Assembly: GCF_010729665.1 (NCBI RefSeq)
Contig: NZ_AP022610.1
Coordinates: 682,001 to 746,000 of the forward strand
Source: Mycolicibacterium madagascariense
GTDB taxonomy: Bacteria > Actinomycetota > Actinomycetes > Mycobacteriales > Mycobacteriaceae
Length of the DNA stretch: 64,000 nucleotides
Direction of reading: 5' to 3'
Shown: one piece after another, positions 1 to 64,000 of the stretch
How positions within the stretch are numbered: the first letter of the stretch is position 1
How the letters are laid out: the number at the start of each line of letters is the position of its first letter
Made by a program: the position numbers and the translations under genes
Notes under the pieces: generated by a model
The model's database searches: none
The model's input: only the letters and a program-made list of their open reading frames with translations
Told to the model about the DNA's origin: nothing

Positions 1-198
1 AACCCGGGAGACGAGTCGACGGCGTCCGTCGCGGTCAACGCCGCCCCGCCGGGCGCCGGATCAACCGAGGGTGTGTCATTGCTGCCTCCCACGTGCTGCT
101 CACGAGCCGCCGCGGCGATGCGAGGGACCTCGACCCGCTACCTACCCGGGTCGTGGCACCTCGACACCCCACGTCGCGTCACGACCCGCGCCGCGGAC
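1..198. other. Window-edge stretch without a supported gene
   Basis: This stretch lies to the left of the fadE6 stop codon. On the minus strand a GTG at 92 opens a frame that runs off the window edge with mostly G/C third positions. The plus strand is equally open in the frame with the same wobble positions, so the strand cannot be decided. There is no convincing ribosome binding site for the GTG. In H37Rv the neighbour on this side is fadD2 running toward fadE6, but nothing in these 198 bases reads clearly as its C-terminus. Confidence 0.3.
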
Positions 199-2388
199 CT
201 ACGGATCGCGCGGCAGCCCCAGCAGCCGTTCGGCGATGATGTTGAGCTGCACCTCCGACGTGCCGCCGTAGATCGTGGTGGCCCGGCCGGCGAGCAGGTA
301 CTCGGCCCATTTTCCGGAGAGCTCGCCCTGATCGCCGATGGCCGCGTCGGTGCCGAAGGACGACACCCCGAACTCGGCGTAGCCCTGACCCGTCTTCATC
401 GACAGCAGCTTGCTGATCGCGGCGGCGGGCATGGGGTCCCCGCCCGCCAGGGTCAGCAGCGTCGAGCGCATGTTGAGCAGTTTGGCCGCATGGCCCTCGG
501 CGATCAGCCTGCCCGCCTCGTACTGCTCGATCTGGTCGAACTGCCCGTCGGCCAGGAACTGGACGAACTGTTCCAGGCTCGCCAGGAACGGCGGCTCACT
601 GCTGCCGATCGACACGCGCTCGTTGGTCAGCGTGTTGCGGCTGACCTCCCAGCCGCGGTCGACCTCGCCGAGCACCATGTCGTCGGGCACGAACACGTCG
701 TCGATGAAGACGGTGTTGAACATCGCGTTGCCGGTGAGCTCGCGCAGCGGCTTGACCTCGACGCCCTCGGCGGCCATGTCGAGCAGGAAGTACGTGATGC
801 CACCGTGTTTGGGGGCCGACGGGTTGGTCCGCGCCAGCAGTGCGCCCCACTGCGAGTACTGCGCGCCCGTGGTCCAGATCTTCTGGCCGGTGATGCGCCA
901 CCCGCCGTCGACCTTGGTGGCCTTCGTCGTCAGGCTCGCGAGGTCGGAACCCGCGCCCGGCTCGGAGAACAGCTGGCACCAGATCATCTCGCCGCGGAAG
1001 GTGGGCGGTAGGAAGCGCTGCTGCTGCGCGTCGGTGCCGTAGGCGACGATCGACGGGATGATCCACGCGGCGATGCCCATCTGGGGCCGCTTCACGCGAC
1101 CGCTGGAGAACTCCTGGGCGATGATGATCTGCTCGACGGGCTTGGCGGCGCGGCCCCACGGCTTGGGCAGGTGCGGGGAGACCCAGCCGCCCTCGGCGAT
1201 CGCCGTGGTCCGCTCCTCACCCGAAAGTGCCTTCAGTGCAGCCACTTCCGCGCGGATCTCCTCACGCAGCTTCTCGGTGTCCGGATCGAGGTCGATGTCG
1301 ATGGGCCGCATCCCGGTGGTCGTCGCCTCCTGGATGACCTGCTGCGGGTGGTCGGCGGCCCGGCCGAAGCAGGCGGCCAGCACGATGGCCCGCCGGTAGA
1401 AGACGTTGGTGTCGTGCTCCCAGGTGAAGCCGATGCCACCGTGCACCTGGATGCAGTCCTGGGCGCAGTGCTGAGCGGCGACCGGAGCCAGGGTGGCGGC
1501 CACCGCGGCGGCGAACTCGTAGTGCGAGTCGGCCTTGCCGCCGTGCACCTCGTCGAGCGCGCGGGCCGCATCCCAGACCGCGGCCGTCGCGCGCTCGGTC
1601 TCGGCAATCATGTTGGCGCACTTGTGCTTGATGGCCTGGAACTGCCCGATGGGGCGGCCGAACTGCTCGCGGATCTTGGCGTACGCCGCGGCGGTGTCGG
1701 TGGCCCAGCGGGCGACGCCGATGCACTCGGCGGACAGCAGCGTCGTGATGACGGCGCGGGCGAGCGGGCGGCCGAGGTTGGCCAGGACGCGGTCGTCGGC
1801 GACCTCGACGGCGTTGGCGCGCACGTGCGCCAACGGCCGCAGCGGGTCGACGCTCTGCACGCCCTCGACCTCCACCTGGTCGGCGTCGAGCAGGACCCAG
1901 GCCTCGCCGCCGTCGATGGACACCGGGAGCACGAGCAGGGACGCCTCCGCGGCGGCGGGCACGGCGCGAACCTCGCCGCGGATGACGAGGCCGCCGCCCT
2001 GGCGGGTGGCGGTCAGACCGGAGTCGATGGCGTAGGCGGCGATGGTCTCACCCGAGGCGAGCCCCTCCAACCGCTTGTCGGCGGGGTCGTTCGCGGCGAT
2101 CAGCGCGCTGGCGATCGCCGAGGGCACGAACGGTCCCGGCACTGCGCCGTAACCGAATTCGGCGAGCACGATCGCGAGTTCGAGGATGCCGAAGCCCTGT
2201 CCGCCCACGTCCTCGGAGAGGTGCAGCCCCTGCAGGCCCTGCTCGGCGGCGGCCTTCCAGTACGACGGCGGATTGGCGATCGGCGTCTCGAGCGCCTCGT
2301 GCAGGACGTCGGAGGGCGCGACGCGCTTGACGAGATCGCGGACGGACTCGGCGAGGTCGGCGTGTTCGGAAAGGATCGCGATGGGCAT
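199..2388 (-). CDS. fadE6: Double-domain acyl-CoA dehydrogenase (FadE6-like)
   Basis: FAD-dependent acyl-CoA dehydrogenase of 729 aa, about twice the usual single-domain length. Residues 1-350 form a first ACAD-like half ending in the QVHGGIGFTWEHD motif. Residues 375-729 form a second, more typical half with the substrate/FAD loop CQLFSEPGAGSDLA and the C-terminal ATTIYGGTSEVQLNIIAERL motif. Length and neighbours (hydrolase, TetR) match FadE6/Rv0271c (731 aa) of M. tuberculosis. The ATG is preceded by AAGGGAG at about 8 bases. It should introduce a trans-2 double bond into an acyl-CoA and pass electrons to ETF; the membrane ETF oxidoreductase etfD is also in this window (47922-51083). The substrate is not known from sequence. 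Confidence 0.88.
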   Translation of the reverse strand: MPIAILSEHADLAESVRDLVKRVAPSDVLHEALETPIANPPSYWKAAAEQGLQGLHLSEDVGGQGFGILELAIVLAEFGYGAVPGPFVPSAIASALIAANDPADKRLEGLASGETIAAYAIDSGLTATRQGGGLVIRGEVRAVPAAAEASLLVLPVSIDGGEAWVLLDADQVEVEGVQSVDPLRPLAHVRANAVEVADDRVLANLGRPLARAVITTLLSAECIGVARWATDTAAAYAKIREQFGRPIGQFQAIKHKCANMIAETERATAAVWDAARALDEVHGGKADSHYEFAAAVAATLAPVAAQHCAQDCIQVHGGIGFTWEHDTNVFYRRAIVLAACFGRAADHPQQVIQEATTTGMRPIDIDLDPDTEKLREEIRAEVAALKALSGEERTTAIAEGGWVSPHLPKPWGRAAKPVEQIIIAQEFSSGRVKRPQMGIAAWIIPSIVAYGTDAQQQRFLPPTFRGEMIWCQLFSEPGAGSDLASLTTKATKVDGGWRITGQKIWTTGAQYSQWGALLARTNPSAPKHGGITYFLLDMAAEGVEVKPLRELTGNAMFNTVFIDDVFVPDDMVLGEVDRGWEVSRNTLTNERVSIGSSEPPFLASLEQFVQFLADGQFDQIEQYEAGRLIAEGHAAKLLNMRSTLLTLAGGDPMPAAAISKLLSMKTGQGYAEFGVSSFGTDAAIGDQGELSGKWAEYLLAGRATTIYGGTSEVQLNIIAERLLGLPRDP

Positions 2389-2454
2389 GCGGTGAACTCC
2401 CTTGTATCAACCGGTGGGTTGGGTCCGAGGGTACCGCGTGTGAGGGCCACTTCG

Positions 2455-2472
2455 TTGACCAGGTTGACCAGG
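2455..2472. repeat. Tandem 9-bp direct repeat upstream of fadE6
   Basis: TTGACCAGG occurs twice back to back, 67-84 bp upstream of the fadE6 start, in the 167-bp gap that must hold the fadE6 promoter if it is not read through from the hydrolase. The repeat could be a regulator half-site pair; no protein is assigned. It may also be chance. Confidence 0.35.
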
Positions 2473-2555
2473 TCCCGATGTCTCCCCGCACCGACACTCC
2501 GCGAGTTGACGTCATCCTCGGCGTGTCGGGTCAGCAACCGTCGTCTCGGCGGCCC

Positions 2556-3674
2556 TCACCGCCAGCGCTTGGCGATCCACCCGGCGATGGTGTCGGCCTG
2601 CTCGCTGCGCGCGCCCGGGGTCGTGAAGTAGTGGTCGGTGTCGATCGAGCACAGGCCCTTGTCGGTGCTGGCCAGCGCGTCGTGGATGCGACGGGCGTCC
2701 GACGGGTAGACGCCGGTGTCCTGGTCGGCGCTGATCACCAGCGCGGGGCAGACGATGCGCGTCAGGTGCGGCTCGGCGCCGGTCTGCGCGGTGCGCAGGC
2801 TCCACATGCCCAGCCAGCTGCGCAGGGTGCAGGCCGCGGCGATGCCGTGGGCCGAGCGATTGGCCCGCACCGGGACGCCGACGTAGCAGGTGTTGGGCGG
2901 CCGCCTGGACGGTTCGAGGGTGGGATCGATCATGCGCGGGTCGGCCCAGGTGCGGTGCACTGCGAACGGCCGGTCCGAGAACCCCGCCGCCCGAAGGCGT
3001 TTCAGTTCGGCGAGCACCCAGTCGGTGATCCCGTCGTTGCGGGCGACCTGCGCCGCGCGGTAGCGCTCGACGAACTCCGGTGCGAACGGCGGACCGTTGC
3101 GCTCGTCGAAGACGTCGAGTGTGGGATCGGTCGCGAGTGGATCGTTCTCGTCGAGGACCGAGCCGTCCATCCATGCCGTCAAGACCTCGGGCCGGCCGGG
3201 GTGCGCCGCGCTCGCGACGTAGCCGTCCGCAGGCGGTAGCTCGCCGAGGCCCGTCGCCGGGCGCATGCCGTCCATGGGCGTGACGTGCGGATCGACCGCC
3301 TGCGCCTGGTAGGCCGCCATCAGCGACCCGCCGCCCGAATTGCCCAGCAGCACAATGGTTTCGATGTGTTGCGCCTCGCGCAGCCAGCGTACGCCGACGC
3401 CGATGTCCACCAGTGCGTGATCGAGCAGGAAGCTGCTCTCGTAGCCGCGGAACCGGGTGTTCCAGCCGAGGAAGCCGACGCCGCGCGTGGCCAGGTAGTC
3501 GGCCAGATAGTGCTCGGAGTAGTCGAGCTGGTAGTGCGTGGCGATCATCGCCACCTTGGGCTTGCGGCCCACGCCGCGGTAGTAGATGCCCTGGCAGGGG
3601 TGACCCCCGGACGCGGCGCGACGGGCCGTCGGAGAGTCCAAGCCGACGAATTCGCGCATCACCCCTGGTGTCAT
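2556..3674 (-). CDS. Alpha/beta hydrolase (Rv0272c-like)
   Basis: A 372-aa protein with the alpha/beta-hydrolase signature: nucleophile elbow GNSGGGS near residue 113, a probable acid in SADQDTG near 315, and a probable catalytic histidine in DTDHYFTTPG near 345. There is no signal peptide, so it is probably cytoplasmic. The ATG at 3674 follows GGGGGAG. It lies 24 bp downstream of the TetR gene and upstream of fadE6 in the same order as Rv0273c-Rv0272c-Rv0271c, suggesting an acyl ester or acyl-thioester substrate in lipid catabolism (inference). Mycobacterial homologues are usually annotated as conserved hypothetical or hydrolase; the true substrate is unknown. Confidence 0.8.
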   Translation of the reverse strand: MTPGVMREFVGLDSPTARRAASGGHPCQGIYYRGVGRKPKVAMIATHYQLDYSEHYLADYLATRGVGFLGWNTRFRGYESSFLLDHALVDIGVGVRWLREAQHIETIVLLGNSGGGSLMAAYQAQAVDPHVTPMDGMRPATGLGELPPADGYVASAAHPGRPEVLTAWMDGSVLDENDPLATDPTLDVFDERNGPPFAPEFVERYRAAQVARNDGITDWVLAELKRLRAAGFSDRPFAVHRTWADPRMIDPTLEPSRRPPNTCYVGVPVRANRSAHGIAAACTLRSWLGMWSLRTAQTGAEPHLTRIVCPALVISADQDTGVYPSDARRIHDALASTDKGLCSIDTDHYFTTPGARSEQADTIAGWIAKRWR

Positions 3675-3698
3675 GGCGGTGAGCTCCCCCCTCGTGGG

Positions 3699-4310
3699 TC
3701 AGGTGCGGTCGAGACTGCGAGCCGCCAGGGTGTCGACGATGCCGGTGAGCTGATCGACCAGCTCCGCCTGCGTCATGGCGATGTCACCGGACACCCAGGC
3801 GCTGATCGTCTGGCCGACACCGCCGACGACGAAGTGCGCGACGGCCGTCACCCACTCGCGCCGGGGGAGCCGGTAGGCCGTGGTCACGTGGTCCCCGGAC
3901 AGCAGGGCGAACACGCCGCCGAGTTCGGCGCGTTTGCGCGCCAGTACCGGATTGGTGAGCTGGGCGTTGAACAGCAAGCGCCCCACACGCACGTCGTCGG
4001 CGATGACGCGGACGAGGTTGGCGATGCCCGCGCGGTTCTGCTCGTCACGGGGCGCCGCGGCGACCGCGGCCTGCGTCGTCGCGGCGATGTCGGCGATCAC
4101 GCCGTCGAACACCGCCGCGACCAGCTGATCCTTGTCGGTGAAGCTCTCGTAGAAGTAGCGCGCCGAGACGGCCGCCTCGGCGCAGACGGCGCGCACGGTC
4201 AGCTCGTCGGGGCGGTCGGAGCTGCCCAGTAGCTGCAGGCCCGCCTCGAGGAGTCGGCGCCGCCGGTCGGCCACCCGGTCGCGCGCCTGCACGCCACCGT
4301 AGGGCCGCAC
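3699..4310 (-). CDS. TetR-family transcriptional regulator (Rv0273c-like)
   Basis: A 203-aa TetR-type regulator. The N-terminal helix-turn-helix (about residues 10-60) is clear, with LTVRAVCAEAAVSARYFYESF followed by the typical DKDQLVAAVF helix; the rest is the helical ligand-binding domain. The gene starts with GTG at 4310; a second GTG six codons later is possible. It is the first gene of a minus-strand run (hydrolase 24 bp downstream, then fadE6) and is divergent from the MpaB-type oxygenase, so the 105-bp space between them is the likely operator region. The ligand is unknown; acyl-CoA is a reasonable guess from the neighbours. Confidence 0.85.
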   Translation of the reverse strand: MRPYGGVQARDRVADRRRRLLEAGLQLLGSSDRPDELTVRAVCAEAAVSARYFYESFTDKDQLVAAVFDGVIADIAATTQAAVAAAPRDEQNRAGIANLVRVIADDVRVGRLLFNAQLTNPVLARKRAELGGVFALLSGDHVTTAYRLPRREWVTAVAHFVVGGVGQTISAWVSGDIAMTQAELVDQLTGIVDTLAARSLDRT

Positions 4311-4344
4311 CTATTCCGCACCTACGACTGCCATGCCCACGATC

Positions 4345-4373
4345 TTGACACCCCGGCGGCACCGGAGCAATAT
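4345..4373 (+). promoter_or_regulatory. Sigma-A type promoter of the MpaB-like gene
   Basis: A perfect TTGACA (4345-4350) and CAATAT (4368-4373) are separated by exactly 17 bp and point toward the oxygenase gene starting at 4416. This is one of the few near-consensus -35/-10 pairs in the window. Transcription would start near 4380, leaving a leader of about 35 nt containing GGTGGAGG. It sits in the divergent region shared with the TetR gene, so that regulator may bind here. Confidence 0.65.
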
Positions 4374-4415
4374 CGGGAAACATTCGTTGTCAGATTGTCG
4401 GGTGGAGGTTGCGCA

Positions 4416-5312
4416 GTGTCGATCAGCGGTGGCCACGTCGAGCGACCCGTCAGCGGGCCACCGCTGGCACGGGCCGGGCGCCCGCGCCGGCGCACCGGGC
4501 CGACGCTCGACGAGGGTCTGCTCGGCGTGGCCCTGCTGCTGGGCCCCGCGAACGTGATCATGCAACTGGCCAGGCCCGGCGTCGGATACGGAGTGCTGGA
4601 GAGCCGTGTCGAGAGCGGCCGCATCGACCGCCATCCCATCAAGCGGGCCCGCACGACGTTCACCTATCTCGCCGTGGCGGGCCGCGGCAGCGACGAGCAG
4701 AAGGCCGCCTTCCGCCGGGCGGTGAACCGGGCCCACGCGCAGGTCTACTCGACCGAGGAGAGCCCCGTCGCCTACCGGGCCTTCGACCCGGATCTGCAGC
4801 TGTGGGTGGCCGCGTGCCTCTACAAGGGGGGCGTCGACGCCCACCGGACGTTCGTCGGCGAGATGGACGACGAGACCGCCGACCGGCACTACGCGCAGAG
4901 CATGTCGCTGGGCACCACGCTGCAGGTGCCACCGCAGATGTGGCCGCGGGATCGGGCCGCCTTCGACGCGTACTGGCAGGACCAGCTCGCCACGATCCAC
5001 ATCGACGACGCGGTCCGCGAGTATCTGTATCCCATTGCGGTGAGCCGTCTTCGGGGTCTGGCGCTACCGGGTCCGTTGCAGCGGTGGCACGAGGGTCTGG
5101 CCCTGCTGATCACCACCGGGTTCCTGCCGCAGCGCTTCCGCGACGAGATGCGGCTGCCGTGGGACGACCGCAGACAGCGCCGGTTCGACCGGCTGATGGC
5201 CGCCCTGCGCACCGCGGTGCACCTGTCGCCGGGGCCCGTGCGGCGGTTCCCGTTCAACGTGTTGCTCAAGGACCTCGACTGGCGGATCAGGACCGGGCGT
5301 CCGCTCGTGTAA
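4416..5312 (+). CDS. Oxygenase MpaB family (DUF2236) protein, Rv0276-like
   Basis: A 298-aa protein of the MpaB/latex-clearing DUF2236 fold, in which members are heme-dependent oxygenases. Family features seen are the [17 protein letters not shown] stretch near residue 65, the [13 protein letters not shown] block, and [15 protein letters not shown] with the conserved Trp near 130. The start is set at GTG 4416 because GGAGG lies 8-12 bases upstream and a TTG seven codons earlier has none. It is followed after 32 bp by a methyltransferase gene. The size matches Rv0276 (306 aa). The substrate is unknown; the fungal namesake acts in mycophenolic acid synthesis. Confidence 0.8.
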
Positions 5313-5344
5313 CCGCGCCAGGATGCGGGCGTATCGTCGGCGGA

Positions 5345-6253
5345 ATGCGCACCGAGGGAGACACCTGGGACATCACCACCAGCGTCGGGTCGACGGCCCT
5401 GTTCGTCGCGGCGGCAAGGGCATTGGAGTCGGCCAAGGCGGAACCGCTCTCGTCCGACCCGTACGCCGCGCGCTTCTGTCGCGCGGCAGGCGGCGAATGG
5501 GCCGACGTGGTCGACGGCGTGATCTCCGGTAGCCACGGCCAGCAGCTGCTCGACGGTGACTTCGGGGGATACTTCGTGTCCTTCCAGGGGGCCAGGACCA
5601 AGTTCTTCGACGCGTACTTCACCGAGGCGATCGAGGCCGGCGTCCGCCAGGTCGTCCTGATCGCCGCCGGTCTGGACTCCCGCGCCTACCGGCTGCCGTG
5701 GCTGGACGGCACGGTGATCTACGAGATCGATCAGCCGAAGGTCTTGGAGTTCAAGCGCACCGTCATGGCGCAGGCGGGTGACGCACCGCGGGCCGAGCGC
5801 CGCGAGGTGGCCGTGGATCTGCGCGACGATTGGGCAAAGGCCTTGCAGGACAGCGGATTCGACCCGACCGTGCCCACCGCGTGGATCGCGGAGGGCCTGC
5901 TGATCTACCTGCCCGCGGCCGCGCAGGAGCAGCTGTTCACGGGCATCGACGCACTATCGAGCCCGGGCAGCCGGATCGCGGTCGAGGAGGGCAGGCCGAT
6001 GCCGCAGGCGGTGTTCGACGCCAAGAGGCGCGAGGAGCGCGACGCCGGCCACGAGGGCACCTTCTTCACCCTCATCTACAACGAGCAGATCGCGCCTGCC
6101 GACGAGTGGTTCGGCGCGCGCGGCTGGGACGCCGCGCCGACCCGGCTGGCGGAGTACCTCGATCGCGTCGGCAGGCCGGTGCCCGCCGACGATCCAGAGG
6201 CCGGCCCCATGGTCGACTCCAACAGCCTGGTGACCGCCGTCAAGCGCGGCTAG
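5345..6253 (+). CDS. SAM-dependent methyltransferase, mycobacterial TIGR00027 family (Rv0281-like)
   Basis: A 302-aa member of the large mycobacterial family of putative S-adenosylmethionine-dependent methyltransferases. Motif I is [16 protein letters not shown] near residue 103; the acidic motif [14 protein letters not shown] and the VDLRDDW and AEGLLIYLP blocks follow in order. Length equals Rv0281. TATCGT at 5332-5337 is 7 bp before the ATG, suggesting a leaderless transcript in addition to read-through from the upstream oxygenase gene. Family members remain mostly uncharacterised; small-molecule O-methylation is the usual expectation. Confidence 0.85.
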
Positions 6254-6266
6254 CTCGACGGCCCGC

Positions 6267-7475
6267 TCAGGAGAACATGAACGGCCGCAGGAAGCGCGTC
6301 ATCCGACGGAGGTAGTCCGGCTGGCTGACGTGCAGCACGTGATTGCCCGGGAACCAGTGAAACGCGCAGCGATCCCAATGGCGCCACAGCATTTCGGCCT
6401 GCTCGGGTGGGGCCAGCCGGTCGCCGAGGCCGGTGATGATGAGACGCCGGTCCTTCGGGATCAGCGGTGCGTAGTTCAGCGGCGAGTGGTAGGCCGACGC
6501 GGCGGTCGTCAGACCCGGGTCGGCCCCGGTCACCCGGTTCCCGAGCGTGACGAGCAGGTTGGCGGGGAACCAGTCGTCGAACGCCGAATCCGGCGTCACG
6601 ACGGGCACATTGGGGATGACGGCCTGCACGCGGTCGTCGACGCCGGCGATCAGTGCCGACGTGTAGCCGCCGAGCGACATCCCCGTCAGCGCGATGCGGT
6701 CGACGCCGGTGTATTCCAGATAGTCGATCACCGACCGGAAGTCGTGCACCGCCTGCGCCATCGCCTCGGCGAAACCCGACATGCCGTCCGCGAAGTACCC
6801 GTAACCGCTGTAGGGAGAATGCCTTTCGGCCCTGCGCCCGTGAAACGGCAGGGTGTAGAGCAGCACGTCGTACCCCGACCGGTAGAACCACGGCAGGGAG
6901 AAGAACAGCCCGTTGAACAGGTACGCCGATCCCATGAACCCGTGGATGAGGCACAGCGTCGGACGCGGCCCGTCGTCGTGGCGCCAGTGCTGGGCGTGGA
7001 CGACATTGTTGCGCGCGTAGCCGCCGCGCTTCGTGCGCAGCGCCGGGTTGACCGCCTGAAAGCTGCTCTGGAACCGGATGTTCTGGACGGGGCCGTGGGC
7101 GGTCCACTCGGCGATCGGGTTGGCGGGCCGCGACGAGACCCGCGGCAGTTCCGTCGGCGCCGGAAAGGACAGCTGTGGATCCTTGGCGGCGGCCAGCTCG
7201 GCGTAGAAGCTCAGGGCGTCGCGCTCGGACCGGGTGTCGCCGGATCGCAGCGCCGACACGGCGAGGCGGGGCAGCATGGCGGCCCCGACGAGTGAGGCGA
7301 TGGCCGTGCGCAGACCGAGGTCGGCCGCGGCCGAGGAGTCGACGACGAGCTTCTGCTGCCACGTCAGGTCGACGCGGCGCGGCAGTCCGCGGACCGAGGC
7401 GTCGGCGCCCGAGACGTCGGGAACGGGCAGGGGCGGATCGACCGGAGCAGCGGCGTTCGGCCGCGAAGGAGACAC
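6267..7475 (-). CDS. Alpha/beta hydrolase domain protein (probable Rv0293c counterpart)
   Basis: A 402-aa protein. The first 130 residues are poorly conserved; the hydrolase core starts with TLCLIHGFMGSAYLFNG (oxyanion HG). The nucleophile elbow is ALTGMSLGGYTSALI, an acid is in ITGLGDRLAPPEQAEML, and the catalytic histidine is in WFPGNHVLHVSQPDYL near the end. GTG 7475 is chosen as the first plausible start after the upstream glycosyltransferase stop (20-bp gap); the same frame stays open far upstream but that part is a shadow of the glycosyltransferase. It is the last gene of a minus-strand run of amidohydrolase, glycosyltransferase and hydrolase, and converges with the methyltransferase with 13 bp between the stops. 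Confidence 0.75.
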   Translation of the reverse strand: MSPSRPNAAAPVDPPLPVPDVSGADASVRGLPRRVDLTWQQKLVVDSSAAADLGLRTAIASLVGAAMLPRLAVSALRSGDTRSERDALSFYAELAAAKDPQLSFPAPTELPRVSSRPANPIAEWTAHGPVQNIRFQSSFQAVNPALRTKRGGYARNNVVHAQHWRHDDGPRPTLCLIHGFMGSAYLFNGLFFSLPWFYRSGYDVLLYTLPFHGRRAERHSPYSGYGYFADGMSGFAEAMAQAVHDFRSVIDYLEYTGVDRIALTGMSLGGYTSALIAGVDDRVQAVIPNVPVVTPDSAFDDWFPANLLVTLGNRVTGADPGLTTAASAYHSPLNYAPLIPKDRRLIITGLGDRLAPPEQAEMLWRHWDRCAFHWFPGNHVLHVSQPDYLRRMTRFLRPFMFS

Positions 7476-7495
7476 CCGCGATCGTAGCGCGGCGG

Positions 7496-9295
7496 TCAGC
7501 GCAGCCGATACACCAGCGACGTCCCGACCGAGACGGCCGGATAGTGGGCGGCCACCCAATCGGCGATGTCCCTGGCGTGGGAGGCGCTGTGGTTCGCCGA
7601 CCGGATGATGCGGCCGTGCGGGCGCGCCGCTCCGCCGAGACCGGGCTCGACGTAGTAGCCGATGCGGCCGGACTGCACGTCGGCGACGAATTGCGCCAGG
7701 GTCGGCACCGGATCGTCGCTCCATCCGCCGACCGCCATCACCGCGGTCTGCGAGGACAGTTCCAGCGCCGCGGCCGACTGCGAGCCGGTGGTTGCCGCGC
7801 TCCACTCGCTGGGGCTCGCCCGCAGCATGGCCGCCAGCGCGGGGTTGGTGCCCTCGTCGCCCAGCCAGCCGTCGGTCACCGTCCGCCGGCCGGCCGGGGC
7901 CACCGCGACCGGGATGGCACCGTGGTGCGGGGTCGCGGCGGTGGCGACGCTGAACGCGACGGTGCCCGCGAGTGCTGCGGCCGCACCGACGCCCGCAGCC
8001 ACCGGCAGCAGCCGTCGCCCGATGATCGCGCACGCGGCGGCGGCCACCGTCGCAACGAGCAGCAGGGGTGGCAGCCAATGCGGACCGAAGTCGTTGCGGC
8101 GCAACAATATCGACGACCACCAGCCGCCGGTCAGCACCAGCCCGGCGAGGCCGACCCGGCCGTCCCACGTCGCGCGCAGCCGCCACGCCCATGCCGAACC
8201 CAGGCCGACGAGCGCACCGACCGCGGGCGCCAGCGCGACGGTGTAGTACGGATGAATGGTGCCGTGCACGCCAGCGAAGACCGCGCCGGTCACCAGCAGC
8301 CAGCCACCCCAGGACACCGTCGCCGCCCGCTCCGCGCGGCCGAGGTGACCGCGCAGCGCGAGCCATCCGCCGAACGCCAGCGCGAACAGCGCGGCAGGCA
8401 GCAACCAGGAGATCTCGTCGCCCATCTCGGCGAGGAACAGCCGGCGCGGACCCGTCGGCGGGCCCATCGAGGCGACGGCCGGGCTCGCGTGCGGCCCCTG
8501 CAGCCGGCCGAAGCCGTCGTAGCCGAAGGCGAGATCGAGCACGGTGTCGTCGGTCGAACCGCCGACGTAGGGGCGCGCGTTGGCCGGGATGAGTTGCACG
8601 ATCAGCACCCACCACCCGGCGGCGACGACCAGCGCGCCGAGGGCTGCGGCCAGGTGGGCCAGCCGAGTGCGCAGCGTCGTGGGAGCGGCCAGCAGGTAGG
8701 CGAGCCCGAAGCCGGGAAGGACGAGGAAGGCCTGCAGCAGTTTGGTCAGAAACGCGGTGCCGACGGCGACGCCGACCAGGACCAGCCAGCGCCACGACGC
8801 CCCGTGCACGGCGCGGGCGAGGCAGTAGGCGGCGGTGACCAGCAGCAGGGTGAGCAGCGCGTCGGGATCGTCGAAGCGGAACATCAGCGCCGCCGCCGGG
8901 GTGCACGCCAGTACGGCGCCGGCCAGCAGCCCCGCCGCGGCGCCCAGCCGCGGATCCGGCACGACGCGACGCACGGCCGCGAACAGGATCGCGACGGCCG
9001 CGACGCCCATCACGGCCTGTGGCACGAGCACTGCCCAGCCGTGCACGCCGAACAGCCGGACCGAGAGGCCGGTCACCCACAGGGCGGCCGGAGGCTTGTC
9101 GACGGTGATGAAGTCGTGCGCGTCGAGCGATCCGAAGAACCACGCCGACCAACTCCGTGCGCCGGCCTGCGCGGCGGCGGCGTAGAACTCGTTGCCGTAA
9201 CCGGAGGCGGACAGTCCGGGGAAGTACATCGCCGCGGTGCCCGCCAGCAGGACGGCGAGCCCCCACCGTGGCCACCGCGCGATCACGTGGGCCAC
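7496..9295 (-). CDS. GT39/ArnT-like membrane glycosyltransferase
   Basis: A 599-aa integral membrane protein with at least ten hydrophobic segments. Near the N-terminus it carries the acidic loop GNEFYAAAA and the motif DFITVDKPPAALWV, typical of the mycobacterial and actinobacterial GT39-like polyprenyl-phosphate sugar transferases; RFDDPDALLTLLL is a second conserved loop. The C-terminal 180 residues form a soluble extracytoplasmic domain. It should transfer a sugar from a lipid-linked donor to an envelope acceptor outside the membrane. The donor and acceptor cannot be read from sequence. GTG at 9295 is the chosen start. It is co-directional with flanking amidohydrolase and hydrolase genes (43 and 20 bp). 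Confidence 0.8.
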   Translation of the reverse strand: MAHVIARWPRWGLAVLLAGTAAMYFPGLSASGYGNEFYAAAAQAGARSWSAWFFGSLDAHDFITVDKPPAALWVTGLSVRLFGVHGWAVLVPQAVMGVAAVAILFAAVRRVVPDPRLGAAAGLLAGAVLACTPAAALMFRFDDPDALLTLLLVTAAYCLARAVHGASWRWLVLVGVAVGTAFLTKLLQAFLVLPGFGLAYLLAAPTTLRTRLAHLAAALGALVVAAGWWVLIVQLIPANARPYVGGSTDDTVLDLAFGYDGFGRLQGPHASPAVASMGPPTGPRRLFLAEMGDEISWLLPAALFALAFGGWLALRGHLGRAERAATVSWGGWLLVTGAVFAGVHGTIHPYYTVALAPAVGALVGLGSAWAWRLRATWDGRVGLAGLVLTGGWWSSILLRRNDFGPHWLPPLLLVATVAAAACAIIGRRLLPVAAGVGAAAALAGTVAFSVATAATPHHGAIPVAVAPAGRRTVTDGWLGDEGTNPALAAMLRASPSEWSAATTGSQSAAALELSSQTAVMAVGGWSDDPVPTLAQFVADVQSGRIGYYVEPGLGGAARPHGRIIRSANHSASHARDIADWVAAHYPAVSVGTSLVYRLR

Positions 9296-9338
9296 CCTGT
9301 CGGGTTTGGCTACGGGGCGCCTTGGCGACTACTGCGGA

Positions 9339-10232
9339 TCAGCTGTGACCGGCATCGAGCCCGAACAGGTGCGCGGCGTTGTCGTGGAAGACCCCGCGCA
9401 ACCACGCGTCGTCGACGCCGGGCAGCTCGGCGATCACGCGCATGGCCTCGGGATAGCCGTAGGGGATGTTGGGGAAGTCGCTGCCGAACAGGATGCGATC
9501 GCCCAGGTCGAGCAGTCTGCCGCGCTCGGCGGCGGGAAACGGCATCTGCTCCTCGACGAAGGGCGTGAACGCCATCGTCGTGTCGAGCCGGACCTCCGGA
9601 TGGGCGTCGCAGACGTCGAGGAACTCGACGTACTCGGGCATGCCCAGGTGGGCGATGACGAGGCGCAGTCCCGGGTGGGCGGCCAGCACCGCCCGGATGG
9701 GTCCGGGTCCGGTGTGTTCGCCGGGCTGCGGGCCGGACCCGCAGTGGATGACGACGGGGACGCGGGCGTCGGCCAGTACGCCCCAGACGTCGTCGAGCAG
9801 CGGGTCGGTCGGGTCGTAGGCGCCGACCTGGACGTGCGCCTTGAACACCCGGGCACCACCGTTGATCGCGGCGGCCACGTACTCGGCCGCACCGGGCTCG
9901 GGATAGAACGTCGCCGTCGCGAGGCAATCCGGGGTCGCCGCCGCGAACTGGGCCGACCACTGGTTGAGCCACGCGGCCATGTCGGGTTTGTGGGCGTACA
10001 CCAGCGAGGTGAAGGCCCGCACCCCGAAGCTCCGCAGCGTGGCGAGGCGGTCGGCTTCGTCGCTGCGGTAGGTGATCGGCCAGGACCGGCCGACCAGCGG
10101 GCCCGCGGCGTCGAAGTACTGCCACACCTTGTCCATCACGCGCCGCGGCATGAAGTGCGTGTGGACGTCGACGATCCCAGGCAATCCCCACGATTCCCAC
10201 ATGGCACGTACGGCCGTCGCCTCGTCGGTCAT
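9339..10232 (-). CDS. Amidohydrolase family (TIM-barrel) protein
   Basis: A 297-aa amidohydrolase-2 type protein related to ACMSD/resorcylate decarboxylases. The metal site is visible: DVHTHFMP near residue 22 (HxH), PVVIHCGSG near 155, LVIAHLG near 190, and a late Asp in [16 protein letters not shown] near 250. Such enzymes hydrolyse or decarboxylate small cyclic or aromatic compounds using Zn or Mn. The start at 10232 leaves only 17 bp to the divergent tam ATG; an ATG at 10202 just before the conserved core is also possible and would leave room for both promoters. The substrate is unknown. Confidence 0.8.
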
Positions 10233-10249
10233 CAGACAGGATGGTATTC

Positions 10250-11014
10250 ATGTGGAATCCCGACGTGTACCTGGCCTTCGCCGACCACCGCGGGCGTCCG
10301 TTCTACGACCTGCTGTCGCGGGTGCGCGCCACGTCGCCGCGCCGCGTCGTCGACCTGGGTTGCGGCCCCGGCAATCTGACGGCGACGCTCTCCGACCGGT
10401 GGCCGGGTGCGGTCGTGCAGGCCGTGGACAGTTCTGCCGAGATGGTCGAGGCCGCGCGGGGGCGTGGCCTCGACGCGACGCTCGGCGGGCTCGAGACGTG
10501 GACGCCGGAGCCCGACACCGACGTCGTGGTGAGCAACGCGGCGCTGCAGTGGGTGCCGAGCCATCGCGAGCTGCTGGTCCGCTGGGCGGCCGAACTACCG
10601 TCCGGCGCGTGGATCGCCGTGCAGGTGCCCGGCAACTTCGACGCACCGTCCCATGCCGCCGTGCGCGAGCTGGCGAGCAGTCCCACATGGCTGGACAGGT
10701 TGCGCGACATCCCCTTTCGCGTCGGCAAGGTGGTCGACTCGGCCGTCGAGTACGCCTCGATGCTCGCCGACGCCGGCTGTACCGTCGACACCTGGGAGAC
10801 CACCTACGTCCACGAACTGACCGGCGAGCACCCGGTCCTGGACTGGATCACCGGCACCGCGCTCACCCCGGTCAGGGATGCCCTGGACGACGACGAGTGG
10901 CAGCAGTTCCGGCACGAGCTCATCCCGCTGCTCGACGAGCGCTACCCCGCGCGGCCCGACGGGCGGACGTTCTTCCCCTTCCGCCGGATCTTCGTCGTCG
11001 CTCAGGTCGGATAG
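10250..11014 (+). CDS. tam: Trans-aconitate 2-methyltransferase
   Basis: A 254-aa SAM-dependent methyltransferase that begins [18 protein letters not shown], the characteristic Tam N-terminus (W-N-P-x-x-Y-L-x-F). It continues with motif [17 protein letters not shown] and [15 protein letters not shown]. Tam methyl-esterifies trans-aconitate, a spontaneous by-product that inhibits aconitase. The second of two in-frame ATGs (10241 and 10250) is taken because it gives the family N-terminus and AGGA lies at 8 bases. It corresponds to Rv0294. It is divergent from the amidohydrolase and convergent with the next gene (4 bp between stops). Confidence 0.9.
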
Positions 11015-11018
11015 CTTC

Positions 11019-11867
11019 TCAGCGTGGGGGCGCGCCCGGATGGCCGGCGTCATAGGTGTCGCCGTCGACGGCGACGCGGGACTCGTCGTTCGGGTCGATG
11101 CGGACCGGGATCGTAAGGCCAACGGCGCCAAGGGCGTTGCGGCGGGCCTCGGTCCGATACGCGGTGCGATTGCTGGCGTGAAAGCTGGTGCCGTCGGAGC
11201 GTCGCACGCGCAGCTCCAGATCCCACAGCGACGCCTCGGACCCCGGCAGCATCGCCGCGGGCAGGGGCACCCGCGAGGCCCCGGTGATGACTGCGGTGGC
11301 GGGGATGCCGGTGCGGAGCAACTCGGCGGCTTCGGCCGACGTGAGGTGCCCGCCGCCGCCCGCGTGCACCGTCTTGCGGACGCCGTCGAGGTCGACGTCC
11401 AGCGAGATCGGGGTGCCCAGTGCGGCACCGAGCTGCTGCGCGAGCGTGTCGGCCACGGCGGGGTCGGTCGCCGCGATGCCCAGGGGGTCGGCCTCACCCG
11501 GGGCGTGGGTCGCGCGGCCGGACCGCATCAGCTCGGCGAGTACCTCGGCTTCGCTCGCGCCCTGCGCAGCGGCCTGCAGCCGGTGGTCGTCCGGGGTGCC
11601 CCAGTGGACGGTCGCCTTCGCGGGCGGCCCCACCTCGTCGATGTCGGCGGCCAGCACCTCGCCCACCGCGGGCGTGCGGTCCAGTCCGGCGCGCAGCTCG
11701 TACGAGACTGCCTGGGGCGCAACGCCTTCGGCGTCGAGAAGGCCGGAGACGAAGTACTTCCGCACCGGCACGCCGTTGAGCACCATCGTGCCGCGCGACG
11801 GCATCTCGGTGACGGCCGTGACCCGGAACCGTCCCGGCGTCGCCTTGCGGCGCGTGAACCAGCCCAT
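11019..11867 (-). CDS. Hypothetical protein with an internal domain duplication
   Basis: A 282-aa cytoplasmic protein not recognised as a known family. Two halves appear related: an N-terminal block around MVLNGVPVRKYFVSGLL and AVSYELRAGLDRTPAVGE resembles a C-terminal block around GASRVPLPAAMLPGSEA and LWDLELRVRRSDGTSFHA, each leading into a short strand ending in an aspartate-containing turn. Between them is a helical stretch with alternating Ala and Glu residues. There is no signal peptide or membrane segment. It starts with ATG only 9 bp after the stop of an LLM oxidoreductase gene, so the two form an operon, but nothing in the sequence gives a function. Confidence 0.65.
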   Translation of the reverse strand: MGWFTRRKATPGRFRVTAVTEMPSRGTMVLNGVPVRKYFVSGLLDAEGVAPQAVSYELRAGLDRTPAVGEVLAADIDEVGPPAKATVHWGTPDDHRLQAAAQGASEAEVLAELMRSGRATHAPGEADPLGIAATDPAVADTLAQQLGAALGTPISLDVDLDGVRKTVHAGGGGHLTSAEAAELLRTGIPATAVITGASRVPLPAAMLPGSEASLWDLELRVRRSDGTSFHASNRTAYRTEARRNALGAVGLTIPVRIDPNDESRVAVDGDTYDAGHPGAPPR

Positions 11868-11876
11868 CGCCCAACG

Positions 11877-12794
11877 CTACTCGGGGAGCAGCGGCGCGAG
11901 GGCTGAGGCGACCGCGGCGACGGCACCCGGCACGTAGTGCGGCATGTTGAAGATGATGCCACCGATGCCCGCGTCGAACACCTTGGTCTTGATCTGCTCG
12001 GCGATCGCCTCGGGCGTGCCCACCGCGGCCCGCGCCCGACGGGCCTCCGGGACCTGGTCGATGGTCGCCTTCTCGTCGACGATCACGGTGATCAGCATGC
12101 TGGTCTCCAGCGTGGCCGGATCGCGGCCGACGTCCTCGCACCGCTCCCTGATCACCCTGACCTTGGTCGGCAGGTCGTCGAAGCCGGCGATGACGTTGAG
12201 GTGGTCGAAGTGCTCGACTGCCAACGGAATCGTCTTCTTCTCACCGCTGCCGCCGATCATCAGCGGGATGTGGTCGCGGAAGCGGGGTTCGGCCATTGCC
12301 TCCTGCGTGCGGTAGTACGTGCCGGACACGGTGGGCCGCTCGCCGGCGAGCATCGGCAGGATGATGTCGAGCGCCTCGTCGAGCCGCTCGAAGCGGTCGG
12401 TGAAGGTGCCGAAGTCGTACCCCAGCTGATCGTGTTCGAGTTCGAACCACCCCGTGCCGATGCCGAGGATGGCCCGACCCTGGCTGATCACGTCGAGTGT
12501 CGTGATGGCCTTCGCCAGCAGCGTGGGGTTGCGGTAGGTGTTGCCGGTGACGAGCGTGCCGAGTTGCACGTGCTCGGTCACCGCGGCCAGCGCGCCGAGC
12601 GTGGTGTACGCCTCCAGCATCGGTTCCTCGGGCGCGCCGAGGCCCGGCAGTTGGTAGAAGTGGTCCATCACGAACACGGCGTCGAACCCGGCTTCGTCGG
12701 CCTCGCGGGCCTGGGTGACGACGGTCGGGAAGAGCTGCTCGACGCCGGTGCCATAGGAGAAGTTCGGGATCTGGTAGCCCAGTTTCACGGTCAC
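11877..12794 (-). CDS. LLM-class F420-dependent oxidoreductase
   Basis: A 305-aa luciferase-like TIM-barrel protein. It opens KLGYQIPNFSYG, has the family block EADEAGFDAVFVMDHFYQLP, then LGTLVTGNTYRNPTLLAK, the F420/FMN-site motif GRAILGIGTGWFELEHDQLGY, and IPLMIGGSGEKKTIPL. These features place it in the mycobacterial F420-dependent group. It would transfer hydride to or from a small molecule using F420H2 or F420. GTG 12794 or a GTG two codons later could be the start. The hypothetical gene follows at 9 bp. A second member of the same class lies at 61666-62595. The substrate is unknown. Confidence 0.85.
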   Translation of the reverse strand: MTVKLGYQIPNFSYGTGVEQLFPTVVTQAREADEAGFDAVFVMDHFYQLPGLGAPEEPMLEAYTTLGALAAVTEHVQLGTLVTGNTYRNPTLLAKAITTLDVISQGRAILGIGTGWFELEHDQLGYDFGTFTDRFERLDEALDIILPMLAGERPTVSGTYYRTQEAMAEPRFRDHIPLMIGGSGEKKTIPLAVEHFDHLNVIAGFDDLPTKVRVIRERCEDVGRDPATLETSMLITVIVDEKATIDQVPEARRARAAVGTPEAIAEQIKTKVFDAGIGGIIFNMPHYVPGAVAAVASALAPLLPE

Positions 12795-12896
12795 ACCGTC
12801 GACCTAACCAGCTCGCGGCGCCCGGCGGAACGCCGTTACGCCGAGTGCGAAGCGGGAATAAGTGGGCAGCTGGTCGATTTCTCGAGACCTCGCGGC

Positions 12897-16321
<3,425 letters not shown>

Positions 16322-16356
16322 CGGGCCGCCTCGATCAGAGCGGAATGCCGCCTGAA

Positions 16357-16791
16357 TCAGAGGGGCGTACCGCCCACGCGCATGCGGGTGAGAGAGAACG
16401 AATTCGCCTGTCCCACTGGGCAAGACGCGGGGTCGGTCGATACGCCGCCCACCTCACCGTCGAGGGTCGTGGCGTCCCACGACCAGGTCTGCATCTCCGC
16501 ATGCCGGGTGCCGTCGGGGCAGCTGTGGCCGTCGGCCCGCGCGACCGTCATCGTCCAGCGGTTGCCCGATAGCGTCGCGTTGCCGCTCCACCCGACCGAG
16601 CTGGTGACGTGGGCGACGCAGGACCCCGCGGGAGCGCAGGCGGTGCGCGTCGACCACGAACTCTGACCGGTCGCGCCGATCAGCGTGACCGAGTACGTCC
16701 CGGTGAAGTCGTCGGCCGCGGCCGGTCCGGCGCACACCACGGTCGACGCGACGGCGGCCACCGCGGCCGCTACCATTCGACGCACGATCAT
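16357..16791 (-). CDS. Small secreted hypothetical protein
   Basis: A 144-aa protein with a clear Sec signal peptide (MIVRRMVAAAVAAVASTVVC, cleavage likely after AGPAAA near residue 26). The mature part, about 118 aa, is rich in beta-strand-forming residues and contains four cysteines (TRTACAPAGSCVAH, HSCPDG, DPASCPVG), likely forming disulfides outside the cell. There is no lipobox. ATG follows GGAG at about 8 bases. It is 102 bp downstream of cysNC on the same strand, with an inverted repeat in the gap, so it may have its own promoter. I do not recognise a function; similar secreted proteins with a WSWDATTLDGE-type repeat occur in mycobacteria. Confidence 0.75.
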   Translation of the reverse strand: MIVRRMVAAAVAAVASTVVCAGPAAADDFTGTYSVTLIGATGQSSWSTRTACAPAGSCVAHVTSSVGWSGNATLSGNRWTMTVARADGHSCPDGTRHAEMQTWSWDATTLDGEVGGVSTDPASCPVGQANSFSLTRMRVGGTPL

Positions 16792-16870
16792 GTGGACTCC
16801 TCGTGAACGCAGTCACTTCCTCGGATGGGTTGGGAGATTCTTACCAGGATCAGCGCAGCTGGTCAACATT

Positions 16871-16890
16871 TTGTCAGGACATGCTGACAA
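16871..16890. promoter_or_regulatory. Inverted repeat between cysNC and the secreted-protein gene
   Basis: TTGTCAG, a 6-bp spacer and CTGACAA form a 7-bp perfect inverted repeat starting three bases beyond the cysNC stop side and about 80 bp upstream of the secreted-protein ATG. It is short for a terminator and has no T-run, so an operator for the secreted-protein gene is at least as likely. Confidence 0.35.
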
Positions 16891-16893
16891 TAG

Positions 16894-18762
16894 TCAGGCG
16901 CCGTCGCGGCGTGCGCGCAGGACGTCGAGCACCTGGGCCACCAGTTCGTCGATGTCGGCACCGGTCGTGTCCAGGGTCAGGTCGGGATTCTCCGGTGCCT
17001 CGTAGGGGGCGTCGACGCCGGTGAGGCCCTTGAGCTCACCCGCCCGCGCCCTGGCATAGAGGCCCTTCGGGTCGCGCTTCTCGCACTCCTCGACCGACGT
17101 GCAGATGTACACCTCGATGAACGGCAGCTTCGCGGCGTCGTTGAGCGCCCTCGCGATCTCCCGGTCCGACTTCAACGGCGACACCAGCGAGGCCAGCGCG
17201 ACGACGCCGGCGTCGGCGAACAACCGCGTGAGATGCCCGACGCGCCTGATGTTCTCGGCCCGGTCGCCCGCGGTGAACCCGAGGTCGTCGGACAACCCGT
17301 GCCTGATGTTGTCACCGTCGAGCAGGTAGGCGACGTCACCGGACTCCACGAGGGCCCGTTCGACCGCGACGGCGATCGTCGACTTGCCCGAGGCGGGCAG
17401 CCCCGTGAACCAGATGGTGGCACCCCGCTGCCCGGTGGCGTTCCACCGGTGCGCACGATCCAATGACGAAGGATGCCAACGAATGTCGTTGCGGGTCTGG
17501 CCGCCGGGCTTGACCTCCCGCGGCTCGATGATGGTGCCCGCGCCGATGGTCTCGTTCGACGTCTCGTCGATCAGGATGAAGGCACCACTGTCGCGGTTCT
17601 CGGTGTAGGAGTCGGCGATGACCACCGAGCTGGTGCGCAGCGTCACCTCACCGATGTCGTTGAGCGACAACTCGACTGGGTTGTCGAGCTCGTCGAGGGT
17701 CTCGGGATCCAGGCGCGTGTGCAGCGCCTGCACCGTCGCGCGGACCGTCTTGCTGGTCTGCTTCAACGCCACCCGGTCACCGGCGCGCAGGGGCGTCTCG
17801 GTGAACCAGCAGACCGTCGCGTCGAGCTCGCGGGCCAGCACCGGCAGCGTCGCGTCGTCGGCGCCGCTGACGAACACGTCGCCGCGGCCCACGTCGATGT
17901 CGTCGGCCAACTCGATCGACACCGACAGCGGCGCAACGGCCGTCGCGCGATCGTCGTCGAGGGTGTCGACCGCCGTCACGGTCGACCTGGTGCCTGCGGG
18001 CAGCGACACGACGGCATCGCCGACGCTGAGCGTGCCCGCCGAGATGCGACCCGTATAGCGACGGCGCTGCTCGGTCGTCGGCCGCGACACCCACTGAATG
18101 GGCAGCCGAAGCTTGTCGGCCTGCGGCTGCGGCGCCGAGAGTTCGATGTTCTCCAGGTACTCCAGCAGCGTGGGCCCGGTGTACCAGTCGGTGTTCTCCG
18201 AGCGGTGCACGACGTTGTCGCCGTGCTTGGCGGCGATCGGAATCACCGACAGCTCGGCACCGCCGAGGCGGGCGGCCATCTGCTGCAGCTCCGCGGCCAC
18301 CTCGTTGAACCGGGTCTGATCGAAGTCGACCAGGTCGATCTTGTTCACCGTCGCCACGAAGTGCTTGATGCCCAACAGCTTTGCGATCCTGGCATGCCTG
18401 CGCGTCTGACGCAGCACACCGGCCCTGGCGTCGACGAGGAGGATCGCGACGTGGGCGTTGGACGCCCCGGTGAACATGTTGCGCGTGTAGCGCTCGTGGC
18501 CGGGGGTGTCGGCGAGGATGTAGCTGCGCGCCTCGGTCGAGAAGAACCGGTAGGCCACGTCGATGGTGATGCCCTGCTCGCGTTCGGCGCGCAGACCGTC
18601 CGACAGCGCGGCCAGGTCGGCGACGCCCTCGTCGTCGGTGACGGCCTCGAGGTGATCCAGCGGCAGGCTGTCGGTGTCGTGCATGAGCCGCCCGATGAGC
18701 GTGCTCTTCCCGTCGTCGACCGAGCCCGCAGTCGCGATGCGCAGCAGTTGGCGAGTCGTCAT
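16894..18762 (-). CDS. cysN/cysC: Sulfate adenylyltransferase GTPase subunit fused to APS kinase
   Basis: A 622-aa bifunctional enzyme. Residues 1-430 are CysN, an EF-Tu-like GTPase with GSVDDGKSTLIGRL (P-loop), DTPGHERYTRN (G3) and NKIDLVDFD (G4). Residues 440-622 are CysC with GLPASGKSTIAVAVERAL and LLDGDNIRHGLSDDLGF. With CysD it makes APS from sulfate and ATP, and CysC phosphorylates APS to PAPS, the donor for sulfotransferases and for reduction. ATG 18762 gives the conserved MTTRQLLRIATAGSVDDG start. It lies 94 bp after cysD, separated by a 30-bp tandem repeat. The size agrees with mycobacterial CysNC (Rv1286, 614 aa), which in H37Rv is at a different locus. Confidence 0.93.
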   Translation of the reverse strand: MTTRQLLRIATAGSVDDGKSTLIGRLMHDTDSLPLDHLEAVTDDEGVADLAALSDGLRAEREQGITIDVAYRFFSTEARSYILADTPGHERYTRNMFTGASNAHVAILLVDARAGVLRQTRRHARIAKLLGIKHFVATVNKIDLVDFDQTRFNEVAAELQQMAARLGGAELSVIPIAAKHGDNVVHRSENTDWYTGPTLLEYLENIELSAPQPQADKLRLPIQWVSRPTTEQRRRYTGRISAGTLSVGDAVVSLPAGTRSTVTAVDTLDDDRATAVAPLSVSIELADDIDVGRGDVFVSGADDATLPVLARELDATVCWFTETPLRAGDRVALKQTSKTVRATVQALHTRLDPETLDELDNPVELSLNDIGEVTLRTSSVVIADSYTENRDSGAFILIDETSNETIGAGTIIEPREVKPGGQTRNDIRWHPSSLDRAHRWNATGQRGATIWFTGLPASGKSTIAVAVERALVESGDVAYLLDGDNIRHGLSDDLGFTAGDRAENIRRVGHLTRLFADAGVVALASLVSPLKSDREIARALNDAAKLPFIEVYICTSVEECEKRDPKGLYARARAGELKGLTGVDAPYEAPENPDLTLDTTGADIDELVAQVLDVLRARRDGA

Positions 18763-18770
18763 CCGTAAAT

Positions 18771-18860
18771 CTCCCGTCGCTTCGCTCGCCTGGTTCCCGT
18801 TTCCCGTCGCTGCGCTCGCCCGGTGACCATTTCCCGTCGCTTCGCTCGCCCGGCCATCAG
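18771..18860. repeat. Three tandem 30-bp repeats between cysD and cysNC
   Basis: Three adjacent copies of a 30-bp unit begin at 18771, 18801 and 18831. The first 19-20 bases of each (TCCCGTCGCTTCGCTCGCC on the plus strand, one base different in the middle copy) are almost identical and the remaining bases vary. The last copy reaches the cysD stop codon. Each unit reads as GGCGAGCGAAGCGACGGGA on the transcribed strand. Because the period is a multiple of three, the stretch is stop-free in the cysN frame although it lies outside the conserved protein. Confidence 0.85.
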
Positions 18861-19777
18861 AAGTAGCCCTCGCGCTTGCGATCTTCCATCGCCGCCACCG
18901 AGGTCCGGTCGTCGGCGCGGGTCTCGCCGCGCTCGGACACCGTCGCCGCGGAGATCTCGGTGATGACACCGGCGATGTCGGTGGCGTGCGAGCGCACCGC
19001 GCCGGTGATCGTGAGATCGCCGACGGTCCGGTAGCGCACCCATTCGACGGCCGCGGTCTCGTCGGCCGTGGGCTGCACGTATTCCGACACGGCGAGCAGG
19101 ATGCCGTCCCTAGCGACGACCTCGCGCTGGTGGGCGAAGTAGATCGACGGCAACTCGAGGTTCTCCAACTCGATGTAGCGCCAGATGTCCAGCTCGGTCC
19201 AATTGGACAGCGGGAACACCCTGACCTGCTCGCCCTTCTTGATCCTGCCGTTGTACAGCGACCACGGCTCGGGTCGCTGGGCGCGCGGATCCCACTGGCC
19301 GAACTCGTCGCGGAAGCTCAGGATGCGCTCCTTGGCCCTGGCCCGCTCCTCGTCGCGGCGAGCCCCGCCGAACGCGGCGTCGAAACCGCCCGCCTCCAGC
19401 GCGTCGAGCAGCGTGCGCGTCTGCTGGCGGTTGCGCGAGGCGCCGGGTCCGGGATCGGGCACGCGCCCCGAGTCGATCGACTCCTGCACCGATCCGACGA
19501 TGAGCCGGTGACCGTGCTCGCCGAGCCGGCGGTCGCGGAACTCGATGACCTCGGGGAAGTTGTGGCCCGTGTCGACGTGCAGCACCGGGAAGGGTAGCGG
19601 TGACGGCCGAAAGGCCTTCTCCGCCAAGCGAAGCAGGACGATCGAGTCCTTGCCCGCGGAGAACAGCAGGACCGGTCGCTGAAGTTCGGCGACGACCTCG
19701 CGGATGATGTGCACCGATTCGGCCTCGAGCAGCCGTAGTTCGTCGACCCGGGTGTCGTCGCGTGTAGCAGCCGTCAT
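18857..19777 (-). CDS. cysD: Sulfate adenylyltransferase subunit 2
   Basis: A 306-aa PP-loop ATP pyrophosphatase. The PP-loop [20 protein letters not shown] is at residues 35-55, followed by [20 protein letters not shown]. The Arg/Lys-rich [18 protein letters not shown] and the C-terminal [17 protein letters not shown] and [10 protein letters not shown] blocks are all standard CysD. It adenylates sulfate, driven by GTP hydrolysis on CysN. The ATG at 19777 overlaps the stf0 stop by 4 bases (ATGA), giving translational coupling with the sulfotransferase. This coupling links activated-sulfate supply to trehalose sulfation. Confidence 0.95.
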
Positions 19778-20574
19778 GTCGGCAGGCCCTCCTTCTCGGC
19801 GTCGCGGCGGTAGCGATCCACCCAGTCGTCGGACCGGTGGTCGGCCTGACGTTCCAGCACCGGTGCCGGTGCGAGCCGGGGATCGAGTCCGAGTGCCTCC
19901 AGAACCGTACCGACCACGTCGGTGAGGTTGCGCCACAGCACGGGGTAGGACACGTCGATGGGTTCGATCCCCTCCTCCGCGAACCAGGCCCGCCAGGCCT
20001 CCTCCTGGGCGCGCAGCATCGCCACCACGTGTGCGATCGCGCCGGCGTGGTACTCGGCGCGCGCGTCGCGGACCGGATCGGGACGGCCCCGCCAGACCCG
20101 GGTCTGCACGGCGCGCCAGAACGACACCGCCTGCGAGACGACGTCCGGGCGGTAGACGTGGACGAGGACCGGATCGGAGCCGACGACGTCGCGAATCGCC
20201 GACAGCAGGCCGGTTCCCGAGCGATCGGGCAGGCCCTCGGCGCGGTCCAGCAGCAGCGGCGTCTGATTCCACATCAGCTTGCCGCCCCAGACCCCGTTGG
20301 GCGTGCGCCCGACGGTGCGGATGTAGTCGCGCCAGATCTCCGACGGCGCCAGGTCCGGCTTCCCCTCGTCGAGCGGATCGAGCAGGCGCAGGATCGACTC
20401 GTCCTCGACACCGGCGAACCACTCCCGGGGTTGCGGCGACATGCTGGTGCTCGGCAGGTACTGGAAGAACTCCTGCGGTTCGCCCGCGACGCCGGTGGCG
20501 CGCAGGGATTCGACGAGCAACGTGCTGCCGCTGCGCTGCGAGGCGAGGACGAGGTACGCAGACGGAGTCGGCAT
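19774..20574 (-). CDS. stf0: Trehalose 2-sulfotransferase
   Basis: A 266-aa sulfotransferase very close to the known Stf0 of M. smegmatis. [20 protein letters not shown] carries the 5'-phosphosulfate-binding loop near residues 12-18, the catalytic Glu (position 35 here, Glu36 in the structural literature) is in [10 protein letters not shown], and [18 protein letters not shown] is the 3'-phosphate site. Stf0 transfers sulfate from PAPS to the 2-position of trehalose, the first step of sulfolipid-1 synthesis in M. tuberculosis (Rv0295c). The start at 20574 gives the family N-terminus and lies 7 bp after a -10 element, suggesting a leaderless mRNA. The stop overlaps cysD. Confidence 0.94.
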
Positions 20575-20581
20575 GCGCGTG

Positions 20582-20587
20582 AGCCTA
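20582..20587 (-). promoter_or_regulatory. -10 element for a leaderless stf0-cysD-cysNC transcript
   Basis: TAGGCT on the minus strand lies 7 bp before the stf0 ATG, the spacing that places the transcription start at the A of the start codon. Leaderless mRNAs with a TANNNT box at this distance are common in mycobacteria. The -35 region is weak. It would let the operon be transcribed separately from the sulfatase gene upstream. Confidence 0.5.
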
Positions 20588-20651
20588 ACCAAGTCGAAAA
20601 GCGCTTGCGCACCCGGTGTTTCGGTCGTAGATAAATTCCGGGTGAGTGCAA

Positions 20652-22013
20652 TTATTGCGGTGCCCGCACGTCGTCCTCGATGCCGCGCTCACTGGCCAGT
20701 GCCGACCGGCTGGGCAACCGTATTCCGTTGATGCGCATGTAGGTTTCGGTATAGCGGGCCGAGATCCTGGTGCCCGCGAATTCCGACGGAATGACGTCGT
20801 TGGTCTTCTGCCGCCAGTCGTTGAGGAGCATGGACAATTCGTTCGCCGTGGCCTCCGACTCGGCGGTCACGGTGCCCACCAGGAGGTTGTCCTCCTCGGT
20901 CGGATCGGTGCGCAGATCGTACAGTTCGCGGCTCGGCCGGGGAGCCGAGCTCAGCGGTGCGACCGCGCGGCCGGGGGCGCTCTGGGCGATGTCGAGGGGA
21001 AGGTCGAGCAGCGGCCGCGGCGCATAGTTCTCGATGTAGCTGTACTCCTTGGTTCGAATCGCGCGGATCGGATCGAACGAGTCGTGGTAAGTCTTCGTCG
21101 TGTAGACCTCCCACCGCACGGGTTCGTGGCCGGGTCGAGTCAGCGCGTCGGCGTGCGACATCCCGTCGACGTCCTCGGGCACCTCGACACCGAGCAGGTC
21201 GAGCAGGGTCGGCACCAGGTCCACACCGCTGAACAGGTCGTCGTAGACGCTGCCCGCCACCCCGTACCGCGCGGGCGGGCGCACCATCATCGCGATGCCG
21301 GTGCCCGCGTCGTAGAGCGTCGACTTCGCCCGCGGCAGGGCCGGACCGTGGTCGGTGAGGAACACCACCCAGGTCGACTCGTCGAGCCCCGTCTCGGCCA
21401 ACGCGTCGAGCAAACGGCCGACCGCGGCGTCGGCGACGGCGATCGAGCCGTAGAAGTCGGCGAGGTCTTCGCGCACGTCGGGGCGGTCGGGGAGGTAGTC
21501 CGGCACCTCCACGGCGCCGGGATCGGCGGGCTCGTAGCGGTCGCGGGGGTAGGGGCGGTGGGTCTCGAAGAATCCCGCGGTGAGGAAGAACGGGGTCTGC
21601 GGGGCGTCGTGCAGCCAGTCGGTGGCCCGATCGACGACGTATTCGCAGTACGAATTCGACACGTCGTACTCGGCGAAGCCGAGCCGGCCCGGGAACGACG
21701 TCTCGTGCTGCATGCCGAATAGCGCTGTGTGCCAACCGGATTCGGTGAGCAGGTGCGGCAGGGTGCGAACGCCCGCGCGGTACTCCCAGCCGTGGTGGGC
21801 GAGCCCGACCAGTCCGTTGCCCTGCGGGTAGCGCCCGGTGAACAGCGATCCGCGCGACGGCGAGCACAGCGGCGCGGTGGCGTGGGCGCGCGTGAAGAGG
21901 ATCCCCTCGGCGGCGAGGCGGTCCAGTCGGGGGCTGCTCACGTCGGCATGGCCGTAGGCGCCGAGGTGTCTGCCGAGGTCGTGCCAGTGCACGAGGAGCA
22001 CGTTGTCCGTCAT
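20652..22013 (-). CDS. Type I sulfatase family protein (Rv0296c-like)
   Basis: A 453-aa alkaline-phosphatase-fold sulfatase. The formylglycine motif is [19 protein letters not shown] near residue 52 (C-x-P-S-R), to be oxidised by a formylglycine-generating enzyme. Metal ligands are in [18 protein letters not shown] near the N-terminus and in [19 protein letters not shown] near 235. It hydrolyses sulfate esters; the substrate is unknown. There is no obvious signal peptide. ATG 22013 is preferred over a start five codons upstream because the family begins directly with the first strand. It is 77 bp upstream of stf0 on the same strand, as in H37Rv (Rv0296c-Rv0295c), so a sulfatase and a sulfotransferase are neighbours. 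Confidence 0.9.
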
Positions 22014-22104
22014 CGTTGATACACGCAACAGGTTCTGCGCCGAATCGGCAACCGTAAGGCCCCGGCGGCGTCGTCTCCACGGCGTCCTGAGGCATGATCG
22101 GCGC

Positions 22105-22503
22105 GTGCCGAACTCCGCGGGGACCGCCGCCTTCGGGGTGCCGTGCCCGTGCGGCAGCGGCGCCGGCTACGCGGCGTGCTGCGGTCCCCTGCATCACGGC
22201 GAGCGGCAGGCCTCGACGGCCGAGGCGCTGATGCGCTCGCGTTACGCGGCGTACGCCCGCGGTGACGCCGACTACCTGTTCCGCACGTGGCATCCACGGA
22301 CGCGTCCGGCCGAGGTGACCACCGACTCCGACGTCGTCTGGACCGGCCTCGAGATCACCGACGTCGAGGCGGGCGGTGTCGACGACGACCACGGGGTGGT
22401 GGAGTTCACGGCGCACTTCGTGCAGGACGGCCGCCCCGACGCGATGCACGAACGCAGCCGCTTCGCGCGGCGGGCGGGCCGCTGGGTCTACGTCGACGGT
22501 TGA
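22105..22503 (+). CDS. YchJ/UPF0225 family SEC-C protein
   Basis: A 132-aa protein with an N-terminal SEC-C-like zinc motif (VPCPCGSGAGYAACCGPLHH: C-x-C then CC) and an NTF2-like domain (ALMRSRYAAYARGDADYLF, then the WTGLEITDVEAG strand). These are the defining parts of the YchJ family, whose exact function is unknown. GTG 22105 is taken as the start. It is divergent from the sulfatase (91 bp) and convergent with the next gene, separated by a strong hairpin. Confidence 0.85.
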   Translation: MPNSAGTAAFGVPCPCGSGAGYAACCGPLHHGERQASTAEALMRSRYAAYARGDADYLFRTWHPRTRPAEVTTDSDVVWTGLEITDVEAGGVDDDHGVVEFTAHFVQDGRPDAMHERSRFARRAGRWVYVDG

Positions 22504-22512
22504 CCGGCGCGC

Positions 22513-22568
22513 CGAGACTGAATCTCACGACGCACGACGTGGGTTCTGCGTCGTGAGATTCAGTCTCG
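22513..22568. terminator. Perfect 22-bp-stem hairpin between convergent genes
   Basis: The arms at 22513-22534 and 22547-22568 are perfect inverted copies over 22 bp around a 12-nt loop. The hairpin fills the gap between the YchJ stop (22503) and the stop of the minus-strand gene (22573), so it can terminate both. There is no long T-run, as is common for mycobacterial terminators. Confidence 0.8.
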
Positions 22569-22572
22569 ACGA

Positions 22573-23055
22573 TCAGCGGACGGGCACGCCGCACACGGAG
22601 TAGACGAACTTCGGCGGCACGTCGAAGGCGAACGTGCGCTGGGGGAGGGCGGCGAGCACCTCGGCGCTCAGCGCCGCCTTGTAGTGCAGCGACACCGAGC
22701 CCGAGAAGTTGGGATCGACGGCCGACATGTCGGGCACGTCGAGCAGCAGGCCCGACTCGTCGAGGGTGGCGTCGACCATGGTGCCCTCGGGGGCGTCCCA
22801 CCGGTGGTCCGCCGACCGGGCCGCCTTCTTGGGTACCGAGGACAGCGTGGCCAGCACCCGCTGCCTGGTCAGCGCCAGCGCGCCCACGTAGCTGGCCAGG
22901 TTCCCCTTGGCGACCTTGCCCGGCACGTGGCCGGAGAAGCGGTAGGTGACGGGGACGAACTCGGCGAGCAGGAGCACGCCCTCGGCCTCGACCTGGGCGC
23001 GCATGTCGTCGGGCAACTGCCCGATGCCGAGCATCTTGCGCAGGAAGACGGCCAT
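22573..23055 (-). CDS. Conserved hypothetical protein
   Basis: A 160-aa protein without signal peptide or membrane segment. The N-terminus MAVFLRKMLGIGQLPDDMRA is followed by a stretch of predicted strands (VLLLAEFVPVTYRFSGHVPG) and a block ALTRQRVLATLSSVP typical of proteins that recall a PH-like or lipid-binding beta fold. I do not recognise the family. ATG at 23055 is preceded by a weak AGG. It is 44 bp downstream of the NCS1 permease gene on the same strand and could be co-transcribed with it. Confidence 0.65.
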   Translation of the reverse strand: MAVFLRKMLGIGQLPDDMRAQVEAEGVLLLAEFVPVTYRFSGHVPGKVAKGNLASYVGALALTRQRVLATLSSVPKKAARSADHRWDAPEGTMVDATLDESGLLLDVPDMSAVDPNFSGSVSLHYKAALSAEVLAALPQRTFAFDVPPKFVYSVCGVPVR

Positions 23056-23099
23056 GGCCTACGAGGTTATCGGCTGGGGCCGTCTTCCTGCGGTGCGAT

Positions 23100-24785
23100 C
23101 TAGGTTTGCGCGGGCAGCACGTTCTCACCGGACTTGTCGGTCGACAGGCACAGCGAGCAGATGTAGCCCTCGACGTTCGCCGCCTTCAGCATGTCCGGCC
23201 GCTCGTACTCATGGTGGCAGACGTGGCACCGCAGATGCTCGCCGGACGGGTTGCCCAGCTCGTCGAACATCGGCAGGTCGATGCCGTCGTCGGTGCGACG
23301 CAGGTAGTACTTGCCCTTGGTCGCGACGGCGATGATCGGCGGGAGCACCAGGGCCAAGCCGATGGCGACCAGCGGCGAGTAGGGCGTGATCGCCGAGCCG
23401 AGTCCACCGAAGAACGCGATGATCGACACGCCCGCCGCGATGAGCATCGAGCCGAAGCCCACCGGGTTGAAGTCGTACAGCATGCCGCGGCGGAACTCGG
23501 GCACCTTCGGCGACAGCTTCAGCAGGTACTTGTTGAAGACGATGTCCGAGGCGACCACGACCACCCAGGCCATGCCGCAGTTGGCGTAGAACCCGAGGAT
23601 CGTGTTGAGGAAGCTGAACATGTTCGCTTCCATCAGCACCAGCGCGATCAGCAGGTTAAAGGCCAGGAACACCAGGCGACCGGGGTAGGTCTTCGTGACG
23701 CGGGTGAACGAGTTGGTCCACGCCAGCGAACCGGAGTAGGCGTTGGTGACGTTGATCTTGATCTGGCTGATGACCACCAGGCAGACGGCCAGCGTCAGGG
23801 CGAGCCAGTTCGGCAGGAAGTTCTTGTAGATCTCCAGGAACTGGTGCACGGGCTGGTTGGCGATGCCCGCGCCGTCGGCGACGTTGGCGATGAGGTAGAC
23901 GGCCAGGAACAGGCCGACGACCTGCTTGATGGCGCCGAAGATGACCCAGCCGGGGCCGGCCAGGAACAGCCACGTCCACCAGCTGCGCTTGTTCTCGGGC
24001 GTCTGCGGCGGCATGAAGCGCAGGTAGTCGTTCTGCTCGGCGATCTGCGCGATGAGCGACAGGCAGACGCCCGCGGCGAGCAGCGTCGAGCCGATGTCGA
24101 AGCCGTGCACGCCCTTCTCGCCCTGGTAGGCGAAGAACGAGCTGACCGACTCGGGATGGCTGATGACGAGGTAGACGAACGGCGCGACCATCAGGATCAG
24201 CCACAGCGGGGTGGTCCACACCTGCAGCGTGGACAGCACCTTCATGCCGTAGATGACGAGCGGGAAGATGATGATCGTCGACGTCGCGTAGCCGATCCAC
24301 AGCGGAATGCCGAGGCCGAGTTGCAGGCCCTGGGCCATGATCGAGCCCTCGAGCGCGAAGAAGATGAAGGTGAACGTCGCGAAGATGACGTTGGTGACCA
24401 CCGACCCGTAGTAGCCGAAGCCGCTGCCGCGGGTGACGAGGTCGAGGTCGATGTTGTAGCGCGCCGAGTAGTAGGCCACCGGGAAGCCCGTTGCCATGAT
24501 GACGACGGCGAAGATGAAGATGCCCCACAGCGCGTTGGTGGTGCCGTAGGAGATGCCGATGTTGGCGCCGATGGCGAAGTCGGCGAGGTAGGCGATGCCG
24601 CCGAGGGCCGAGATGCCCACCACGCGGGTGGACCACTTGCGGTAGCTGCGCGGCGCAAACCGCAGGGTGTAGTCCTCCAAGGTTTCCTTGGTGGCCGTCA
24701 TCTGGTCGAGGCTGGCGTCGGGGTCGACCTCGGCGGTGGCGGGCGTGCCGGGGCCGTCAGGATCCCGGTTGAGCTCTTGCGTCAT
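23100..24785 (-). CDS. NCS1-type nucleobase permease with C-terminal zinc ribbon
   Basis: A 561-aa membrane protein with about twelve hydrophobic segments. Its pattern is that of purine-cytosine/hydantoin (NCS1) permeases: FAPRSYRKWSTRVVGISALG before helix 1, ATGFPVAYYSARYNIDLDLV, the conserved loop FMPPQTPENKRSWWTWLFLA, and SQIKINVTNAYSGSLAWTN. Such proteins import nucleobases or allantoin-like compounds with sodium or protons. The last 50 residues are unusual: LRCHVCHHEYERPDML and GYICSLCLSTD give two CxxC pairs, a probable zinc ribbon in the cytoplasm. ATG 24785 begins a hydrophilic N-terminus of about 50 residues. Confidence 0.85.
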   Translation of the reverse strand: MTQELNRDPDGPGTPATAEVDPDASLDQMTATKETLEDYTLRFAPRSYRKWSTRVVGISALGGIAYLADFAIGANIGISYGTTNALWGIFIFAVVIMATGFPVAYYSARYNIDLDLVTRGSGFGYYGSVVTNVIFATFTFIFFALEGSIMAQGLQLGLGIPLWIGYATSTIIIFPLVIYGMKVLSTLQVWTTPLWLILMVAPFVYLVISHPESVSSFFAYQGEKGVHGFDIGSTLLAAGVCLSLIAQIAEQNDYLRFMPPQTPENKRSWWTWLFLAGPGWVIFGAIKQVVGLFLAVYLIANVADGAGIANQPVHQFLEIYKNFLPNWLALTLAVCLVVISQIKINVTNAYSGSLAWTNSFTRVTKTYPGRLVFLAFNLLIALVLMEANMFSFLNTILGFYANCGMAWVVVVASDIVFNKYLLKLSPKVPEFRRGMLYDFNPVGFGSMLIAAGVSIIAFFGGLGSAITPYSPLVAIGLALVLPPIIAVATKGKYYLRRTDDGIDLPMFDELGNPSGEHLRCHVCHHEYERPDMLKAANVEGYICSLCLSTDKSGENVLPAQT

Positions 24786-24852
24786 GGGTAGCAAAGCTAA
24801 GACGGGGTTGTTTCCAACTCGTGACGACCGTGTTCCCACCGGAAGCAATGTG

Positions 24853-24897
24853 GCCCGCACTGCCACCAAGAGTCGGGGTTGTGGTGGCAGCGCGGGC
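24853..24897. promoter_or_regulatory. 16-bp-stem hairpin in the divergent NCS1/PAP2 region
   Basis: The arms GCCCGCACTGCCACCA (24853-24868) and TGGTGGCAGCGCGGGC (24882-24897) pair over 16 bp with one mismatch around a 13-nt loop. It sits in the 134-140-bp region between divergent starts, about 25 bp before the phosphatase gene and 68 bp before the permease gene. A terminator is not expected here, so a leader RNA structure or large operator is more likely. Confidence 0.5.
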
Positions 24898-24925
24898 GCT
24901 ACTGGTGTGATCGTTACCGGTGAGG

Positions 24926-25618
24926 ATGGTGTTACACGTGATTCGAGGCGATGTCCGGGTGGCGCGCGGCGGGCTGTGGTCGGCCGTGCTCGCCGGGGCG
25001 GTGTATGCCGTCATGTGGGTCGGCTGGTCACAGGGCTGGCATTGGGTCGTTGCCACCGACGCCGCGACCCTGCGCCCCGCCTACCGGATCGGCGTGGCCC
25101 ACCACGGCTGGGTGACGTTCTGGAACGTGTGGTGCTCGGTGTTCTCACCCCTGAGTTTTCGCGCCCTGACCCTCGGCCTCGTCGTGCTGGCGCTGGTGCG
25201 CCGCCGAATCCGACTCGCGCTGTTCCTCTTCGCCACCGTGGAGCTGTCCGCCGTGGTCGCCGAGACGGCCAAGCGACTCGCCGACCGGCCTCGGCCCGCG
25301 ACCGAGCTCGTGCACGCCGCGTCCACCTCGTTCCCCTCCGGCCACGCCGTGGGCACGATGATCGTCACGCTGGTGGCGTGGCTGGTCCTGCTGCCTGTAC
25401 TCGGCCGTGCGGGGCGGCGCTGGACGATCGGCCTCGGGTGCCTGCTCGTCCTATCGGTGGGCGCCGGCCGGGTCGCCCTCAACGTCCATCACCTGTCCGA
25501 CGTAGTGGCCGGCTGGGCCCTCGGCTACCTCTGGGTCGTGCTGTGTCTCGCGGTGCTGGGACGCCCGCGGCTCACGGCACCGGACGAAACACCTGCAGGG
25601 CCCGGTAGCGCACGCTGA
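24926..25618 (+). CDS. PAP2-family membrane phosphatase (Rv0308-like)
   Basis: A protein of about 230 aa with five or six hydrophobic segments and all three phosphatase motifs: KRLADRPRP (K-x6-RP) near residue 114, FPSGHAVG (PSGH) near 138, and GRVALNVHHLSDVVAG (R-x5-H-x3-D) near 190. It is probably a lipid-phosphate or polyprenyl-pyrophosphate phosphatase acting at the outer face of the membrane. The start is uncertain among GTG 24920, ATG 24926, GTG 24929 and GTG 24938. Its 3' end overlaps the oppositely oriented lipid kinase/PAP2 gene by 47 bp. H37Rv has a similar gene, Rv0308, just before Rv0309. Confidence 0.82.
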   Translation: MVLHVIRGDVRVARGGLWSAVLAGAVYAVMWVGWSQGWHWVVATDAATLRPAYRIGVAHHGWVTFWNVWCSVFSPLSFRALTLGLVVLALVRRRIRLALFLFATVELSAVVAETAKRLADRPRPATELVHAASTSFPSGHAVGTMIVTLVAWLVLLPVLGRAGRRWTIGLGCLLVLSVGAGRVALNVHHLSDVVAGWALGYLWVVLCLAVLGRPRLTAPDETPAGPGSAR

Positions 25619-27062
25619 AGCTCGCCTCGGCCACCTCGTCGGACAGTTCGCCGTCGCGCGCCAGCAGGGTCGGTCCGTCGACCGCGGTGAACCGGAACTC
25701 GGGCACCCGCAGTTCGTGGTAGAGCGGGCTGCGCACGAGGCGGCCCAGCACGAGCGACGTCAGGATGCGGGCCGTGGCGAAGCGCCGCTCGGTCTCCAGG
25801 ATCCGGACGTCGATCAACCCGTCGTCCATCCGCAGCCGCCGTGCCGGAGCGAACCCCGACGGGAGATAGGACGAGTTGCCGACGAAGAACAGCGACGTTC
25901 CGAGGGTCTTGTTGTCATAGGAGATGCGCACGGGATCGCTGCGCCGCAGCGTGTGGAACATGGCATAGGCCCCGGCGAGCGGCTTGCCGATCTTGTGTTC
26001 CAGCTTCTCCCTGGTCTGCACGAACGCGGGATACGCGCCGATGCTGGCGGTGTTGATGACGGTTCCGGTCTCGTTGAGCCGCAGGACGTCGACGCAACTC
26101 ACCTCCCCGGCGCGGATGGCGGCGACGGTCTGGGCGACGGCCTCGCACCCGATGTCCTTGGCGAAGTGGTTGAACGTGCCACCGGCGAACACGGCCAGCG
26201 GGCGGTCGGTGGCCAGGGCCACCCCGGCCGCCGCGGCCACCGTGCCGTCACCGCCGCCGATCGCGAGGACCTCGGCCCGTCCGGCCGCCGACCGCAGGAC
26301 GTCTTCCAGGTCGTCGTCCTCGTCGAGCTCGACGATCTCCATCTTCGGCAGCGCCTTGCGCGCCTCGGCCAGGACCCGCGCGCCGGTTCCGCCCCCCGAC
26401 GTCGGATTGATGACCAGCACGACGCCCTCGCCCTCGGGGCGCGGCGGGGTGTCGACGCGTAGCGGGTCGGCGACGGGGATGCGGGCTTCGACGATCGGCG
26501 GCACGATCTTGCCGCCGAGCACCGCGACCGCCGCGCCGACGCCGAATCCCGCCAGCACGTCACCGGGGTAGTGCGCGCCGGTGGCCACCCGCGACACCCC
26601 GACCATCCCGGCCAGGAGCGCCAGGCCGAGGCCCACGGGGGCGCTCTCGAGGCCGACGCCGATGGCGAACGCCGCGGCGCTGGCCGAATGGCCCGACGGC
26701 AGGGAGTTCGACGTCGGCATCCGCCGCGACCTGCGGATGACGGGAACGGGGGTGAAGTTGGGGCGGGGCCGCTTCCAGGCCCGCTTGGCGAGCTGATTGG
26801 TCACCAGGCTGGTGACGGCCAGCGACGCCACGCCCCGGCCCGCACCGCGCTGTACCGACTTGCGACGGGTGGCTCCGAGGGCGACCGCGATCGCCAGCCA
26901 GAGCTTGGAGTGATCGGCGGCCGCCGTCAGCTTCGGCATGAAGCCGTCCAGCAGCGGGCTCGGAGACTCGGCGATGGCCTCGAAGACCTCGCGGTCCAGC
27001 GTGCCGAGGCCCTTGCCGATCTGGCGGATGCCCTGACGTCGCTCCCTGGGAAAAAGCTTCAT
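25572..27062 (-). CDS. PAP2 phosphatase fused to diacylglycerol-kinase-type lipid kinase
   Basis: A 496-aa two-domain protein. Residues 1-190 are a PAP2 domain (AKRAWKRPRPNFTP, NSLPSGHSASAAAF, VATGAHYPGDVLAGF). Residues 205-496 are a DAGK catalytic domain with VVLVINPTSGGGTGARVLAEA, the nucleotide loop LAIGGGDGTVAAAAG and FAGGTFNHFAKDIG. One half removes a phosphate from lipid, the other adds one, so the fusion may remodel an envelope or signalling lipid. ATG 27062 (MKLFPRERRQ) is preferred over an ATG three codons upstream. It is convergent with the stand-alone PAP2 gene and overlaps it by 47 bp, and is divergent from the L,D-transpeptidase-like gene. Confidence 0.88.
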   Translation of the reverse strand: MKLFPRERRQGIRQIGKGLGTLDREVFEAIAESPSPLLDGFMPKLTAAADHSKLWLAIAVALGATRRKSVQRGAGRGVASLAVTSLVTNQLAKRAWKRPRPNFTPVPVIRRSRRMPTSNSLPSGHSASAAAFAIGVGLESAPVGLGLALLAGMVGVSRVATGAHYPGDVLAGFGVGAAVAVLGGKIVPPIVEARIPVADPLRVDTPPRPEGEGVVLVINPTSGGGTGARVLAEARKALPKMEIVELDEDDDLEDVLRSAAGRAEVLAIGGGDGTVAAAAGVALATDRPLAVFAGGTFNHFAKDIGCEAVAQTVAAIRAGEVSCVDVLRLNETGTVINTASIGAYPAFVQTREKLEHKIGKPLAGAYAMFHTLRRSDPVRISYDNKTLGTSLFFVGNSSYLPSGFAPARRLRMDDGLIDVRILETERRFATARILTSLVLGRLVRSPLYHELRVPEFRFTAVDGPTLLARDGELSDEVAEASFSVRYRALQVFRPVP

Positions 27063-27178
27063 GCCGTTCAACCTAGCCGCGGGGGGTGACGGGCTGGCGG
27101 GGCGACTCGTTCCCGGACGGCGGACCGATGATGCTAAACCTTTACTTGACCTTGATGCAGGCCACGTGGTGACGTTGA

Positions 27179-27844
27179 GTGGTGCGCCGACTGCTGATCG
27201 TGCTGTGCGCGGTGGTCGCGGGTTTCGTCGTCGCGCCTCTGCCGCCCACTGCCCGTGCCGAGCTGGTGCCGTGGTTCGCGCCCAGCGTCGGCGCGGCCAA
27301 TCAGGTGATTTCCGTTGTGGGCGTTGGGGGTTCGAACGCGAAGGTCGACGTCTACCAGCGGACGTCGGCGGGGTGGCAGGCCGTCGCCGCGGGGATACCG
27401 GCCCACGTCGGGTCGGCGGGCATGGCGCCCCAGACCCACGACGGCCAGATGCTGACGCCGATGGGCGTCTTCTCCCTCGACTTCGCCTTCGGGACGGCGC
27501 CCAACCCCGGCGGGGGTCTTCAGTACGTGCAGGTGGACCGGGACCACTGGTGGGACGGGGACATGAAGAGCCCCACCTACAACACGATGCAGGTCTGCAA
27601 GAAGGCGCAGTGCCCGTTCGACACCGATCCGAGCAGCGGCACCGAGAACCTCGACATCCCGCAGTACGAGCACGCGGTGGTGATGGGGGTCAACGAGCAG
27701 CGGGTCCCCGGCAACGGCGGCGCGTTCTTCCTGCACACCACCGACGGCGGGCCGACGGCCGGCTGCGTGTCGATCGACGATCACACGTTGGTGAGCATCA
27801 TCGAGTGGCTGCGCCCCGGCGCCGTGATCGCCATCTCGAAGTAG
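27179..27844 (+). CDS. Secreted L,D-transpeptidase-like (YkuD) protein, Rv0309-like
   Basis: A 221-aa protein with a Sec signal peptide (RRLLIVLCAVVAGFVVAPLP, cleavage after TARA near residue 27). The C-terminal half carries the YkuD-type active site: FFLHTTDGGPTAGCVSIDD, with the His and the Cys in the usual spacing, although the canonical SHGC is TAGC here. It probably acts on peptidoglycan in the periplasm or is a degenerate relative. GTG 27179 is immediately followed by a second GTG. Size and neighbours match Rv0309 (218 aa). It converges with the SnoaL-like gene, with 2 bp between the stops. Confidence 0.85.
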   Translation: MVRRLLIVLCAVVAGFVVAPLPPTARAELVPWFAPSVGAANQVISVVGVGGSNAKVDVYQRTSAGWQAVAAGIPAHVGSAGMAPQTHDGQMLTPMGVFSLDFAFGTAPNPGGGLQYVQVDRDHWWDGDMKSPTYNTMQVCKKAQCPFDTDPSSGTENLDIPQYEHAVVMGVNEQRVPGNGGAFFLHTTDGGPTAGCVSIDDHTLVSIIEWLRPGAVIAISK

Positions 27845-27846
27845 CG

Positions 27847-28314
27847 TCAATTCGCCGCTGCGCGACCGGCTTTCACCTTGAAGCCCAGGCTGGCGGTGGA
27901 CAGCGACGCATCGTAGGTGCGGTCGTAGCCGGTGACGCTGATCTTCCAGCCGTCGGCGGTCCGACGGTACCGATCGCGATAGAAGCCCGCGCCGATCAAC
28001 AGGAAGTCGAACTTCGGCACGATGACCTTGTCCTGGAGGTACCAGATGCCCGTCGCCTCGTCGCCGTCGACGTCGATCTCGGGATGCGTCACCCGGTGTT
28101 CGGTGATGACGTCGGCAGGCATCGAACTGCGCATGAACTCGACCAGCGTCGCCCGGTCGGTGAAGTGGTGCTCCTCGCCGAGCGATTCGCCGTAGTCGCC
28201 CACGACGTCCTCGGTGAGCGTGTCGGCGAAGTCGTCCCAGTGCTTGGTGTCCAGCGCGCGCAGATACCGGTACTTGACCCGTTGAATGTCCTCGATGTCA
28301 CCCATGACCGTCAT
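27847..28314 (-). CDS. SnoaL-like/NTF2-fold protein, Rv0310c-like
   Basis: A 155-aa single-domain protein of the SnoaL_4/NTF2 fold: helix DIEDIQRVKYRYLRALDTKHWDDFADTL, then ADVITEHRVTHPEIDVDGDEATGIWYL and the final strand WKISVTGYDRTYD. Family members are small-molecule cyclases, dehydratases or hydroxylase-like subunits; many are unassigned. ATG 28314 or ATG 28305 (three codons later) could be the start. The position after the Rv0309-like gene in opposite orientation follows H37Rv. Confidence 0.82.
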   Translation of the reverse strand: MTVMGDIEDIQRVKYRYLRALDTKHWDDFADTLTEDVVGDYGESLGEEHHFTDRATLVEFMRSSMPADVITEHRVTHPEIDVDGDEATGIWYLQDKVIVPKFDFLLIGAGFYRDRYRRTADGWKISVTGYDRTYDASLSTASLGFKVKAGRAAAN

Positions 28315-28512
28315 CGAAACACAGTGGCGCGCGCTGGGATGGCGATCCGCGGGGACTGCGCCTGACGGATACGTCAAATCGTCGGCCCGATCCTGAGGAC
28401 GATTCAAACGCTACGCACAGCCAAAACCTAGCTGGCAGAACGCTGTTCGATGACGGAGCCGCGGAGTGTCTGAGCCGCCGCCCCCGGGCACGGGGTTATC
28501 GTGGTGAGCGTC

Positions 28513-30336
28513 ATGAGCGATCCGTTGGGGTTGTCGATCGGGACGACCAACCTGGTCGCGGCCGTCGTCGGCAACCCACCCGTCACGCGGCGGTCCGTGC
28601 TGCCGCTTTCCGGGCAGACGTTCCGCGGCTTCGTCGACCGCGTCGGCGACCCGGTGCCCATGATCGCGGCCGACGGCTCGGCCTACCGCGCCGACGTCCT
28701 GATGGTCGAGGCGCTCGACGCCATGATCGTCGAGGCGCGCGGGGAGGACGCCGGGGCGACGGCACAGCTCGCCGTGGCGGTCCCCGCGCACTGGAACGGG
28801 GCCACGCTGCGCTCGCTGCGCGACGCGATGCGCGCCAAGACCAGCCTCGCCCCCAACGGCGTCCCTGCGCGGCTGATCTCCGACGCGGTGGCCTCGCTGA
28901 CGGCGCTGGCGACCAATCCCGGGTTGCCGAGTGACGGCGTCGTCGCCCTGCTCGACTTCGGCGGCGGCGGAACCACCCTGACCCTCGCCGACGCGGCCGC
29001 GTCCTTCGAGCCGATCGAGACGATCCGCATGACGGAGTTCTCCGGCGACCAGATCGACCAGGCCCTCGTGACGCACGTGCTCGAGAGTCTCACCACCGAC
29101 GTCGACCCGGCGGGTACGGCGTCGGTCGCGTCGCTCACCAGACTGCGCGAGGAGTGCAGGCAGGCCAAGGAGGAACTGTCCGAGGCGCAGGCCGCCGACG
29201 TCCGCGTCGAACTGCCCGGACACCGCTCGACGGTACGCGTCACGCGCGACGACCTGGACGGTCTGCTGGCCGAGCCCCTGGCGGCCGTGCTCGCCGAACT
29301 CGATGAATCGTTGGCGCGCAACAGGATTGCCAAGGATGACGTCTCCGCGGTGGTGGCCGTGGGTGGCGGCGCACGCATCCCGCTGGTGGCCAGCACGCTG
29401 TCCGAGTCCGACCGCAGGCCCTTCGTCACGACACCGCACCCCGCGCTCGACGCCGCCGTCGGCGCCGCCCTCTTCGCGGCCTACGGCGCCGATGCCGACG
29501 CGCAGACCGGCATGGCTCCCGTCCCCCTCCCGGGCGTCGGCGAGCCGACGGCCGCCAACGTGCTCACCGCCGCCAACGCCGCGGCGCCGGACTCGTCGAC
29601 GTTCCGCGCGCTGGCGTGGTCGCAGGACGACGACACCATCGGGGATCCCGCCCCCTATACGGGCGAGGACCCGTACGCCGACCCCTATGCCGACTCCAGC
29701 ACCACCCGGGTGGTCACCCAGTACCGGCCGCGGCAGGAGGAGCCCGAACCGCACACGTGGCAGCGCGTTCCGCTGTTGATCTTCGGGGTGGCCGCGGTGA
29801 TCGCGCTGATCGCGGTCGGCGGCGTGGCGATCGCACTGACCAGCTCGACCGAGGACACCACCCCGACGCCGAAGACGGCGCCCGTCACCGCCACCTCGCC
29901 ACCCGCGCCGCGACCGACCAGCCCGCAGCCACCGCCGCCGCCGCCGACCACCGCCGCGCCGCCACCCAGCGTCGCCCCCGTGACCAGCGAAGCACCACCT
30001 CCGCCGCCGCCTCCGCCCTCGACCGAGACGGTCACCGTCGAGCGTCCGGTGACCACGACCAAGACCACCACCCAGACCACGACGACCACCACGACGCAGC
30101 CGACCACGACGACGCCGACCACCACCGAGACCACGACGACCACCGAGACCACGACGTCGAGCACGCCGACCATGACCACCAGCTACATCACAGTCCCGTT
30201 CGTGCCGGTGCCAATACCCATCCAGGTTCCGGCGACCTCGACTCCGTACCAGCCCTATCAGCCTTATCAGCCAAACTCGCCGTATCAGCCCTACCAACCC
30301 CCCGCCTACCAGCAGCCGGGCCGATATCCGTACTGA
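28513..30336 (+). CDS. Membrane-anchored Hsp70/actin-fold protein with Pro/Thr-rich tail, Rv0312-like
   Basis: A 607-aa protein in three parts. Residues 1-330 are a truncated Hsp70-like ATPase domain with phosphate-1 loop LGLSIGTTNLVAAVVG, phosphate-2 VALLDFGGGGTTLTLADA and adenosine motif VVAVGGGARIPLVAS; there is no substrate-binding domain. A single membrane helix lies at 418-445. The outer tail of about 160 residues is Pro/Thr/Ser-rich (T-T-T runs, then YQPYQP repeats) and likely glycosylated. ATG 28513 is chosen over two GTGs just upstream; TATCGT at 28497 suggests a nearly leaderless mRNA. It is a paralogue of the gene at 53850-55712. The role is unknown; an envelope-linked ATP-binding scaffold is an inference. 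Confidence 0.82.
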   Translation: MSDPLGLSIGTTNLVAAVVGNPPVTRRSVLPLSGQTFRGFVDRVGDPVPMIAADGSAYRADVLMVEALDAMIVEARGEDAGATAQLAVAVPAHWNGATLRSLRDAMRAKTSLAPNGVPARLISDAVASLTALATNPGLPSDGVVALLDFGGGGTTLTLADAAASFEPIETIRMTEFSGDQIDQALVTHVLESLTTDVDPAGTASVASLTRLREECRQAKEELSEAQAADVRVELPGHRSTVRVTRDDLDGLLAEPLAAVLAELDESLARNRIAKDDVSAVVAVGGGARIPLVASTLSESDRRPFVTTPHPALDAAVGAALFAAYGADADAQTGMAPVPLPGVGEPTAANVLTAANAAAPDSSTFRALAWSQDDDTIGDPAPYTGEDPYADPYADSSTTRVVTQYRPRQEEPEPHTWQRVPLLIFGVAAVIALIAVGGVAIALTSSTEDTTPTPKTAPVTATSPPAPRPTSPQPPPPPPTTAAPPPSVAPVTSEAPPPPPPPPSTETVTVERPVTTTKTTTQTTTTTTTQPTTTTPTTTETTTTTETTTSSTPTMTTSYITVPFVPVPIPIQVPATSTPYQPYQPYQPNSPYQPYQPPAYQQPGRYPY

Positions 30337-30490
30337 TCACCGAACGTGCGAAGCGCCCGATGATTCGCTGTGCCTCTCAGCCCCAACCTGTGAGCGCTCC
30401 CAGACGACAAGGAATGTCACAGAAGGAATCCAGCGTTTCCCAGGTTAGACAGTCCACCATCGTGGCATGGCTGATGGAAGATCGCGGGCG

Positions 30491-30742
30491 ATGCGTCTGC
30501 GCACGAGGACGTTGGGAATCGTCGGGGCGGCTGCGTTCGTCTCGCTGGGTGCGCTGAGCGTCGGCTTGGCCCACGATGATCCACGCGGGGTCGACCTCGC
30601 AGGGTCGGGCGACGCCCCGGCCAACACCACCTACGTCCAGCCGACGGCCGGCGGCATGAACATGGGCGCCACGGCGACCTGGACGGCACCCCCGTCGATC
30701 GAGGCGACCGCGAAGGCCGTTCCAAGCGGCAGCGCAGGCTGA
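30491..30742 (+). CDS. Small secreted protein upstream of the PASTA protein
   Basis: An 83-aa protein with a signal peptide (MRLRTRTLGIVGAAAFVSLG, cleavage near residue 28) and a short mature region of low complexity (DPRGVDLAGSGDAPANTTYV, then a Met/Gly/Thr-rich stretch). ATG 30491 is preceded by GGAAGA at 9 bases; an in-frame ATG at 30467 would add eight residues. The next gene starts 2 bp after the stop, so the two form an operon. Function unknown. Confidence 0.65.
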   Translation: MRLRTRTLGIVGAAAFVSLGALSVGLAHDDPRGVDLAGSGDAPANTTYVQPTAGGMNMGATATWTAPPSIEATAKAVPSGSAG

Positions 30743-30743
30743 C

Positions 30744-31157
30744 ATGCGACGAGTCATGGCGGGAACGGTCCTCACGGCATCGGCGGTAATGCTGTTCGGT
30801 GCAGGCGTCGCGCAGGCATCGTCGTCGCCCGACGTCGTCGGGCAGAAGTACAGCGACGCCCAGACGGCGATCAGCGGCGCGGGCCTGACCCCGGTGGTGT
30901 CGACCGTCGTCGGCGACCGGCAGGAACGCCCTGACTGCGTCGTCACCAACACGGTGGCCCGCACGGTCCCGGCGCCGGAGAACAGCGCGGGATCACCGAC
31001 GAGCCAGCTGCTGGTTTCGTTGAACTGCGACTCGGGCGAAGCATCGGCGAAGGCGCCGGGCTTCTCGGCGGGCAGCCCCGAGGGCAAGGCGGCCGCAGCC
31101 GCCGCGTCGTCGTCGGCCGCGGCCGCGTCGGCATCCGCGGCAGCCCCCGCCAGCTGA
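30744..31157 (+). CDS. Secreted PASTA-like protein, Rv0313-like
   Basis: A 137-aa protein: signal peptide at residues 1-25 (MRRVMAGTVLTASAVMLFGA), then one PASTA-like repeat (SPDVVGQKYSDAQTAISGAG and LTPVVSTVVGDR), two cysteines, and an Ala/Ser-rich low-complexity tail of about 40 residues. PASTA domains of this kind often bind peptidoglycan fragments or act as spacers in envelope proteins. It is 2 bp downstream of the small secreted gene and follows the Rv0312-like gene as Rv0313 does in H37Rv. It is convergent with the ABC importer operon (5 bp between the stops). Confidence 0.8.
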   Translation: MRRVMAGTVLTASAVMLFGAGVAQASSSPDVVGQKYSDAQTAISGAGLTPVVSTVVGDRQERPDCVVTNTVARTVPAPENSAGSPTSQLLVSLNCDSGEASAKAPGFSAGSPEGKAAAAAASSSAAAASASAAAPAS

Positions 31158-31162
31158 CCGAA

Positions 31163-32158
31163 CTAGTTCTGCGGCACCAGGTTTCGCGGATGGTGACAGG
31201 CGGCGACGTGCGCCTCCCGTAGTTCCTCCAACGGGGGATCGTCGTCGTCGCACACCTGCGTGGCCCACGGGCACCGGGTGTGGAAGTGGCAACCCGACGG
31301 GGGATCGATCGGGCTGGGCACGTCGCCCTCGAGCACCAGCCGCTCCCGCTGGACGTTCTGCCGCGGGTCGGGGATGGGCACCGCGGACAGCAGCGCGTTC
31401 GAATACGGATGCAGCGGACGGTCATACAGCTCCGCCGCGGGCGCACTCTCGACGATCCGCCCGAGATACATGACGGCCACCCGATCCGAGACGTGCCTGA
31501 CGACGCCGAGGTCGTGCGCGACGAACAGGTACGACAGACCCAACTCCTCCTGAAGGTCCTTGAGCAGGTTGACGATCTGCGCCTGCACCGACACGTCGAG
31601 TGCGGAGACGGGCTCGTCGGCGATGATCAGCTTCGGTTGCAACCCCAGCGCGCGGGCGATGCCGATCCGCTGTCGCTGCCCGCCGGAGAACTCGTGGGGA
31701 TAGCGGTCGGCGTGCTCGGGACTGAGCCCCACGCGGTCCAGCAGGTCCTGCACCCGTCGGTGGACGTCCCGCCCGCCGGCCAGCCCGTGCAGCTCGATGG
31801 GTTCGCCGATGATCTGCCCGATGCGCTTGCGCGGGTTCAGCGACGCGTACGGATCCTGGAAGATCATCTGCATCTGGCGACGCACCGGGCGCAGGCTGCG
31901 GCGCGACCGGCCGACCAGCTCCTCGCCCAGGAACCGCACCGAACCCGACGTCGGCGCCGTCAGCTGCAGGATGGCCCGGCTCAAAGTGGACTTGCCGCAA
32001 CCGGATTCACCGACGAGGCCCAGGGTCTCGCCCTCGGCGATCGAGAGGCTGACCCCGTCGACGGCCTTCACGTGGGCGACGACGCGGTCCACGACGACAC
32101 CCGACTTGACCGGAAAGTGCTTGACGAGATCGGTGACCTCGAGCAGCGGTTCACTCAC
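31163..32158 (-). CDS. Peptide ABC importer ATPase, DppF/OppF type
   Basis: A 331-aa ATPase. Walker [19 protein letters not shown] is near residue 55, signature [19 protein letters not shown] near 160, Walker [17 protein letters not shown] near 180, and the H-loop is [12 protein letters not shown]. The C-terminal oligopeptide/dipeptide domain has a cysteine cluster ([15 protein letters not shown], later ACHH) that in this subfamily holds an iron-sulfur or metal site. GTG 32158 overlaps the stop of the preceding ATPase by 4 bases (GTGA). It is the last gene of the five-gene importer operon. Confidence 0.92.
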
Positions 32159-33156
32159 GAGGCGGCCTTCCGGAGTCCGATGTGGCCGTCGACGTCGCGC
32201 AGTCGGCGCTTGTCCGCCGGATCCAGCCAGCACCGGTTGCCGTCCACCAGCGGGGGTGGCTCCGCGCATGTGTCGAACGCGTGGGGACAGCGCGCCGCGA
32301 AGCGGCATCCCGTCGGGGGATTCAGCAGCGACGGTGGGGCCCCGGCGATCTGGGCCAGCCGTACCGGCCGCGGCTGGTCGAGTCGGGCCAGCGAGCCGAG
32401 CAGCCCCCAGGTGTAGGGGTGCTGTGGGTCGTAGAACAGGTTCTCCAGTGTGGCGTCCTCGACGATCTGTCCGGCATACATCACCGCCACCCGGTCGGCG
32501 ATCTCGGCGACCACGCCGAGATCGTGGGTGATCAGGACGACCGCGAGGCCGCGCTCCCTGTTCAACGTGTCGAGCAGCCGCAGGATCTGCGCCTGCACCG
32601 TGACGTCGAGCGCGGTGGTCGGCTCGTCGGCGATCAGCACGTCGGGGTCCAGTGCGAGCGCCATCGCGATCATCACGCGCTGCCGCATGCCGCCGGAGAA
32701 CTCGTGCGGGTAATCACGAACGCGCCGTTCGGGATTCGGGATCCCGACCGAGCGAAGCAGTTCCACCGCCTGTTCCTGGGCCTCCCGCTTGCCCACCTTG
32801 CGGTGCGCGCGGATCATCTCGACGATCTGGTCACCGACGCGGTAGACGGGGTTCAGCGAGGTCATCGGATCCTGGAAGATCATCGCGATGCGCTTGCCCC
32901 GGACGTCGCGCAGCTGCTCGTCGTCGAGCTGGGTGAGGTCACGGCCGTCGAACTCGACCGCACCGGTGATCGTGGCGTTGGGGGCCCGCGTCAGGCCCAG
33001 GATGGTCTGCGCGGTCACGCTCTTGCCGGAGCCCGACTCGCCCACGACGGCGAGGATTTCGCCGGTGTCGAGTTCGAAGGAGACCCGCTCGACTGCGCGG
33101 ACGACGCCGCCGTCGGTGGCGAAGCTGACGCTGAGGTCGCGTACGGACAGGATCAT
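32155..33156 (-). CDS. Peptide ABC importer ATPase, DppD/OppD type
   Basis: A 333-aa ATPase. Walker A is [20 protein letters not shown], the Q-loop [18 protein letters not shown], the signature [19 protein letters not shown] and Walker [17 protein letters not shown]. The C-terminal peptide-transporter domain has the cysteine cluster [15 protein letters not shown] and a final Cys. It pairs with the DppF-like protein as a heterodimer under the two permeases. ATG 33156 overlaps the permease stop by 4 bases. Confidence 0.92.
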
Positions 33157-34115
33157 GCGGGGGCCGCCTCGCCGAGTCGGATGCGTGGGTCGAGGAACGC
33201 GTAGAGCACGTCGACGACCGTGTTGAAGAGCACGATGAAGAACGCACCGAACATGGTGACGCCCATCAGCGGTGGTAGATCGAGACTGCCGATCGCCTGG
33301 CCCGCGTAGAGACCGACGCCGTTGATGTTGAACACCGTCTCGGTGAGGATGGCGCCGCCGCCGACGACCGCCCCGAAGTCCAGGCCGAACAGCGTGACGA
33401 CCGGAATCATCGAGTTGCGCAGGACGTGCTTGATGCGAATTTGCCGCTCGCTGATGCCCTTTGCGCGTGCGGTCCTGACGTAGTCCTCGTTCATCACGTC
33501 GAGCATGTTGGACCGCAGCACGCGGCTGTAGAACCCGACGAACAGCACCGCCAGCGTGATCCACGGCAGGATCAGGTGATACGCCCACTGCCCCGGATTC
33601 CTGGTCAGCGGGACGTAACTACTGGTCGGAAAGATCTGGGCCTTGAAGCTCAAGTAGTAGAGCAGGATGGCGGCCAACCAGAACACCGGCACCGAGATGC
33701 CGACCAGCGACAGGATGGTCAGGGTGCGGTCGGTGAACTTGCCGGCGTGCACCGCGCTGAGGTACCCGAATACGACCGCCAGCGTCATCCACAGCAGCGC
33801 CGCGCCGATGCACAGCGACAGCGTCGCGGGCAGCCCCTTCCAGATCTGGTCGCCGACGTTCTGCGAACTGGCATACGACGTGAGCGTGCCGGTGAAGATC
33901 CGCTTCATCATCGTCAGGTACTGCACGGGCAGGGACTGGTCGAGGCCGAGGTCCGCCCGCACCCTCGCGATCAGCGCCGGGTTGGCGTTCTTGCCCGCAA
34001 TGCGTTGCGCCGGATCGGAATTCGGGATGACGTTGAAGATCAGGAACACGATGACCGAGATCGCGAAGAGGACGGCGGCCATGCCGATGAGTCGGCGGAC
34101 GGCGAAGCGCACCAC
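33153..34115 (-). CDS. Peptide ABC importer permease, DppB type
   Basis: A 320-aa permease with six predicted membrane helices. The first is at [20 protein letters not shown]; the GSI/DppB-like N-terminal periplasmic loop ([17 protein letters not shown]) and the EAA loop ([21 protein letters not shown]) are present. It forms half of the transmembrane channel with the DppC-type protein. The start at 34115 is 2 bp after the stop of the DppC gene; the end overlaps DppD. Confidence 0.9.
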
Positions 34116-34117
34116 GG

Positions 34118-35155
34118 CTAGTGCTCCAACCGGATCTTGGCCCGCGGATCCAGCGCGTCCCGAAGACCGTCGCCGAACACGTTGAGCGACAACACCGTGA
34201 CCACGATCATGAAGCCGGGCACGATCGTGAGATGCGGTGCGGTGTAGATGTTCTGATACCCGTCGGCGATCATCGTGCCCCAGGATGCGCTCGGTGGGCG
34301 CACGCCGGCTCCCAGGAACGACAGTGACGACTCCAACAGCATGTCGTTGGCGATGTTCAGCGTGAAGAAGACGATGATCGTCGACACCACGTTGGGCAGG
34401 AGCTCGGAGATCATGATCCGGATCGGTCCCTTGCCCTGCGCGACGGCGGCCTCGACGAATTCCTTCTCCCGCAGCGCCAGGATCTCACCGCGGATCGGTC
34501 GGGCCATGTACGGGACGTACACCAGCCCGATGATCATGATCGGAATCCACAGCGAGTCACCGGAGATCGCGAGACCCCCGACCTTGAGCCCGCCGAGCGC
34601 CAGCGTCGTCCCGAGTGCGATGCCCAGCAGCAGCACTGGGAACGCCCACACCACGTCGAGCACCCTGGACAGGATGGCGTCCAGCCAGCCGCGATAGTAG
34701 CCGCACAGCAGTCCGACCAGGACCGCCAACACGGTCGTGACGAGTGCCGCGGCCACGCCGATGAAGATCGACGTGCGCCCGCCGTAGAGCAGCCGGACCA
34801 TGACGTCGCGGCCGTTCTGGTCGGCGCCGAGCAGGAAGCGTCCGTGCAGGCCCGGTCCGAGCGGGGTGCCGTCCGGAGACACGACGTAGGTCTCCTTGCC
34901 GTCGACCAGGATCCGGTCGGTGATGTGGTTCTCGTCGGGTCCGGTGTGGGCGACGTGGTCGGCCCACAGGGGAGCGGCCAGGCACAGCACGACCACGGCG
35001 ACGAAGAGCACGCCGAAGCCCAGCGCTATCTTGTTGCGGCGCAACCGCACCCACGCGAGATACCACGGGCTGCGACCGCGGACCGCCTCGGAGGCGACGC
35101 CGACGGGCACCGGGGGAACGCCCGCCGTGTCGACGTCGCTGGTCGGGACGCTCAC
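34118..35155 (-). CDS. Peptide ABC importer permease, DppC type
   Basis: A 345-aa permease. After a 40-residue cytoplasmic N-terminus comes WVRLRRNKIALGFGVLFVAV (first helix), then an extracytoplasmic insert of about 45 residues with the LLGADQNGRDVMVRLLYG block that is the family hallmark. The EAA loop KEFVEAAVAQGKGPIRIMIS and four more helices follow. The GTG at 35155 overlaps the binding-protein stop (GTGA). Confidence 0.9.
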   Translation of the reverse strand: MSVPTSDVDTAGVPPVPVGVASEAVRGRSPWYLAWVRLRRNKIALGFGVLFVAVVVLCLAAPLWADHVAHTGPDENHITDRILVDGKETYVVSPDGTPLGPGLHGRFLLGADQNGRDVMVRLLYGGRTSIFIGVAAALVTTVLAVLVGLLCGYYRGWLDAILSRVLDVVWAFPVLLLGIALGTTLALGGLKVGGLAISGDSLWIPIMIIGLVYVPYMARPIRGEILALREKEFVEAAVAQGKGPIRIMISELLPNVVSTIIVFFTLNIANDMLLESSLSFLGAGVRPPSASWGTMIADGYQNIYTAPHLTIVPGFMIVVTVLSLNVFGDGLRDALDPRAKIRLEH

Positions 35156-36795
35156 TTCAGGGCGAACGCGGAGAAGTCCTGGGTGAACACGAGATGCGGA
35201 CTCGTCTTGTCGAAGTCGATGCGATCGGAGACGAACGTGCTGCGCTCCTCGTTGCCGTACGGCGCCCAGACGGCTTGGTCCATGTAGGCCTTGTCCAGTG
35301 CTGCGTACTGCTTCTCGACGTCGTCGGACAGCTGCACCTTCGACAGGCGATCCATGGTGGCGTCGTTCTGCGGGATCGCGACCTGCGAGTAGTTGCTGTT
35401 GTTGGTCGGCAGGATGTTGGCGCCGTTGAGCAGTGGCCGGAAGAAGTCGTCGGGATGCGGGTAGTCCTGGAACCAATCGACGAAACCGGTGTCGAGGTCG
35501 GCCGTCGACGTGTTCCCGATCGTCGCGAAGTAGACGTTGCCGGCGACCACCTTGAGGGTGGCGTTGAAGCCCAGCTGGGTCAACAGGTCGTGGTAGTACT
35601 CGCCGATGCGCTTGCGCTCGGGCTCGTCGTCGGTCCAGACGGTGATGTCCTTGTCCGCTGGGTTGGCTTGCGCCAGCAGCGCTTTGGCCTTGGCCAGGTC
35701 ATAGGGGTAGGGGTGGTACTCCTCGTAGCCGGGCATGCCGGGGGGCAGGATCTGCTGCGTGGGGTGCAGACGACCGCCGAAGACGCGGTTGAGTGCCTCC
35801 GGGTCGATGGCGTAGTTGATGGCCTGGCGGACGCGAATGTCGTTGAAGGGCGCCTTCTTGTTGTTCATGAAGAAGTAGTAGGTGTTGATCGACTCGTCGA
35901 GCCGGAACCGATCGCCGAACTTCGCCTTGACCTCGGCCAGGCGGTCGGCGTCGGGCGGATCGGCCATGAAGTCGATGGTGTTCTGCTCGACCCCCGTCAC
36001 CTGGGCGGAGTTGCTCTTGTTCTGGGTCACGGTGATCTTGTCGACCTGCGCGTCGGCGACCTCCGTCGCCCCGGCGTCCTTGACGGTCTTGAAGTTCGGG
36101 TTGCGCACCATCGTCAACGACTGCGGCGCATCGACTTTCGAGATCATGAACGGCCCGCTCGACGGCGGCGGGGTGTTCGTCGCGTCCTTGTCCAGCGGGG
36201 TGCTCGGTGGCACGGGTGCGGCGAACATCAGCGCGAGCACGTTCTCGAACGTTCCGCTGGCGTCGGTCAGGGCGATGGTGATGTCGCCGGTCGCGTCGTC
36301 GGTGGTGATGCCGGAGATCGTGGGCGCCTTGCCGTCGGCGTAGTCCGTGGCGCCGACGATGCCGTTGAAGAACACCGACCCACCCGAATTCGCCTTGAAC
36401 AGCCGCTGAATCGCGTAGGTGAAGTCCGATGCCTTGATGGGGGTGCCGTCGGAGTACTTCATGTTGGGACGGAGCTTGAGCTTGTAGGTCTTGCCGTCGG
36501 GGGAGATGTCCGGCATGGCCTCGGCGAGCGCGGGCACCACCTTCGTGCCGTCCTGGCCCTTGGCGTGCCGGTAGGTCAGCAGGGGCGTGTAGGCGTTGTA
36601 GAGGACTTCCCAGCCCTGCACCGTGTAGGACAGTTGCGGGTCGACGTAGTCGGGGAACGACGTCATCGACACGTTGATCTCGCCGCCTCCGCCCCCGCCG
36701 CCGGTGCTGCCGGAGTCACCCCCGCAGGCCGCGACTCCGAAAGTGGCCAGCGCCGCGACGACGCCAACGGTCACCGCCTTGCGCAATGTCCTCAT
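35152..36795 (-). CDS. Peptide ABC importer solute-binding lipoprotein (family 5)
   Basis: A 547-aa SBP_bac_5 protein. The signal peptide ends in a lipobox (FGVAACGG, Cys near residue 25), followed by a Gly-rich linker. Family blocks include the AEAMPDISPDGKTYKLKLRP strand, SDGTPIKASDFTYAIQRLF, and INYAIDPEALNRVFGG. It should bind peptides or similar solutes outside the membrane and feed the DppBCDF-like importer. ATG 36795 follows AAGGGA. It is the first gene of the operon. M. smegmatis has a similar operon in the same neighbourhood (recalled). It is not the H37Rv dpp locus Rv3663c-3666c. Confidence 0.92.
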   Translation of the reverse strand: MRTLRKAVTVGVVAALATFGVAACGGDSGSTGGGGGGGEINVSMTSFPDYVDPQLSYTVQGWEVLYNAYTPLLTYRHAKGQDGTKVVPALAEAMPDISPDGKTYKLKLRPNMKYSDGTPIKASDFTYAIQRLFKANSGGSVFFNGIVGATDYADGKAPTISGITTDDATGDITIALTDASGTFENVLALMFAAPVPPSTPLDKDATNTPPPSSGPFMISKVDAPQSLTMVRNPNFKTVKDAGATEVADAQVDKITVTQNKSNSAQVTGVEQNTIDFMADPPDADRLAEVKAKFGDRFRLDESINTYYFFMNNKKAPFNDIRVRQAINYAIDPEALNRVFGGRLHPTQQILPPGMPGYEEYHPYPYDLAKAKALLAQANPADKDITVWTDDEPERKRIGEYYHDLLTQLGFNATLKVVAGNVYFATIGNTSTADLDTGFVDWFQDYPHPDDFFRPLLNGANILPTNNSNYSQVAIPQNDATMDRLSKVQLSDDVEKQYAALDKAYMDQAVWAPYGNEERSTFVSDRIDFDKTSPHLVFTQDFSAFALK

Positions 36796-37264
36796 CTGTA
36801 TCCCTTGGTGTGGTCGTGAGTGTCCGGTGCGGGTCCCGGCGGCGTGCCATACCTGTACGCCACCTGTCGGGGTGCCATTGCATCTTTTACGAAATCCGGC
36901 GGACGGCAACTCGGGATGAGCGGTCCGGCGCGGACCGGCAGGCGTCCCACCTGCGGTTTCTCTGAACGCGGTATGCCTCTTGTGTGCGCGAAGCGACTTC
37001 TCCCGCGGTTGCTGAACGGCGGCGACCGGGTCGTGGACCGCTGCAGCCGGACCGGAATTATTCCTGCTGCGGGACCTGTTCACCGGAAAATTGACACCAC
37101 TGCTAGCAAACCGCCCGAAGTAGCGGGCCGTCCTCGGAGCGGAGCCAACCGGGGAAACCTCGAAAATCGGTGCCCGCGTCGGGGATGTCGGCCCGGCGAC
37201 CCGAGCCGACACCCACGGCTCGGCGCCGCGGGCGCGGCAGCGGACTCCGTTAGCATCGAACCCC
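36796..37264. other. 469-bp divergent intergenic region
   Basis: This is the longest gene-free stretch in the window. It holds the promoters of the importer operon (minus) and of the Thr-rich membrane protein (plus, -10 at 37251). A 7-bp-stem hairpin with 9-nt loop is at 37201-37223. A plus-strand frame at 36820-37275 has no coding-like composition and no ribosome site, so it is not called. I see no recognisable riboswitch. Confidence 0.5.
37251..37256 (+). promoter_or_regulatory. -10 element for leaderless mRNA of the Thr-rich membrane protein
   Basis: TAGCAT ends 8 bp before the GTG start at 37265 and no ribosome binding site is present between them. This spacing fits transcription starting at or next to the start codon. 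Confidence 0.55.
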
Positions 37265-37924
37265 GTGGCGCGTAACGACGGTCCCGGTGGACCCCCAGAC
37301 GACCCGTACTACTCCGACAGCGAGCCGACGCAGTACGGACGCCAGCCACGCAGCGATCCGCAGGCCTACAGCGAACCCACCCAGTACGCGAACTACGGCG
37401 GCTACGACCCGCAGCCCGGCTACGGACAGCCCGGCTATGGACAACCCGGCTATGGACAGCAGCCGCCGCCCAAGACCCCCTGGTACCGCACCCCGGCGGG
37501 ACTGGTCAGCCTCGGCGCCATCGCCGTCATCCTCATCGCCGCGATCGTCTACGGCGTGGTCTCGCTGACCGGTGGCAACGGCTCCAGTTCGACGTCGTCG
37601 ACGTCCAGCACGTCGACTACGTCCAGCACCGCCGCGCCGTCGACGTCGGCGGGCAACTCCGAGGCGCCGGCACCCGGTGGTAGCGGCGGGGGCCAGGAGA
37701 CCGTGACCCAGACCGAGCAGCCGAGCTCGGCCACGGATTCGCCGACGACCACCACGACCACCGACAGCCCGACCACCACCACGACGACCACCGAGCCCAG
37801 CACCAGCACCACGGTGTCGACGAGCACCAGCACGAGCACCGTGACGCAGACGGTGACGCAGACCCGGGATCGGCAGCGGCAGTTCCCCGGTGGCGGCGGC
37901 GGCAACGGGCAGGGCCAGGGCTAG
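37265..37924 (+). CDS. Single-pass membrane protein with Tyr/Gly repeats and Thr/Ser-rich tail
   Basis: A 219-aa protein. Residues 1-75 are hydrophilic and contain a 15-bp tandem repeat giving [14 protein letters not shown]. One membrane helix ([20 protein letters not shown]) is at about 80-100. Residues 105-219 are Thr/Ser/Gly-rich, probably outside the membrane and glycosylated, ending in a Gly/Gln-rich tail. Leaderless GTG start. It is 23 bp upstream of rmlA and likely co-transcribed with it. The architecture resembles other mycobacterial DUF-type anchor proteins with no assigned function; similar Thr-rich tails are found in the products at 28513, 53850 and 61192. Confidence 0.7.
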
Positions 37925-37947
37925 TCGCGGCCACCGAGGGTGCTCGC

Positions 37948-38811
37948 ATGAGGGGAATCATCCTGGCCGGTGGGGCCGGCACCCGGCTCTACCCGATCAC
38001 GATGGGGGTCTGCAAGCAGCTGCTTCCCGTCTACGACAAGCCGCTCGTCTACTACTCGCTGTCCACGCTGATCATGGCGGGGATCCGCGACATCCAGGTC
38101 ATCACCACGGCCACCGACGTCGAGGCGTTCACCCGGTTGCTTGGCGACGGCTCGGCGTTCGGCACCAGCATCAGCTACGCCGTCCAGGACCGGCCCGACG
38201 GGGTCGCCCAGGCGTTCGTCGTCGGCGCGGATCACATCGGCGGCGATTCGGTCGCATTGGTGCTGGGCGACAACATCTTCTACGGCCCCGGGCTCGGTAC
38301 CAGCCTGACGCGCTTCACCGACGTCGACGGCGGGGCGATCTTCGCCTACTGGGTGGCGAACCCCTCGGCGTACGGCGTCATCGAGTTCGGCGACGACGGC
38401 AGGGCGCTGTCGCTGGAGGAGAAGCCATTCGCCCCCAAGTCGCACTACGCGGTGCCCGGACTGTACTTCTACGACAACGACGTCGTCGAGATCGCCCGCT
38501 CGTTGCGACCCTCGGCGCGTGGGGAATTCGAGATCACCGACATCAACCGGACCTACCTGGAGCAGGGGCGGCTGCGGGTGGAGGTGCTAGCGCGCGGGAC
38601 CGCGTGGCTGGACACCGGCACGTTCGACTCACTGCTCGATGCAAGTGACTACGTCAGGACCATCGAGCGTAGGCAGGGCCTGAAGATCGGCGTTCCGGAG
38701 GAGGTGGCCTGGCGTCGCGGGTTCATCGACGATGACCAGCTGGCAGCGCGGGCACGCTCACTGGTGCAGTCGGGATACGGTGCCTACCTGCTGGAGCTAC
38801 TGGAGCAGTAG
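37948..38811 (+). CDS. rmlA: Glucose-1-phosphate thymidylyltransferase
   Basis: A 287-aa nucleotidyltransferase. The signature [20 protein letters not shown] opens the protein, followed by [19 protein letters not shown] and the sugar-binding [19 protein letters not shown] and [13 protein letters not shown] blocks. It makes dTDP-glucose, the first step to dTDP-rhamnose, which links arabinogalactan to peptidoglycan in mycobacteria. It corresponds to Rv0334 and is expected to be essential. The 3' end overlaps the oppositely oriented desaturase gene by 89 bp. Confidence 0.96.
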
Positions 38812-39925
38812 CATCGAAACGGCTGTCCGCCAAGGCCTTTCGGTTCCTGCGGGTGGTGAACCGGTCGGGCAGGGCGAGGACGAACACGTTGCGCAGCGTC
38901 AGCAGGTACTGCGTCAGCAGCGGTCCCGTCGTGTAGGGCAGTTCGTACTCCGCGCACAGCGCGCGCACCCGACGTGAGATGGCGGCCAGGCGATTGCTCG
39001 GCAGGTCGGGGAACAGGTGGTGCTCGATCTGGTAGCAGAGGTTGCCACTCATGAACGCCATCACCGGCCCGGCGTCGAAGTTGGCGCTGCCCAACATCTG
39101 TCGCAGATACCACTCCGGCTTGGTCTCGCTCACGAGCGTCGCCGGGTCGAACGTCTCTGCGCCGTCGGCGAAGTGGCCGCAGCAGATGACGACGTAGGCC
39201 CACACGTTGCGCAGACTGTTGGCGACCACGTTGGCGCCGAGTACGCGACGCCACCGCCGCAGGCTCAGCGCCGGGAAGATCAGGTAGTCCTTGGTCATCT
39301 GGCGACCGACCTTGTGCAGCAGCGCCTTTCGCTGAGCCGACCGCTCGACGTCGGTGTCGGCGCGCTCCAGCTCGGAGTAGAGGTCGTGCAGGGCGATGCC
39401 CCATTCGAAGGTGGCGGCGAGGAGCAGGCTGCGCAGGGGCTGCAACAGGTAGCTGGGCTTCCACTCCTGGTCTCGGCTCACCCGCATGACGCCGTAGCCG
39501 AGGTCGTCGTCGACGCCGAGGACGTTGGTGTTGACGTGATGGCGGTAGTTGTGCGAGAAGCGCCAGTGCGACGACAGGCCCGCCATGTCCCACTCCCACG
39601 TCGTGGAGTGGATCTCCGGGTCGTTCATCCAGTCCCACTGGCCGTGGCCGATGTTGTGGGCGAGTTCCATGTTCTCGATGCTCTTGGCGGCGGCCAGGCC
39701 GAGGACGCCGAGCCACCATCCGCGCCTGCCGGTGGACCCGGTGATCGCCAACCGGGAGGCCACCTCGAGGCAGCGCTGCGCGGCGATGGTCCGGCGGATG
39801 TAGGTGCGGTCGCGCGCGCCGCGGCTGTCCTCGACGTCGCGGCGGATGTCGTCGAGGGCGGCGGCGAAGGCGGTCAGGTCGGACTCGCTCAGGTGGGCGT
39901 ATGCGGCGACATCGGAGATGGCCAT
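38723..39925 (-). CDS. Membrane fatty acid desaturase family protein
   Basis: A 400-aa di-iron desaturase. The three histidine boxes are visible: [18 protein letters not shown] (HxxxH near residue 89), [17 protein letters not shown] (HxxHH near 125) and [16 protein letters not shown] (HHxxxP near 305). Hydrophobic segments flank them. It inserts a double bond in an acyl chain using O2 and electrons from a reductase. The last 30 residues are Pro/Ala/Arg-rich and encoded opposite the rmlA 3' end, so the protein tail is constrained by that overlap. No electron-transfer partner gene is adjacent. Confidence 0.87.
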
Positions 39926-40127
39926 GACGTATCGAGGTTTCTGTCGGTTCGGACGGCCCCCGTCGGTCGACGTGGGGTCTGCGAATCGGCAGGGTCAGGG
40001 CGCAAGACGCGGATGCAGGGTGGGTGTTTCCTGCCCGTGGGGTGTGCAGCCAGCTTATAGGTTCGCTCGGCTGCCCCGCAGGCCGCGATTGCGCCATGCG
40101 CGATGCGGGTAGAAGGCCTTGGGTGCT

Positions 40128-40153
40128 GTTACATTCTTCTTCGCAAATGTCAC
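40128..40153. promoter_or_regulatory. Inverted repeat upstream of the 37-codon gene
   Basis: GTTACATT (40128-40135) and AATGTCAC (40146-40153) are inverted copies matching at 7 of 8 positions across a 10-bp spacer. TACATT inside the first arm also has the form of a -10 element about 57 bp before the small gene. A regulator operator overlapping a promoter is a reasonable reading. Confidence 0.35.
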
Positions 40154-40191
40154 GGCGCTCCCACCGCGACCAGCAGAAAGCGAGACCCGCC

Positions 40192-40305
40192 ATGACATCT
40201 CAGGAGCCGAAGGACGAGACCGAGGAAGTGTTGACGACCCCCGCCACCCCCGGCGCGCAGGCCCTCCCGAGCACCGACGACGACGAGGACGCGGCCACGA
40301 CGTGA
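40192..40305 (+). CDS. Possible 37-aa acidic small protein
   Basis: An ATG at 40192 opens a 37-codon frame (MTSQEPKDETEEVLTTPATP, then an acidic stretch DDDEDAATT). AGAAAGCGAG lies at about 10 bases upstream. The product is strongly acidic, without cysteine or aromatic residues, and probably unstructured. It is preceded by a possible promoter/operator and followed 10 bp later by a cluster of hairpins that could terminate its transcript. No family is recognised. Confidence 0.4.
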   Translation: MTSQEPKDETEEVLTTPATPGAQALPSTDDDEDAATT

Positions 40306-40315
40306 GGTAGCGCCC

Positions 40316-40381
40316 CGCGAGATTGCCGTCAGTCGACGAAAGATCGAGTGAGGGTTTGAGTGGTGTCAATCTCGCGGGGGG
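40316..40381. repeat. 66-bp intergenic repeat, copy 1, with 13-bp inverted ends
   Basis: This copy and the one at 40448-40513 differ at a single base (A/G at offset 36). Its ends form a 13-bp perfect inverted repeat (CCCCGCGAGATTG from 40313, CAATCTCGCGGGG to 40379) around a 41-nt interior. It follows the small acidic gene by 10 bp. Confidence 0.85.
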
Positions 40382-40391
40382 CGGGGCTTCA

Positions 40392-40425
40392 TAACTCGGA
40401 CTAACGCGGTCGTTAGTCCGAGTTA
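40392..40425. terminator. Perfect 15-bp palindrome with 4-nt loop
   Basis: TAACTCGGACTAACG and CGTTAGTCCGAGTTA are perfect inverted copies around CGGT. It is centred between the two 66-bp repeats. A terminator for the convergent small gene and tRNA is likely by position, but a protein-binding palindrome cannot be excluded. Confidence 0.6.
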
Positions 40426-40447
40426 GGCGTCAGCCCGAGGGGCACCT

Positions 40448-40513
40448 CGCGAGATTGCCGTCAGTCGACGAAAGATCGAGTGGGGGTTTGAGTGGTGTCA
40501 ATCTCGCGGGGGG
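40448..40513. repeat. 66-bp intergenic repeat, copy 2
   Basis: It is 65/66 identical to copy 1 and in the same orientation, offset by exactly 132 bp, so the two copies and the spacer that holds the palindrome are each 66 bp. CGCGAGATTG and CAATCTCGCG form 10-bp inverted ends. Copy 2 ends 18 bp before the 3' end of tRNA-Gly. Confidence 0.85.
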
Positions 40514-40530
40514 AGACGCGGGAGACAGAG

Positions 40531-40601
40531 AGCCGATGACGGGAATCGAACCCGCGTATTCAGCTTGGGAAGCTGATGTTCTGCCATTGAACTACATCGG
40601 C
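40531..40601 (-). tRNA. tRNA-Gly (anticodon CCC)
   Basis: A 71-nt cloverleaf on the minus strand. Acceptor stem GCCGATG/CATCGGC, D-arm GTTC/GAAC, anticodon stem TCAGC/GCTGA with loop TTCCCAA (anticodon CCC), T-arm closing with GGTTCGATTCC, and discriminator T. CCA is not encoded. It matches the position of a tRNA-Gly next to dcd in other mycobacteria (recalled). Confidence 0.96.
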
Positions 40602-40635
40602 GAGTGGTGGTGCCCAGGAAGGATACCAAGCCCGA

Positions 40636-40641
40636 TACGCT
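40636..40641 (+). promoter_or_regulatory. -10 element for leaderless dcd mRNA
   Basis: TACGCT ends 6 bp before the dcd GTG and there is no ribosome binding site, consistent with a leaderless transcript starting at the G of the start codon. Confidence 0.5.
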
Positions 40642-40647
40642 CAACCG

Positions 40648-41217
40648 GTGCTGCTCTCCGATCGCGACATCCGGGCTGAGTTCTCCGCCGGTCGGCTGGG
40701 CATCGACCCGTTCGACGACGCGCTCATCCAACCGTCGAGCGTCGACGTCCGGTTGGACAACCTGTTCAGGGTGTTCAACAACACCCGGTACACCCACATC
40801 GATCCGGCCGTTCGCCAGGACGATCTGACGACGCTGGTCGAGCCCAAGGAGGGCGAACCCTTCGTGCTGCATCCCGGGGAGTTCGTGCTCGGCTCGACGC
40901 TGGAGCGGTGCACGTTGCCCGACGACCTCGCCGGCCGACTGGAGGGCAAGTCGTCACTGGGCAGGCTCGGGCTGCTGACCCACTCCACGGCGGGGTTCAT
41001 CGACCCCGGCTTCAGCGGGCACATCACCCTGGAGCTCTCGAACGTCGCAAACCTGCCGATCACGCTGTGGCCGGGCATGAAGATCGGGCAGCTGTGCCTG
41101 TTGCGGCTGACGAGCCCCGCCCAGGACCCCTACGGCAGCGCCCGGGTCGGCTCGAAGTACCAGGGACAGCGCGGCCCCACCCCGTCACGCTCCTATCAAA
41201 ATTTCATCAAGCATTGA
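40648..41217 (+). CDS. dcd: dCTP deaminase (probably bifunctional, dUMP-forming)
   Basis: A 189-aa trimeric nucleotide deaminase. [20 protein letters not shown] is the family N-terminus; the catalytic block is [20 protein letters not shown] with the conserved Ser, Arg and Ala/Glu pocket, then [19 protein letters not shown] and the C-terminal lid [15 protein letters not shown]. In M. tuberculosis (Rv0321, 190 aa) the enzyme both deaminates dCTP and hydrolyses dUTP, giving dUMP; the near-identical length suggests the same here. GTG start at 40648. Confidence 0.95.
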
Positions 41218-41375
41218 TTTCGCCGGCGCGGGTAGCCTCTTAGAGAACGCGGCGACCCGCTGGCTTCGGCTGTAACGATTGCGCAGGTCGAGGCGAAGAA
41301 ATAGGGGGCTGCGCTCCTGCGTTCAGTTCCTTAGAATCGAAGATGCGTAGATCAGCTAATACTTTGGAGGAGTTC

Positions 41376-42929
41376 GTGGACATCGTTCTGGGTGTGTCCC
41401 TGACGCCGAAGACGGTGCGACTGGTGCTGGTCGAAGGTGTCCAGGCGGACGGCGCCATCATCGACCACGACACCTTCGACGTGTCGCCGTCCGAAGAAGC
41501 AGCAACGCCTACTGCGGCCGATCAGGTGGTCTCCGCCGTCCTGGGAACGCTCGAGAGCGCCCGCGAGGGCGGCCACCGACTGAAGGCGATCGGCGTCACG
41601 TGGAGCGACCATGCCGAGGCCTCCCGGCTGCGCGACGCGCTGGCCGGCGCCGGCATCGACGACGCGATGATGGTGTCGGAACTGCATGCCGCGGGTGCGC
41701 TGGCCCAGACCGCCGGACGTGCGGTCGGCTACGAGAGCACGGGGTTGCTGTTCCTCGATCGCGACACCGCAACGCTGTCGGTCGTCCGCACCGATGACGG
41801 CTCGATCGTCAAGGTGCTCAGCCGCAGTTTGCACAGCACCGACGCGATGGCGGTCCTCACCGAGATGGCCTCGGCGATCGACGCCCAGGACTCCCCGCCG
41901 CAGGGGATGTTCGTCGTCGGCTCGGGTGTCGACGTCGCGTCGGTCAAGTCCCATCTGCAGGACCTCGTCTCGCTGCCGGTGAGCGCCCCCGAGGAGTCGG
42001 GGCTGGCCCTGGCCCGCGGCGCGGCGATCGCGGCCGCGAACGCCCCGATCTTCGACGCGTCGACCGTCGGCCTCGCCTACTCGCAGGACCCCGACGGCAC
42101 CGCGGGCAACGAGTACCTCGCCTTCGCGGGCGCCGAGACCCAGCTGCGCGGCGTCGGCGGCGTGACGCCCCTGTCCGACGAGGCCGACCTCGCCTACGCC
42201 GACGACTATGCGGACGTCCCCGCGGAGGAAGGGCGCAAGCCGTTCCTGCTCGTCGGCAGCGCGCTGACGTCGGTGTTCGTCATCGGCGTCATCGCCCTGG
42301 TGATCTCGCTGGCCGTCAGCATCCGCCCGACGGCCGACCAGCGTCCCGACCCCGGTCAGGCCGCGATCATCCCGAGCCCCGCGGCGTCCGCTCCGGTCGT
42401 GCCCCAGGCGGCACCGCCGCCCGCTCCGGTCCCCGCGGCAGCGCCGGCCCCGCCGCCCGCCGAGACCATCAAGAACCCGATCCCGGTCGTGAAGCAGCAA
42501 CCCGAGACCCCGCCGCGCACTGTCTACGTCGAGCGTCAGCCCGAGGCCCCCGCGCCGCAGGCGGCCCCGGCTCCGGTGCCCGATCCTCCGGCCGCGCCGC
42601 CGCCCGATCCCGTTCCCGCCGCGGTCCCCCCGGTGCCGCCGGTGTTCAACCCGTTCCAGCAGCAACCGGCGTATCAGCAATATCCGCAGCAGTACCCGTA
42701 CCAGCAGTACCCCCAGCAGCAATACCCGCAGTACCAGCCGCCCTGGCAGCCTCAGCCGCAAAGCCCGTGGCAGTCCCCGCGGGGGCGTGACGACGGCGGC
42801 TACGGCGGCTACCCCGGCGGCGGATATCCGGGCGGCGGCTACCCAGGTGGCGGTGGCTACCCGGGTGGCGGTCGCGGCGGCGGCGGCGGTGGGTGCTTCC
42901 TCATCTTCTGCGCGCCGGGACATCGCTGA
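41376..42929 (+). CDS. DUF7159-type membrane protein: actin/Hsp70-like N-domain, one helix, Pro/Gln/Gly-rich tail
   Basis: A 517-aa protein. Residues 1-235 form a degenerate actin-fold-like ATPase domain (starts MDIVLGVSLTPKTVRLVLVE; GLLFLDRDTATLSVVRTDDG and MFVVGSGVDVASVK recall the phosphate and adenosine loops). A membrane helix is at about 288-312 (LTSVFVIGVIALVISLAV). The tail of about 200 residues is Pro/Ala-rich, then Tyr/Gln/Pro-rich (QYPQQYPYQQYPQQ) and ends in GGGYPGGGYPGG repeats and a CFLIFC segment. GTG 41376 is chosen because GGAGGA lies 5 bases upstream. It has the same overall plan as the products at 28513 and 53850, with a different tail. Function unknown. Confidence 0.75.
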   Translation: MDIVLGVSLTPKTVRLVLVEGVQADGAIIDHDTFDVSPSEEAATPTAADQVVSAVLGTLESAREGGHRLKAIGVTWSDHAEASRLRDALAGAGIDDAMMVSELHAAGALAQTAGRAVGYESTGLLFLDRDTATLSVVRTDDGSIVKVLSRSLHSTDAMAVLTEMASAIDAQDSPPQGMFVVGSGVDVASVKSHLQDLVSLPVSAPEESGLALARGAAIAAANAPIFDASTVGLAYSQDPDGTAGNEYLAFAGAETQLRGVGGVTPLSDEADLAYADDYADVPAEEGRKPFLLVGSALTSVFVIGVIALVISLAVSIRPTADQRPDPGQAAIIPSPAASAPVVPQAAPPPAPVPAAAPAPPPAETIKNPIPVVKQQPETPPRTVYVERQPEAPAPQAAPAPVPDPPAAPPPDPVPAAVPPVPPVFNPFQQQPAYQQYPQQYPYQQYPQQQYPQYQPPWQPQPQSPWQSPRGRDDGGYGGYPGGGYPGGGYPGGGGYPGGGRGGGGGGCFLIFCAPGHR

Positions 42930-42954
42930 CGGTCGCGGGTCGTAGCGTGTGGGC

Positions 42955-43281
42955 ATGTCCGTCTACGCGCTCAACCTGTTCGACGTCGCGAACCGCGACG
43001 AGTACCTGGCGTACTCGAAGCGGTCCGTCGCCGAGGTAGCCAGGTACGGCGGGCGCGTGGTCGCGCTCGGCAAGTACAGCGACACCATCGAGGGCGAGGT
43101 GGCCGGGCGTCAGGTCCTGATTCTGGTGGAGTGGCCGGACCGGGCGGCGTTCGACGGCTACTGCAACGACCCCACCCTCGCCGACCTGCACGCACATCGC
43201 GAAAACGGGACGTCTGCCTACGTCTGGCAACTGTTCGACCGGTTGGACGACTTGCGGCCGGTGCTTAAACTCGAGGCATGA
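42955..43281 (+). CDS. DUF1330 family protein
   Basis: A 108-aa ferredoxin-fold dimeric alpha/beta barrel protein (YALNLFDVANRDEYLAYSKR, then GGRVVALGKYSDTIEG and VLILVEWPDRAAFDGYCNDP are the DUF1330 blocks). Such proteins are small monooxygenase-like or heme-binding relatives with no firm role. The stop overlaps the P450 ATG by 4 bases (ATGA), which suggests that it works with that P450. Confidence 0.82.
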   Translation: MSVYALNLFDVANRDEYLAYSKRSVAEVARYGGRVVALGKYSDTIEGEVAGRQVLILVEWPDRAAFDGYCNDPTLADLHAHRENGTSAYVWQLFDRLDDLRPVLKLEA

Positions 43282-44615
43282 CGCCGGTCAGCAGGCATTC
43301 GCTCAGGCAACGTCTGCACTGGTTCGCGCTACACGGGGTGATCCGCGGTCTAGCCTCGTTCGGGGCGCGACGCGGCGAGATGCAGGGCAGGCTGATCGCC
43401 GATCCTGCGGTGCGCGCCGACCCCGGTGCCTTCGCCGACGAGTTGCGCGAGCGCGGCAGGATCGTGCGCGGCCGCGCCGCCTGGCTGACCGCCGATCATG
43501 CACTGGCACACCAACTCCTGCGTTCCGACGACTTCTCGGTCACCGCGATCGGCAAGACGCTGCCCGGTCCGCTGGGCTGGCTCGAACAGAAGACGACCGT
43601 CAAGGGCAGGCTGCATCCCCTGCTGCCGCCGTCGATGCTGTCGGTCGAGCCGCCCGAGCACACCCGCTACCGCAAGACCGTGTCATCGGTGTTCACCACC
43701 AGAGCCGTTGCGGCACTTCGGGAAAGGGTGCAGCAGGCGGCGACCGGCCTGCTCGACGGGATCGCCGCCGCACCGTCGGCGAGCGTCGACGCCGTCGACC
43801 TCTACTGCTCGCAGCTGCCGGTCACCGTCATCGGCGACATCCTCGGCGTGCCCGATCACGACCGGCCCCGCATCCTCGAATTCGGCGAGCTCGCCGCCCC
43901 CAGCCTCGACATCGGCCTGTCCTGGGAGCAGTACCTGCGCGTGGAGAGCGGACTCGACGGGTTCAACACCTGGCTGGCGCAGCACCTCGGTCAGCTGCAG
44001 CACCACCCCGGCGACGATCTGATGAGCCAGATCATCCGAGCCGGTGACGACGGCGCCCGCCTGAACGACGACGAGCTGCGCGCGACCGCCGGCCTGGTCC
44101 TCGCCGCCGGGTTCGAGACCACGGTCAACCTGTTGGGCAACGGAATTCGGATCCTGCTCGAGCATCCCGACCAGTTGGCGCTGCTGCGGTCGTCGCCGGA
44201 GCTGTGGCCGGGCGCGGTCGAGGAGATCCTGCGGCTGGAGTCGCCGGTACAGCTGAGCGCGCGGATCGCACTGGTCGACACCGAGGTCGGGGGGCGGCAG
44301 ATCGCGGCGGGCGAGCTCGTCATCCTCTACCTCGCGGGCGCCAACCGCGATCCCGAGGTGTTCGCCGATCCGCACCGGTTCGACGTGACGCGGGAGAACG
44401 CGGGCAAGCACCTGTCGTTCTCCGGCGGCAGGCACTTCTGCCTGGGTGCGGCTCTTGCGCGCGCCGAGGGCGAGGTCGGGCTGCGCACGTTCTTCGACCG
44501 CTACCCCGACGTCCAACTGGCCGGGCCGGGGACGCGCCGCGACACCCGGGTCCTGCGCGGTTGGTCGACGTTGCCGATCAGGCTCGGAGAGGCGCGCGCA
44601 GCGGTACCGTCCTAG
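43278..44615 (+). CDS. Cytochrome P450
   Basis: A 445-aa soluble bacterial P450. The I-helix motif is AGLVLAAGFETTVNLLGNG (a Glu where many have Asp before the Thr-Thr), the ExxR is EEILRLESPVQLSAR, and the heme loop FSGGRHFCLGAALAR has the Cys ligand near residue 390. It has an unusually long N-terminus of about 45 residues. It needs a ferredoxin and reductase not encoded nearby. ATG overlaps the DUF1330 stop; the mycothiol-type enzyme gene starts 2 bp after the stop. I cannot assign a CYP family number from sequence alone. Confidence 0.92.
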   Translation: MTPVSRHSLRQRLHWFALHGVIRGLASFGARRGEMQGRLIADPAVRADPGAFADELRERGRIVRGRAAWLTADHALAHQLLRSDDFSVTAIGKTLPGPLGWLEQKTTVKGRLHPLLPPSMLSVEPPEHTRYRKTVSSVFTTRAVAALRERVQQAATGLLDGIAAAPSASVDAVDLYCSQLPVTVIGDILGVPDHDRPRILEFGELAAPSLDIGLSWEQYLRVESGLDGFNTWLAQHLGQLQHHPGDDLMSQIIRAGDDGARLNDDELRATAGLVLAAGFETTVNLLGNGIRILLEHPDQLALLRSSPELWPGAVEEILRLESPVQLSARIALVDTEVGGRQIAAGELVILYLAGANRDPEVFADPHRFDVTRENAGKHLSFSGGRHFCLGAALARAEGEVGLRTFFDRYPDVQLAGPGTRRDTRVLRGWSTLPIRLGEARAAVPS

Positions 44616-44617
44616 GC

Positions 44618-45355
44618 GTGGACTTTCGTGCAACGCTGCTCGGAGAGACCCGGGCCTTCGGTGACGCCATCCGCCGCGCCGACCCGAACACGCCGGTGCC
44701 GTCGTGCCCGGGGTGGACCATCACCCAGCTGATGAAACACCTTGGGCGGGGCCATCGTTGGTCGGCGCAGATCATCGCCGACCGGCGGCTGGAGCCGATC
44801 GATCCGCGCGAGGTGCGCGACGGCAAACCGCCCGCCGACGTCGACGGCGCGCTCGAATGGCTCGACCAGAGCGCCCAGGCGGTCATCGACGCGGTCGAGC
44901 GCGTCGGCGCCGAGACGCGCGTGTGGACGTTCGTCGGTCCGCGGCCCGCGGGATGGTGGGTCCGCCGACGCGTCCACGAGGCGACCGTGCACCGCGCGGA
45001 CGCGGTGCTTGCGCTCGGCGGCGACCTCGAGATGGACTCCGAACTGGCCGCCGACGGCGTCTCGGAGTGGATCGACCTGGCCCTCACCAGCGCTAAGCCC
45101 GCCGACCCGCCGCTGCGGTCCGGGCAGACCCTGCACCTGCACGCCCACGACGACGGACTCGGCCCGACGGGGGAGTGGACGATCACCAACGACGACGAGG
45201 GTCTGCAGTGGTCGCACGCCCACGGCAAGGGCGACGCGGCGGTGCGGGGGCGAGCCGTCGACCTGCTGCTCGCGCTGAGCCGCCGCAGCAACGACGTCGA
45301 GGTCCTCGGCGACGCCGAGGTGTGGGAGCACTGGCTACGCAGCACGCCGTTCTGA
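44618..45355 (+). CDS. Maleylpyruvate isomerase family mycothiol-dependent enzyme
   Basis: A 245-aa DinB-fold protein of the MDMPI family. The N-terminal domain has a zinc-binding pattern: LMKHLGRGHRWSAQI and WWVRRRVHEATVHRADAVL (H-x3-H), and the C-terminal MDMPI_C domain contains GRAVDLLLALSRRSND. Relatives use mycothiol to isomerise or conjugate electrophiles. GTG 44618 is 2 bp after the P450 stop, so a P450 that may create a reactive product is paired with a thiol-type enzyme (inference). The 3' end overlaps the YibE/F gene by 21 bp. Confidence 0.85.
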   Translation: MDFRATLLGETRAFGDAIRRADPNTPVPSCPGWTITQLMKHLGRGHRWSAQIIADRRLEPIDPREVRDGKPPADVDGALEWLDQSAQAVIDAVERVGAETRVWTFVGPRPAGWWVRRRVHEATVHRADAVLALGGDLEMDSELAADGVSEWIDLALTSAKPADPPLRSGQTLHLHAHDDGLGPTGEWTITNDDEGLQWSHAHGKGDAAVRGRAVDLLLALSRRSNDVEVLGDAEVWEHWLRSTPF

Positions 45356-46579
45356 GTCGGCGGGCGCCCGCGGTGTGGCCAACACCGACGCGATGGACGT
45401 CGTCAGCGGCACCGACAGCGCCAGCGCGATGCCGCCGACCGCGGACCGCGCGATCTCGATGGCCACGCTCTCACTGGTCAGCACGTCCCCGAGGGAGCGG
45501 TTCGCGACGCTGAACAGGAGCAGCAGCGGCAGCGCGCTGCCCGCGTAGGCCAGCACCAGCGTGTAGACCGTGCTGGCGATGTGGTCGCGACCCACGCGCA
45601 TGGCGCCGACGAAGATGGCCCGTCGGCTGGCGCCGTGCTCGGCGATCTCGAACGCCGCCGACGCCTGCGTGACGGTCACGTCGTTCAACACGCCGAGGGA
45701 GCCGATGATGAAGCCCGCCAGCAGCAGTCCGGTGATCGACACGTTCCCGAGGTAGGCGGCGACCTCGTTGTTCTGGTCCTCCGACAGGCCGGTGAGGTGC
45801 GCGAGTTCGATTGCGGCCCAAGATGATAGAGCTGCCAGCAGCAGTGCGCTCAGCGTGCCGAGCAGGGCCGCGCTGGTGCGCAGGCTCACCCCGTGGGCCA
45901 GATAGATGACGGCGTAGAGGATCGCGCCCGACGCCACCAGTGAGACCGGGACCGCCGGCGCGCCGTCGCGCAGCGCGGGCAGCAGGAACAGCATCAGCAC
46001 CGCGAACGCCACCCCGATCCCGATCAACGCCCGCAGCCCGCGCCAGCGGGCCACCGCGACGATCACGACCGCGAAGGTCGCGGCGAGCAGCCCCAGCGGC
46101 CAGCTCCGCTCGAAGTCGAAGAACGCATACGACGTGCTGCCGTTCTGATCGACCTGCCTGCTGACCCTGACGGCGTCCCCCACGGCCAGGCTCGGTTGCC
46201 CGGGGCCGCCGCTGAACTCGAGCAGGGTGTCGGCGCCGGTGTTGGGTCCGGTGTCGATCCGCACCAGCGACTGCACGCACTCACCGTTGCCGGGTTGGGC
46301 CTGCACGGGCGCCGAGGTCAGCACCCCGCCCGCCGACGGGCTGCCACACGGCGCCCGCGAACTCGACAGCACGGAGGCGGATTCGGTCGTCACGGCGCCG
46401 CCCTGCGCGTTCTGGAAGGGCAGCGGGATATCCACCGTCTCGCGGCTGGGCCACAGCACCACCATGCCGACCACCACGACCACCCCGATGGCGACCAGGA
46501 GCCCGACGACGACCTTGGCGGCGACCGGACCGAGGGGAGCCGGACCGGAGGGCAGGGAGTGCGAGTGCGAATGCGCCAC
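45335..46579 (-). CDS. YibE/F-like membrane protein
   Basis: A 414-aa membrane protein. After a His/Ser-rich start (VAHSHSHSLPSGP) there is one helix (about 22-45), then an extracytoplasmic domain of about 115 residues, and seven or eight further helices. Family blocks are RWRGLRALIGIGVAFAVLML, HLTGLSEDQNNEVAAYLGN and GSLGVLNDVTVTQASAAFEI. YibE/F proteins are proposed transporters or translocation-associated proteins without firm function. GTG 46579 is the likely start. It is 32 bp downstream of aspC on the same strand. Confidence 0.82.
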   Translation of the reverse strand: MAHSHSHSLPSGPAPLGPVAAKVVVGLLVAIGVVVVVGMVVLWPSRETVDIPLPFQNAQGGAVTTESASVLSSSRAPCGSPSAGGVLTSAPVQAQPGNGECVQSLVRIDTGPNTGADTLLEFSGGPGQPSLAVGDAVRVSRQVDQNGSTSYAFFDFERSWPLGLLAATFAVVIVAVARWRGLRALIGIGVAFAVLMLFLLPALRDGAPAVPVSLVASGAILYAVIYLAHGVSLRTSAALLGTLSALLLAALSSWAAIELAHLTGLSEDQNNEVAAYLGNVSITGLLLAGFIIGSLGVLNDVTVTQASAAFEIAEHGASRRAIFVGAMRVGRDHIASTVYTLVLAYAGSALPLLLLFSVANRSLGDVLTSESVAIEIARSAVGGIALALSVPLTTSIASVLATPRAPADSERRAA

Positions 46580-46611
46580 AGGGCACCACCGTACTGGTGC
46601 CGGCTGAGGCG

Positions 46612-47883
46612 CTACTGCCGGTAGCTGGCCAGGAAGTTCCCCAGCCGGTCGATCGCATTCGACAGGTCCCGCGCCCATGGCAGCGTCACGATGCGCAGGT
46701 GATCCGGTGCGGGCCAATTGAATCCGGTGCCCTGGGTGACCAGGATCTTCTCCTGCAGCAGGAGGTCGAGCACCAGCTGCTCGTCGTCGTGGATGTCGTG
46801 CACCTCGGGATCCAGGCGCGGAAACGCGTACAGCGCGCCATCCGGTTTCACGCAGGAGACGCCGGGGATCTCGTTGAGCTTGGCGACCGCGACGTCGCGC
46901 TGTTCGAGCAGTCGGCCGCCGGGCAGCACCAGGTCGTCGATGCTCTGATGGCCGCCCAGGGCGACCTGAATGGCGTGCTGCGCAGGCACATTCGGGCACA
47001 GTCGCATGTTCGACAGCAGGCTGATGCCCTCGATGAAGCTGGTCGCGTGTTCCTTGGGCCCGGTGATCACCAGCCATCCGGACCGGTAGCCCGCGACCCG
47101 ATAGGCCTTGGAGAGCCCATTGAACGTCAGGCACAGCTGGTCGGGTGCGACCGACGCCATCGCGATGTGCTTGGCGTCGCCGTACAGGATCTTGTCGTAG
47201 ATCTCGTCGGCCAGGAGCAGCAGCTGGTGCTTGCGGGCCAGGTCGGCCATCTGCTGCAGGATCTCGCGGCTGTACACCGCGCCGGTCGGATTGTTCGGGT
47301 TGATGACGACGAGCGCCTTGGTCCGCTCGGTGATCTTGGATTCCAGGTCGGCGATGTCGGGCATCCAGCCCTGCGTCTCGTCGCACAGGTAGTGCACGGG
47401 CGTGCCGCCGGCGAGTGCGGTCGACGCCGTCCACAGCGGGTAGTCCGGCGCCGGGATGAGCACCTGGTCGCCGTTGTCGAGCAGCGCCTGCAGCGTCATC
47501 GTGATCAGCTCGGACACCCCGTTGCCGAGGTAGACGTCGTCGATGTCGAACCGCGGGAAGCCCTCGACGAGTTCGTAGCGGGTGAACACCGCACGGCGCG
47601 CGCTGGGGATGCCCTTGGAGTCCGAGTAGCCCTGCGCGTAGGGAAGCGCCTGGATCATGTCGCGCATGATGACGTCGGGCGCCTCGAAGCCGAACGGCGC
47701 CGGGTTGCCGATGTTTAGCTTGAGGATGCGGTGGCCCTCGGCCTCCAGCCTGGCGGCGTGGTCGTGTACCGGACCCCGGATCTCGTAGAGGACGTCCTGC
47801 AGCTTGGTGGACTGCGCGAACGTGCGTTGCCGGGGCTGATGGCCGGTGTGCCAGGGCAGCTGATGGGTGCTCACGACGTCCAT
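46612..47883 (-). CDS. aspC: PLP-dependent aminotransferase AspC/AlaA type (Rv0337c-like)
   Basis: A 423-aa fold-type I aminotransferase. VVINPNNPTGAVYSREIL, LLADEIYDKILYGD and the lysine motif TFNGLSKAYRVAGYRSGW (PLP Lys near residue 257) are present, as is the C-terminal PAPDHLRIVTLPW arginine block. It is closer to the alanine/aspartate group (YfbQ/AlaA) than to classic AspC, but the genome convention for Rv0337c is aspC. ATG 47883 is preferred over a TTG six codons upstream. It sits between etfD (38 bp) and the YibE/F gene (32 bp), all on one strand, a likely operon. Confidence 0.92.
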   Translation of the reverse strand: MDVVSTHQLPWHTGHQPRQRTFAQSTKLQDVLYEIRGPVHDHAARLEAEGHRILKLNIGNPAPFGFEAPDVIMRDMIQALPYAQGYSDSKGIPSARRAVFTRYELVEGFPRFDIDDVYLGNGVSELITMTLQALLDNGDQVLIPAPDYPLWTASTALAGGTPVHYLCDETQGWMPDIADLESKITERTKALVVINPNNPTGAVYSREILQQMADLARKHQLLLLADEIYDKILYGDAKHIAMASVAPDQLCLTFNGLSKAYRVAGYRSGWLVITGPKEHATSFIEGISLLSNMRLCPNVPAQHAIQVALGGHQSIDDLVLPGGRLLEQRDVAVAKLNEIPGVSCVKPDGALYAFPRLDPEVHDIHDDEQLVLDLLLQEKILVTQGTGFNWPAPDHLRIVTLPWARDLSNAIDRLGNFLASYRQ

Positions 47884-47921
47884 GCTCCCATTGGCGTGCA
47901 AGGCATTTTGGCCACCGACCG

Positions 47922-50900
47922 TTACCGCTTGCCGGGCCTGCGCACCCCGGGAGCGATGCCGAGGCCCTTCACCGGGGGTTCCGGTGCGGACGGCGTCGAT
48001 GCCCCGTTGGCCGACTCACCGTTGGCGGACCCACCGTTGGTGGACGGCGCGGGTGCCTCGGCCACCGGCTCAGCCGACGTCGCAGAAGCCTCAGCCGACG
48101 GCGCGGACGCCTCGGCCGACGGCGCGCCGGTCGTCTCCGGTTGTGCATCAACGGGTTTCGCGGCGGCCTTCTTGCTGCCGGGTCGCTTGGCGATGGCGAG
48201 CCCCTTCACGGGCGGCTCCGGTGCCGACTCCGTCGCGGGCGGGGTCTGAAGGCCGAGGTCCGAGTCGGCCGAGTCCGCGGGATCGGGTCCGGCGGGCACG
48301 TCGTCGGGCGCGACGTTGGCGGGCTGCACGACGCTGGCGTCGCCCTCGTGCGGCGGTGCCGTGTCGGCGGCGGGCGCGGCGGCCTTCTTGCTGCCGGGTC
48401 GCTTGGCGATGCCGAGTCCCTTGACCGGCGGCTCGGCCTTGGCCGGTGCCTCGGCGGGGGCTGCGGATGCGGCCGGTGCCTCGGTGGATGATGCCTCGAC
48501 GGGTGCCGTCTCGGCGGTCGGTGCGGCAGCCTTCTTACTGCCGGGTCGCTTGGCGATGCCGAGCCCCTTCACCGGCGGCTCCGCCGCGGCCGGTGCCTCG
48601 GCGGGGGCCGCAGTGGCGGCGGGGGCAGCCTCGGCGGTGCCGTTCGACGCCGCGGGGGCCGACTTCTTGCCACCCGGCTTGCGGGCGACGGTGAGTCCGC
48701 CCTTCGCCGGCGCTGCTGCGGCGGCGGGCGCCTCGGCGGGCGCGGTGTCCACCGTGGCGGCGGGCTGGGCGGCTTCCTCCGCCTTCACGGGCTCGGCCTC
48801 GGCGGGGGCAGTCGCCAGCTTCGCCGCGGCGGCCTCGGCGGCGGCGCCCTTGGCGGGTAACGTCACCGAGTCCTTGTCCAGCGCTGCGAGCAGGAGCTGC
48901 GCGACGTCGAGGACCTCGGCCTCCTTGCCCATCTCCTCGGCACGGTCACCGACGCCGTCGGTCATCATCACCCGGCAGAACGGGCAGCCCGTCGCGATCT
49001 TGGAGGCGTCGGTGTTCAGCGCCTCCTCGGCGCGCTCGTGGTTGACGCGCTTGCCGATGTGCTCTTCCATCCACATCCGCGCGCCACCGGCGCCACAGCA
49101 CAGGCCGCGGTCGGCGTGCCTCGGCATCTCGGTGAGCGTCGCGCCCGAGGCGCCGATCAACTCGCGAGGCGCCTCGTACTCCTTGTTGTGCCTGCCCAGG
49201 AAGCACGGGTCGTGGTAGGTCACGTCCTGGCTGACGGGGCTGACCGGGACCAGCTTCTTCTCGCGGACCAGGCGGTTGAGCAACTGCGTGTGGTGCACGA
49301 CGGTGTAGTTGCTACCGAGTTGCGGATATTCGCGGCCGATGGTGTTGAAGCAGTGCGGGCACGTCGCGATGATCTTGCGGTCGACGGTCTCGACGCCCTC
49401 GAAGACCCCGTTGATGGTCTCGACGTTCTGCGCGGCCAGCTGCTGGAACAGGAACTCGTTGCCGGCGCGTCGGGCCGAGTCGCCGGTGCAGGTCTCACCG
49501 GAGCCGAGGACGAGGAACTTGACCCCGGCGGTCGCGAGCAGCTCGGCGACGGCCTTGGTCGTCTTCTTGGCCCGATCTTCAAGCGCGCCAGCGCATCCCA
49601 CCCAGAACAGGTACTCATAACCGTCGAACGAGTCGACGTCCTCGCCGTAGACCGGAACGTCGAAGTCGACTTCGTCGATCCACTTGGTGCGCTCCTTGGC
49701 GCTCTGTCCCCAGGGGTTGCCGTTGCGCTCGAGGTTCTTGAAGAGACCGTTGAGCTCGGCGGGGAACTCCGACTCCACCATCACCTGGTAGCGGCGCATG
49801 TCGACGATGTGGTCGATGTGCTCGATGTCGACGGGGCACTGCTCGACGCAGGCGCCGCAGTTCGTGCAGGACCACAGCACGTCGGGGTCGATGACGCCGC
49901 CCTGCTCCAGGGTGCCGACGAGCGGGCGGGTGGCCTGCTCGGGGCCCGAACCGAGCACGCGTTCGAAGCCGGACTCGGGCACGGCGTGGGCCTCCGAGTG
50001 CCCTTCACCGCGGACCTCTTCACCGAGGCCGCCCTCGGCGGTGTTCTCCAGCGGCGTCTCCGCGCTACCGAGGATGTAGGGCGCCTTGGCGAAGAGGTGA
50101 TCGCGCAGGTTCATGATTACGAGCTTGGGAGACAACGGCTTTCCGGTGTTCCACGCCGGGCACTGCGACTGGCAGCGGCCACACTCGGTACACGTGGTGA
50201 GGTCGAGGTAGCCCTTCCAGGTGAAGTCCTCGATCTTGCCGCGTCCGAGCACGGCGTCCTCGGCGGGATCCTCGAAGTCGATGTATTCGCCCTTGTACTC
50301 CATGGGAAGCAGCGGGCCAAGGGCATTCGGCAGCCGCTTGAACGTGACGTTGACCGGTGCGAGGCCGATGTGCAGGTGCTTGGAGTGCAACACGATCAGC
50401 AGGAAGATCAACGCAATCGCGATGTGCGCCAACAGGGCGACGGTCTCGATCCACTCGTTGGCGGTGTGCCCGAAGACCTGCATCCAGGAGCCCATGCCGT
50501 GGGAGAAGAACGCCCCCCAGCCGTAGGGCAGGTTGCCGTTGGCCACCGCCGCACCGCGGAAGAACGCGTAGCTGAAGATGACCAGGAAGATCATGAAGAG
50601 GATGAGCCACGCGCCACCGGTGTGCGAACCGTAGAAGCGGGAGTCGCGGCCGTATTCCTTGGGCTCCGAACGCAACCGGATGATCGAGAAGGTGATGATG
50701 CCGAGCAGCACGGCGAGGGCGAAGAAGTCCTGCAGGAAGCCGAGCGCCCCCCAGCGCCCGACGAGCGGGATGGCGAACTTCGGGTCGAACAGCACCCCGA
50801 AGGCCTCGAGGTAGACGGTGATGAGGATGAAGAAGCCCCACATGGTGAAGAAGTGGGCGATGCCGGGCAGCGACCACTTCAGCAGCCGGGTTTGCCCGAA

Positions 50901-51083
50901 CACCTCGGTGAACTGCGTGGTGATGCGCCTCTTGAGATCGTCCTTGCGAGCGCCCTCGTCGATCGTCTTCTGACCCGAGCTGATCAGTTTGACCAGAAAC
51001 AGCACGCGTTTGGCAGCGAAGGCCATGACGACTGCGGTGAGCAAGAGGCCAAGGGTCAGCCTGATCAGAGTCTGCGTGTCCAC
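47922..51083 (-). CDS. etfD: Membrane-bound ETF oxidoreductase EtfD (Rv0338c-like), long repeat tail
   Basis: A 1053-aa protein. Residues 1-235 hold five or six membrane helices. A HdrC-like part follows with two [4Fe-4S] motifs, CTECGRCQSQCP near 296 and CTNCGACVEQCP near 404, then CCG domains with CPHCFNTIGREYP near 571 and HDPCFLGRHN/CCGAGGARMW near 620-661. From 745 the tail is Ala/Pro/Glu-rich with repeats of VKGLGIAKRPGSKKAAA. H37Rv Rv0338c (882 aa) was identified as EtfD, which passes electrons from ETF in beta-oxidation to menaquinone and is essential on fatty acids. The GTG follows GGGAGG. The tail is about 170 residues longer than in H37Rv. Confidence 0.92.
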   Translation of the reverse strand: MDTQTLIRLTLGLLLTAVVMAFAAKRVLFLVKLISSGQKTIDEGARKDDLKRRITTQFTEVFGQTRLLKWSLPGIAHFFTMWGFFILITVYLEAFGVLFDPKFAIPLVGRWGALGFLQDFFALAVLLGIITFSIIRLRSEPKEYGRDSRFYGSHTGGAWLILFMIFLVIFSYAFFRGAAVANGNLPYGWGAFFSHGMGSWMQVFGHTANEWIETVALLAHIAIALIFLLIVLHSKHLHIGLAPVNVTFKRLPNALGPLLPMEYKGEYIDFEDPAEDAVLGRGKIEDFTWKGYLDLTTCTECGRCQSQCPAWNTGKPLSPKLVIMNLRDHLFAKAPYILGSAETPLENTAEGGLGEEVRGEGHSEAHAVPESGFERVLGSGPEQATRPLVGTLEQGGVIDPDVLWSCTNCGACVEQCPVDIEHIDHIVDMRRYQVMVESEFPAELNGLFKNLERNGNPWGQSAKERTKWIDEVDFDVPVYGEDVDSFDGYEYLFWVGCAGALEDRAKKTTKAVAELLATAGVKFLVLGSGETCTGDSARRAGNEFLFQQLAAQNVETINGVFEGVETVDRKIIATCPHCFNTIGREYPQLGSNYTVVHHTQLLNRLVREKKLVPVSPVSQDVTYHDPCFLGRHNKEYEAPRELIGASGATLTEMPRHADRGLCCGAGGARMWMEEHIGKRVNHERAEEALNTDASKIATGCPFCRVMMTDGVGDRAEEMGKEAEVLDVAQLLLAALDKDSVTLPAKGAAAEAAAAKLATAPAEAEPVKAEEAAQPAATVDTAPAEAPAAAAAPAKGGLTVARKPGGKKSAPAASNGTAEAAPAATAAPAEAPAAAEPPVKGLGIAKRPGSKKAAAPTAETAPVEASSTEAPAASAAPAEAPAKAEPPVKGLGIAKRPGSKKAAAPAADTAPPHEGDASVVQPANVAPDDVPAGPDPADSADSDLGLQTPPATESAPEPPVKGLAIAKRPGSKKAAAKPVDAQPETTGAPSAEASAPSAEASATSAEPVAEAPAPSTNGGSANGESANGASTPSAPEPPVKGLGIAPGVRRPGKR

Positions 51084-51103
51084 GCGTGCCTCCCGGGTTC
51101 AAG

Positions 51104-51140
51104 TTACCCATCAGTAAGGAGTCTTGTTACTGAGCGGTAA
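51104..51140. promoter_or_regulatory. Two tandem TTAC-N6-GTAA palindromes upstream of etfD
   Basis: TTACCCATCAGTAA (51104-51117) and TTACTGAGCGGTAA (51127-51140) each have the form TTACnnnnnnGTAA, typical of TetR-family operators that control acyl-CoA metabolism. The two are also inverted copies of each other over 15 bp with two mismatches, centre to centre 23 bp (about two helix turns). They lie 21-57 bp upstream of the etfD GTG, where they would block or overlap the promoter. Confidence 0.65.
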
Positions 51141-51275
51141 CTTACGCTACATGCCAGCTCATAGTGGCACCCGGCGGTTTGGCGCCGCTACGAAGGTTCA
51201 CCTAACTCACCGGTTGGTCGCCCAGGGTGGCCGCGCCGACCGCGCCGGCACTCTCAGCCGTTGGCCGCGCAGTGT

Positions 51276-51300
51276 CGCTGCTCGTGGCACCTGAGCAGCG
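51276..51300. terminator. 8-bp-stem hairpin downstream of iniR
   Basis: CGCTGCTC and GAGCAGCG pair perfectly around a 9-nt loop, 64-88 bp downstream of the iniR stop codon on the minus strand. It is a candidate terminator between iniR and etfD. Confidence 0.4.
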
Positions 51301-51363
51301 GTCGCGCAGGCGGCAGGGAGGGGGTATGTTGCGCGCCCGAACGCGCGACTCCTGTGTCGGTTG

Positions 51364-53853
51364 TCACCCCGGGGGAGTCTCGAGAATCGCCCGCAGCATC
51401 GAGATCAGCTCCGATCGCGACTCCGCGCCGAGCCGGCGTCGAATGCGTGCCACGTGGTGCTCCACGGTCTTCGCTGAAATGAACAGCTGGCTGCCGATGT
51501 CGCGGTAGGGCAGACCCTGCAGCAGTAATTCGGCAACCTCGCGCTCGCGGTCGGACAGGCGCGCGGTCGACGCCGACGGACGCGCCTGCGCGGTGGCGGC
51601 CGGTGCCGGGAACGAGGTGGCCGACGTGGCCGACGGGGTCGCGCTGACGTCGACGGGGTCGGCGCTGGCGAACTTGAGGTCGCGGGCCAGCTGCAGCATG
51701 GCGCCCGAGGTCCGGCCGTCGGGGGTCTGCAGTGCCGCCTGACTGGCCAGCCGGGTGGCGTCCCAGGTCAGCCCGAACTGGACGAGCGCACGCGCGGCCG
51801 CGGCCACCTCGTCGGCGTCGACGTGGTTGGCGAGCACCCGCAGCCACGTGCGGCCCGCGTTGGCGAGCGCCCTGGCGAACGGACTGTGCGCGGCGGCCGC
51901 CGTCAGCGCCTGGCCGTGCGGCGCCACCGCGCTCGGTGCGCTCGACAGGATGCCCGCGTGGACCCCCGCCCAGTGCAGCGGGATCGCCCACAGCGACGGA
52001 TCACCCAGTGCGGCAAGCAGATTGAAGGCCTCGTCGAGGGCGGGCCGGACGAGGTCGACCTGGCCCAGCCGCGCGGCGGCCACCCACAGCTCGCCGAGCG
52101 GAAGCAGGGCGTAGAGGTCGACCGAGTACTCGGTGAGCACCTCCATCGCGGCGTGCCAGTGCTTGTGGACCGCGCCGCTGTCGCCGGCCCGTCGGGCGAT
52201 CGCCGTCTGCAGGGCGGCCGCCCACAGGGCGTCGCGGCGGTGCAGCGGCGCACCGGATGCCGCGGCGACGTCGGCGGCCGCCGCGGTCAACTGGCCGTCG
52301 AGCATGCGCACCCAGCCGTGCAGCAGCGCGTGCCGTGCAGCGGTGAAACCCAGGTCCGGGCCGGTGTCGTGGACCGCCCGGCCCAGGACGCTGCGGGCGC
52401 GCACGGAGTCGCCACCGTGCAGGGCCACCAGCGCAACGAGCGCCGGGGCGCTGTCCGGCGTGACGATGGCCGCCGCCTGTGCCGACGTCGACTGCGCGAG
52501 CCGGGCGACGGCGGCGGGGTAGGTGCCGTCGACGGTCATCAGCAACCCGTCGGCGAGACCGCGGGCGGCACGCGCGCTCGACGTCGGAGGACCGGAGGCG
52601 TCGACGGCCAGCGCGGCCCGTGCCGTCGGGGCGTCCCCGACCCCGAGCGCCGCGACGACGGCGGCGGCTCCCACGACGGCATCGGGGTAGGCCCCCAGCC
52701 AGCGGAACAGCTCGGCCGCCTGCACGGCACTCCCGTCGTGCATGGCCACGCTCGCCGCGATGCGCACCGCGGCCGCTCGTTCGGCGGCCAGCTCCGAGCC
52801 CAGCAGCTGGTCGGCGAGCCGTCCGGCCGTCGCGCAGTCGCCGGTCAGCGCGAGGGCGTCGGCGAGGGAGGAGCCGGCCCCGTCGGCGCCCATCTCCCCG
52901 GCGGCCCGGTAGAGACGGGCGGCCAGCGCGGGACGGGTGCGGTGGCGGGCCGCCAGGTCGGCGAGCGCGTCGGCGAGTCGCGCGTCGCGCAGGCCGTGCT
53001 CGGCCAGCTGCAGGGCGAGGTCCATCGACAGCGTCGACCTGTCCCATTGCGTGTGCAGCAGCGCCGTTTCGAGGCGATGGTGGCGCGCGGCCCCGGCGAG
53101 CTGCGCGACGCCGCGGTGCAGCGCGGCCGCGAACGTCGCACTGTGTCCGGGGGCGATCAAGCCGCTGGCCCTGGCGACGTCGACCAACCGCTGCGCCTCG
53201 CCGTGGTCGACGTCGAGCGCCGCGGCGACGTCGTCGGGGCCGAGATCCTGGCTCAGCGAGGTCACCAGCAGCGTGTCGAGCACGGGCTCCTCGACCCGTC
53301 GCAGGCGCTCGACGAGGGCGACGCGCGTGGCCGCCTCGATCCCGTCGGGCCCGGACGCCAGGCCCGACACGGCGGCGTCGACCAGGAACGGCAGGCCGGC
53401 GGTGGCCACCAGCACCGCGTGGAGCGTCTCGGCGGGTGGCGCGGCGCCGAGGGCGTCCAGCGCGCGCCGGTGCACGTCGGCGGCGGTGAGCGGGCCGAGC
53501 GTGATGGGCGGCGCTTCTCGGGCCAGGGCCGCCCGCAACGAGGTGAGCGAGGGATCGTGCAGTCGCGGTTCGGCGGCGATCACGACGGTTCTGGCCGGGT
53601 CCGCGACCAGCTCCGTCAACCGATCGACGTCCGGCGCGGGCAGTAGGTGGGCGTCGTCGACGACGACCGCCGCATCGGGGGGATCCTCACTCCGCGGCGG
53701 GCGCGCGAGCACGGTGCGTCCCGCTGCGCGCAGCGCCGTCCTGACCTCGACGAGCAGCGCGGTCTTTCCCGTGCCGACACCACCTGACACCAGCATCTTG
53801 GCGGGCTCGGCCGGTGCCGTCGACCACGCCGTCGCTGCGTCGGGGGTGATCAC
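51364..53853 (-). CDS. iniR: IniR-type STAND ATPase / LuxR transcriptional regulator (Rv0339c-like)
   Basis: An 829-aa MalT-like regulator. Walker A SGGVGTGKTALLV is at 23-35, Walker B AVVVDDAHLLPAPDVDRL near 70, then a NACHT-type winged region and a long helical repeat array. The C-terminal LuxR helix-turn-helix (LSDREREVAELLLQGLPYRD, then SAKTVEHHVARIRRRLGA) is at about 760-825. In M. tuberculosis, IniR (Rv0339c, 832 aa) activates iniBAC under cell-wall stress in response to trehalose (published). GTG 53853 overlaps the stop of the Hsp70-like gene (GTGA). The longer open frame upstream is a shadow of that gene. Confidence 0.9.
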   Translation of the reverse strand: MITPDAATAWSTAPAEPAKMLVSGGVGTGKTALLVEVRTALRAAGRTVLARPPRSEDPPDAAVVVDDAHLLPAPDVDRLTELVADPARTVVIAAEPRLHDPSLTSLRAALAREAPPITLGPLTAADVHRRALDALGAAPPAETLHAVLVATAGLPFLVDAAVSGLASGPDGIEAATRVALVERLRRVEEPVLDTLLVTSLSQDLGPDDVAAALDVDHGEAQRLVDVARASGLIAPGHSATFAAALHRGVAQLAGAARHHRLETALLHTQWDRSTLSMDLALQLAEHGLRDARLADALADLAARHRTRPALAARLYRAAGEMGADGAGSSLADALALTGDCATAGRLADQLLGSELAAERAAAVRIAASVAMHDGSAVQAAELFRWLGAYPDAVVGAAAVVAALGVGDAPTARAALAVDASGPPTSSARAARGLADGLLMTVDGTYPAAVARLAQSTSAQAAAIVTPDSAPALVALVALHGGDSVRARSVLGRAVHDTGPDLGFTAARHALLHGWVRMLDGQLTAAAADVAAASGAPLHRRDALWAAALQTAIARRAGDSGAVHKHWHAAMEVLTEYSVDLYALLPLGELWVAAARLGQVDLVRPALDEAFNLLAALGDPSLWAIPLHWAGVHAGILSSAPSAVAPHGQALTAAAAHSPFARALANAGRTWLRVLANHVDADEVAAAARALVQFGLTWDATRLASQAALQTPDGRTSGAMLQLARDLKFASADPVDVSATPSATSATSFPAPAATAQARPSASTARLSDREREVAELLLQGLPYRDIGSQLFISAKTVEHHVARIRRRLGAESRSELISMLRAILETPPG

Positions 53854-55712
53854 GAATTCGGCGGCACCACCGACGTGGGCGCGGACGCCTGCGAGCTGGG
53901 CGGCCGGGTCACCGGTGCCTCCGTCGTGGTGACGGGCGGTCTCGTCGTGGTGACGGGAGGAGCGGTCGTGGTGGTCGGCCGTGTGGTGGTGGGTGGCGTC
54001 GTCGTCGTGGGTGGCGTCGTCGTCGTGGGCGGTGTCGTGGTGGTGGTGGTCGTCGTGGTGGTGGTCGTGGTGGTCGTCGTGGTGGTCGACGACGTCGTGC
54101 TGGACGTCGTGTCGCTCGTCGACTCGGTGGTGCTCGAACCCGACGTCGGGGACTGGGACGCCGACGACGAACTCTGCGGCCCATTGCTGGCGGAGGACGG
54201 CGTCTCGGTCTTGGTGGACAGGCTGGTGGTCACCAGGCCGTTGGCTCCGGTCGAGGAGATCGTGACGACCTCGGTCACCGTGCCGCTGTTGGTGGAGTTG
54301 CCCGTCAGCGTCACGGCGAGGCCGCCGATCGCCAGGAGTGCGGCCGCGGCGGCGGCGCCGAACAGGATGGGCGGGCGTTTGTACCAGGGCAGCACCGCCG
54401 CCTCGTCGGGGAACTCGTCCTCCTCGTCGTGGGCGAAGGCCATCTCGGGCCGCGCGCCGGAGTACTCGGACTGGTACTCCCCGCCGGCGTAGGGGAGCGG
54501 TTCGCCCGACGGAGCGTCGTCGTCCTGGGACCACGCCAGGGCGCCGGCCGCCTCGGTGGGCGGGGCCTCGACGGGAGGCGCACCGGCCACCCATCCCATG
54601 GTGGGCGCCAAGCCCGTCGGCGCATCGGCGACGGGGGCCAGACCCGTCGGAGCCAAGCCGGTGCGGGCGTCGTCGTAGCCGCCGAGCGCGACGACGGCGG
54701 CACCCGCGGCGATCGTCAGCGCGGGCACCGGTGCCGTCACGACGGGCACCCGGAACCGTTCGGAGAGTCGCTGCGTCACCAGGGGGATCGCGGCGCCGCC
54801 GCCGACGGTGGCCACCGCGGACACGCTCGCCGGCGCAATGCCGTAGCGCTGCACGGCTTCCGACACCGCCGACAGCAGACCGGCCAGCGGTTGCTCGATG
54901 AGCCGTTCGAGTTCCTGCCGGGTGATCCGCACGTCGGAGGAGTAGCCCGGCAATTGGGCCGAGAGGACGGTGGAGGTGTCCGACGACAGGCGTTCCTTCG
55001 CGTCGCGGCACTCGGCCCGCAGCCGGGTCAGCGAGCCGACCGCGGCCGTGCTCGCGGTATCGGCCGGGTTGGCGTCCGCGATGCCCGCGACGACGTGGTT
55101 CAGCAGGGCCTGGTCGACCAGGTCGCCGGAGAAGTCCGGATAGCGCGTCGTGCTGCCGATGACGGCCAGGCCGGCGGCGGCATCGGCCAGGGTGATGCTC
55201 GTGCCCCCGCCGCCGACGTCGCAGAGCACGACGACGCCGGCGTCGGGCAGGCCCGGCGACGACCGCAGCCCGGCGAGCGCGGCGACGGAGTCGGGCACCA
55301 GCGTGGCGGGAATCCCGCCTGGGCTCAGAATTGGCTTGGCGCGCAGGGCATTTCGCAGTGCGCCGACGACTCCCGGACCCCAGTGGGACGGCACCGCGAT
55401 CGTGACGGGGGCGCCCCCACCCACGATGCGGGCCATCACGTCGAGGGCCTCGACGAGGACGGTCTCGCCGCGGTGCGACGACCCGTCCGCGGCGACCAGG
55501 GGCACCGGGTCGCCGACGCGTTCGACGAACCCCGCCAAGACCAGGCCGGGCTGGTTCGGTCCGGGGAAGGTCCCGACCTCGGGCGCGCGGTCGGGGTAGA
55601 CCGTCAGCACCGAGCGCCGGGTGACGGGCGCAGCCCCGCCGCGGGTGGCCACCAGGTTGGTGGTGCCGACGGACATCCCGAGTGGTTCAGTCGTGGCCAG
55701 TGGTTCGGTCAT
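53850..55712 (-). CDS. Membrane-anchored Hsp70/actin-fold protein coupled to iniR, poly-Thr tail
   Basis: A 620-aa paralogue of the 28513 product. The ATPase-like domain at 1-340 has LGMSVGTTNLVATRGG (phosphate 1), VVVLCDVGGGGTSITLADAA (phosphate 2) and VATVGGGAAIPLVTQRL (adenosine). The substrate-binding half of Hsp70 is missing. A membrane helix lies at about 445-467. The outer tail of about 150 residues is Ser/Thr-rich with an unbroken Thr run and TTTPPTTTTPP repeats, probably O-mannosylated. ATG 55712. The stop overlaps the iniR start. H37Rv has no such gene directly upstream of Rv0339c as I recall, so this looks like an added partner in the IniR unit. Confidence 0.85.
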   Translation of the reverse strand: MTEPLATTEPLGMSVGTTNLVATRGGAAPVTRRSVLTVYPDRAPEVGTFPGPNQPGLVLAGFVERVGDPVPLVAADGSSHRGETVLVEALDVMARIVGGGAPVTIAVPSHWGPGVVGALRNALRAKPILSPGGIPATLVPDSVAALAGLRSSPGLPDAGVVVLCDVGGGGTSITLADAAAGLAVIGSTTRYPDFSGDLVDQALLNHVVAGIADANPADTASTAAVGSLTRLRAECRDAKERLSSDTSTVLSAQLPGYSSDVRITRQELERLIEQPLAGLLSAVSEAVQRYGIAPASVSAVATVGGGAAIPLVTQRLSERFRVPVVTAPVPALTIAAGAAVVALGGYDDARTGLAPTGLAPVADAPTGLAPTMGWVAGAPPVEAPPTEAAGALAWSQDDDAPSGEPLPYAGGEYQSEYSGARPEMAFAHDEEDEFPDEAAVLPWYKRPPILFGAAAAAALLAIGGLAVTLTGNSTNSGTVTEVVTISSTGANGLVTTSLSTKTETPSSASNGPQSSSSASQSPTSGSSTTESTSDTTSSTTSSTTTTTTTTTTTTTTTTTTPPTTTTPPTTTTPPTTTRPTTTTAPPVTTTRPPVTTTEAPVTRPPSSQASAPTSVVPPNS

Positions 55713-55788
55713 GAACGGCTCATCCCCTGCCGGGTCGGAGAAACAGCCCTCACCTTAACGGCTGCTGTACGCGAAACGGGGTGTCATC

Positions 55789-55827
55789 CCCCTAGTGGTG
55801 TCGAGCCCCTAATGGCCGATCCCCTAA
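55789..55827. promoter_or_regulatory. Three CCCCTA boxes upstream of the IniB-domain gene
   Basis: CCCCTAG (55789), CCCCTAA (55806) and CCCCTAA (55821) lie in direct orientation, within the 217-bp divergent region between the Hsp70-like/iniR unit and the IniB-domain gene. The last box is 55 bp upstream of a TAGCAT -10 (55882-55887). The direct-repeat layout is like MalT boxes. Together with the matching set upstream of iniB these are the best candidate IniR sites. Confidence 0.6.
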
Positions 55828-55929
55828 CGCCCTGTTGGCACGGGTGGCTTCACCACCGATCCCAGCGACGCGATACGCCGATAGCATTCGGTGCAGACAG
55901 TCGGCGCAACGCCGGGAAGGGGGCGGCTC

Positions 55930-56478
55930 GTGGCGAACTCGCTGTTGGACTTCGTGATGTCGCTGGTGCGCGATCCCGACGCCGCTGCCCAGTATGCGGC
56001 CAATCCCGCGCAGGCCATCGCCGACGCCCACCTGACCGACGTGACGAGTGCGGACGTCAACCACCTCATCCCGGTGGTGGCGGAATCGATGTCGACGGTC
56101 GTGCCGTCCGCGGCGGCGGGCAGCGCGCTCGACGACGCGCACAACGTCTGGGCGAGCGGCGCGGCGACGGCGGCCTTCGACGCGTTCGACGACCATCTGC
56201 CCCTGCGCGGCGCCGACGTCGTCGCAGCTCACGTGCCCACGGTCGCGACCGTGATCCAGCCGCCCGCGGACGCCGCGCCGACCGTCGTCGACCATGGTTT
56301 CGATGCCTTCGACGACCTGCGCGAGGTCAGTGCGGTGAGTCCGTCGGACCACGCGCTGGCCTACGACGTGCCCGTGATCGACGATGGGCACGTCACCGAT
56401 GCCGGCCCGGTGGACGACGTGCACCACGGCGTCGTCGACGACCATCCGCAGGACCCCGGTTTCGACATCTTCGCGTGA
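55930..56478 (+). CDS. IniB N-terminal domain protein (Rv0340-like)
   Basis: A 182-aa acidic protein. Residues 1-65 form the IniB N-terminal domain (NSLLDFVMSLVRDPDAAAQY, then the VTSADVNHLIPVVAES helix), the same helical module as in IniB. The rest is Asp/Val/His-rich and probably extended. There is no signal peptide. GTG 55930 follows GGGAAGGGGG. It has its own promoter and box set, and a terminator (56500-56530) separates it from iniB. It is the counterpart of Rv0340 (179 aa), which is co-regulated with iniBAC. Confidence 0.85.
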   Translation: MANSLLDFVMSLVRDPDAAAQYAANPAQAIADAHLTDVTSADVNHLIPVVAESMSTVVPSAAAGSALDDAHNVWASGAATAAFDAFDDHLPLRGADVVAAHVPTVATVIQPPADAAPTVVDHGFDAFDDLREVSAVSPSDHALAYDVPVIDDGHVTDAGPVDDVHHGVVDDHPQDPGFDIFA

Positions 56479-56499
56479 CCCCACGCCCGAATCACCCCA

Positions 56500-56530
56500 C
56501 GACAGCGCGGCCCGAGTGGCCGCACTGTCG
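56500..56530 (+). terminator. 13-bp-stem hairpin after the IniB-domain gene
   Basis: CGACAGCGCGGCC and GGCCGCACTGTCG pair with one mismatch around CGAGT, 22 bp after the stop codon. It would end the IniB-domain transcript before the iniB promoter. Confidence 0.75.
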
Positions 56531-56564
56531 TCGTCGTGAGGGCAGCTCGGCGCCCCCGGGGGAT

Positions 56565-56592
56565 CCCCTAACCCCCTAACGGACGCCCCTAG
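56565..56592. promoter_or_regulatory. Three CCCCTA boxes upstream of iniB
   Basis: CCCCTAA (56565), CCCCTAA (56573) and CCCCTAG (56586) are direct repeats, followed by weaker copies (ATCCCTCAA at 56596, GATCCCCAC at 56606). A TAACGT -10-like element is at 56659-56664 with no recognisable -35, as expected for an activator-dependent promoter. The last strong box is 121 bp before the iniB ATG; the equivalent distance upstream of the IniB-domain gene is 109 bp. Confidence 0.6.
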
Positions 56593-56706
56593 GGCATCCC
56601 TCAACGATCCCCACGGGGAAGGGGTGTGGGCCCCGTTTCCGGGGTGTCCCGACGCTCATAACGTAGTTGCCAGCACACCAAGCACCCACCGACGAAAGGC
56701 AGTCCC

Positions 56707-57747
56707 ATGACGAACCTCATCGACTACATCCTCGACCTGTTCCGCGACCCGGGCGTGGCGGCCACGTTCGTCAGGGACCCCGACGGGGCCCTGCGCGACG
56801 CCGGCCTGCCGAACGTGAGCGCAGCTCAGCTGCAGGCCGTCGCCGCCAGCGCCGCCCCCGCCGGCGTGTTCCTCGGCGACGGCGACCCGGTGTACGGATT
56901 GCAGACGGCAGTCGCGAACTACCACAGCATCCCGGCCGCGTTCTCGCCGCAGACGGCCTTCTCCCCGCAGACCGACTTCGCCAGCAACAACGCCACCGAG
57001 GTCGCCAGCAACAACGACGTCATGAGCCCGAACCAGTCGGCCGGGGCCAACGCCCAGAACGGCGCGTTCAACCTCGGCTTCGGCGACATCACGTTCGGCG
57101 ACAAGACGAGCAACACCGCCACCAACGGCGGCGTCGTGAACACCGGCAGCGCCGGCCACATCGACACCACCAGCGTCAACGGTGACGGAAACGTCGTCGG
57201 CCACGACAACAACGCCAACACCGGGGTCATCTCCGCGGGTAGCCACTCGCCGATCACCGTGGGCGAGGGCAACCAGACCCACGTGAGCGACAGCTCGCAG
57301 CACTCCGGCGGCGACATCATCGATGGCAACCAAGGCACCGTCATCAAGGACAACGACATGTCCGGCGGGCACGGCGGCGGCGCGAGCGCGAGCGGCGGCA
57401 GCAGCCTCCTCGGCATCGGCACCGGTGGCAACGACGCCCACGCGGGCAGCGGCGGTCAGGGTGGCTCGATCATCGTGACCGACAACGGCAACCACTCGAA
57501 CACGTCCACGACGGCCGTCGGTGGCAACCAGACCACGGTCGGTCACGACCTGGGCAGTGGCAACACCTCGACCGTCGACTCCTCCACCCACACCGCCTCG
57601 ACGGTGCACGAGGACAACACGTTCGAGCAGGACAACTCCACCCACACCGACAGCTCGGTGCACAGCGACACGTCGTTCTCGCAGGAGAACTCGCTGCACC
57701 AGTCGGTCGACACCCACGTCCAGCCTGACACGCACATCGGTTTCTGA
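56707..57747 (+). CDS. iniB: IniB, isoniazid-inducible protein
   Basis: A 346-aa protein. The N-terminal IniB module is at 1-60 (MTNLIDYILDLFRDPGVAAT, then SAAQLQAVAASAAPAG). From 75 on it is an Asn/Gly/Ser/Thr-rich low-complexity chain, with a 60-residue tail repeating Thr/Ser-His-Thr/Ser units (STHTASTVHEDNT, STHTDSSVHSD). H37Rv IniB is longer (479 aa) and more Gly/Ala-rich. There is no signal peptide. Transcription of iniBAC is induced by isoniazid, ethambutol and other wall inhibitors in other mycobacteria. iniA follows after 74 bp. Confidence 0.88.
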   Translation: MTNLIDYILDLFRDPGVAATFVRDPDGALRDAGLPNVSAAQLQAVAASAAPAGVFLGDGDPVYGLQTAVANYHSIPAAFSPQTAFSPQTDFASNNATEVASNNDVMSPNQSAGANAQNGAFNLGFGDITFGDKTSNTATNGGVVNTGSAGHIDTTSVNGDGNVVGHDNNANTGVISAGSHSPITVGEGNQTHVSDSSQHSGGDIIDGNQGTVIKDNDMSGGHGGGASASGGSSLLGIGTGGNDAHAGSGGQGGSIIVTDNGNHSNTSTTAVGGNQTTVGHDLGSGNTSTVDSSTHTASTVHEDNTFEQDNSTHTDSSVHSDTSFSQENSLHQSVDTHVQPDTHIGF

Positions 57748-57821
57748 CGCACCGCGACTGGCGGGGCTCCTTCCGGCGCCCCGCCGGTCCGCGCGTCTAC
57801 CGTGAGGTGAGGAGAAATCAC

Positions 57822-59663
57822 ATGACGCCCCCGAACGACCCACGGCCGGTCACGGTCATCGTCGAGCTGATCGACCACACCGTCAGGATCGCCGGGGACT
57901 ACGACCGCGGCGATCTGGTCGAGCGGCTGTCGAGGGCGAAGCAGCGCATCGGTGACCCGCAGATCCGGGTGGTCATCGCGGGCCAGCTCAAGCAGGGCAA
58001 GAGCCAGCTGCTCAATTCCCTGCTCAACGTGCCGGTCGCGCGCGTGGGGGACGACGAGACCACGACGTTGGCGACGGTGGTGTCCTACGGCGAGCAGCCG
58101 TCGGCGCGGCTCATCGTGGCCCGCGGCGACGGTGCCGAGCCGGAGGCGGTCGAGATCCCGATCGCCGAGGTCCGCAACGATCTGCGCCGCGCGCCGCAGG
58201 CCGGCGGTCGCGAGGTGCTGCGCGTCGAGGTCACCGCGCCCAGTCCGCTGCTGCGCAACGGGCTGGCATTCGTCGACACCCCCGGCGTCGGCGGGCACGG
58301 CCAGCCGCACCTGTCCGCGACCCTCGGCCTGCTGCCGGACGCCGACGCGATGCTCATGGTCACCGACGCGAGCCAGGAATTCACCGAGCCGGAGCTGACG
58401 TTCCTGCGCCAGGCCATCGAAATCTGCCCGCTGGCAACGGTTCTCGTCACGAAGACCGATCTGTACCCGCACTGGCGCGAGATCGTGGCCGCGGACGAGG
58501 CGCACCTGCGTCGCGCCGGCATCGACGTGCCGGTCGTCCCGGTCTCGTCGGTCCTGCGCAGCCACGCCATCCAGATGAACGACCAGGAGCTCAACGCAGA
58601 GTCCAACTTTCCGGCCATCGTCGCCTTCCTCGGGGACCGGGTGCTGGGCCGCGAGAACGACCGGATCCAGGATGAGGTGCTCGCCGAAGTGCGTTCGGCC
58701 GCAGAGCATCTCACGCTCACCATCGAGACCGAACTGGCGTCCATCAATGACCCCGAGGCCCGGGACGCCCTCAACGCCGAGCTCGAGCGGCGCAAGCAGG
58801 AGGCCCAGGATGCGTTGCAGCACACGGCGCTGTGGCAGCAGGTGCTCAACGACGGCATCGCCGACCTGACCGCCGACGTCGACCACGACATGCGCGCCCG
58901 GTTCCGTGCGATCACCCAGCACACCGAGCGCCGCATCGATGGCTGCGATCCGACGCAGCACTGGGCCGAAATCGGCACCGAGCTGGAGAATGCGGTCGCC
59001 ACGGCCGTCGGGGACAACTTCGTGTGGGCCTACCGCCGCGCCGAGGCCCTGGCGCAGGAGGTGGGCCGCACCTTCGCCGAGGCCGGGCTCGACGCCGTCG
59101 AGATGCCGCAGCTGAATGCCCGCGAGATGGGTGCGGGCTTCGGTGACATGAAGTCCCTCGGTCGGCTCGAGGCCAACCCGATTGGCAAGGGGCACAAGGT
59201 CGTCACCGGGATGCGCGGCTCCTACGGCGGCGTGCTGATGTTCGGCATGCTCACCTCGTTCGCGGGCCTCGGCATGTTCAACCCGCTGTCGCTCGGCGCG
59301 GGTCTGGTCCTCGGCCGCAAGGCCTATCGGGAGGACATGGAGAACCGCATGCTGCGGGTGCGCAACGAGGCCAAGACCAACGTGCGGCGATTCGTCGACG
59401 ACGTGTCCTTCGTCGTCGGCAAGGAGTCTCGCGACCGGCTCAAGGGCGTACAGCGCCAACTGCGCGACCACTACCGCGACATCGCGAATCAGACGACCCG
59501 CTCGCTCAACGAATCCCTGCAGGCGTCGCTCAACGCCGCCAAGATGGAGATGGACGAGCGCGACGCCAGGGTGCGCGAGCTGCAACGTCGCCTCGACATC
59601 CTGCGGCAGGTCACCGAGCACGCCGTCAAGATGTCAGCGCGATCGGAAACCGTCACCGCGTAG
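57822..59663 (+). CDS. iniA: IniA, dynamin-like GTPase
   Basis: A 613-aa bacterial dynamin-like protein. G1 is VVIAGQLKQGKSQLLNSLLN near residue 50, G2 the Thr run in GDDETTTLATVV, G3 FVDTPGVGGHG and G4 VLVTKTDLYPHW. A helical stalk follows, with a hydrophobic membrane-contact segment MRGSYGGVLMFGMLTSFAGL and GMFNPLSLGAGLVLG near 470-500, and a coiled-coil end. The published structure of M. smegmatis IniA shows GTP-dependent membrane fission. ATG 57822 follows GGAGA. H37Rv IniA has 640 aa. Confidence 0.94.
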   Translation: MTPPNDPRPVTVIVELIDHTVRIAGDYDRGDLVERLSRAKQRIGDPQIRVVIAGQLKQGKSQLLNSLLNVPVARVGDDETTTLATVVSYGEQPSARLIVARGDGAEPEAVEIPIAEVRNDLRRAPQAGGREVLRVEVTAPSPLLRNGLAFVDTPGVGGHGQPHLSATLGLLPDADAMLMVTDASQEFTEPELTFLRQAIEICPLATVLVTKTDLYPHWREIVAADEAHLRRAGIDVPVVPVSSVLRSHAIQMNDQELNAESNFPAIVAFLGDRVLGRENDRIQDEVLAEVRSAAEHLTLTIETELASINDPEARDALNAELERRKQEAQDALQHTALWQQVLNDGIADLTADVDHDMRARFRAITQHTERRIDGCDPTQHWAEIGTELENAVATAVGDNFVWAYRRAEALAQEVGRTFAEAGLDAVEMPQLNAREMGAGFGDMKSLGRLEANPIGKGHKVVTGMRGSYGGVLMFGMLTSFAGLGMFNPLSLGAGLVLGRKAYREDMENRMLRVRNEAKTNVRRFVDDVSFVVGKESRDRLKGVQRQLRDHYRDIANQTTRSLNESLQASLNAAKMEMDERDARVRELQRRLDILRQVTEHAVKMSARSETVTA

Positions 59664-59702
59664 GGCCGTTCGCAGGCGGACGCCTTAAGCTGGCCTACCG
59701 AC

Positions 59703-61190
59703 ATGAGCACGAGCGACCGGGTGCGGGCAATCCTCGGCGGCACCGTCGCCGCCTACCGCAGCGACCCGGTCTACGCCCAGCGTCAGGACGTCCTGCACGA
59801 GCTCGACCGGATCGGCCGACAACTCAACCAGCCCATCCGCATCGCGCTGGCGGGCACGCTCAAGGCGGGCAAGTCCACGCTGGTCAACGCGCTGGTCGGG
59901 GAGGACATCGCGCCGACCGACGCCACCGAGGCCACCCGCATCGTGACGTGGTTCCGCAACGGCGCCACCCCGCGGGTGACGGCCAACCACCGCGGCGGGC
60001 GAAGGACCAACGTCCCCATCACCCGCGCGCACGGCGGACTCACCTTCGACTTCGCCAGCCTCGACCCGCAGGACGTGCTCGATCTCGACGTCGAATGGCC
60101 CGCAGCCGAACTCGCCGACGCCACGATCATCGACACCCCCGGCACCTCGTCGCTGAACCGCGACGTCTCCGAGCGCACGCTGCGCCTGCTGGTGCCCGAG
60201 GACGGGGTGCCCCGCGTCGACGCGGTGGTGTTCCTGCTGCGCACGCTCAACGCCGCCGACATCGCCCTGCTCGAGCAGATCGGCACGCTGGTCGGCGGGG
60301 CGTCGGGTGCGCTCGGCGTCATCGGGGTCGCGTCGCGCGCCGACGAGATCGGGGCGGGCCGCATCGATGCGATGTTGTCCGCCAAGGACGTGGCGGCGCG
60401 GTTCACCGCCGAGATGGACAGGACGGGCATCTGCCAGGCGGTGGTGCCGGTGTCCGGACTGCTCGCGCTGACGGCGCGCACGCTGCGGCAGAGCGAGTTC
60501 GTCGCGCTGGAGAAACTCGCTGCCGTCGACGCGGCCGACCTCGCCAAGGCCATGCTGAGCGTCGACCGCTTCGTGCGGGAGGATGCGGCGCTGCCCGTGG
60601 ACGCCGCCACCAGATCGGCTCTGCTGGAACGGTTCGGCATGTTCGGCATCCGCATCTCGATCGCGGTGCTGCGGGCCGGCGTCGGGGACTCGGTGGGTCT
60701 GGCCGACGAACTCCTCGAGCGCAGTGGGCTGGTCGCCCTGCGCGACGTCATCGATCAGCAGTTCGCGCAGCGGTCCGATCTGCTGAAGGCCCACACCGCG
60801 CTGCTGTCGCTGCGACGGGTCGTGGAGGCCAACCCCATCTACGCGACGCCCTTCATCGTCGCCGACATCGACCCGCTGCTCGCCGACACCCACGCGTTCG
60901 AAGAACTCCGGCTGCTGAGTCAATTGCGTTCGCGCCCAACGACGTTGACCGAGGACGAGATGGCGTCGCTGAGGCGCATCATCGGGGGGTCGGGCACCGA
61001 TGCGGCCAGCCGGCTCGGCTTGCAGCCCGACGCGCCGTACGACGGCCCGCGCGCGGCGTTCTCGGCCGCCCAGCGCTGGCGACGCCGCGCGGACCATCCG
61101 CTCAACGATCCGTTCACCACCAGGGCGTGCCGGGCGGCCGTGCGCAGTGCCGAGGCGATGGTGGCCGACTTCGCCGCGCAGGGCCGCTGA
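59703..61190 (+). CDS. iniC: IniC, dynamin-like GTPase
   Basis: A 495-aa GTPase of the IniA/IniC pair. G1 is IALAGTLKAGKSTLVNALVG near residue 50, G2 TDATEATRIV, G3 IIDTPGTSSLNRD and a G4-like VGVASRADEIGAG. The helical C-terminal half lacks a clear membrane helix. ATG 59703 is 39 bp after the iniA stop; TAAGCT at 59686 could give a weak internal promoter. H37Rv IniC has 493 aa. Its 3' end is 1 bp from the convergent Thr-rich membrane protein. Confidence 0.93.
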   Translation: MSTSDRVRAILGGTVAAYRSDPVYAQRQDVLHELDRIGRQLNQPIRIALAGTLKAGKSTLVNALVGEDIAPTDATEATRIVTWFRNGATPRVTANHRGGRRTNVPITRAHGGLTFDFASLDPQDVLDLDVEWPAAELADATIIDTPGTSSLNRDVSERTLRLLVPEDGVPRVDAVVFLLRTLNAADIALLEQIGTLVGGASGALGVIGVASRADEIGAGRIDAMLSAKDVAARFTAEMDRTGICQAVVPVSGLLALTARTLRQSEFVALEKLAAVDAADLAKAMLSVDRFVREDAALPVDAATRSALLERFGMFGIRISIAVLRAGVGDSVGLADELLERSGLVALRDVIDQQFAQRSDLLKAHTALLSLRRVVEANPIYATPFIVADIDPLLADTHAFEELRLLSQLRSRPTTLTEDEMASLRRIIGGSGTDAASRLGLQPDAPYDGPRAAFSAAQRWRRRADHPLNDPFTTRACRAAVRSAEAMVADFAAQGR

Positions 61191-61191
61191 G

Positions 61192-61626
61192 CTACGGATG
61201 CGGGTACAGGGTGCGAGTCTCGTTGTACCGCGGCCGGGTACGGCCGTCGTCGTAGGTCGTCGGCGACTTGGTGTGCGGCAGGTTGGACGGGTTGAACGAC
61301 GTCGTCGTGTCCGTGCTCGGTGAGGTCCCCGACGTCGTCGTGGCGCTGGTGTCGCCGGGGTTGATGTCGGAGGTCATCGGCGGGCTGGTGCTGGTGATCG
61401 TCTCGGTGCTCGTGGCGGTCGTCGTGGTCGTGGTGCCCGAGTCACTGGACTGCACGGAGTACTGCGGCGTCGGTGGCGGCGGCGCGTCCGACCCGCTCGT
61501 CACGTAGGAGATGGCGAACCACAGCAGCGCGATGACCGCGAGTGCGCCCGCGCTGGCGCCGACGACGGTCGAGGTGCGTTCGTGCCATGCGGGTTCGCCG
61601 GTCCCCGAGTCGTCGTCACCCGCCAC
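61192..61626 (-). CDS. Single-pass membrane protein with Thr-rich tail (at the lpqJ position)
   Basis: A 144-aa protein: 20 hydrophilic residues, one helix (TVVGASAGALAVIALLWFAI), then an outer Thr/Ser/Pro-rich tail of about 100 residues. H37Rv has the lipoprotein gene lpqJ (Rv0344c) at this place in the same orientation, but there is no lipobox Cys here; instead the N-terminus acts as an anchor. GTG 61626 start. It may be a replaced or diverged form. Function unknown. Its tail resembles those of the products at 37265 and 53850. Confidence 0.7.
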   Translation of the reverse strand: MAGDDDSGTGEPAWHERTSTVVGASAGALAVIALLWFAISYVTSGSDAPPPPTPQYSVQSSDSGTTTTTTATSTETITSTSPPMTSDINPGDTSATTTSGTSPSTDTTTSFNPSNLPHTKSPTTYDDGRTRPRYNETRTLYPHP

Positions 61627-61665
61627 GACGTTCGATAGTAGCGGCGGGCCGGTCCGGCCAACGGG

Positions 61666-62595
61666 TTAGCGGAGTTGGCCGGCTACTTTGCTCGCAAAGA
61701 ACTCCACGTGCTCGAGATCGGACATGTCCAGCACCTGCAGGTACACGCGCTGCACCCCGGCCTCGATGAACGGCCCGAGCTTGTCGACGATCTCCGAAGG
61801 CGTGCCCACCGCGGGCGAGTTGGAGCGCAACTCGTCGACTTCGCGGCCGATGGCGGCTGCCCTCCTGTTGACCTCGGCGTCGTCGGATCCGGCGCACACC
61901 ACGAACGCCGCGGAATAGGTCAGGGAGTCCGGCGTCCGGCCCGCCTTCTCGACGGCGTCGGCGACGCGGGCGTACTGCGCCACCAACGTGTCGAGGTCGA
62001 CGAAGGGGATGTTGAATTCCGAGGCGAACTTCGCGGTCAGCGCGGGGGTGCGCTTGGGGCCGCCGCCGCCGATGATGATCGGCGGCGGCGTCTGCACGGG
62101 CTTGGGCAGGGCCGGGGAGTCCTTGACCGTGTAGTGCGTGCCCGCGTAGTCGAACGTCTGACCCGTCGGGGTCTGCCACATGCCGGTGATGATGTCCAAT
62201 TGCTCGGCCAGCCGCTCGAACCGCTCGCCCAGGGCCGGGAAGGGGATCGCGTACGCGTCGTGCTCGGCCTCGAACCAACCGGCCCCGATGCCGAGATCGA
62301 TTCTGCCGCCGCTCATCTCGTCGACCTGGGCCACCGAGATGGCCAGCACGCCGGGGTGCCGGAACGTCGCCGAGGTGACCATGGTGCCGAGCCGGATCGT
62401 CGACGTCTCGCGCGCGATGCCGCCGAGTGTCACCCAGGAGTCGGTCGGACCCGGCAGGCCGTCGCCGGCCATCGCCAGGTAGTGATCGGACCGGAAGAAG
62501 GCGGAGTACCCCGCCGCCTCGGCGGTCTTCGCGACGGCGAGTTGGTCGGCGTAGGTAGCGCCCTGCTGAGGTTCGACGAACACACGGAAGTCCAT
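61666..62595 (-). CDS. LLM-class F420-dependent oxidoreductase
   Basis: A 309-aa luciferase-like TIM barrel. MDFRVFVEPQQGATYADQLA opens it, then KTAEAAGYSAFFRSDHYLAM, RLGTMVTSATFRHPGVLAIS, the cofactor motif GGRIDLGIGAGWFEAEHDAY and PIIIGGGGPKRTPAL. It is typical of the mycobacterial F420-dependent group, with an unknown substrate. It is 39 bp upstream of the Thr-rich membrane protein on the same strand, and 104 bp downstream of the next gene. Confidence 0.87.
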   Translation of the reverse strand: MDFRVFVEPQQGATYADQLAVAKTAEAAGYSAFFRSDHYLAMAGDGLPGPTDSWVTLGGIARETSTIRLGTMVTSATFRHPGVLAISVAQVDEMSGGRIDLGIGAGWFEAEHDAYAIPFPALGERFERLAEQLDIITGMWQTPTGQTFDYAGTHYTVKDSPALPKPVQTPPPIIIGGGGPKRTPALTAKFASEFNIPFVDLDTLVAQYARVADAVEKAGRTPDSLTYSAAFVVCAGSDDAEVNRRAAAIGREVDELRSNSPAVGTPSEIVDKLGPFIEAGVQRVYLQVLDMSDLEHVEFFASKVAGQLR

Positions 62596-62640
62596 CGGCT
62601 CAGCTTATTACCTTGGGCCGCCCAGCCCCTCGCGAGCAGC

Positions 62641-62682
62641 CGCAAACATGTCGCAACACGCCGAGGCTGCGACACTTTCGCG
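62641..62682. terminator. Imperfect hairpin between minus-strand genes
   Basis: CGCAAACATGTCGCA and TGCGACACTTTCGCG are inverted copies at 12 of 15 positions (the inner 7 bp are perfect) around a 12-nt loop. It lies 18 bp downstream of the stop of the 62700-63323 gene and may terminate it. Confidence 0.45.
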
Positions 62683-62699
62683 TCTGTTCGCGGGAGGGA

Positions 62700-63323
62700 C
62701 TAGAGGCCGCGCTCGCCGTCACGGACCGCCTGCACCGCGGAGTCGTCGCCGGAGAACTCGATCTTCGCCTCGTCGCGACCGGAGATGAACATCAGCAGCT
62801 CACCGGGGGCGCCGGTCACCACGACCTCGGGACCCTTGCCGACGGTGGCGAGGGTCGTGCCGTCCGGCGTGCGCAGCGACACCCGGGCGGGCGCCTTGGA
62901 CATCGTCAGCCGCGACATCAGGCCGACCTGCTTCGCCACCGACGCCGTCGTCTCCCCATCGAGTTCCCGTGGCTGCCAACCGCTTTCGGCACGCCGGACG
63001 TCTTCGTGGTGGATGAACATCTCGGCGACGTTGACGAAGGGGTCGAGCAGCTTGAACGGTGACAGCAGCGGCGGGCCCGCCGCGATCTGGTCCAGGAGCA
63101 CGTTCCAGTCGTTCTCCGCGGCCACCTGGTTCTGCACCCGCTCGGTGTAACCGGCCAGTCGCGGGACGAGGATGCCCGGCGCCGCGTCGAGCCGCCGTTC
63201 GCGAATCACCAGGTGCGCGGCGAGGTCCCGGGTCGTCCAGTCCCCGCACAGGGTGGGTTTGTCTGGGCCTACGCCGCGCATGGTGGTGACGAGTGCGGCA
63301 CGTTCCCGTTGTGCGACGGTCAT
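62700..63323 (-). CDS. TIGR03085-type DinB/MDMPI-fold protein
   Basis: A 207-aa protein related to the mycothiol-dependent (MDMPI) group: PTLCGDWTTRDLAAHLVIRE near residue 24 carries the first histidine of the usual metal site, and NVAEMFIHHEDVRRAESGW near 98 the H-H-E-D part. Family members are described as metal-binding; no reaction is known. ATG 63323 overlaps the stop of the GH15-type gene (ATGA), so it is translationally coupled to it. Confidence 0.82.
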   Translation of the reverse strand: MTVAQRERAALVTTMRGVGPDKPTLCGDWTTRDLAAHLVIRERRLDAAPGILVPRLAGYTERVQNQVAAENDWNVLLDQIAAGPPLLSPFKLLDPFVNVAEMFIHHEDVRRAESGWQPRELDGETTASVAKQVGLMSRLTMSKAPARVSLRTPDGTTLATVGKGPEVVVTGAPGELLMFISGRDEAKIEFSGDDSAVQAVRDGERGL

Positions 63324-64000
63324 GGTCGTTCCTTCTTGTCGAGTGCGCGATCCAGGTTGATCGCCGCGCTGATGAGCGCGAAGTGGGTGAAGGCCTGCGG
63401 GAAGTTGCCCACCTGGTCACCGGTGGCGCTGACCTGTTCGGCGTACAGGCCCACGTGATTGGCGTAGGTGAACATCTTCTCCAGCGCCAGTTGGGCGTCC
63501 TCGAGTCGGTCCGCTCTGGTCAGCGCCTCGACGTACCAGAAGGAGCACAGCGAGAACGTGCCCTCCTCGCCGTCCAGACCGTCGGACTCCAGGCTGTAGC
63601 GGAACACCAGGCTGTCGATGACGAGTTCCTTCTCGACGGCTTCGAGGGTGGATAGGAACTTTGGATCGGCAGGCGAGAGGAACTTCACCATCGGCATCAG
63701 CAGCACGCCCGCGTCCAGGTCGGTGCCGTCCTCGGTCTGGGTGAAGGCCTGCAGGTCGTCGTTCCAGCACCGCGACATGATCCGCTCGTAGATCTCGTCG
63801 CGTGTCCTGCACCACGCCGCCAGGTCACCCGGCAGCCCGCGCTGGCGCGCCACCCGGATGGTGCGCTCGAGCGACACCCAGCAGAACAGTCGAGAGGTGG
63901 TGTACGCCTTGGTCTCTCCGCGCACCTCCCACATGCCGGCGTCGTCGCGGTCCCAGTTCTCGGTCACCCACTCGACGACCTGCACGACGTCGTCCCAGGC
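63320..64000 (-). CDS. GH15 family trehalase/glucoamylase-type enzyme (C-terminal part)
   Basis: The C-terminal 226 codons of a GH15 glycosidase, cut by the window end. Active-site block AGMWEVRGETKAYTTSRLFC carries the catalytic Glu in WEVRG, and the conserved EEGTFSLCSFWYVEALTRA and DQVGNFPQAFTHFALISAAI blocks follow. Actinobacterial members include the mycobacterial trehalase as well as glucoamylases; the substrate cannot be settled from this part. It lies next to iniBAC, whose regulator is known to respond to trehalose. The end overlaps the next gene by 4 bases. Confidence 0.85.
   Translation of the reverse strand, partial: AWDDVVQVVEWVTENWDRDDAGMWEVRGETKAYTTSRLFCWVSLERTIRVARQRGLPGDLAAWCRTRDEIYERIMSRCWNDDLQAFTQTEDGTDLDAGVLLMPMVKFLSPADPKFLSTLEAVEKELVIDSLVFRYSLESDGLDGEEGTFSLCSFWYVEALTRADRLEDAQLALEKMFTYANHVGLYAEQVSATGDQVGNFPQAFTHFALISAAINLDRALDKKERP

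Follow-up and report, generated by a model that had tools for sequence, protein, structure and literature searches.

An Hsp70-like membrane protein encoded directly upstream of iniR, a predicted pseudo-ATPase, looks like part of the mycobacterial Ini response

The window analyzed here is a stretch of 64,000 nucleotides from Mycolicibacterium madagascariense (contig NZ_AP022610.1, positions 682,001 to 746,000). It contains iniR, a gene for an Hsp70-like membrane protein (referred to below as hsp), and, on the far side of hsp from iniR, the genes iniB*, iniB, iniA, and iniC:

51364..53853, (-) strand: iniR, 829 aa, GTG start (NCBIfam NF038181)
53850..55712, (-) strand: hsp, Hsp70-like membrane protein, 620 aa; open reading frame ending in TGA
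55891..56478, (+) strand: iniB*, IniB-related protein of the Rv0340 family, start codon uncertain (NF038176, 191.3 bits, cut-off 100)
56707..57747, (+) strand: iniB, IniB N-terminal domain (NF038175)
57807..59663, (+) strand: iniA, Dynamin_N
59703..61190, (+) strand: iniC, Dynamin_N

The original prediction, made from the sequence of the window, was that iniR is coupled to the Hsp70-like gene through a shared GTGA stop/start, and both the identity of iniR and the overlap held up. The protein scored 1233.9 bits against NF038181 (cut-off 750) and has a LuxR-type DNA-binding domain at its C-terminus (PF00196, 60 bits, residues 765-819), and bases 53850-53853 (GTGA) are common to the GTG start of iniR and the TGA stop of hsp. 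Beside iniR is an Fe-S reductase gene (47922-51083), which we take to be EtfD/Rv0338c from gene order; the Fe-S domains found in its product agree.

The product of hsp has an Hsp70-type nucleotide-binding domain (NBD), a single predicted membrane helix, and a Thr-rich tail, as the original prediction had described it:

54675..55697, (-) strand: Hsp70-type NBD, residues about 6-346, with the equivalents of DnaK D8, K70, E171, and T199 replaced
54369..54674, (-) strand: disordered cytoplasmic linker, residues 347-448, with the motif LAWS at 392-395
54312..54368, (-) strand: predicted membrane helix, hydrophobic segment 449-467
53853..54311, (-) strand: Thr/Pro/Ser-rich outer tail, residues 468-620

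The fold is supported by a Pfam match (PF00012, HSP70, 70.6 bits, residues 157-342) and by Foldseek, in which all 50 of the PDB matches listed for the domain were Hsp70-type proteins, for example M. tuberculosis DnaK (4rtf; TM-score 0.77 by target length, 21% identity). The AlphaFold2 model, built from a 35-row alignment, has a confident domain at residues about 6-346, disorder at 347-448, and a helix at 450-460 inside the hydrophobic segment; the tail (72% T/P/S) was modelled with low confidence. The mycobacterial protein has no substrate-binding domain: the PF00012 match stops at residue 342 and residues 347-448 are modelled as disordered.

The Hsp70-type domain is predicted to be a pseudo-ATPase. 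The catalytic and nucleotide-related roles of D8, K70, E171, T199, and other conserved residues are known from work on Hsp70, and the equivalents of all four named residues are replaced in the window protein. We aligned 115 mycobacterial copies. The equivalent of D8 was replaced in all 114 alignable copies (112 Ser, 1 Thr, 1 Ala; 1 gap), as was that of K70 (112 Val, 2 Ile; 1 gap), and the equivalents of E171 and T199 were Asp and Gly, respectively, in 115/115. D194, the adenine-side Lys, and the VGG glycines were retained in every copy. The protein therefore resembles Hsp70/DnaK in its NBD fold and in keeping D194, the adenine-side Lys, and the VGG loop, but differs in the four replaced residues, in lacking a substrate-binding domain, and in having a membrane helix and a Thr-rich tail. 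Judging from these residues, the domain probably still binds nucleotide and has lost the residues for hydrolysis. The earlier description of the protein as a membrane ATPase is not borne out.

The hsp-iniR adjacency is real, old, and goes beyond local synteny. We sampled 128 genomes of the genus and found IniR above the NF038181 cut-off in 86. Genes outside the window were called with a crude caller; as it overlooked the iniR of the window, IniR was searched for separately in such calls. We took 80 of the 86 iniR regions, leaving out six that lay close to a contig end or were divided between contigs, and added one M. palustre locus from a scan of genome contigs with IniR. Of these 81 loci, 79 were scorable (L044, at a contig end, and L114, a fragment, were excluded). 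An Hsp gene was immediately upstream of iniR in 58/79 (class A). The suspicion that some species have no such gene upstream of iniR was right: it was absent there in the other 21 (class B). In the IniR tree, class B, including M. palustre, formed one clade with a single change of state, and the earliest branches were class A, although the outgroup branches are long. As the classes differ by one event in the tree, 58 versus 21 does not amount to 79 independent tests, and counts of species in general are not independent.

What is conserved between hsp and iniR is the tight spacing and not the GTGA overlap itself. Between the Hsp stop codon and the closest start that iniR could use, the gap was -4 to +18 bp in 54 of the 58 class A loci; it was wider in L111-L113 (74, 74, and 98 bp), and L056, in which the Hsp frame runs on, has no gap figure. 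An exact overlap of -4 was found in 7/58, and the same spacing was found in 2/27 crude same-strand neighbour pairs of the window. Because tight spacing of genes on the same strand is common in bacteria, the weight rests on the conservation of the coupling.

The promoter regions of hsp, iniB*, and iniB share CCCCTA(A) repeats, which in the window are arranged with candidate -10 elements as follows:

55752..55757, (-) strand: candidate -10 element TAAGGT of hsp-iniR, 30 bp from the nearest box
55789..55827, (+) strand: three CCCCTA boxes between hsp and iniB* (55789, 55806, 55821)
55882..55887, (+) strand: candidate -10 element TAGCAT of iniB*, 54 bp from the proximal box
56565..56592, (+) strand: three CCCCTA boxes before iniB (56565, 56573, 56586)

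Across the mycobacterial loci, these repeats were the commonest spaced words before iniB (73/75 regions) and iniB* (75/79), compared with at most 4 in shuffled sequences. Two boxes or more were found before iniB in 54/55 class A and 19/20 class B loci, before iniB* in 58/58 and 21/21, and upstream of hsp in 58/58 class A loci, making the boxes a promoter element that hsp has in common with iniB and iniB*. When CCCC[TC]A was allowed, the longest chain had exactly three boxes in 58/58 class A loci and exactly two in 21/21 class B loci; the extra box of class A is the one nearest to hsp, and the difference is one evolutionary event. The spacing to a candidate -10 element was also conserved. At iniB*, TANNNT was 54 bp away from the proximal box in 49/58 class A and 18/21 class B loci, and on the hsp side its distance was 28-30 bp in 43/58 class A loci. 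On the iniR side of class B loci, its commonest distance was 27 bp (6/19).

The CCCCTAA boxes are candidate IniR binding sites. Our literature search found no published IniR motif. ChIP-seq in M. tuberculosis indicated IniR binding just upstream of iniBAC (Boot 2017, PMC5760070), a promoter region that is also bound by MtrA (PMC2945938) and HpoR (PMC13413693). In the M. madagascariense genome, CCCCTAN{2,9}CCCCTA had six matches, three of them in the two ini promoters; since the other three were spaced differently and the reversed control pattern had four matches, we do not claim a wider IniR regulon in this genome.

The Hsp70-like protein belongs to a multigene family that extends beyond iniR. 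The NBD was present in 122/128 genomes of the genus (E<=1e-20), with three or four matches in 95 of the 122. The window itself has a second member:

28501..30336, (+) strand: Hsp70-like paralogue, about 46% identity

From gene order, this paralogue may be the counterpart of Rv0312; a YkuD (L,D-transpeptidase) gene (27179-27844, (+) strand) is nearby. The linker motif LAWS was found in 111/114 mycobacterial copies of all paralogue types (the exceptions were L056 and two copies cut by contig ends), and we rejected it as an IniR-specific docking motif for that reason. The linker pattern TG[LM]AP, considered as a phospho-Thr/FHA site, remains an idea only, as its loose form was found in 92/111 linkers and in 53/111 shuffled ones.

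Hsp genes persist in genomes that have no IniR match over the NF038181 cut-off (among them G005, 84% complete, which carries iniA). We examined 14 loci with 16 Hsp copies from such genomes. In 8/14 (L117-L120, L143, L149, L152, L154), the Hsp gene immediately precedes the Fe-S reductase homologue, in the slot that is occupied by hsp-iniR in the window, indicating that Hsp does not depend on IniR. In L116, three crude ORFs lie between the two genes. A same-direction box pair was found in 0/16 of these Hsp copies. (Copy L144, with one box in each direction, was dropped.)

Additional Hsp genes are located near ini genes in both classes. One or two extra copies are behind iniR in 11 class A loci (12 copies; L036, L040-L042, L045, L047, L049-L051, L057, L065). 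A CCCCTA box pair preceded 10/12 of these, with a -10 element at 53-55 bp in 10/10, an iniB*-like promoter with which the second Hsp gene looks like an IniR target. In eight class B loci that we inspected (L121-L123, L145-L148, L005), an Hsp copy lies beyond iniC and faces it, and L124 and L125 have a different Hsp70-like type right after iniC on the same strand. In genome G065, an additional cluster of iniB and iniA is accompanied by a divergent Hsp gene (L136, G065:C48); we found no IniR in that stretch and no CCCCTA box within 300 bp of that Hsp gene.

The linkage of Hsp and Ini genes is also found in other families of actinobacteria. We used a class-wide sample of 246 genomes, 14 of the genus and 232 others, with an iniA threshold of E<=1e-15. 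Among the 232, iniA was present in 28, the Hsp NBD in 26, and both in 20, where 3.1 would be expected (Fisher 1.6e-17, without correction for relatedness). At their closest, iniA and Hsp were no more than 10 kb apart in 12 of these 20 genomes and no more than 15 kb apart in 15; the remaining five have the two genes on separate contigs. Genes for both IniR-like and Hsp-like proteins were found at 8/20 non-genus iniA loci (19 genomes): L158 and L159 (family f37), L160-L164 (f13), and L165 (f8). All of these but L159 had a called iniC (7/8), and in L162 the IniR-like gene is truncated at a contig end. Five of the eight IniR-like proteins were scored; their best family was NF038181, with 255-446 bits, below the cut-off of 750. 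In the two Microbacteriaceae-type loci, the Hsp gene is directly before the IniR-like gene, at 4 bp in L159 (Microbacterium terrae) and 21 bp in L158 (first-start calls). No IniR was called in L166 and L167 (f14), where Hsp lies upstream of iniA-iniC, on their strand and separated from them by a single crude ORF. In L157, the distance between Hsp and iniA is 3 kb, and no IniR-like gene was called in the vicinity. No other gene from a crude 60-gene set of the window (which lacks iniR) matched in L158-L167. The remaining eight loci (L156, L168-L174) had no such Hsp gene near iniA, and L156 had only a true DnaK.

Some of the copies outside the genus keep the catalytic residues. D8, K70, E171, and T199 were all kept in nine copies of three other families (f13, f8, f14). 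The two f37 copies keep D8 only and L157 keeps E171 only. Mycobacterial Hsp copies formed one clade in the tree (100/100); the branching order outside it is uncertain, with long branches, and for that reason we do not claim that the catalytic residues were lost only once outside the genus.

Minor observations concern the same set of loci. The Hsp-like protein of M. terrae (L159, 2004-3239) is only 411 aa, and we found no hydrophobic segment in it. L175 (10907-12970) encodes a fusion of an Hsp70 domain with WD40 after distant iniC/iniA relatives. No box pair was found by pattern in the 20 loci outside the genus; by eye, and uncounted, the Hsp/iniA-side intergenic regions of L160, L161, and L164 have C-rich repeats like CCCCTAA.

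The gene next to iniR has been mentioned before. The available part of Boot 2017 (PMC5760070) describes the same IniR, iniB*, iniB, iniA, and iniC in the same order and gives one sentence to a 'dnaK-like gene' beside iniR, in M. smegmatis only and with no function; that part has no role, residue analysis, box motif, or spread for the gene. Beyond it, we found nothing in the openly licensed literature that links IniR with Hsp70 or a dnaK-like gene. The replaced catalytic residues, the linkage in other families, and the CCCCTAA repeats shared among promoters are new here.

The M. smegmatis counterpart of hsp should be MSMEG_0692, judging from locus order and description and not from sequence. 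Its tag is between MSMEG_0690 (EtfD, PMC13083937) and MSMEG_0695 (IniA, PMC2945938), and MSMEG_0691 is a putative transcriptional regulator (PMC8088520). It is described as a 'conserved hypothetical proline and threonine-rich protein' with one TMH and ATP binding and is listed with Rv0312 (PMC11898655). In that study, 25 proteins, FhaA itself among them, were exclusive to FhaA-crosslinked complexes, and MSMEG_0692 was one of these; the FhaA bait was overexpressed, and the accessible portion of the paper draws no link to IniR. Bacterial dynamin pairs are described in PMC6104087 and PMC6715688, the available parts of which do not mention an Hsp70-like partner; the module considered here likewise has a dynamin pair, IniA/IniC.

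Based on these results, the hsp-iniR pair is a real, old module and the Hsp70-like protein looks like part of what the Ini response controls, traveling with that response in other actinobacteria. We favour an explanation, to which we give about an even chance, in which the protein is an IniR-controlled envelope scaffold that works with the IniA/IniC dynamins. The Hsp70-like gene would be an old, portable part of an envelope-stress module composed of the IniR activator, the dynamin-like GTPases IniA/IniC, and the Hsp70-like protein, and would have acquired its pseudo-ATPase state in mycobacteria, with the Hsp70-type domain in the cytoplasm, one helix to the membrane, and the Thr-rich tail outside. 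It would be translated with IniR, and because its promoter region carries putative IniR-type boxes, hsp-iniR would probably be under IniR's own control, along with iniB* and iniBAC. Most likely, the protein would be occupied by nucleotide and act as a scaffold at the membrane, bringing IniA/IniC and complexes for growth or lipid transport to the damaged envelope, and co-translation would keep activator and scaffold in step.

An IniR-controlled envelope component is suggested by the spread of the family, its persistence without IniR, the iniB*-like promoter of the second Hsp genes, and the FhaA data. The scaffold is also supported by the coupling in 58/79 loci, the linkage in 8/20 loci of other families, the co-occurrence of iniA and Hsp, the box chains of three versus two, and the lack of a box pair in the 16 copies without IniR. 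Several points argue against it. The boxes are candidate sites in a region that MtrA and HpoR also bind, and those in the hsp-iniB* intergenic region are oriented towards iniB* and might act on that gene alone. The helix-less Hsp-like protein before IniR in M. terrae is not what a membrane scaffold predicts, and iniR itself is not drug-induced in M. tuberculosis (Boot 2017, PMC5760070), which is class B by its published layout. In addition, classes A and B reflect one event, MSMEG_0692 was matched by locus order, and FhaA was overexpressed.

MalT is a STAND activator with direct-repeat boxes that is restrained by MalK, an ABC ATPase. By analogy, the membrane Hsp70-like protein might bind IniR, hold it inactive, and release it on envelope damage, the putative partner here being a pseudo-Hsp70 rather than an ABC ATPase. 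MalT was in fact discussed as a model for IniR in Boot 2017 (PMC5760070). The tight coupling in 54/58 class A loci and the position directly before iniR in L159 and L158 would fit such a two-part sensor, as would the residues: the mycobacterial and L158/L159 copies have lost them, and the nine f13, f8, and f14 copies, none directly before iniR, keep them. Catalytic loss in copies before iniR, together with the helix-less M. terrae protein, fits a direct partner of IniR. Nonetheless, we consider the sensor unlikely, and the original proposal of one dedicated to IniR was not supported. The gene keeps its slot without IniR in 8/14 loci and is missing next to iniR in 21/79, most genomes have three or four members, LAWS is common to all paralogue types, the L157 copy is degenerate and has no called IniR-like gene close to it, and second Hsp genes resemble IniR targets. 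Furthermore, the trehalose response of IniR is reported for M. marinum and M. tuberculosis, for which the available text mentions no adjacent dnaK-like copy (PMC5760070). We infer that the envelope scaffold is the better explanation.

It is improbable that hsp and iniR are functionally unlinked neighbours, with a general envelope role for the protein and an operon formed by history. The family is genus-wide (122/128 genomes) and the Fe-S reductase gene beside iniR was equally constant in the loci inspected, but the same genes are together in other families without any other gene of the crude window set, and on the hsp side both the boxes and their distance to the candidate -10 element are conserved. 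A working membrane chaperone, that is, an Hsp70 refolding envelope proteins under stress, is very unlikely for the mycobacterial protein, which has no substrate-binding domain matched or modelled and has replaced catalytic residues. All four residues are intact in the f13, f8, and f14 copies at ini loci (9/9), and an ancestor may have worked in this way.

These results bear on a response whose iniBAC genes serve as a standard reporter of cell-wall drug action in mycobacteria. A pseudo-Hsp70 accompanying IniR and the dynamins gives this system a concrete component that had been missing, and its presumed M. smegmatis counterpart is already among the envelope proteins associated with FhaA. From the candidate IniR box, hsp-iniR would be expected to regulate itself in class A species and not in the other clade. 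A broader idea, which we put forward tentatively and think more likely to be wrong than right, is an actinobacterial membrane-repair module in which the Hsp70-type protein, dead where it is co-translated with the STAND activator, would serve the dynamin pair as a membrane scaffold and IniR as a feedback partner. Mycobacteria would show one instance of this module in their drug-induced Ini response, and the module would be independent of mycolic acids because a version is present in Microbacterium terrae.

Two genes for small proteins were also seen in the window, at 61192-61626 ((-) strand) and 37265-37924 ((+) strand). Both products have one hydrophobic segment and, by eye, a Ser/Thr-rich tail, without a Pfam match, and relatives of the protein encoded at 37265-37924 adjoin Hsp genes in L117, L118, and L120.

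Follow-up and report, generated by a model that had tools for sequence, protein, structure and literature searches.

From the comparisons made here, it was concluded that the Hsp70-like gene lying directly upstream of iniR, hereafter H70, probably belongs to the ini envelope-stress system as a component overlooked so far, since the two genes were kept together in many related bacteria. It was further proposed, tentatively, that H70 is the upstream, signal-side half of this system and controls IniR, a reading that we regard as plausible, though short of probable. According to the accessible text of Boot et al. 2017 (PMC5760070), IniR is the dedicated activator of iniBAC, with trehalose as an inducer, and it acts in M. 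marinum and M. tuberculosis.

The pair was found in the window, that is, the whole analysed stretch of DNA (64,000 nucleotides). The features of the locus were as follows:

51364 to 53853, minus strand: iniR, an 829-aa STAND ATPase/LuxR-type activator with a GTG start (NF038181 equivalog; GerE helix-turn-helix at residues 765-819).
53850 to 55712, minus strand: H70, the Hsp70-like gene, a 620-aa open reading frame with a partial Pfam HSP70 match, kept upstream of iniR.
53850 to 53853, minus strand: GTGA stop/start overlap of H70 and iniR, read from the sequence.
54678 to 55712, minus strand: nucleotide-binding domain of H70, residues 1-345.
54309 to 54368, minus strand: membrane helix of H70, residues 449-468 (a helix in the AlphaFold2 model, a hydropathy peak in relatives).
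53853 to 54308, minus strand: Thr-rich tail of H70, residues 469-620 (Thr fraction determined in 48 relatives), presumed to lie outside by the positive-inside rule.
55789 to 55827, plus strand: three CCCCTAR boxes toward iniB* (55789, 55806, 55821), a candidate IniR operator.
55930 to 56478, plus strand: iniB*, of the Rv0340 family and related to IniB, with a predicted start (NF038176, 191.3 bits; model position 1 falls on residue 14 of the open reading frame 55891-56478).
56565 to 56592, plus strand: three CCCCTAR boxes toward iniB (56565, 56573, 56586), a candidate IniR operator.
56707 to 57747, plus strand: iniB (IniB N-terminal domain NF038175, 66.7 bits).
57807 to 59663, plus strand: iniA, dynamin-like (Dynamin_N, 66.5 bits).
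59703 to 61190, plus strand: iniC, dynamin-like (Dynamin_N, 40.4 bits).

The GTG start of iniR (53853-53851) and the TGA stop of H70 (53852-53850) were read directly as sharing bases in GTGA, as the preliminary description had stated for the 620-aa gene and iniR. The encoded IniR reached 1233.9 bits against NCBIfam NF038181 (curated equivalog cut-off 750) and was a full member of that family. The iniR gene adjoined iniB*-iniBAC in the opposite direction, a short intergenic stretch separating H70-iniR from iniB*, iniB, iniA and iniC, which were transcribed away. A homologue of Rv0338c, named EtfD in the published work consulted, lay behind iniR. Two further genes of the window were recorded. 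One, on the minus strand at 61192-61626 and convergent with iniC, encoded a small protein, rich in Ser and Thr, for which one membrane helix is likely and no family match exceeded the cut-off. The other, on the plus strand at 28501-30336, was a second H70-family gene built alike (domain, helix, Thr/Pro tail), with ~49% identity over the domain; it carried no CCCCTAR box and, by an inferred name, was possibly the counterpart of Rv0312.

A gene of the H70 type beside iniR is already in print for M. smegmatis. One sentence of Boot et al. 2017 (PMC5760070) gave, as a species difference, a dnaK-like gene 'directly downstream of iniR', which implied that the gene is absent beside iniR in M. marinum and M. 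tuberculosis; the accessible text proposed neither conservation nor function nor an IniR link for it. No other description of the H70-iniR pair was found in the literature covered, which was judged partly by titles. From gene numbers, we infer that the M. smegmatis gene beside iniR is MSMEG_0692, since MSMEG_0690 and MSMEG_0691 are given, in the published material consulted, as EtfD and a putative transcriptional regulator, respectively. Like H70, MSMEG_0692 was described with one transmembrane helix and ATP binding; it was also reported to be Pro/Thr-rich, to have Rv0312 as its M. tuberculosis ortholog and to be among 25 proteins (FhaA included) exclusive to cross-linked complexes of over-expressed FhaA (PMC11898655). 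In the accessible part of that report, the same list held MSMEG_0736 and MSMEG_5308 (trehalose monomycolate transport), CwsA and MviN, and the complex table did not contain IniR (PMC11898655).

The nucleotide-binding domain of H70 had the Hsp70 fold. Pfam HSP70 (PF00012) matched residues 157-342 alone, the match stopping at profile position 372 of 599, and AlphaFold2 gave a confident fold for residues ~10-345, then a disordered linker (residues 352-441 mostly disordered) and a single helix at 449-468. By both the Pfam extent and the model, no substrate-binding domain followed the nucleotide-binding domain and, unlike in DnaK, a membrane helix stood in its place. A chaperone role was not supported, since the substrate domain was absent. 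Ssz1 of the ribosome-associated complex was among the closest known systems compared; it is eukaryotic, soluble and ribosome-bound, with a truncated substrate domain, and differs from H70 in these respects.

The catalytic set of DnaK was taken to be Asp8, Lys70, Glu171, Asp194, Thr199 and Asp201, in the numbering assumed for that protein. In H70, Ser14, Gly170 and Ser172 stood in place of Asp8, Thr199 and Asp201, and no Lys was present at the Lys70 site; Asp194 was kept (Asp165) and the Glu171 site was still acidic (Asp141). Because several catalytic residues were replaced, H70 probably binds ATP and hydrolyses it poorly. Among the aligned relatives, the Asp8 site was Asp in 3 of 60 and the Asp201 site was Asp in 30 of 63, while all 63 were acidic at the Glu171 site; by the latter two counts, some relatives may hydrolyse ATP.

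The protein had been described initially as a membrane ATPase with a glycosylated outer stalk acting as a sensor. A membrane helix was indicated by the single modelled helix at residues 449-468 and a hydropathy peak at a similar position in 48 relatives, mostly after KRP/RRP. The ATPase part became doubtful for the reasons given above. The stalk as the sensor was also weakened. The tail was Thr-rich in the genus (Thr fraction 0.35-0.51 in the 48 relatives), but not beyond it: Thr made up 6-23% of the tail in 17 H70 proteins of other genera, and the tail was ~20 aa long in two other-family loci. A membrane helix was not seen in at least four of the eight other-family proteins, which counts against the mechanism proposed below. 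This survey of helix and tail did not include L050, with its 815-aa frame, or L058 and L067, for which no full frame was obtained.

Further, the gene order upstream of iniR was compared. IniR was matched in 81 of the 118 genomes of the genus survey, and 75 regions were read (74 genomes and the window), leaving aside another six whose matches were short or lay at contig ends. H70 and iniR shared a strand, with H70 directly 5', in 52 of the 75; H70 was absent there in 21, including G088 with a degraded iniR, and was undecidable at contig ends in 2. A single-protein scan of genome contigs gave one locus, that of M. palustre (L037, a separate collection), also without H70 upstream of iniR. Outside the genus, an IniR relative (E<=1e-50) was recorded in 94 of 186 genomes of the family and H70 (E<=1e-15) in 102, among the matches listed; on the same basis, both were present in 92, IniR alone in 2, H70 alone in 10 and neither in 82. 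The two were thus jointly present or jointly absent in 174 of 186 genomes (92 + 82, matches listed), which counts in favour of a control of IniR by H70. A Fisher value for this association disregards relatedness and carries no weight here. H70 lay directly upstream of the IniR relative, on the same strand, in at least 84 of the 94 genomes; in five of the other ten (G164, G204, G211, G250, G282) IniR was at most ~1.1 kb from the upstream end of the contig. Adjacency was observed in at least 16 genera besides that of the window (hand count of genus labels). At the order level (121 genomes), IniR (E<=1e-30) was detected in 18 genomes outside the family, with H70 adjacent in at least 8; G402 begins at a contig end, and 9 had no adjacent H70 among the matches listed. 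IniR proteins outside the genus fell below the NF038181 equivalog cut-off and are therefore named relatives. The adjacency at all three levels is a second point for H70-IniR control.

In 63 of 69 loci, a candidate iniR start fell between -40 and +60 relative to the H70 stop, and in 7 it was at -3 (four-base overlap), the nearest candidate start being used, so that the values are biased to close spacing and describe spacing, not translation. The claim of a conserved coupled pair was upheld to this extent. Since the same order, strand and close spacing recurred within the genus, across the family and in further families of the order, a chance adjacency, confined to the window genome, was rejected. 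The layout was read from 20 loci of other genera, picked around H70 matches, and 8 other-family loci, picked for adjacency, and hence describes arrangement rather than frequency. H70 was followed by IniR in 17 of the 20, and in all 17 a divergent IniA lay beyond H70; in 8 of 8 other-family loci the dynamin genes ran in one direction and H70-iniR in the opposite one. The usual layout is iniC-iniA-iniB-iniB* divergent from H70-iniR. The remaining three loci were L188, which ends before the iniR position, and L179 and L184, where a second, divergent iniA-iniC-like dynamin pair had its own H70 and one box toward the dynamin genes, without iniR.

In a tree of 91 IniR proteins (without L105-L107, whose iniR was degraded or cut), the 21 rows without upstream H70 (20 genus genomes and M. 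palustre) formed one clade (SH-aLRT 99) nested among H70-bearing rows; hence, one change among the sampled rows was deduced, the tree being unable to show losses outside the genus. That the uncoupled rows are one clade also counts for H70-IniR control. H37Rv, which presumably has no H70 directly upstream of iniR, would fit this clade. In a tree of 131 nucleotide-binding domains, 49 of the 52 upstream-of-iniR rows grouped, with moderate support (SH-aLRT 86), with two other H70 sets, one beyond iniC in the uncoupled clade (11 rows) and one near Rv0338c in iniR-less genomes (10 rows, 8 genomes). It therefore seems that H70 was moved instead of lost in part of the uncoupled clade. Both trees were quick searches with SH-aLRT support only and long-branch warnings. 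Changes in IniR matching the loss of the pair were not borne out: the uncoupled clade had 5 shifted columns, which is not remarkable beside the 1-3 seen in five smaller control clades (L099 and L104 were left out of this comparison besides L105-L107).

No iniR match was obtained in 37 genus genomes, 33 of which were searched (four less complete ones were left out). At least one H70 was kept in 31 of the 33. IniA (E<=1e-40) was found in none of them, in a search set that held no known IniA-positive genome and by a different program than was used for the iniR-bearing loci. In the searched genomes, iniR and iniA go together, and H70 can outlast both. Of the 12 iniR-less genomes with regions read, 8 had Rv0338c preceded by a codirectional H70, the domain lying ~1 kb (L130, L133, L140, L143, L146, L147), 3.8 kb (L164) or 5.7 kb (L128) away; the other four had no Rv0338c nearby.

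The CCCCTAR repeats were proposed as a candidate operator of IniR. All 52 coupled and all 20 uncoupled genus loci had at least one box in the 220 bases 5' of iniB*, and 49 and 20 of them, respectively, had at least two. For iniB, a box was present in 48 of 51 coupled and 19 of 19 uncoupled loci, and at least two boxes in 41 and 18. Under mononucleotide shuffling, ~2.9 of 52 iniB* stretches acquired a box. In other genera the counts were 12 of 17 for iniB* and 9 of 12 for iniB (two or more in 7 and 5), and 7 of 8 other-family loci had at least one box, all directed to the dynamin side. The boxes were directed to iniB* in 72 of 72 and to iniB in 67 of 70 genus loci, one iniB stretch having a reversed box. 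None was found upstream of iniA, iniC or Rv0338c in the surveyed loci, the stretches before iniA and iniC being weak controls, as they are mostly operon-internal. All six CCCCTAR of the window lay in the two ini arrays, a count not unusual by itself (chance 3.43, sd 1.93), and the paired-box pattern occurred at 6 places genome-wide (reversed control: 5), of which 4, overlapping one another, belonged to the two ini arrays and 2 lay outside them. The case for the boxes therefore comes from clustering, orientation and conservation. MalT boxes are likewise tandem direct-repeat operators. No IniR box or motif was found in the literature covered; early promoter work (Alland 2000) was outside it, so the repeat may be reported already. 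The accessible text of Boot et al. 2017 (PMC5760070), searched for motif terms, gave no operator and placed a ChIP peak directly in front of iniBAC.

The H70-iniR operon as an IniR target was not supported, as the promoter-region boxes faced away from it in 52 of 52 genus loci, an orientation not decisive alone. The boxes facing iniB* and iniB, H70 was concluded to be encoded on the regulator side.

Other copies of H70 bear on its role. By hand count, 103 of the 118 genus genomes had at least two family members, and the window genome had three, two of them away from ini genes; in three distant genomes, the upstream-of-iniR H70 grouped with a copy that one of the three carries at another place. 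An extra H70 was present just downstream of iniR in 10 rows (L042, L045-L048, L051, L055, L056, L108, L109), with a forward box in 9 of them. No box was found at 29 unlinked copies or upstream of H70 near Rv0338c in iniR-less genomes (10 rows, 8 genomes). The box thus follows IniR, some H70 copies look like IniR targets, and its absence in the iniR-less rows counts for H70-IniR control. In addition, 19 rows had a codirectional H70 downstream of iniC, and 17 of these formed a single clade (98); this H70 began 14-114 bases past iniC in 17 of 18 measured loci; in L150 a copy lay beside a second iniB-iniA.

These copies lend weight to another explanation, which we consider unlikely, though a serious one: H70 would be an effector working with the dynamins IniA and IniC (e.g. 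by loading, gating or disassembling these dynamins at the membrane), made with IniR only so as to pre-exist induction. The other-clade paralogues close behind iniC, the boxed copies directly 3' of iniR, the H70 beside second dynamin pairs without iniR (L179, L184) and the copy in L150 all agree with it, and paralogues behind iniC or under their own boxes fit an effector equally well. However, the usual layout places H70 on the regulator side, outside iniBAC, with the boxes facing away, and H70 was kept in iniR-less genus genomes where IniA was not found (31 of 33 searched). Control of IniR and work with the dynamins may both hold.

It was considered less likely still, and rather improbable, that H70 is a scaffold of polar envelope growth in the FhaA/CwsA neighbourhood, linked to iniR by shared timing and without direct action on IniR or the dynamins. 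The place of MSMEG_0692 in the FhaA interactome, alongside MviN, CwsA and factors of trehalose-monomycolate transport (PMC11898655, accessible part), the presence of two or more family members in most genus genomes, with two of the window genome's three lying off the ini genes, and the survival of the family after iniR loss agree with a scaffold, but the adjacent, codirectional H70-iniR in several families of the order would be left unexplained. Inherited synteny without function, to which the separability of the pair and the survival of both genes would be suited, was judged very improbable, because the pair was kept in other genera with H70 only ~31-43% identical and other H70 paralogues repeatedly arrived at ini genes.

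The spread of the pair and its regulator-side place favour the first proposal, i.e. that H70 sets the activity of IniR. A single operon, presumably as one transcript, would couple the amounts of H70 and of the activator IniR. An anchor would hold H70 in the plasma membrane, close to the machinery of polar envelope building, its cytosolic nucleotide-binding domain holding ATP with poor or no hydrolysis. H70 would bind IniR and set its threshold, much as MalT, a related STAND activator, is held back by the maltose transporter of Escherichia coli. IniR might then be released or primed when the envelope state or the nucleotide charge changes and, with trehalose, would bind the CCCCTAR repeats and turn on iniB* and iniBAC. 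MalK is an ABC ATPase, unlike H70 with its Hsp70 fold. The MalT analogy, made by the IniR authors themselves (PMC5760070), the link between iniBAC induction and the ATP level in M. bovis BCG (PMC6104191) and the occurrence of MSMEG_0692 with trehalose-monomycolate transport factors in FhaA complexes (PMC11898655) count for H70-IniR control, as far as these sources were accessible.

Several results count against an obligate partnership. The studied IniR proteins, unlike the window member of the same family, come from M. marinum and M. tuberculosis, where IniR is active apparently without an adjacent H70, and H70 orthologues persist near Rv0338c after iniR loss. M. bovis BCG, which we take to belong to the same group of species apparently without the adjacent gene, is where the ATP link was measured, and this link therefore cannot rest on an adjacent H70. 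Control of IniR is also disfavoured by its lack in the FhaA table, in the part accessible, and by the uncoupled-clade IniR without marked change. As IniR is active in species apparently without the pair, activation does not strictly require H70; the role of a brake or threshold-setter suits this better than that of an essential receptor.

A wider form of the proposal is possible and was held with slightly more reserve: an order-wide two-part device, in which a pseudo-enzymatic, usually membrane-anchored Hsp70 domain would gate a STAND activator according to the nucleotide charge or the state of the envelope, both governing a dynamin-based membrane repair module via CCCCTAR arrays, the species of the characterised IniR appearing to fall in the one genus clade with the gate uncoupled. 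For the sensing by iniBAC of cell-wall damage from isoniazid, ethambutol and related drugs, trehalose and the ATP level are implicated, and the cited work, in its accessible parts, names no proven receptor. H70 is a concrete candidate, being a conserved ATP-site protein encoded with the regulator and placed by others near trehalose-monomycolate export factors, and the analysis also supplies CCCCTAR as a candidate IniR operator. In the best-studied species the ini system may be a derived form and, if the two-part device is true, half of the sensor would so far have gone unstudied.
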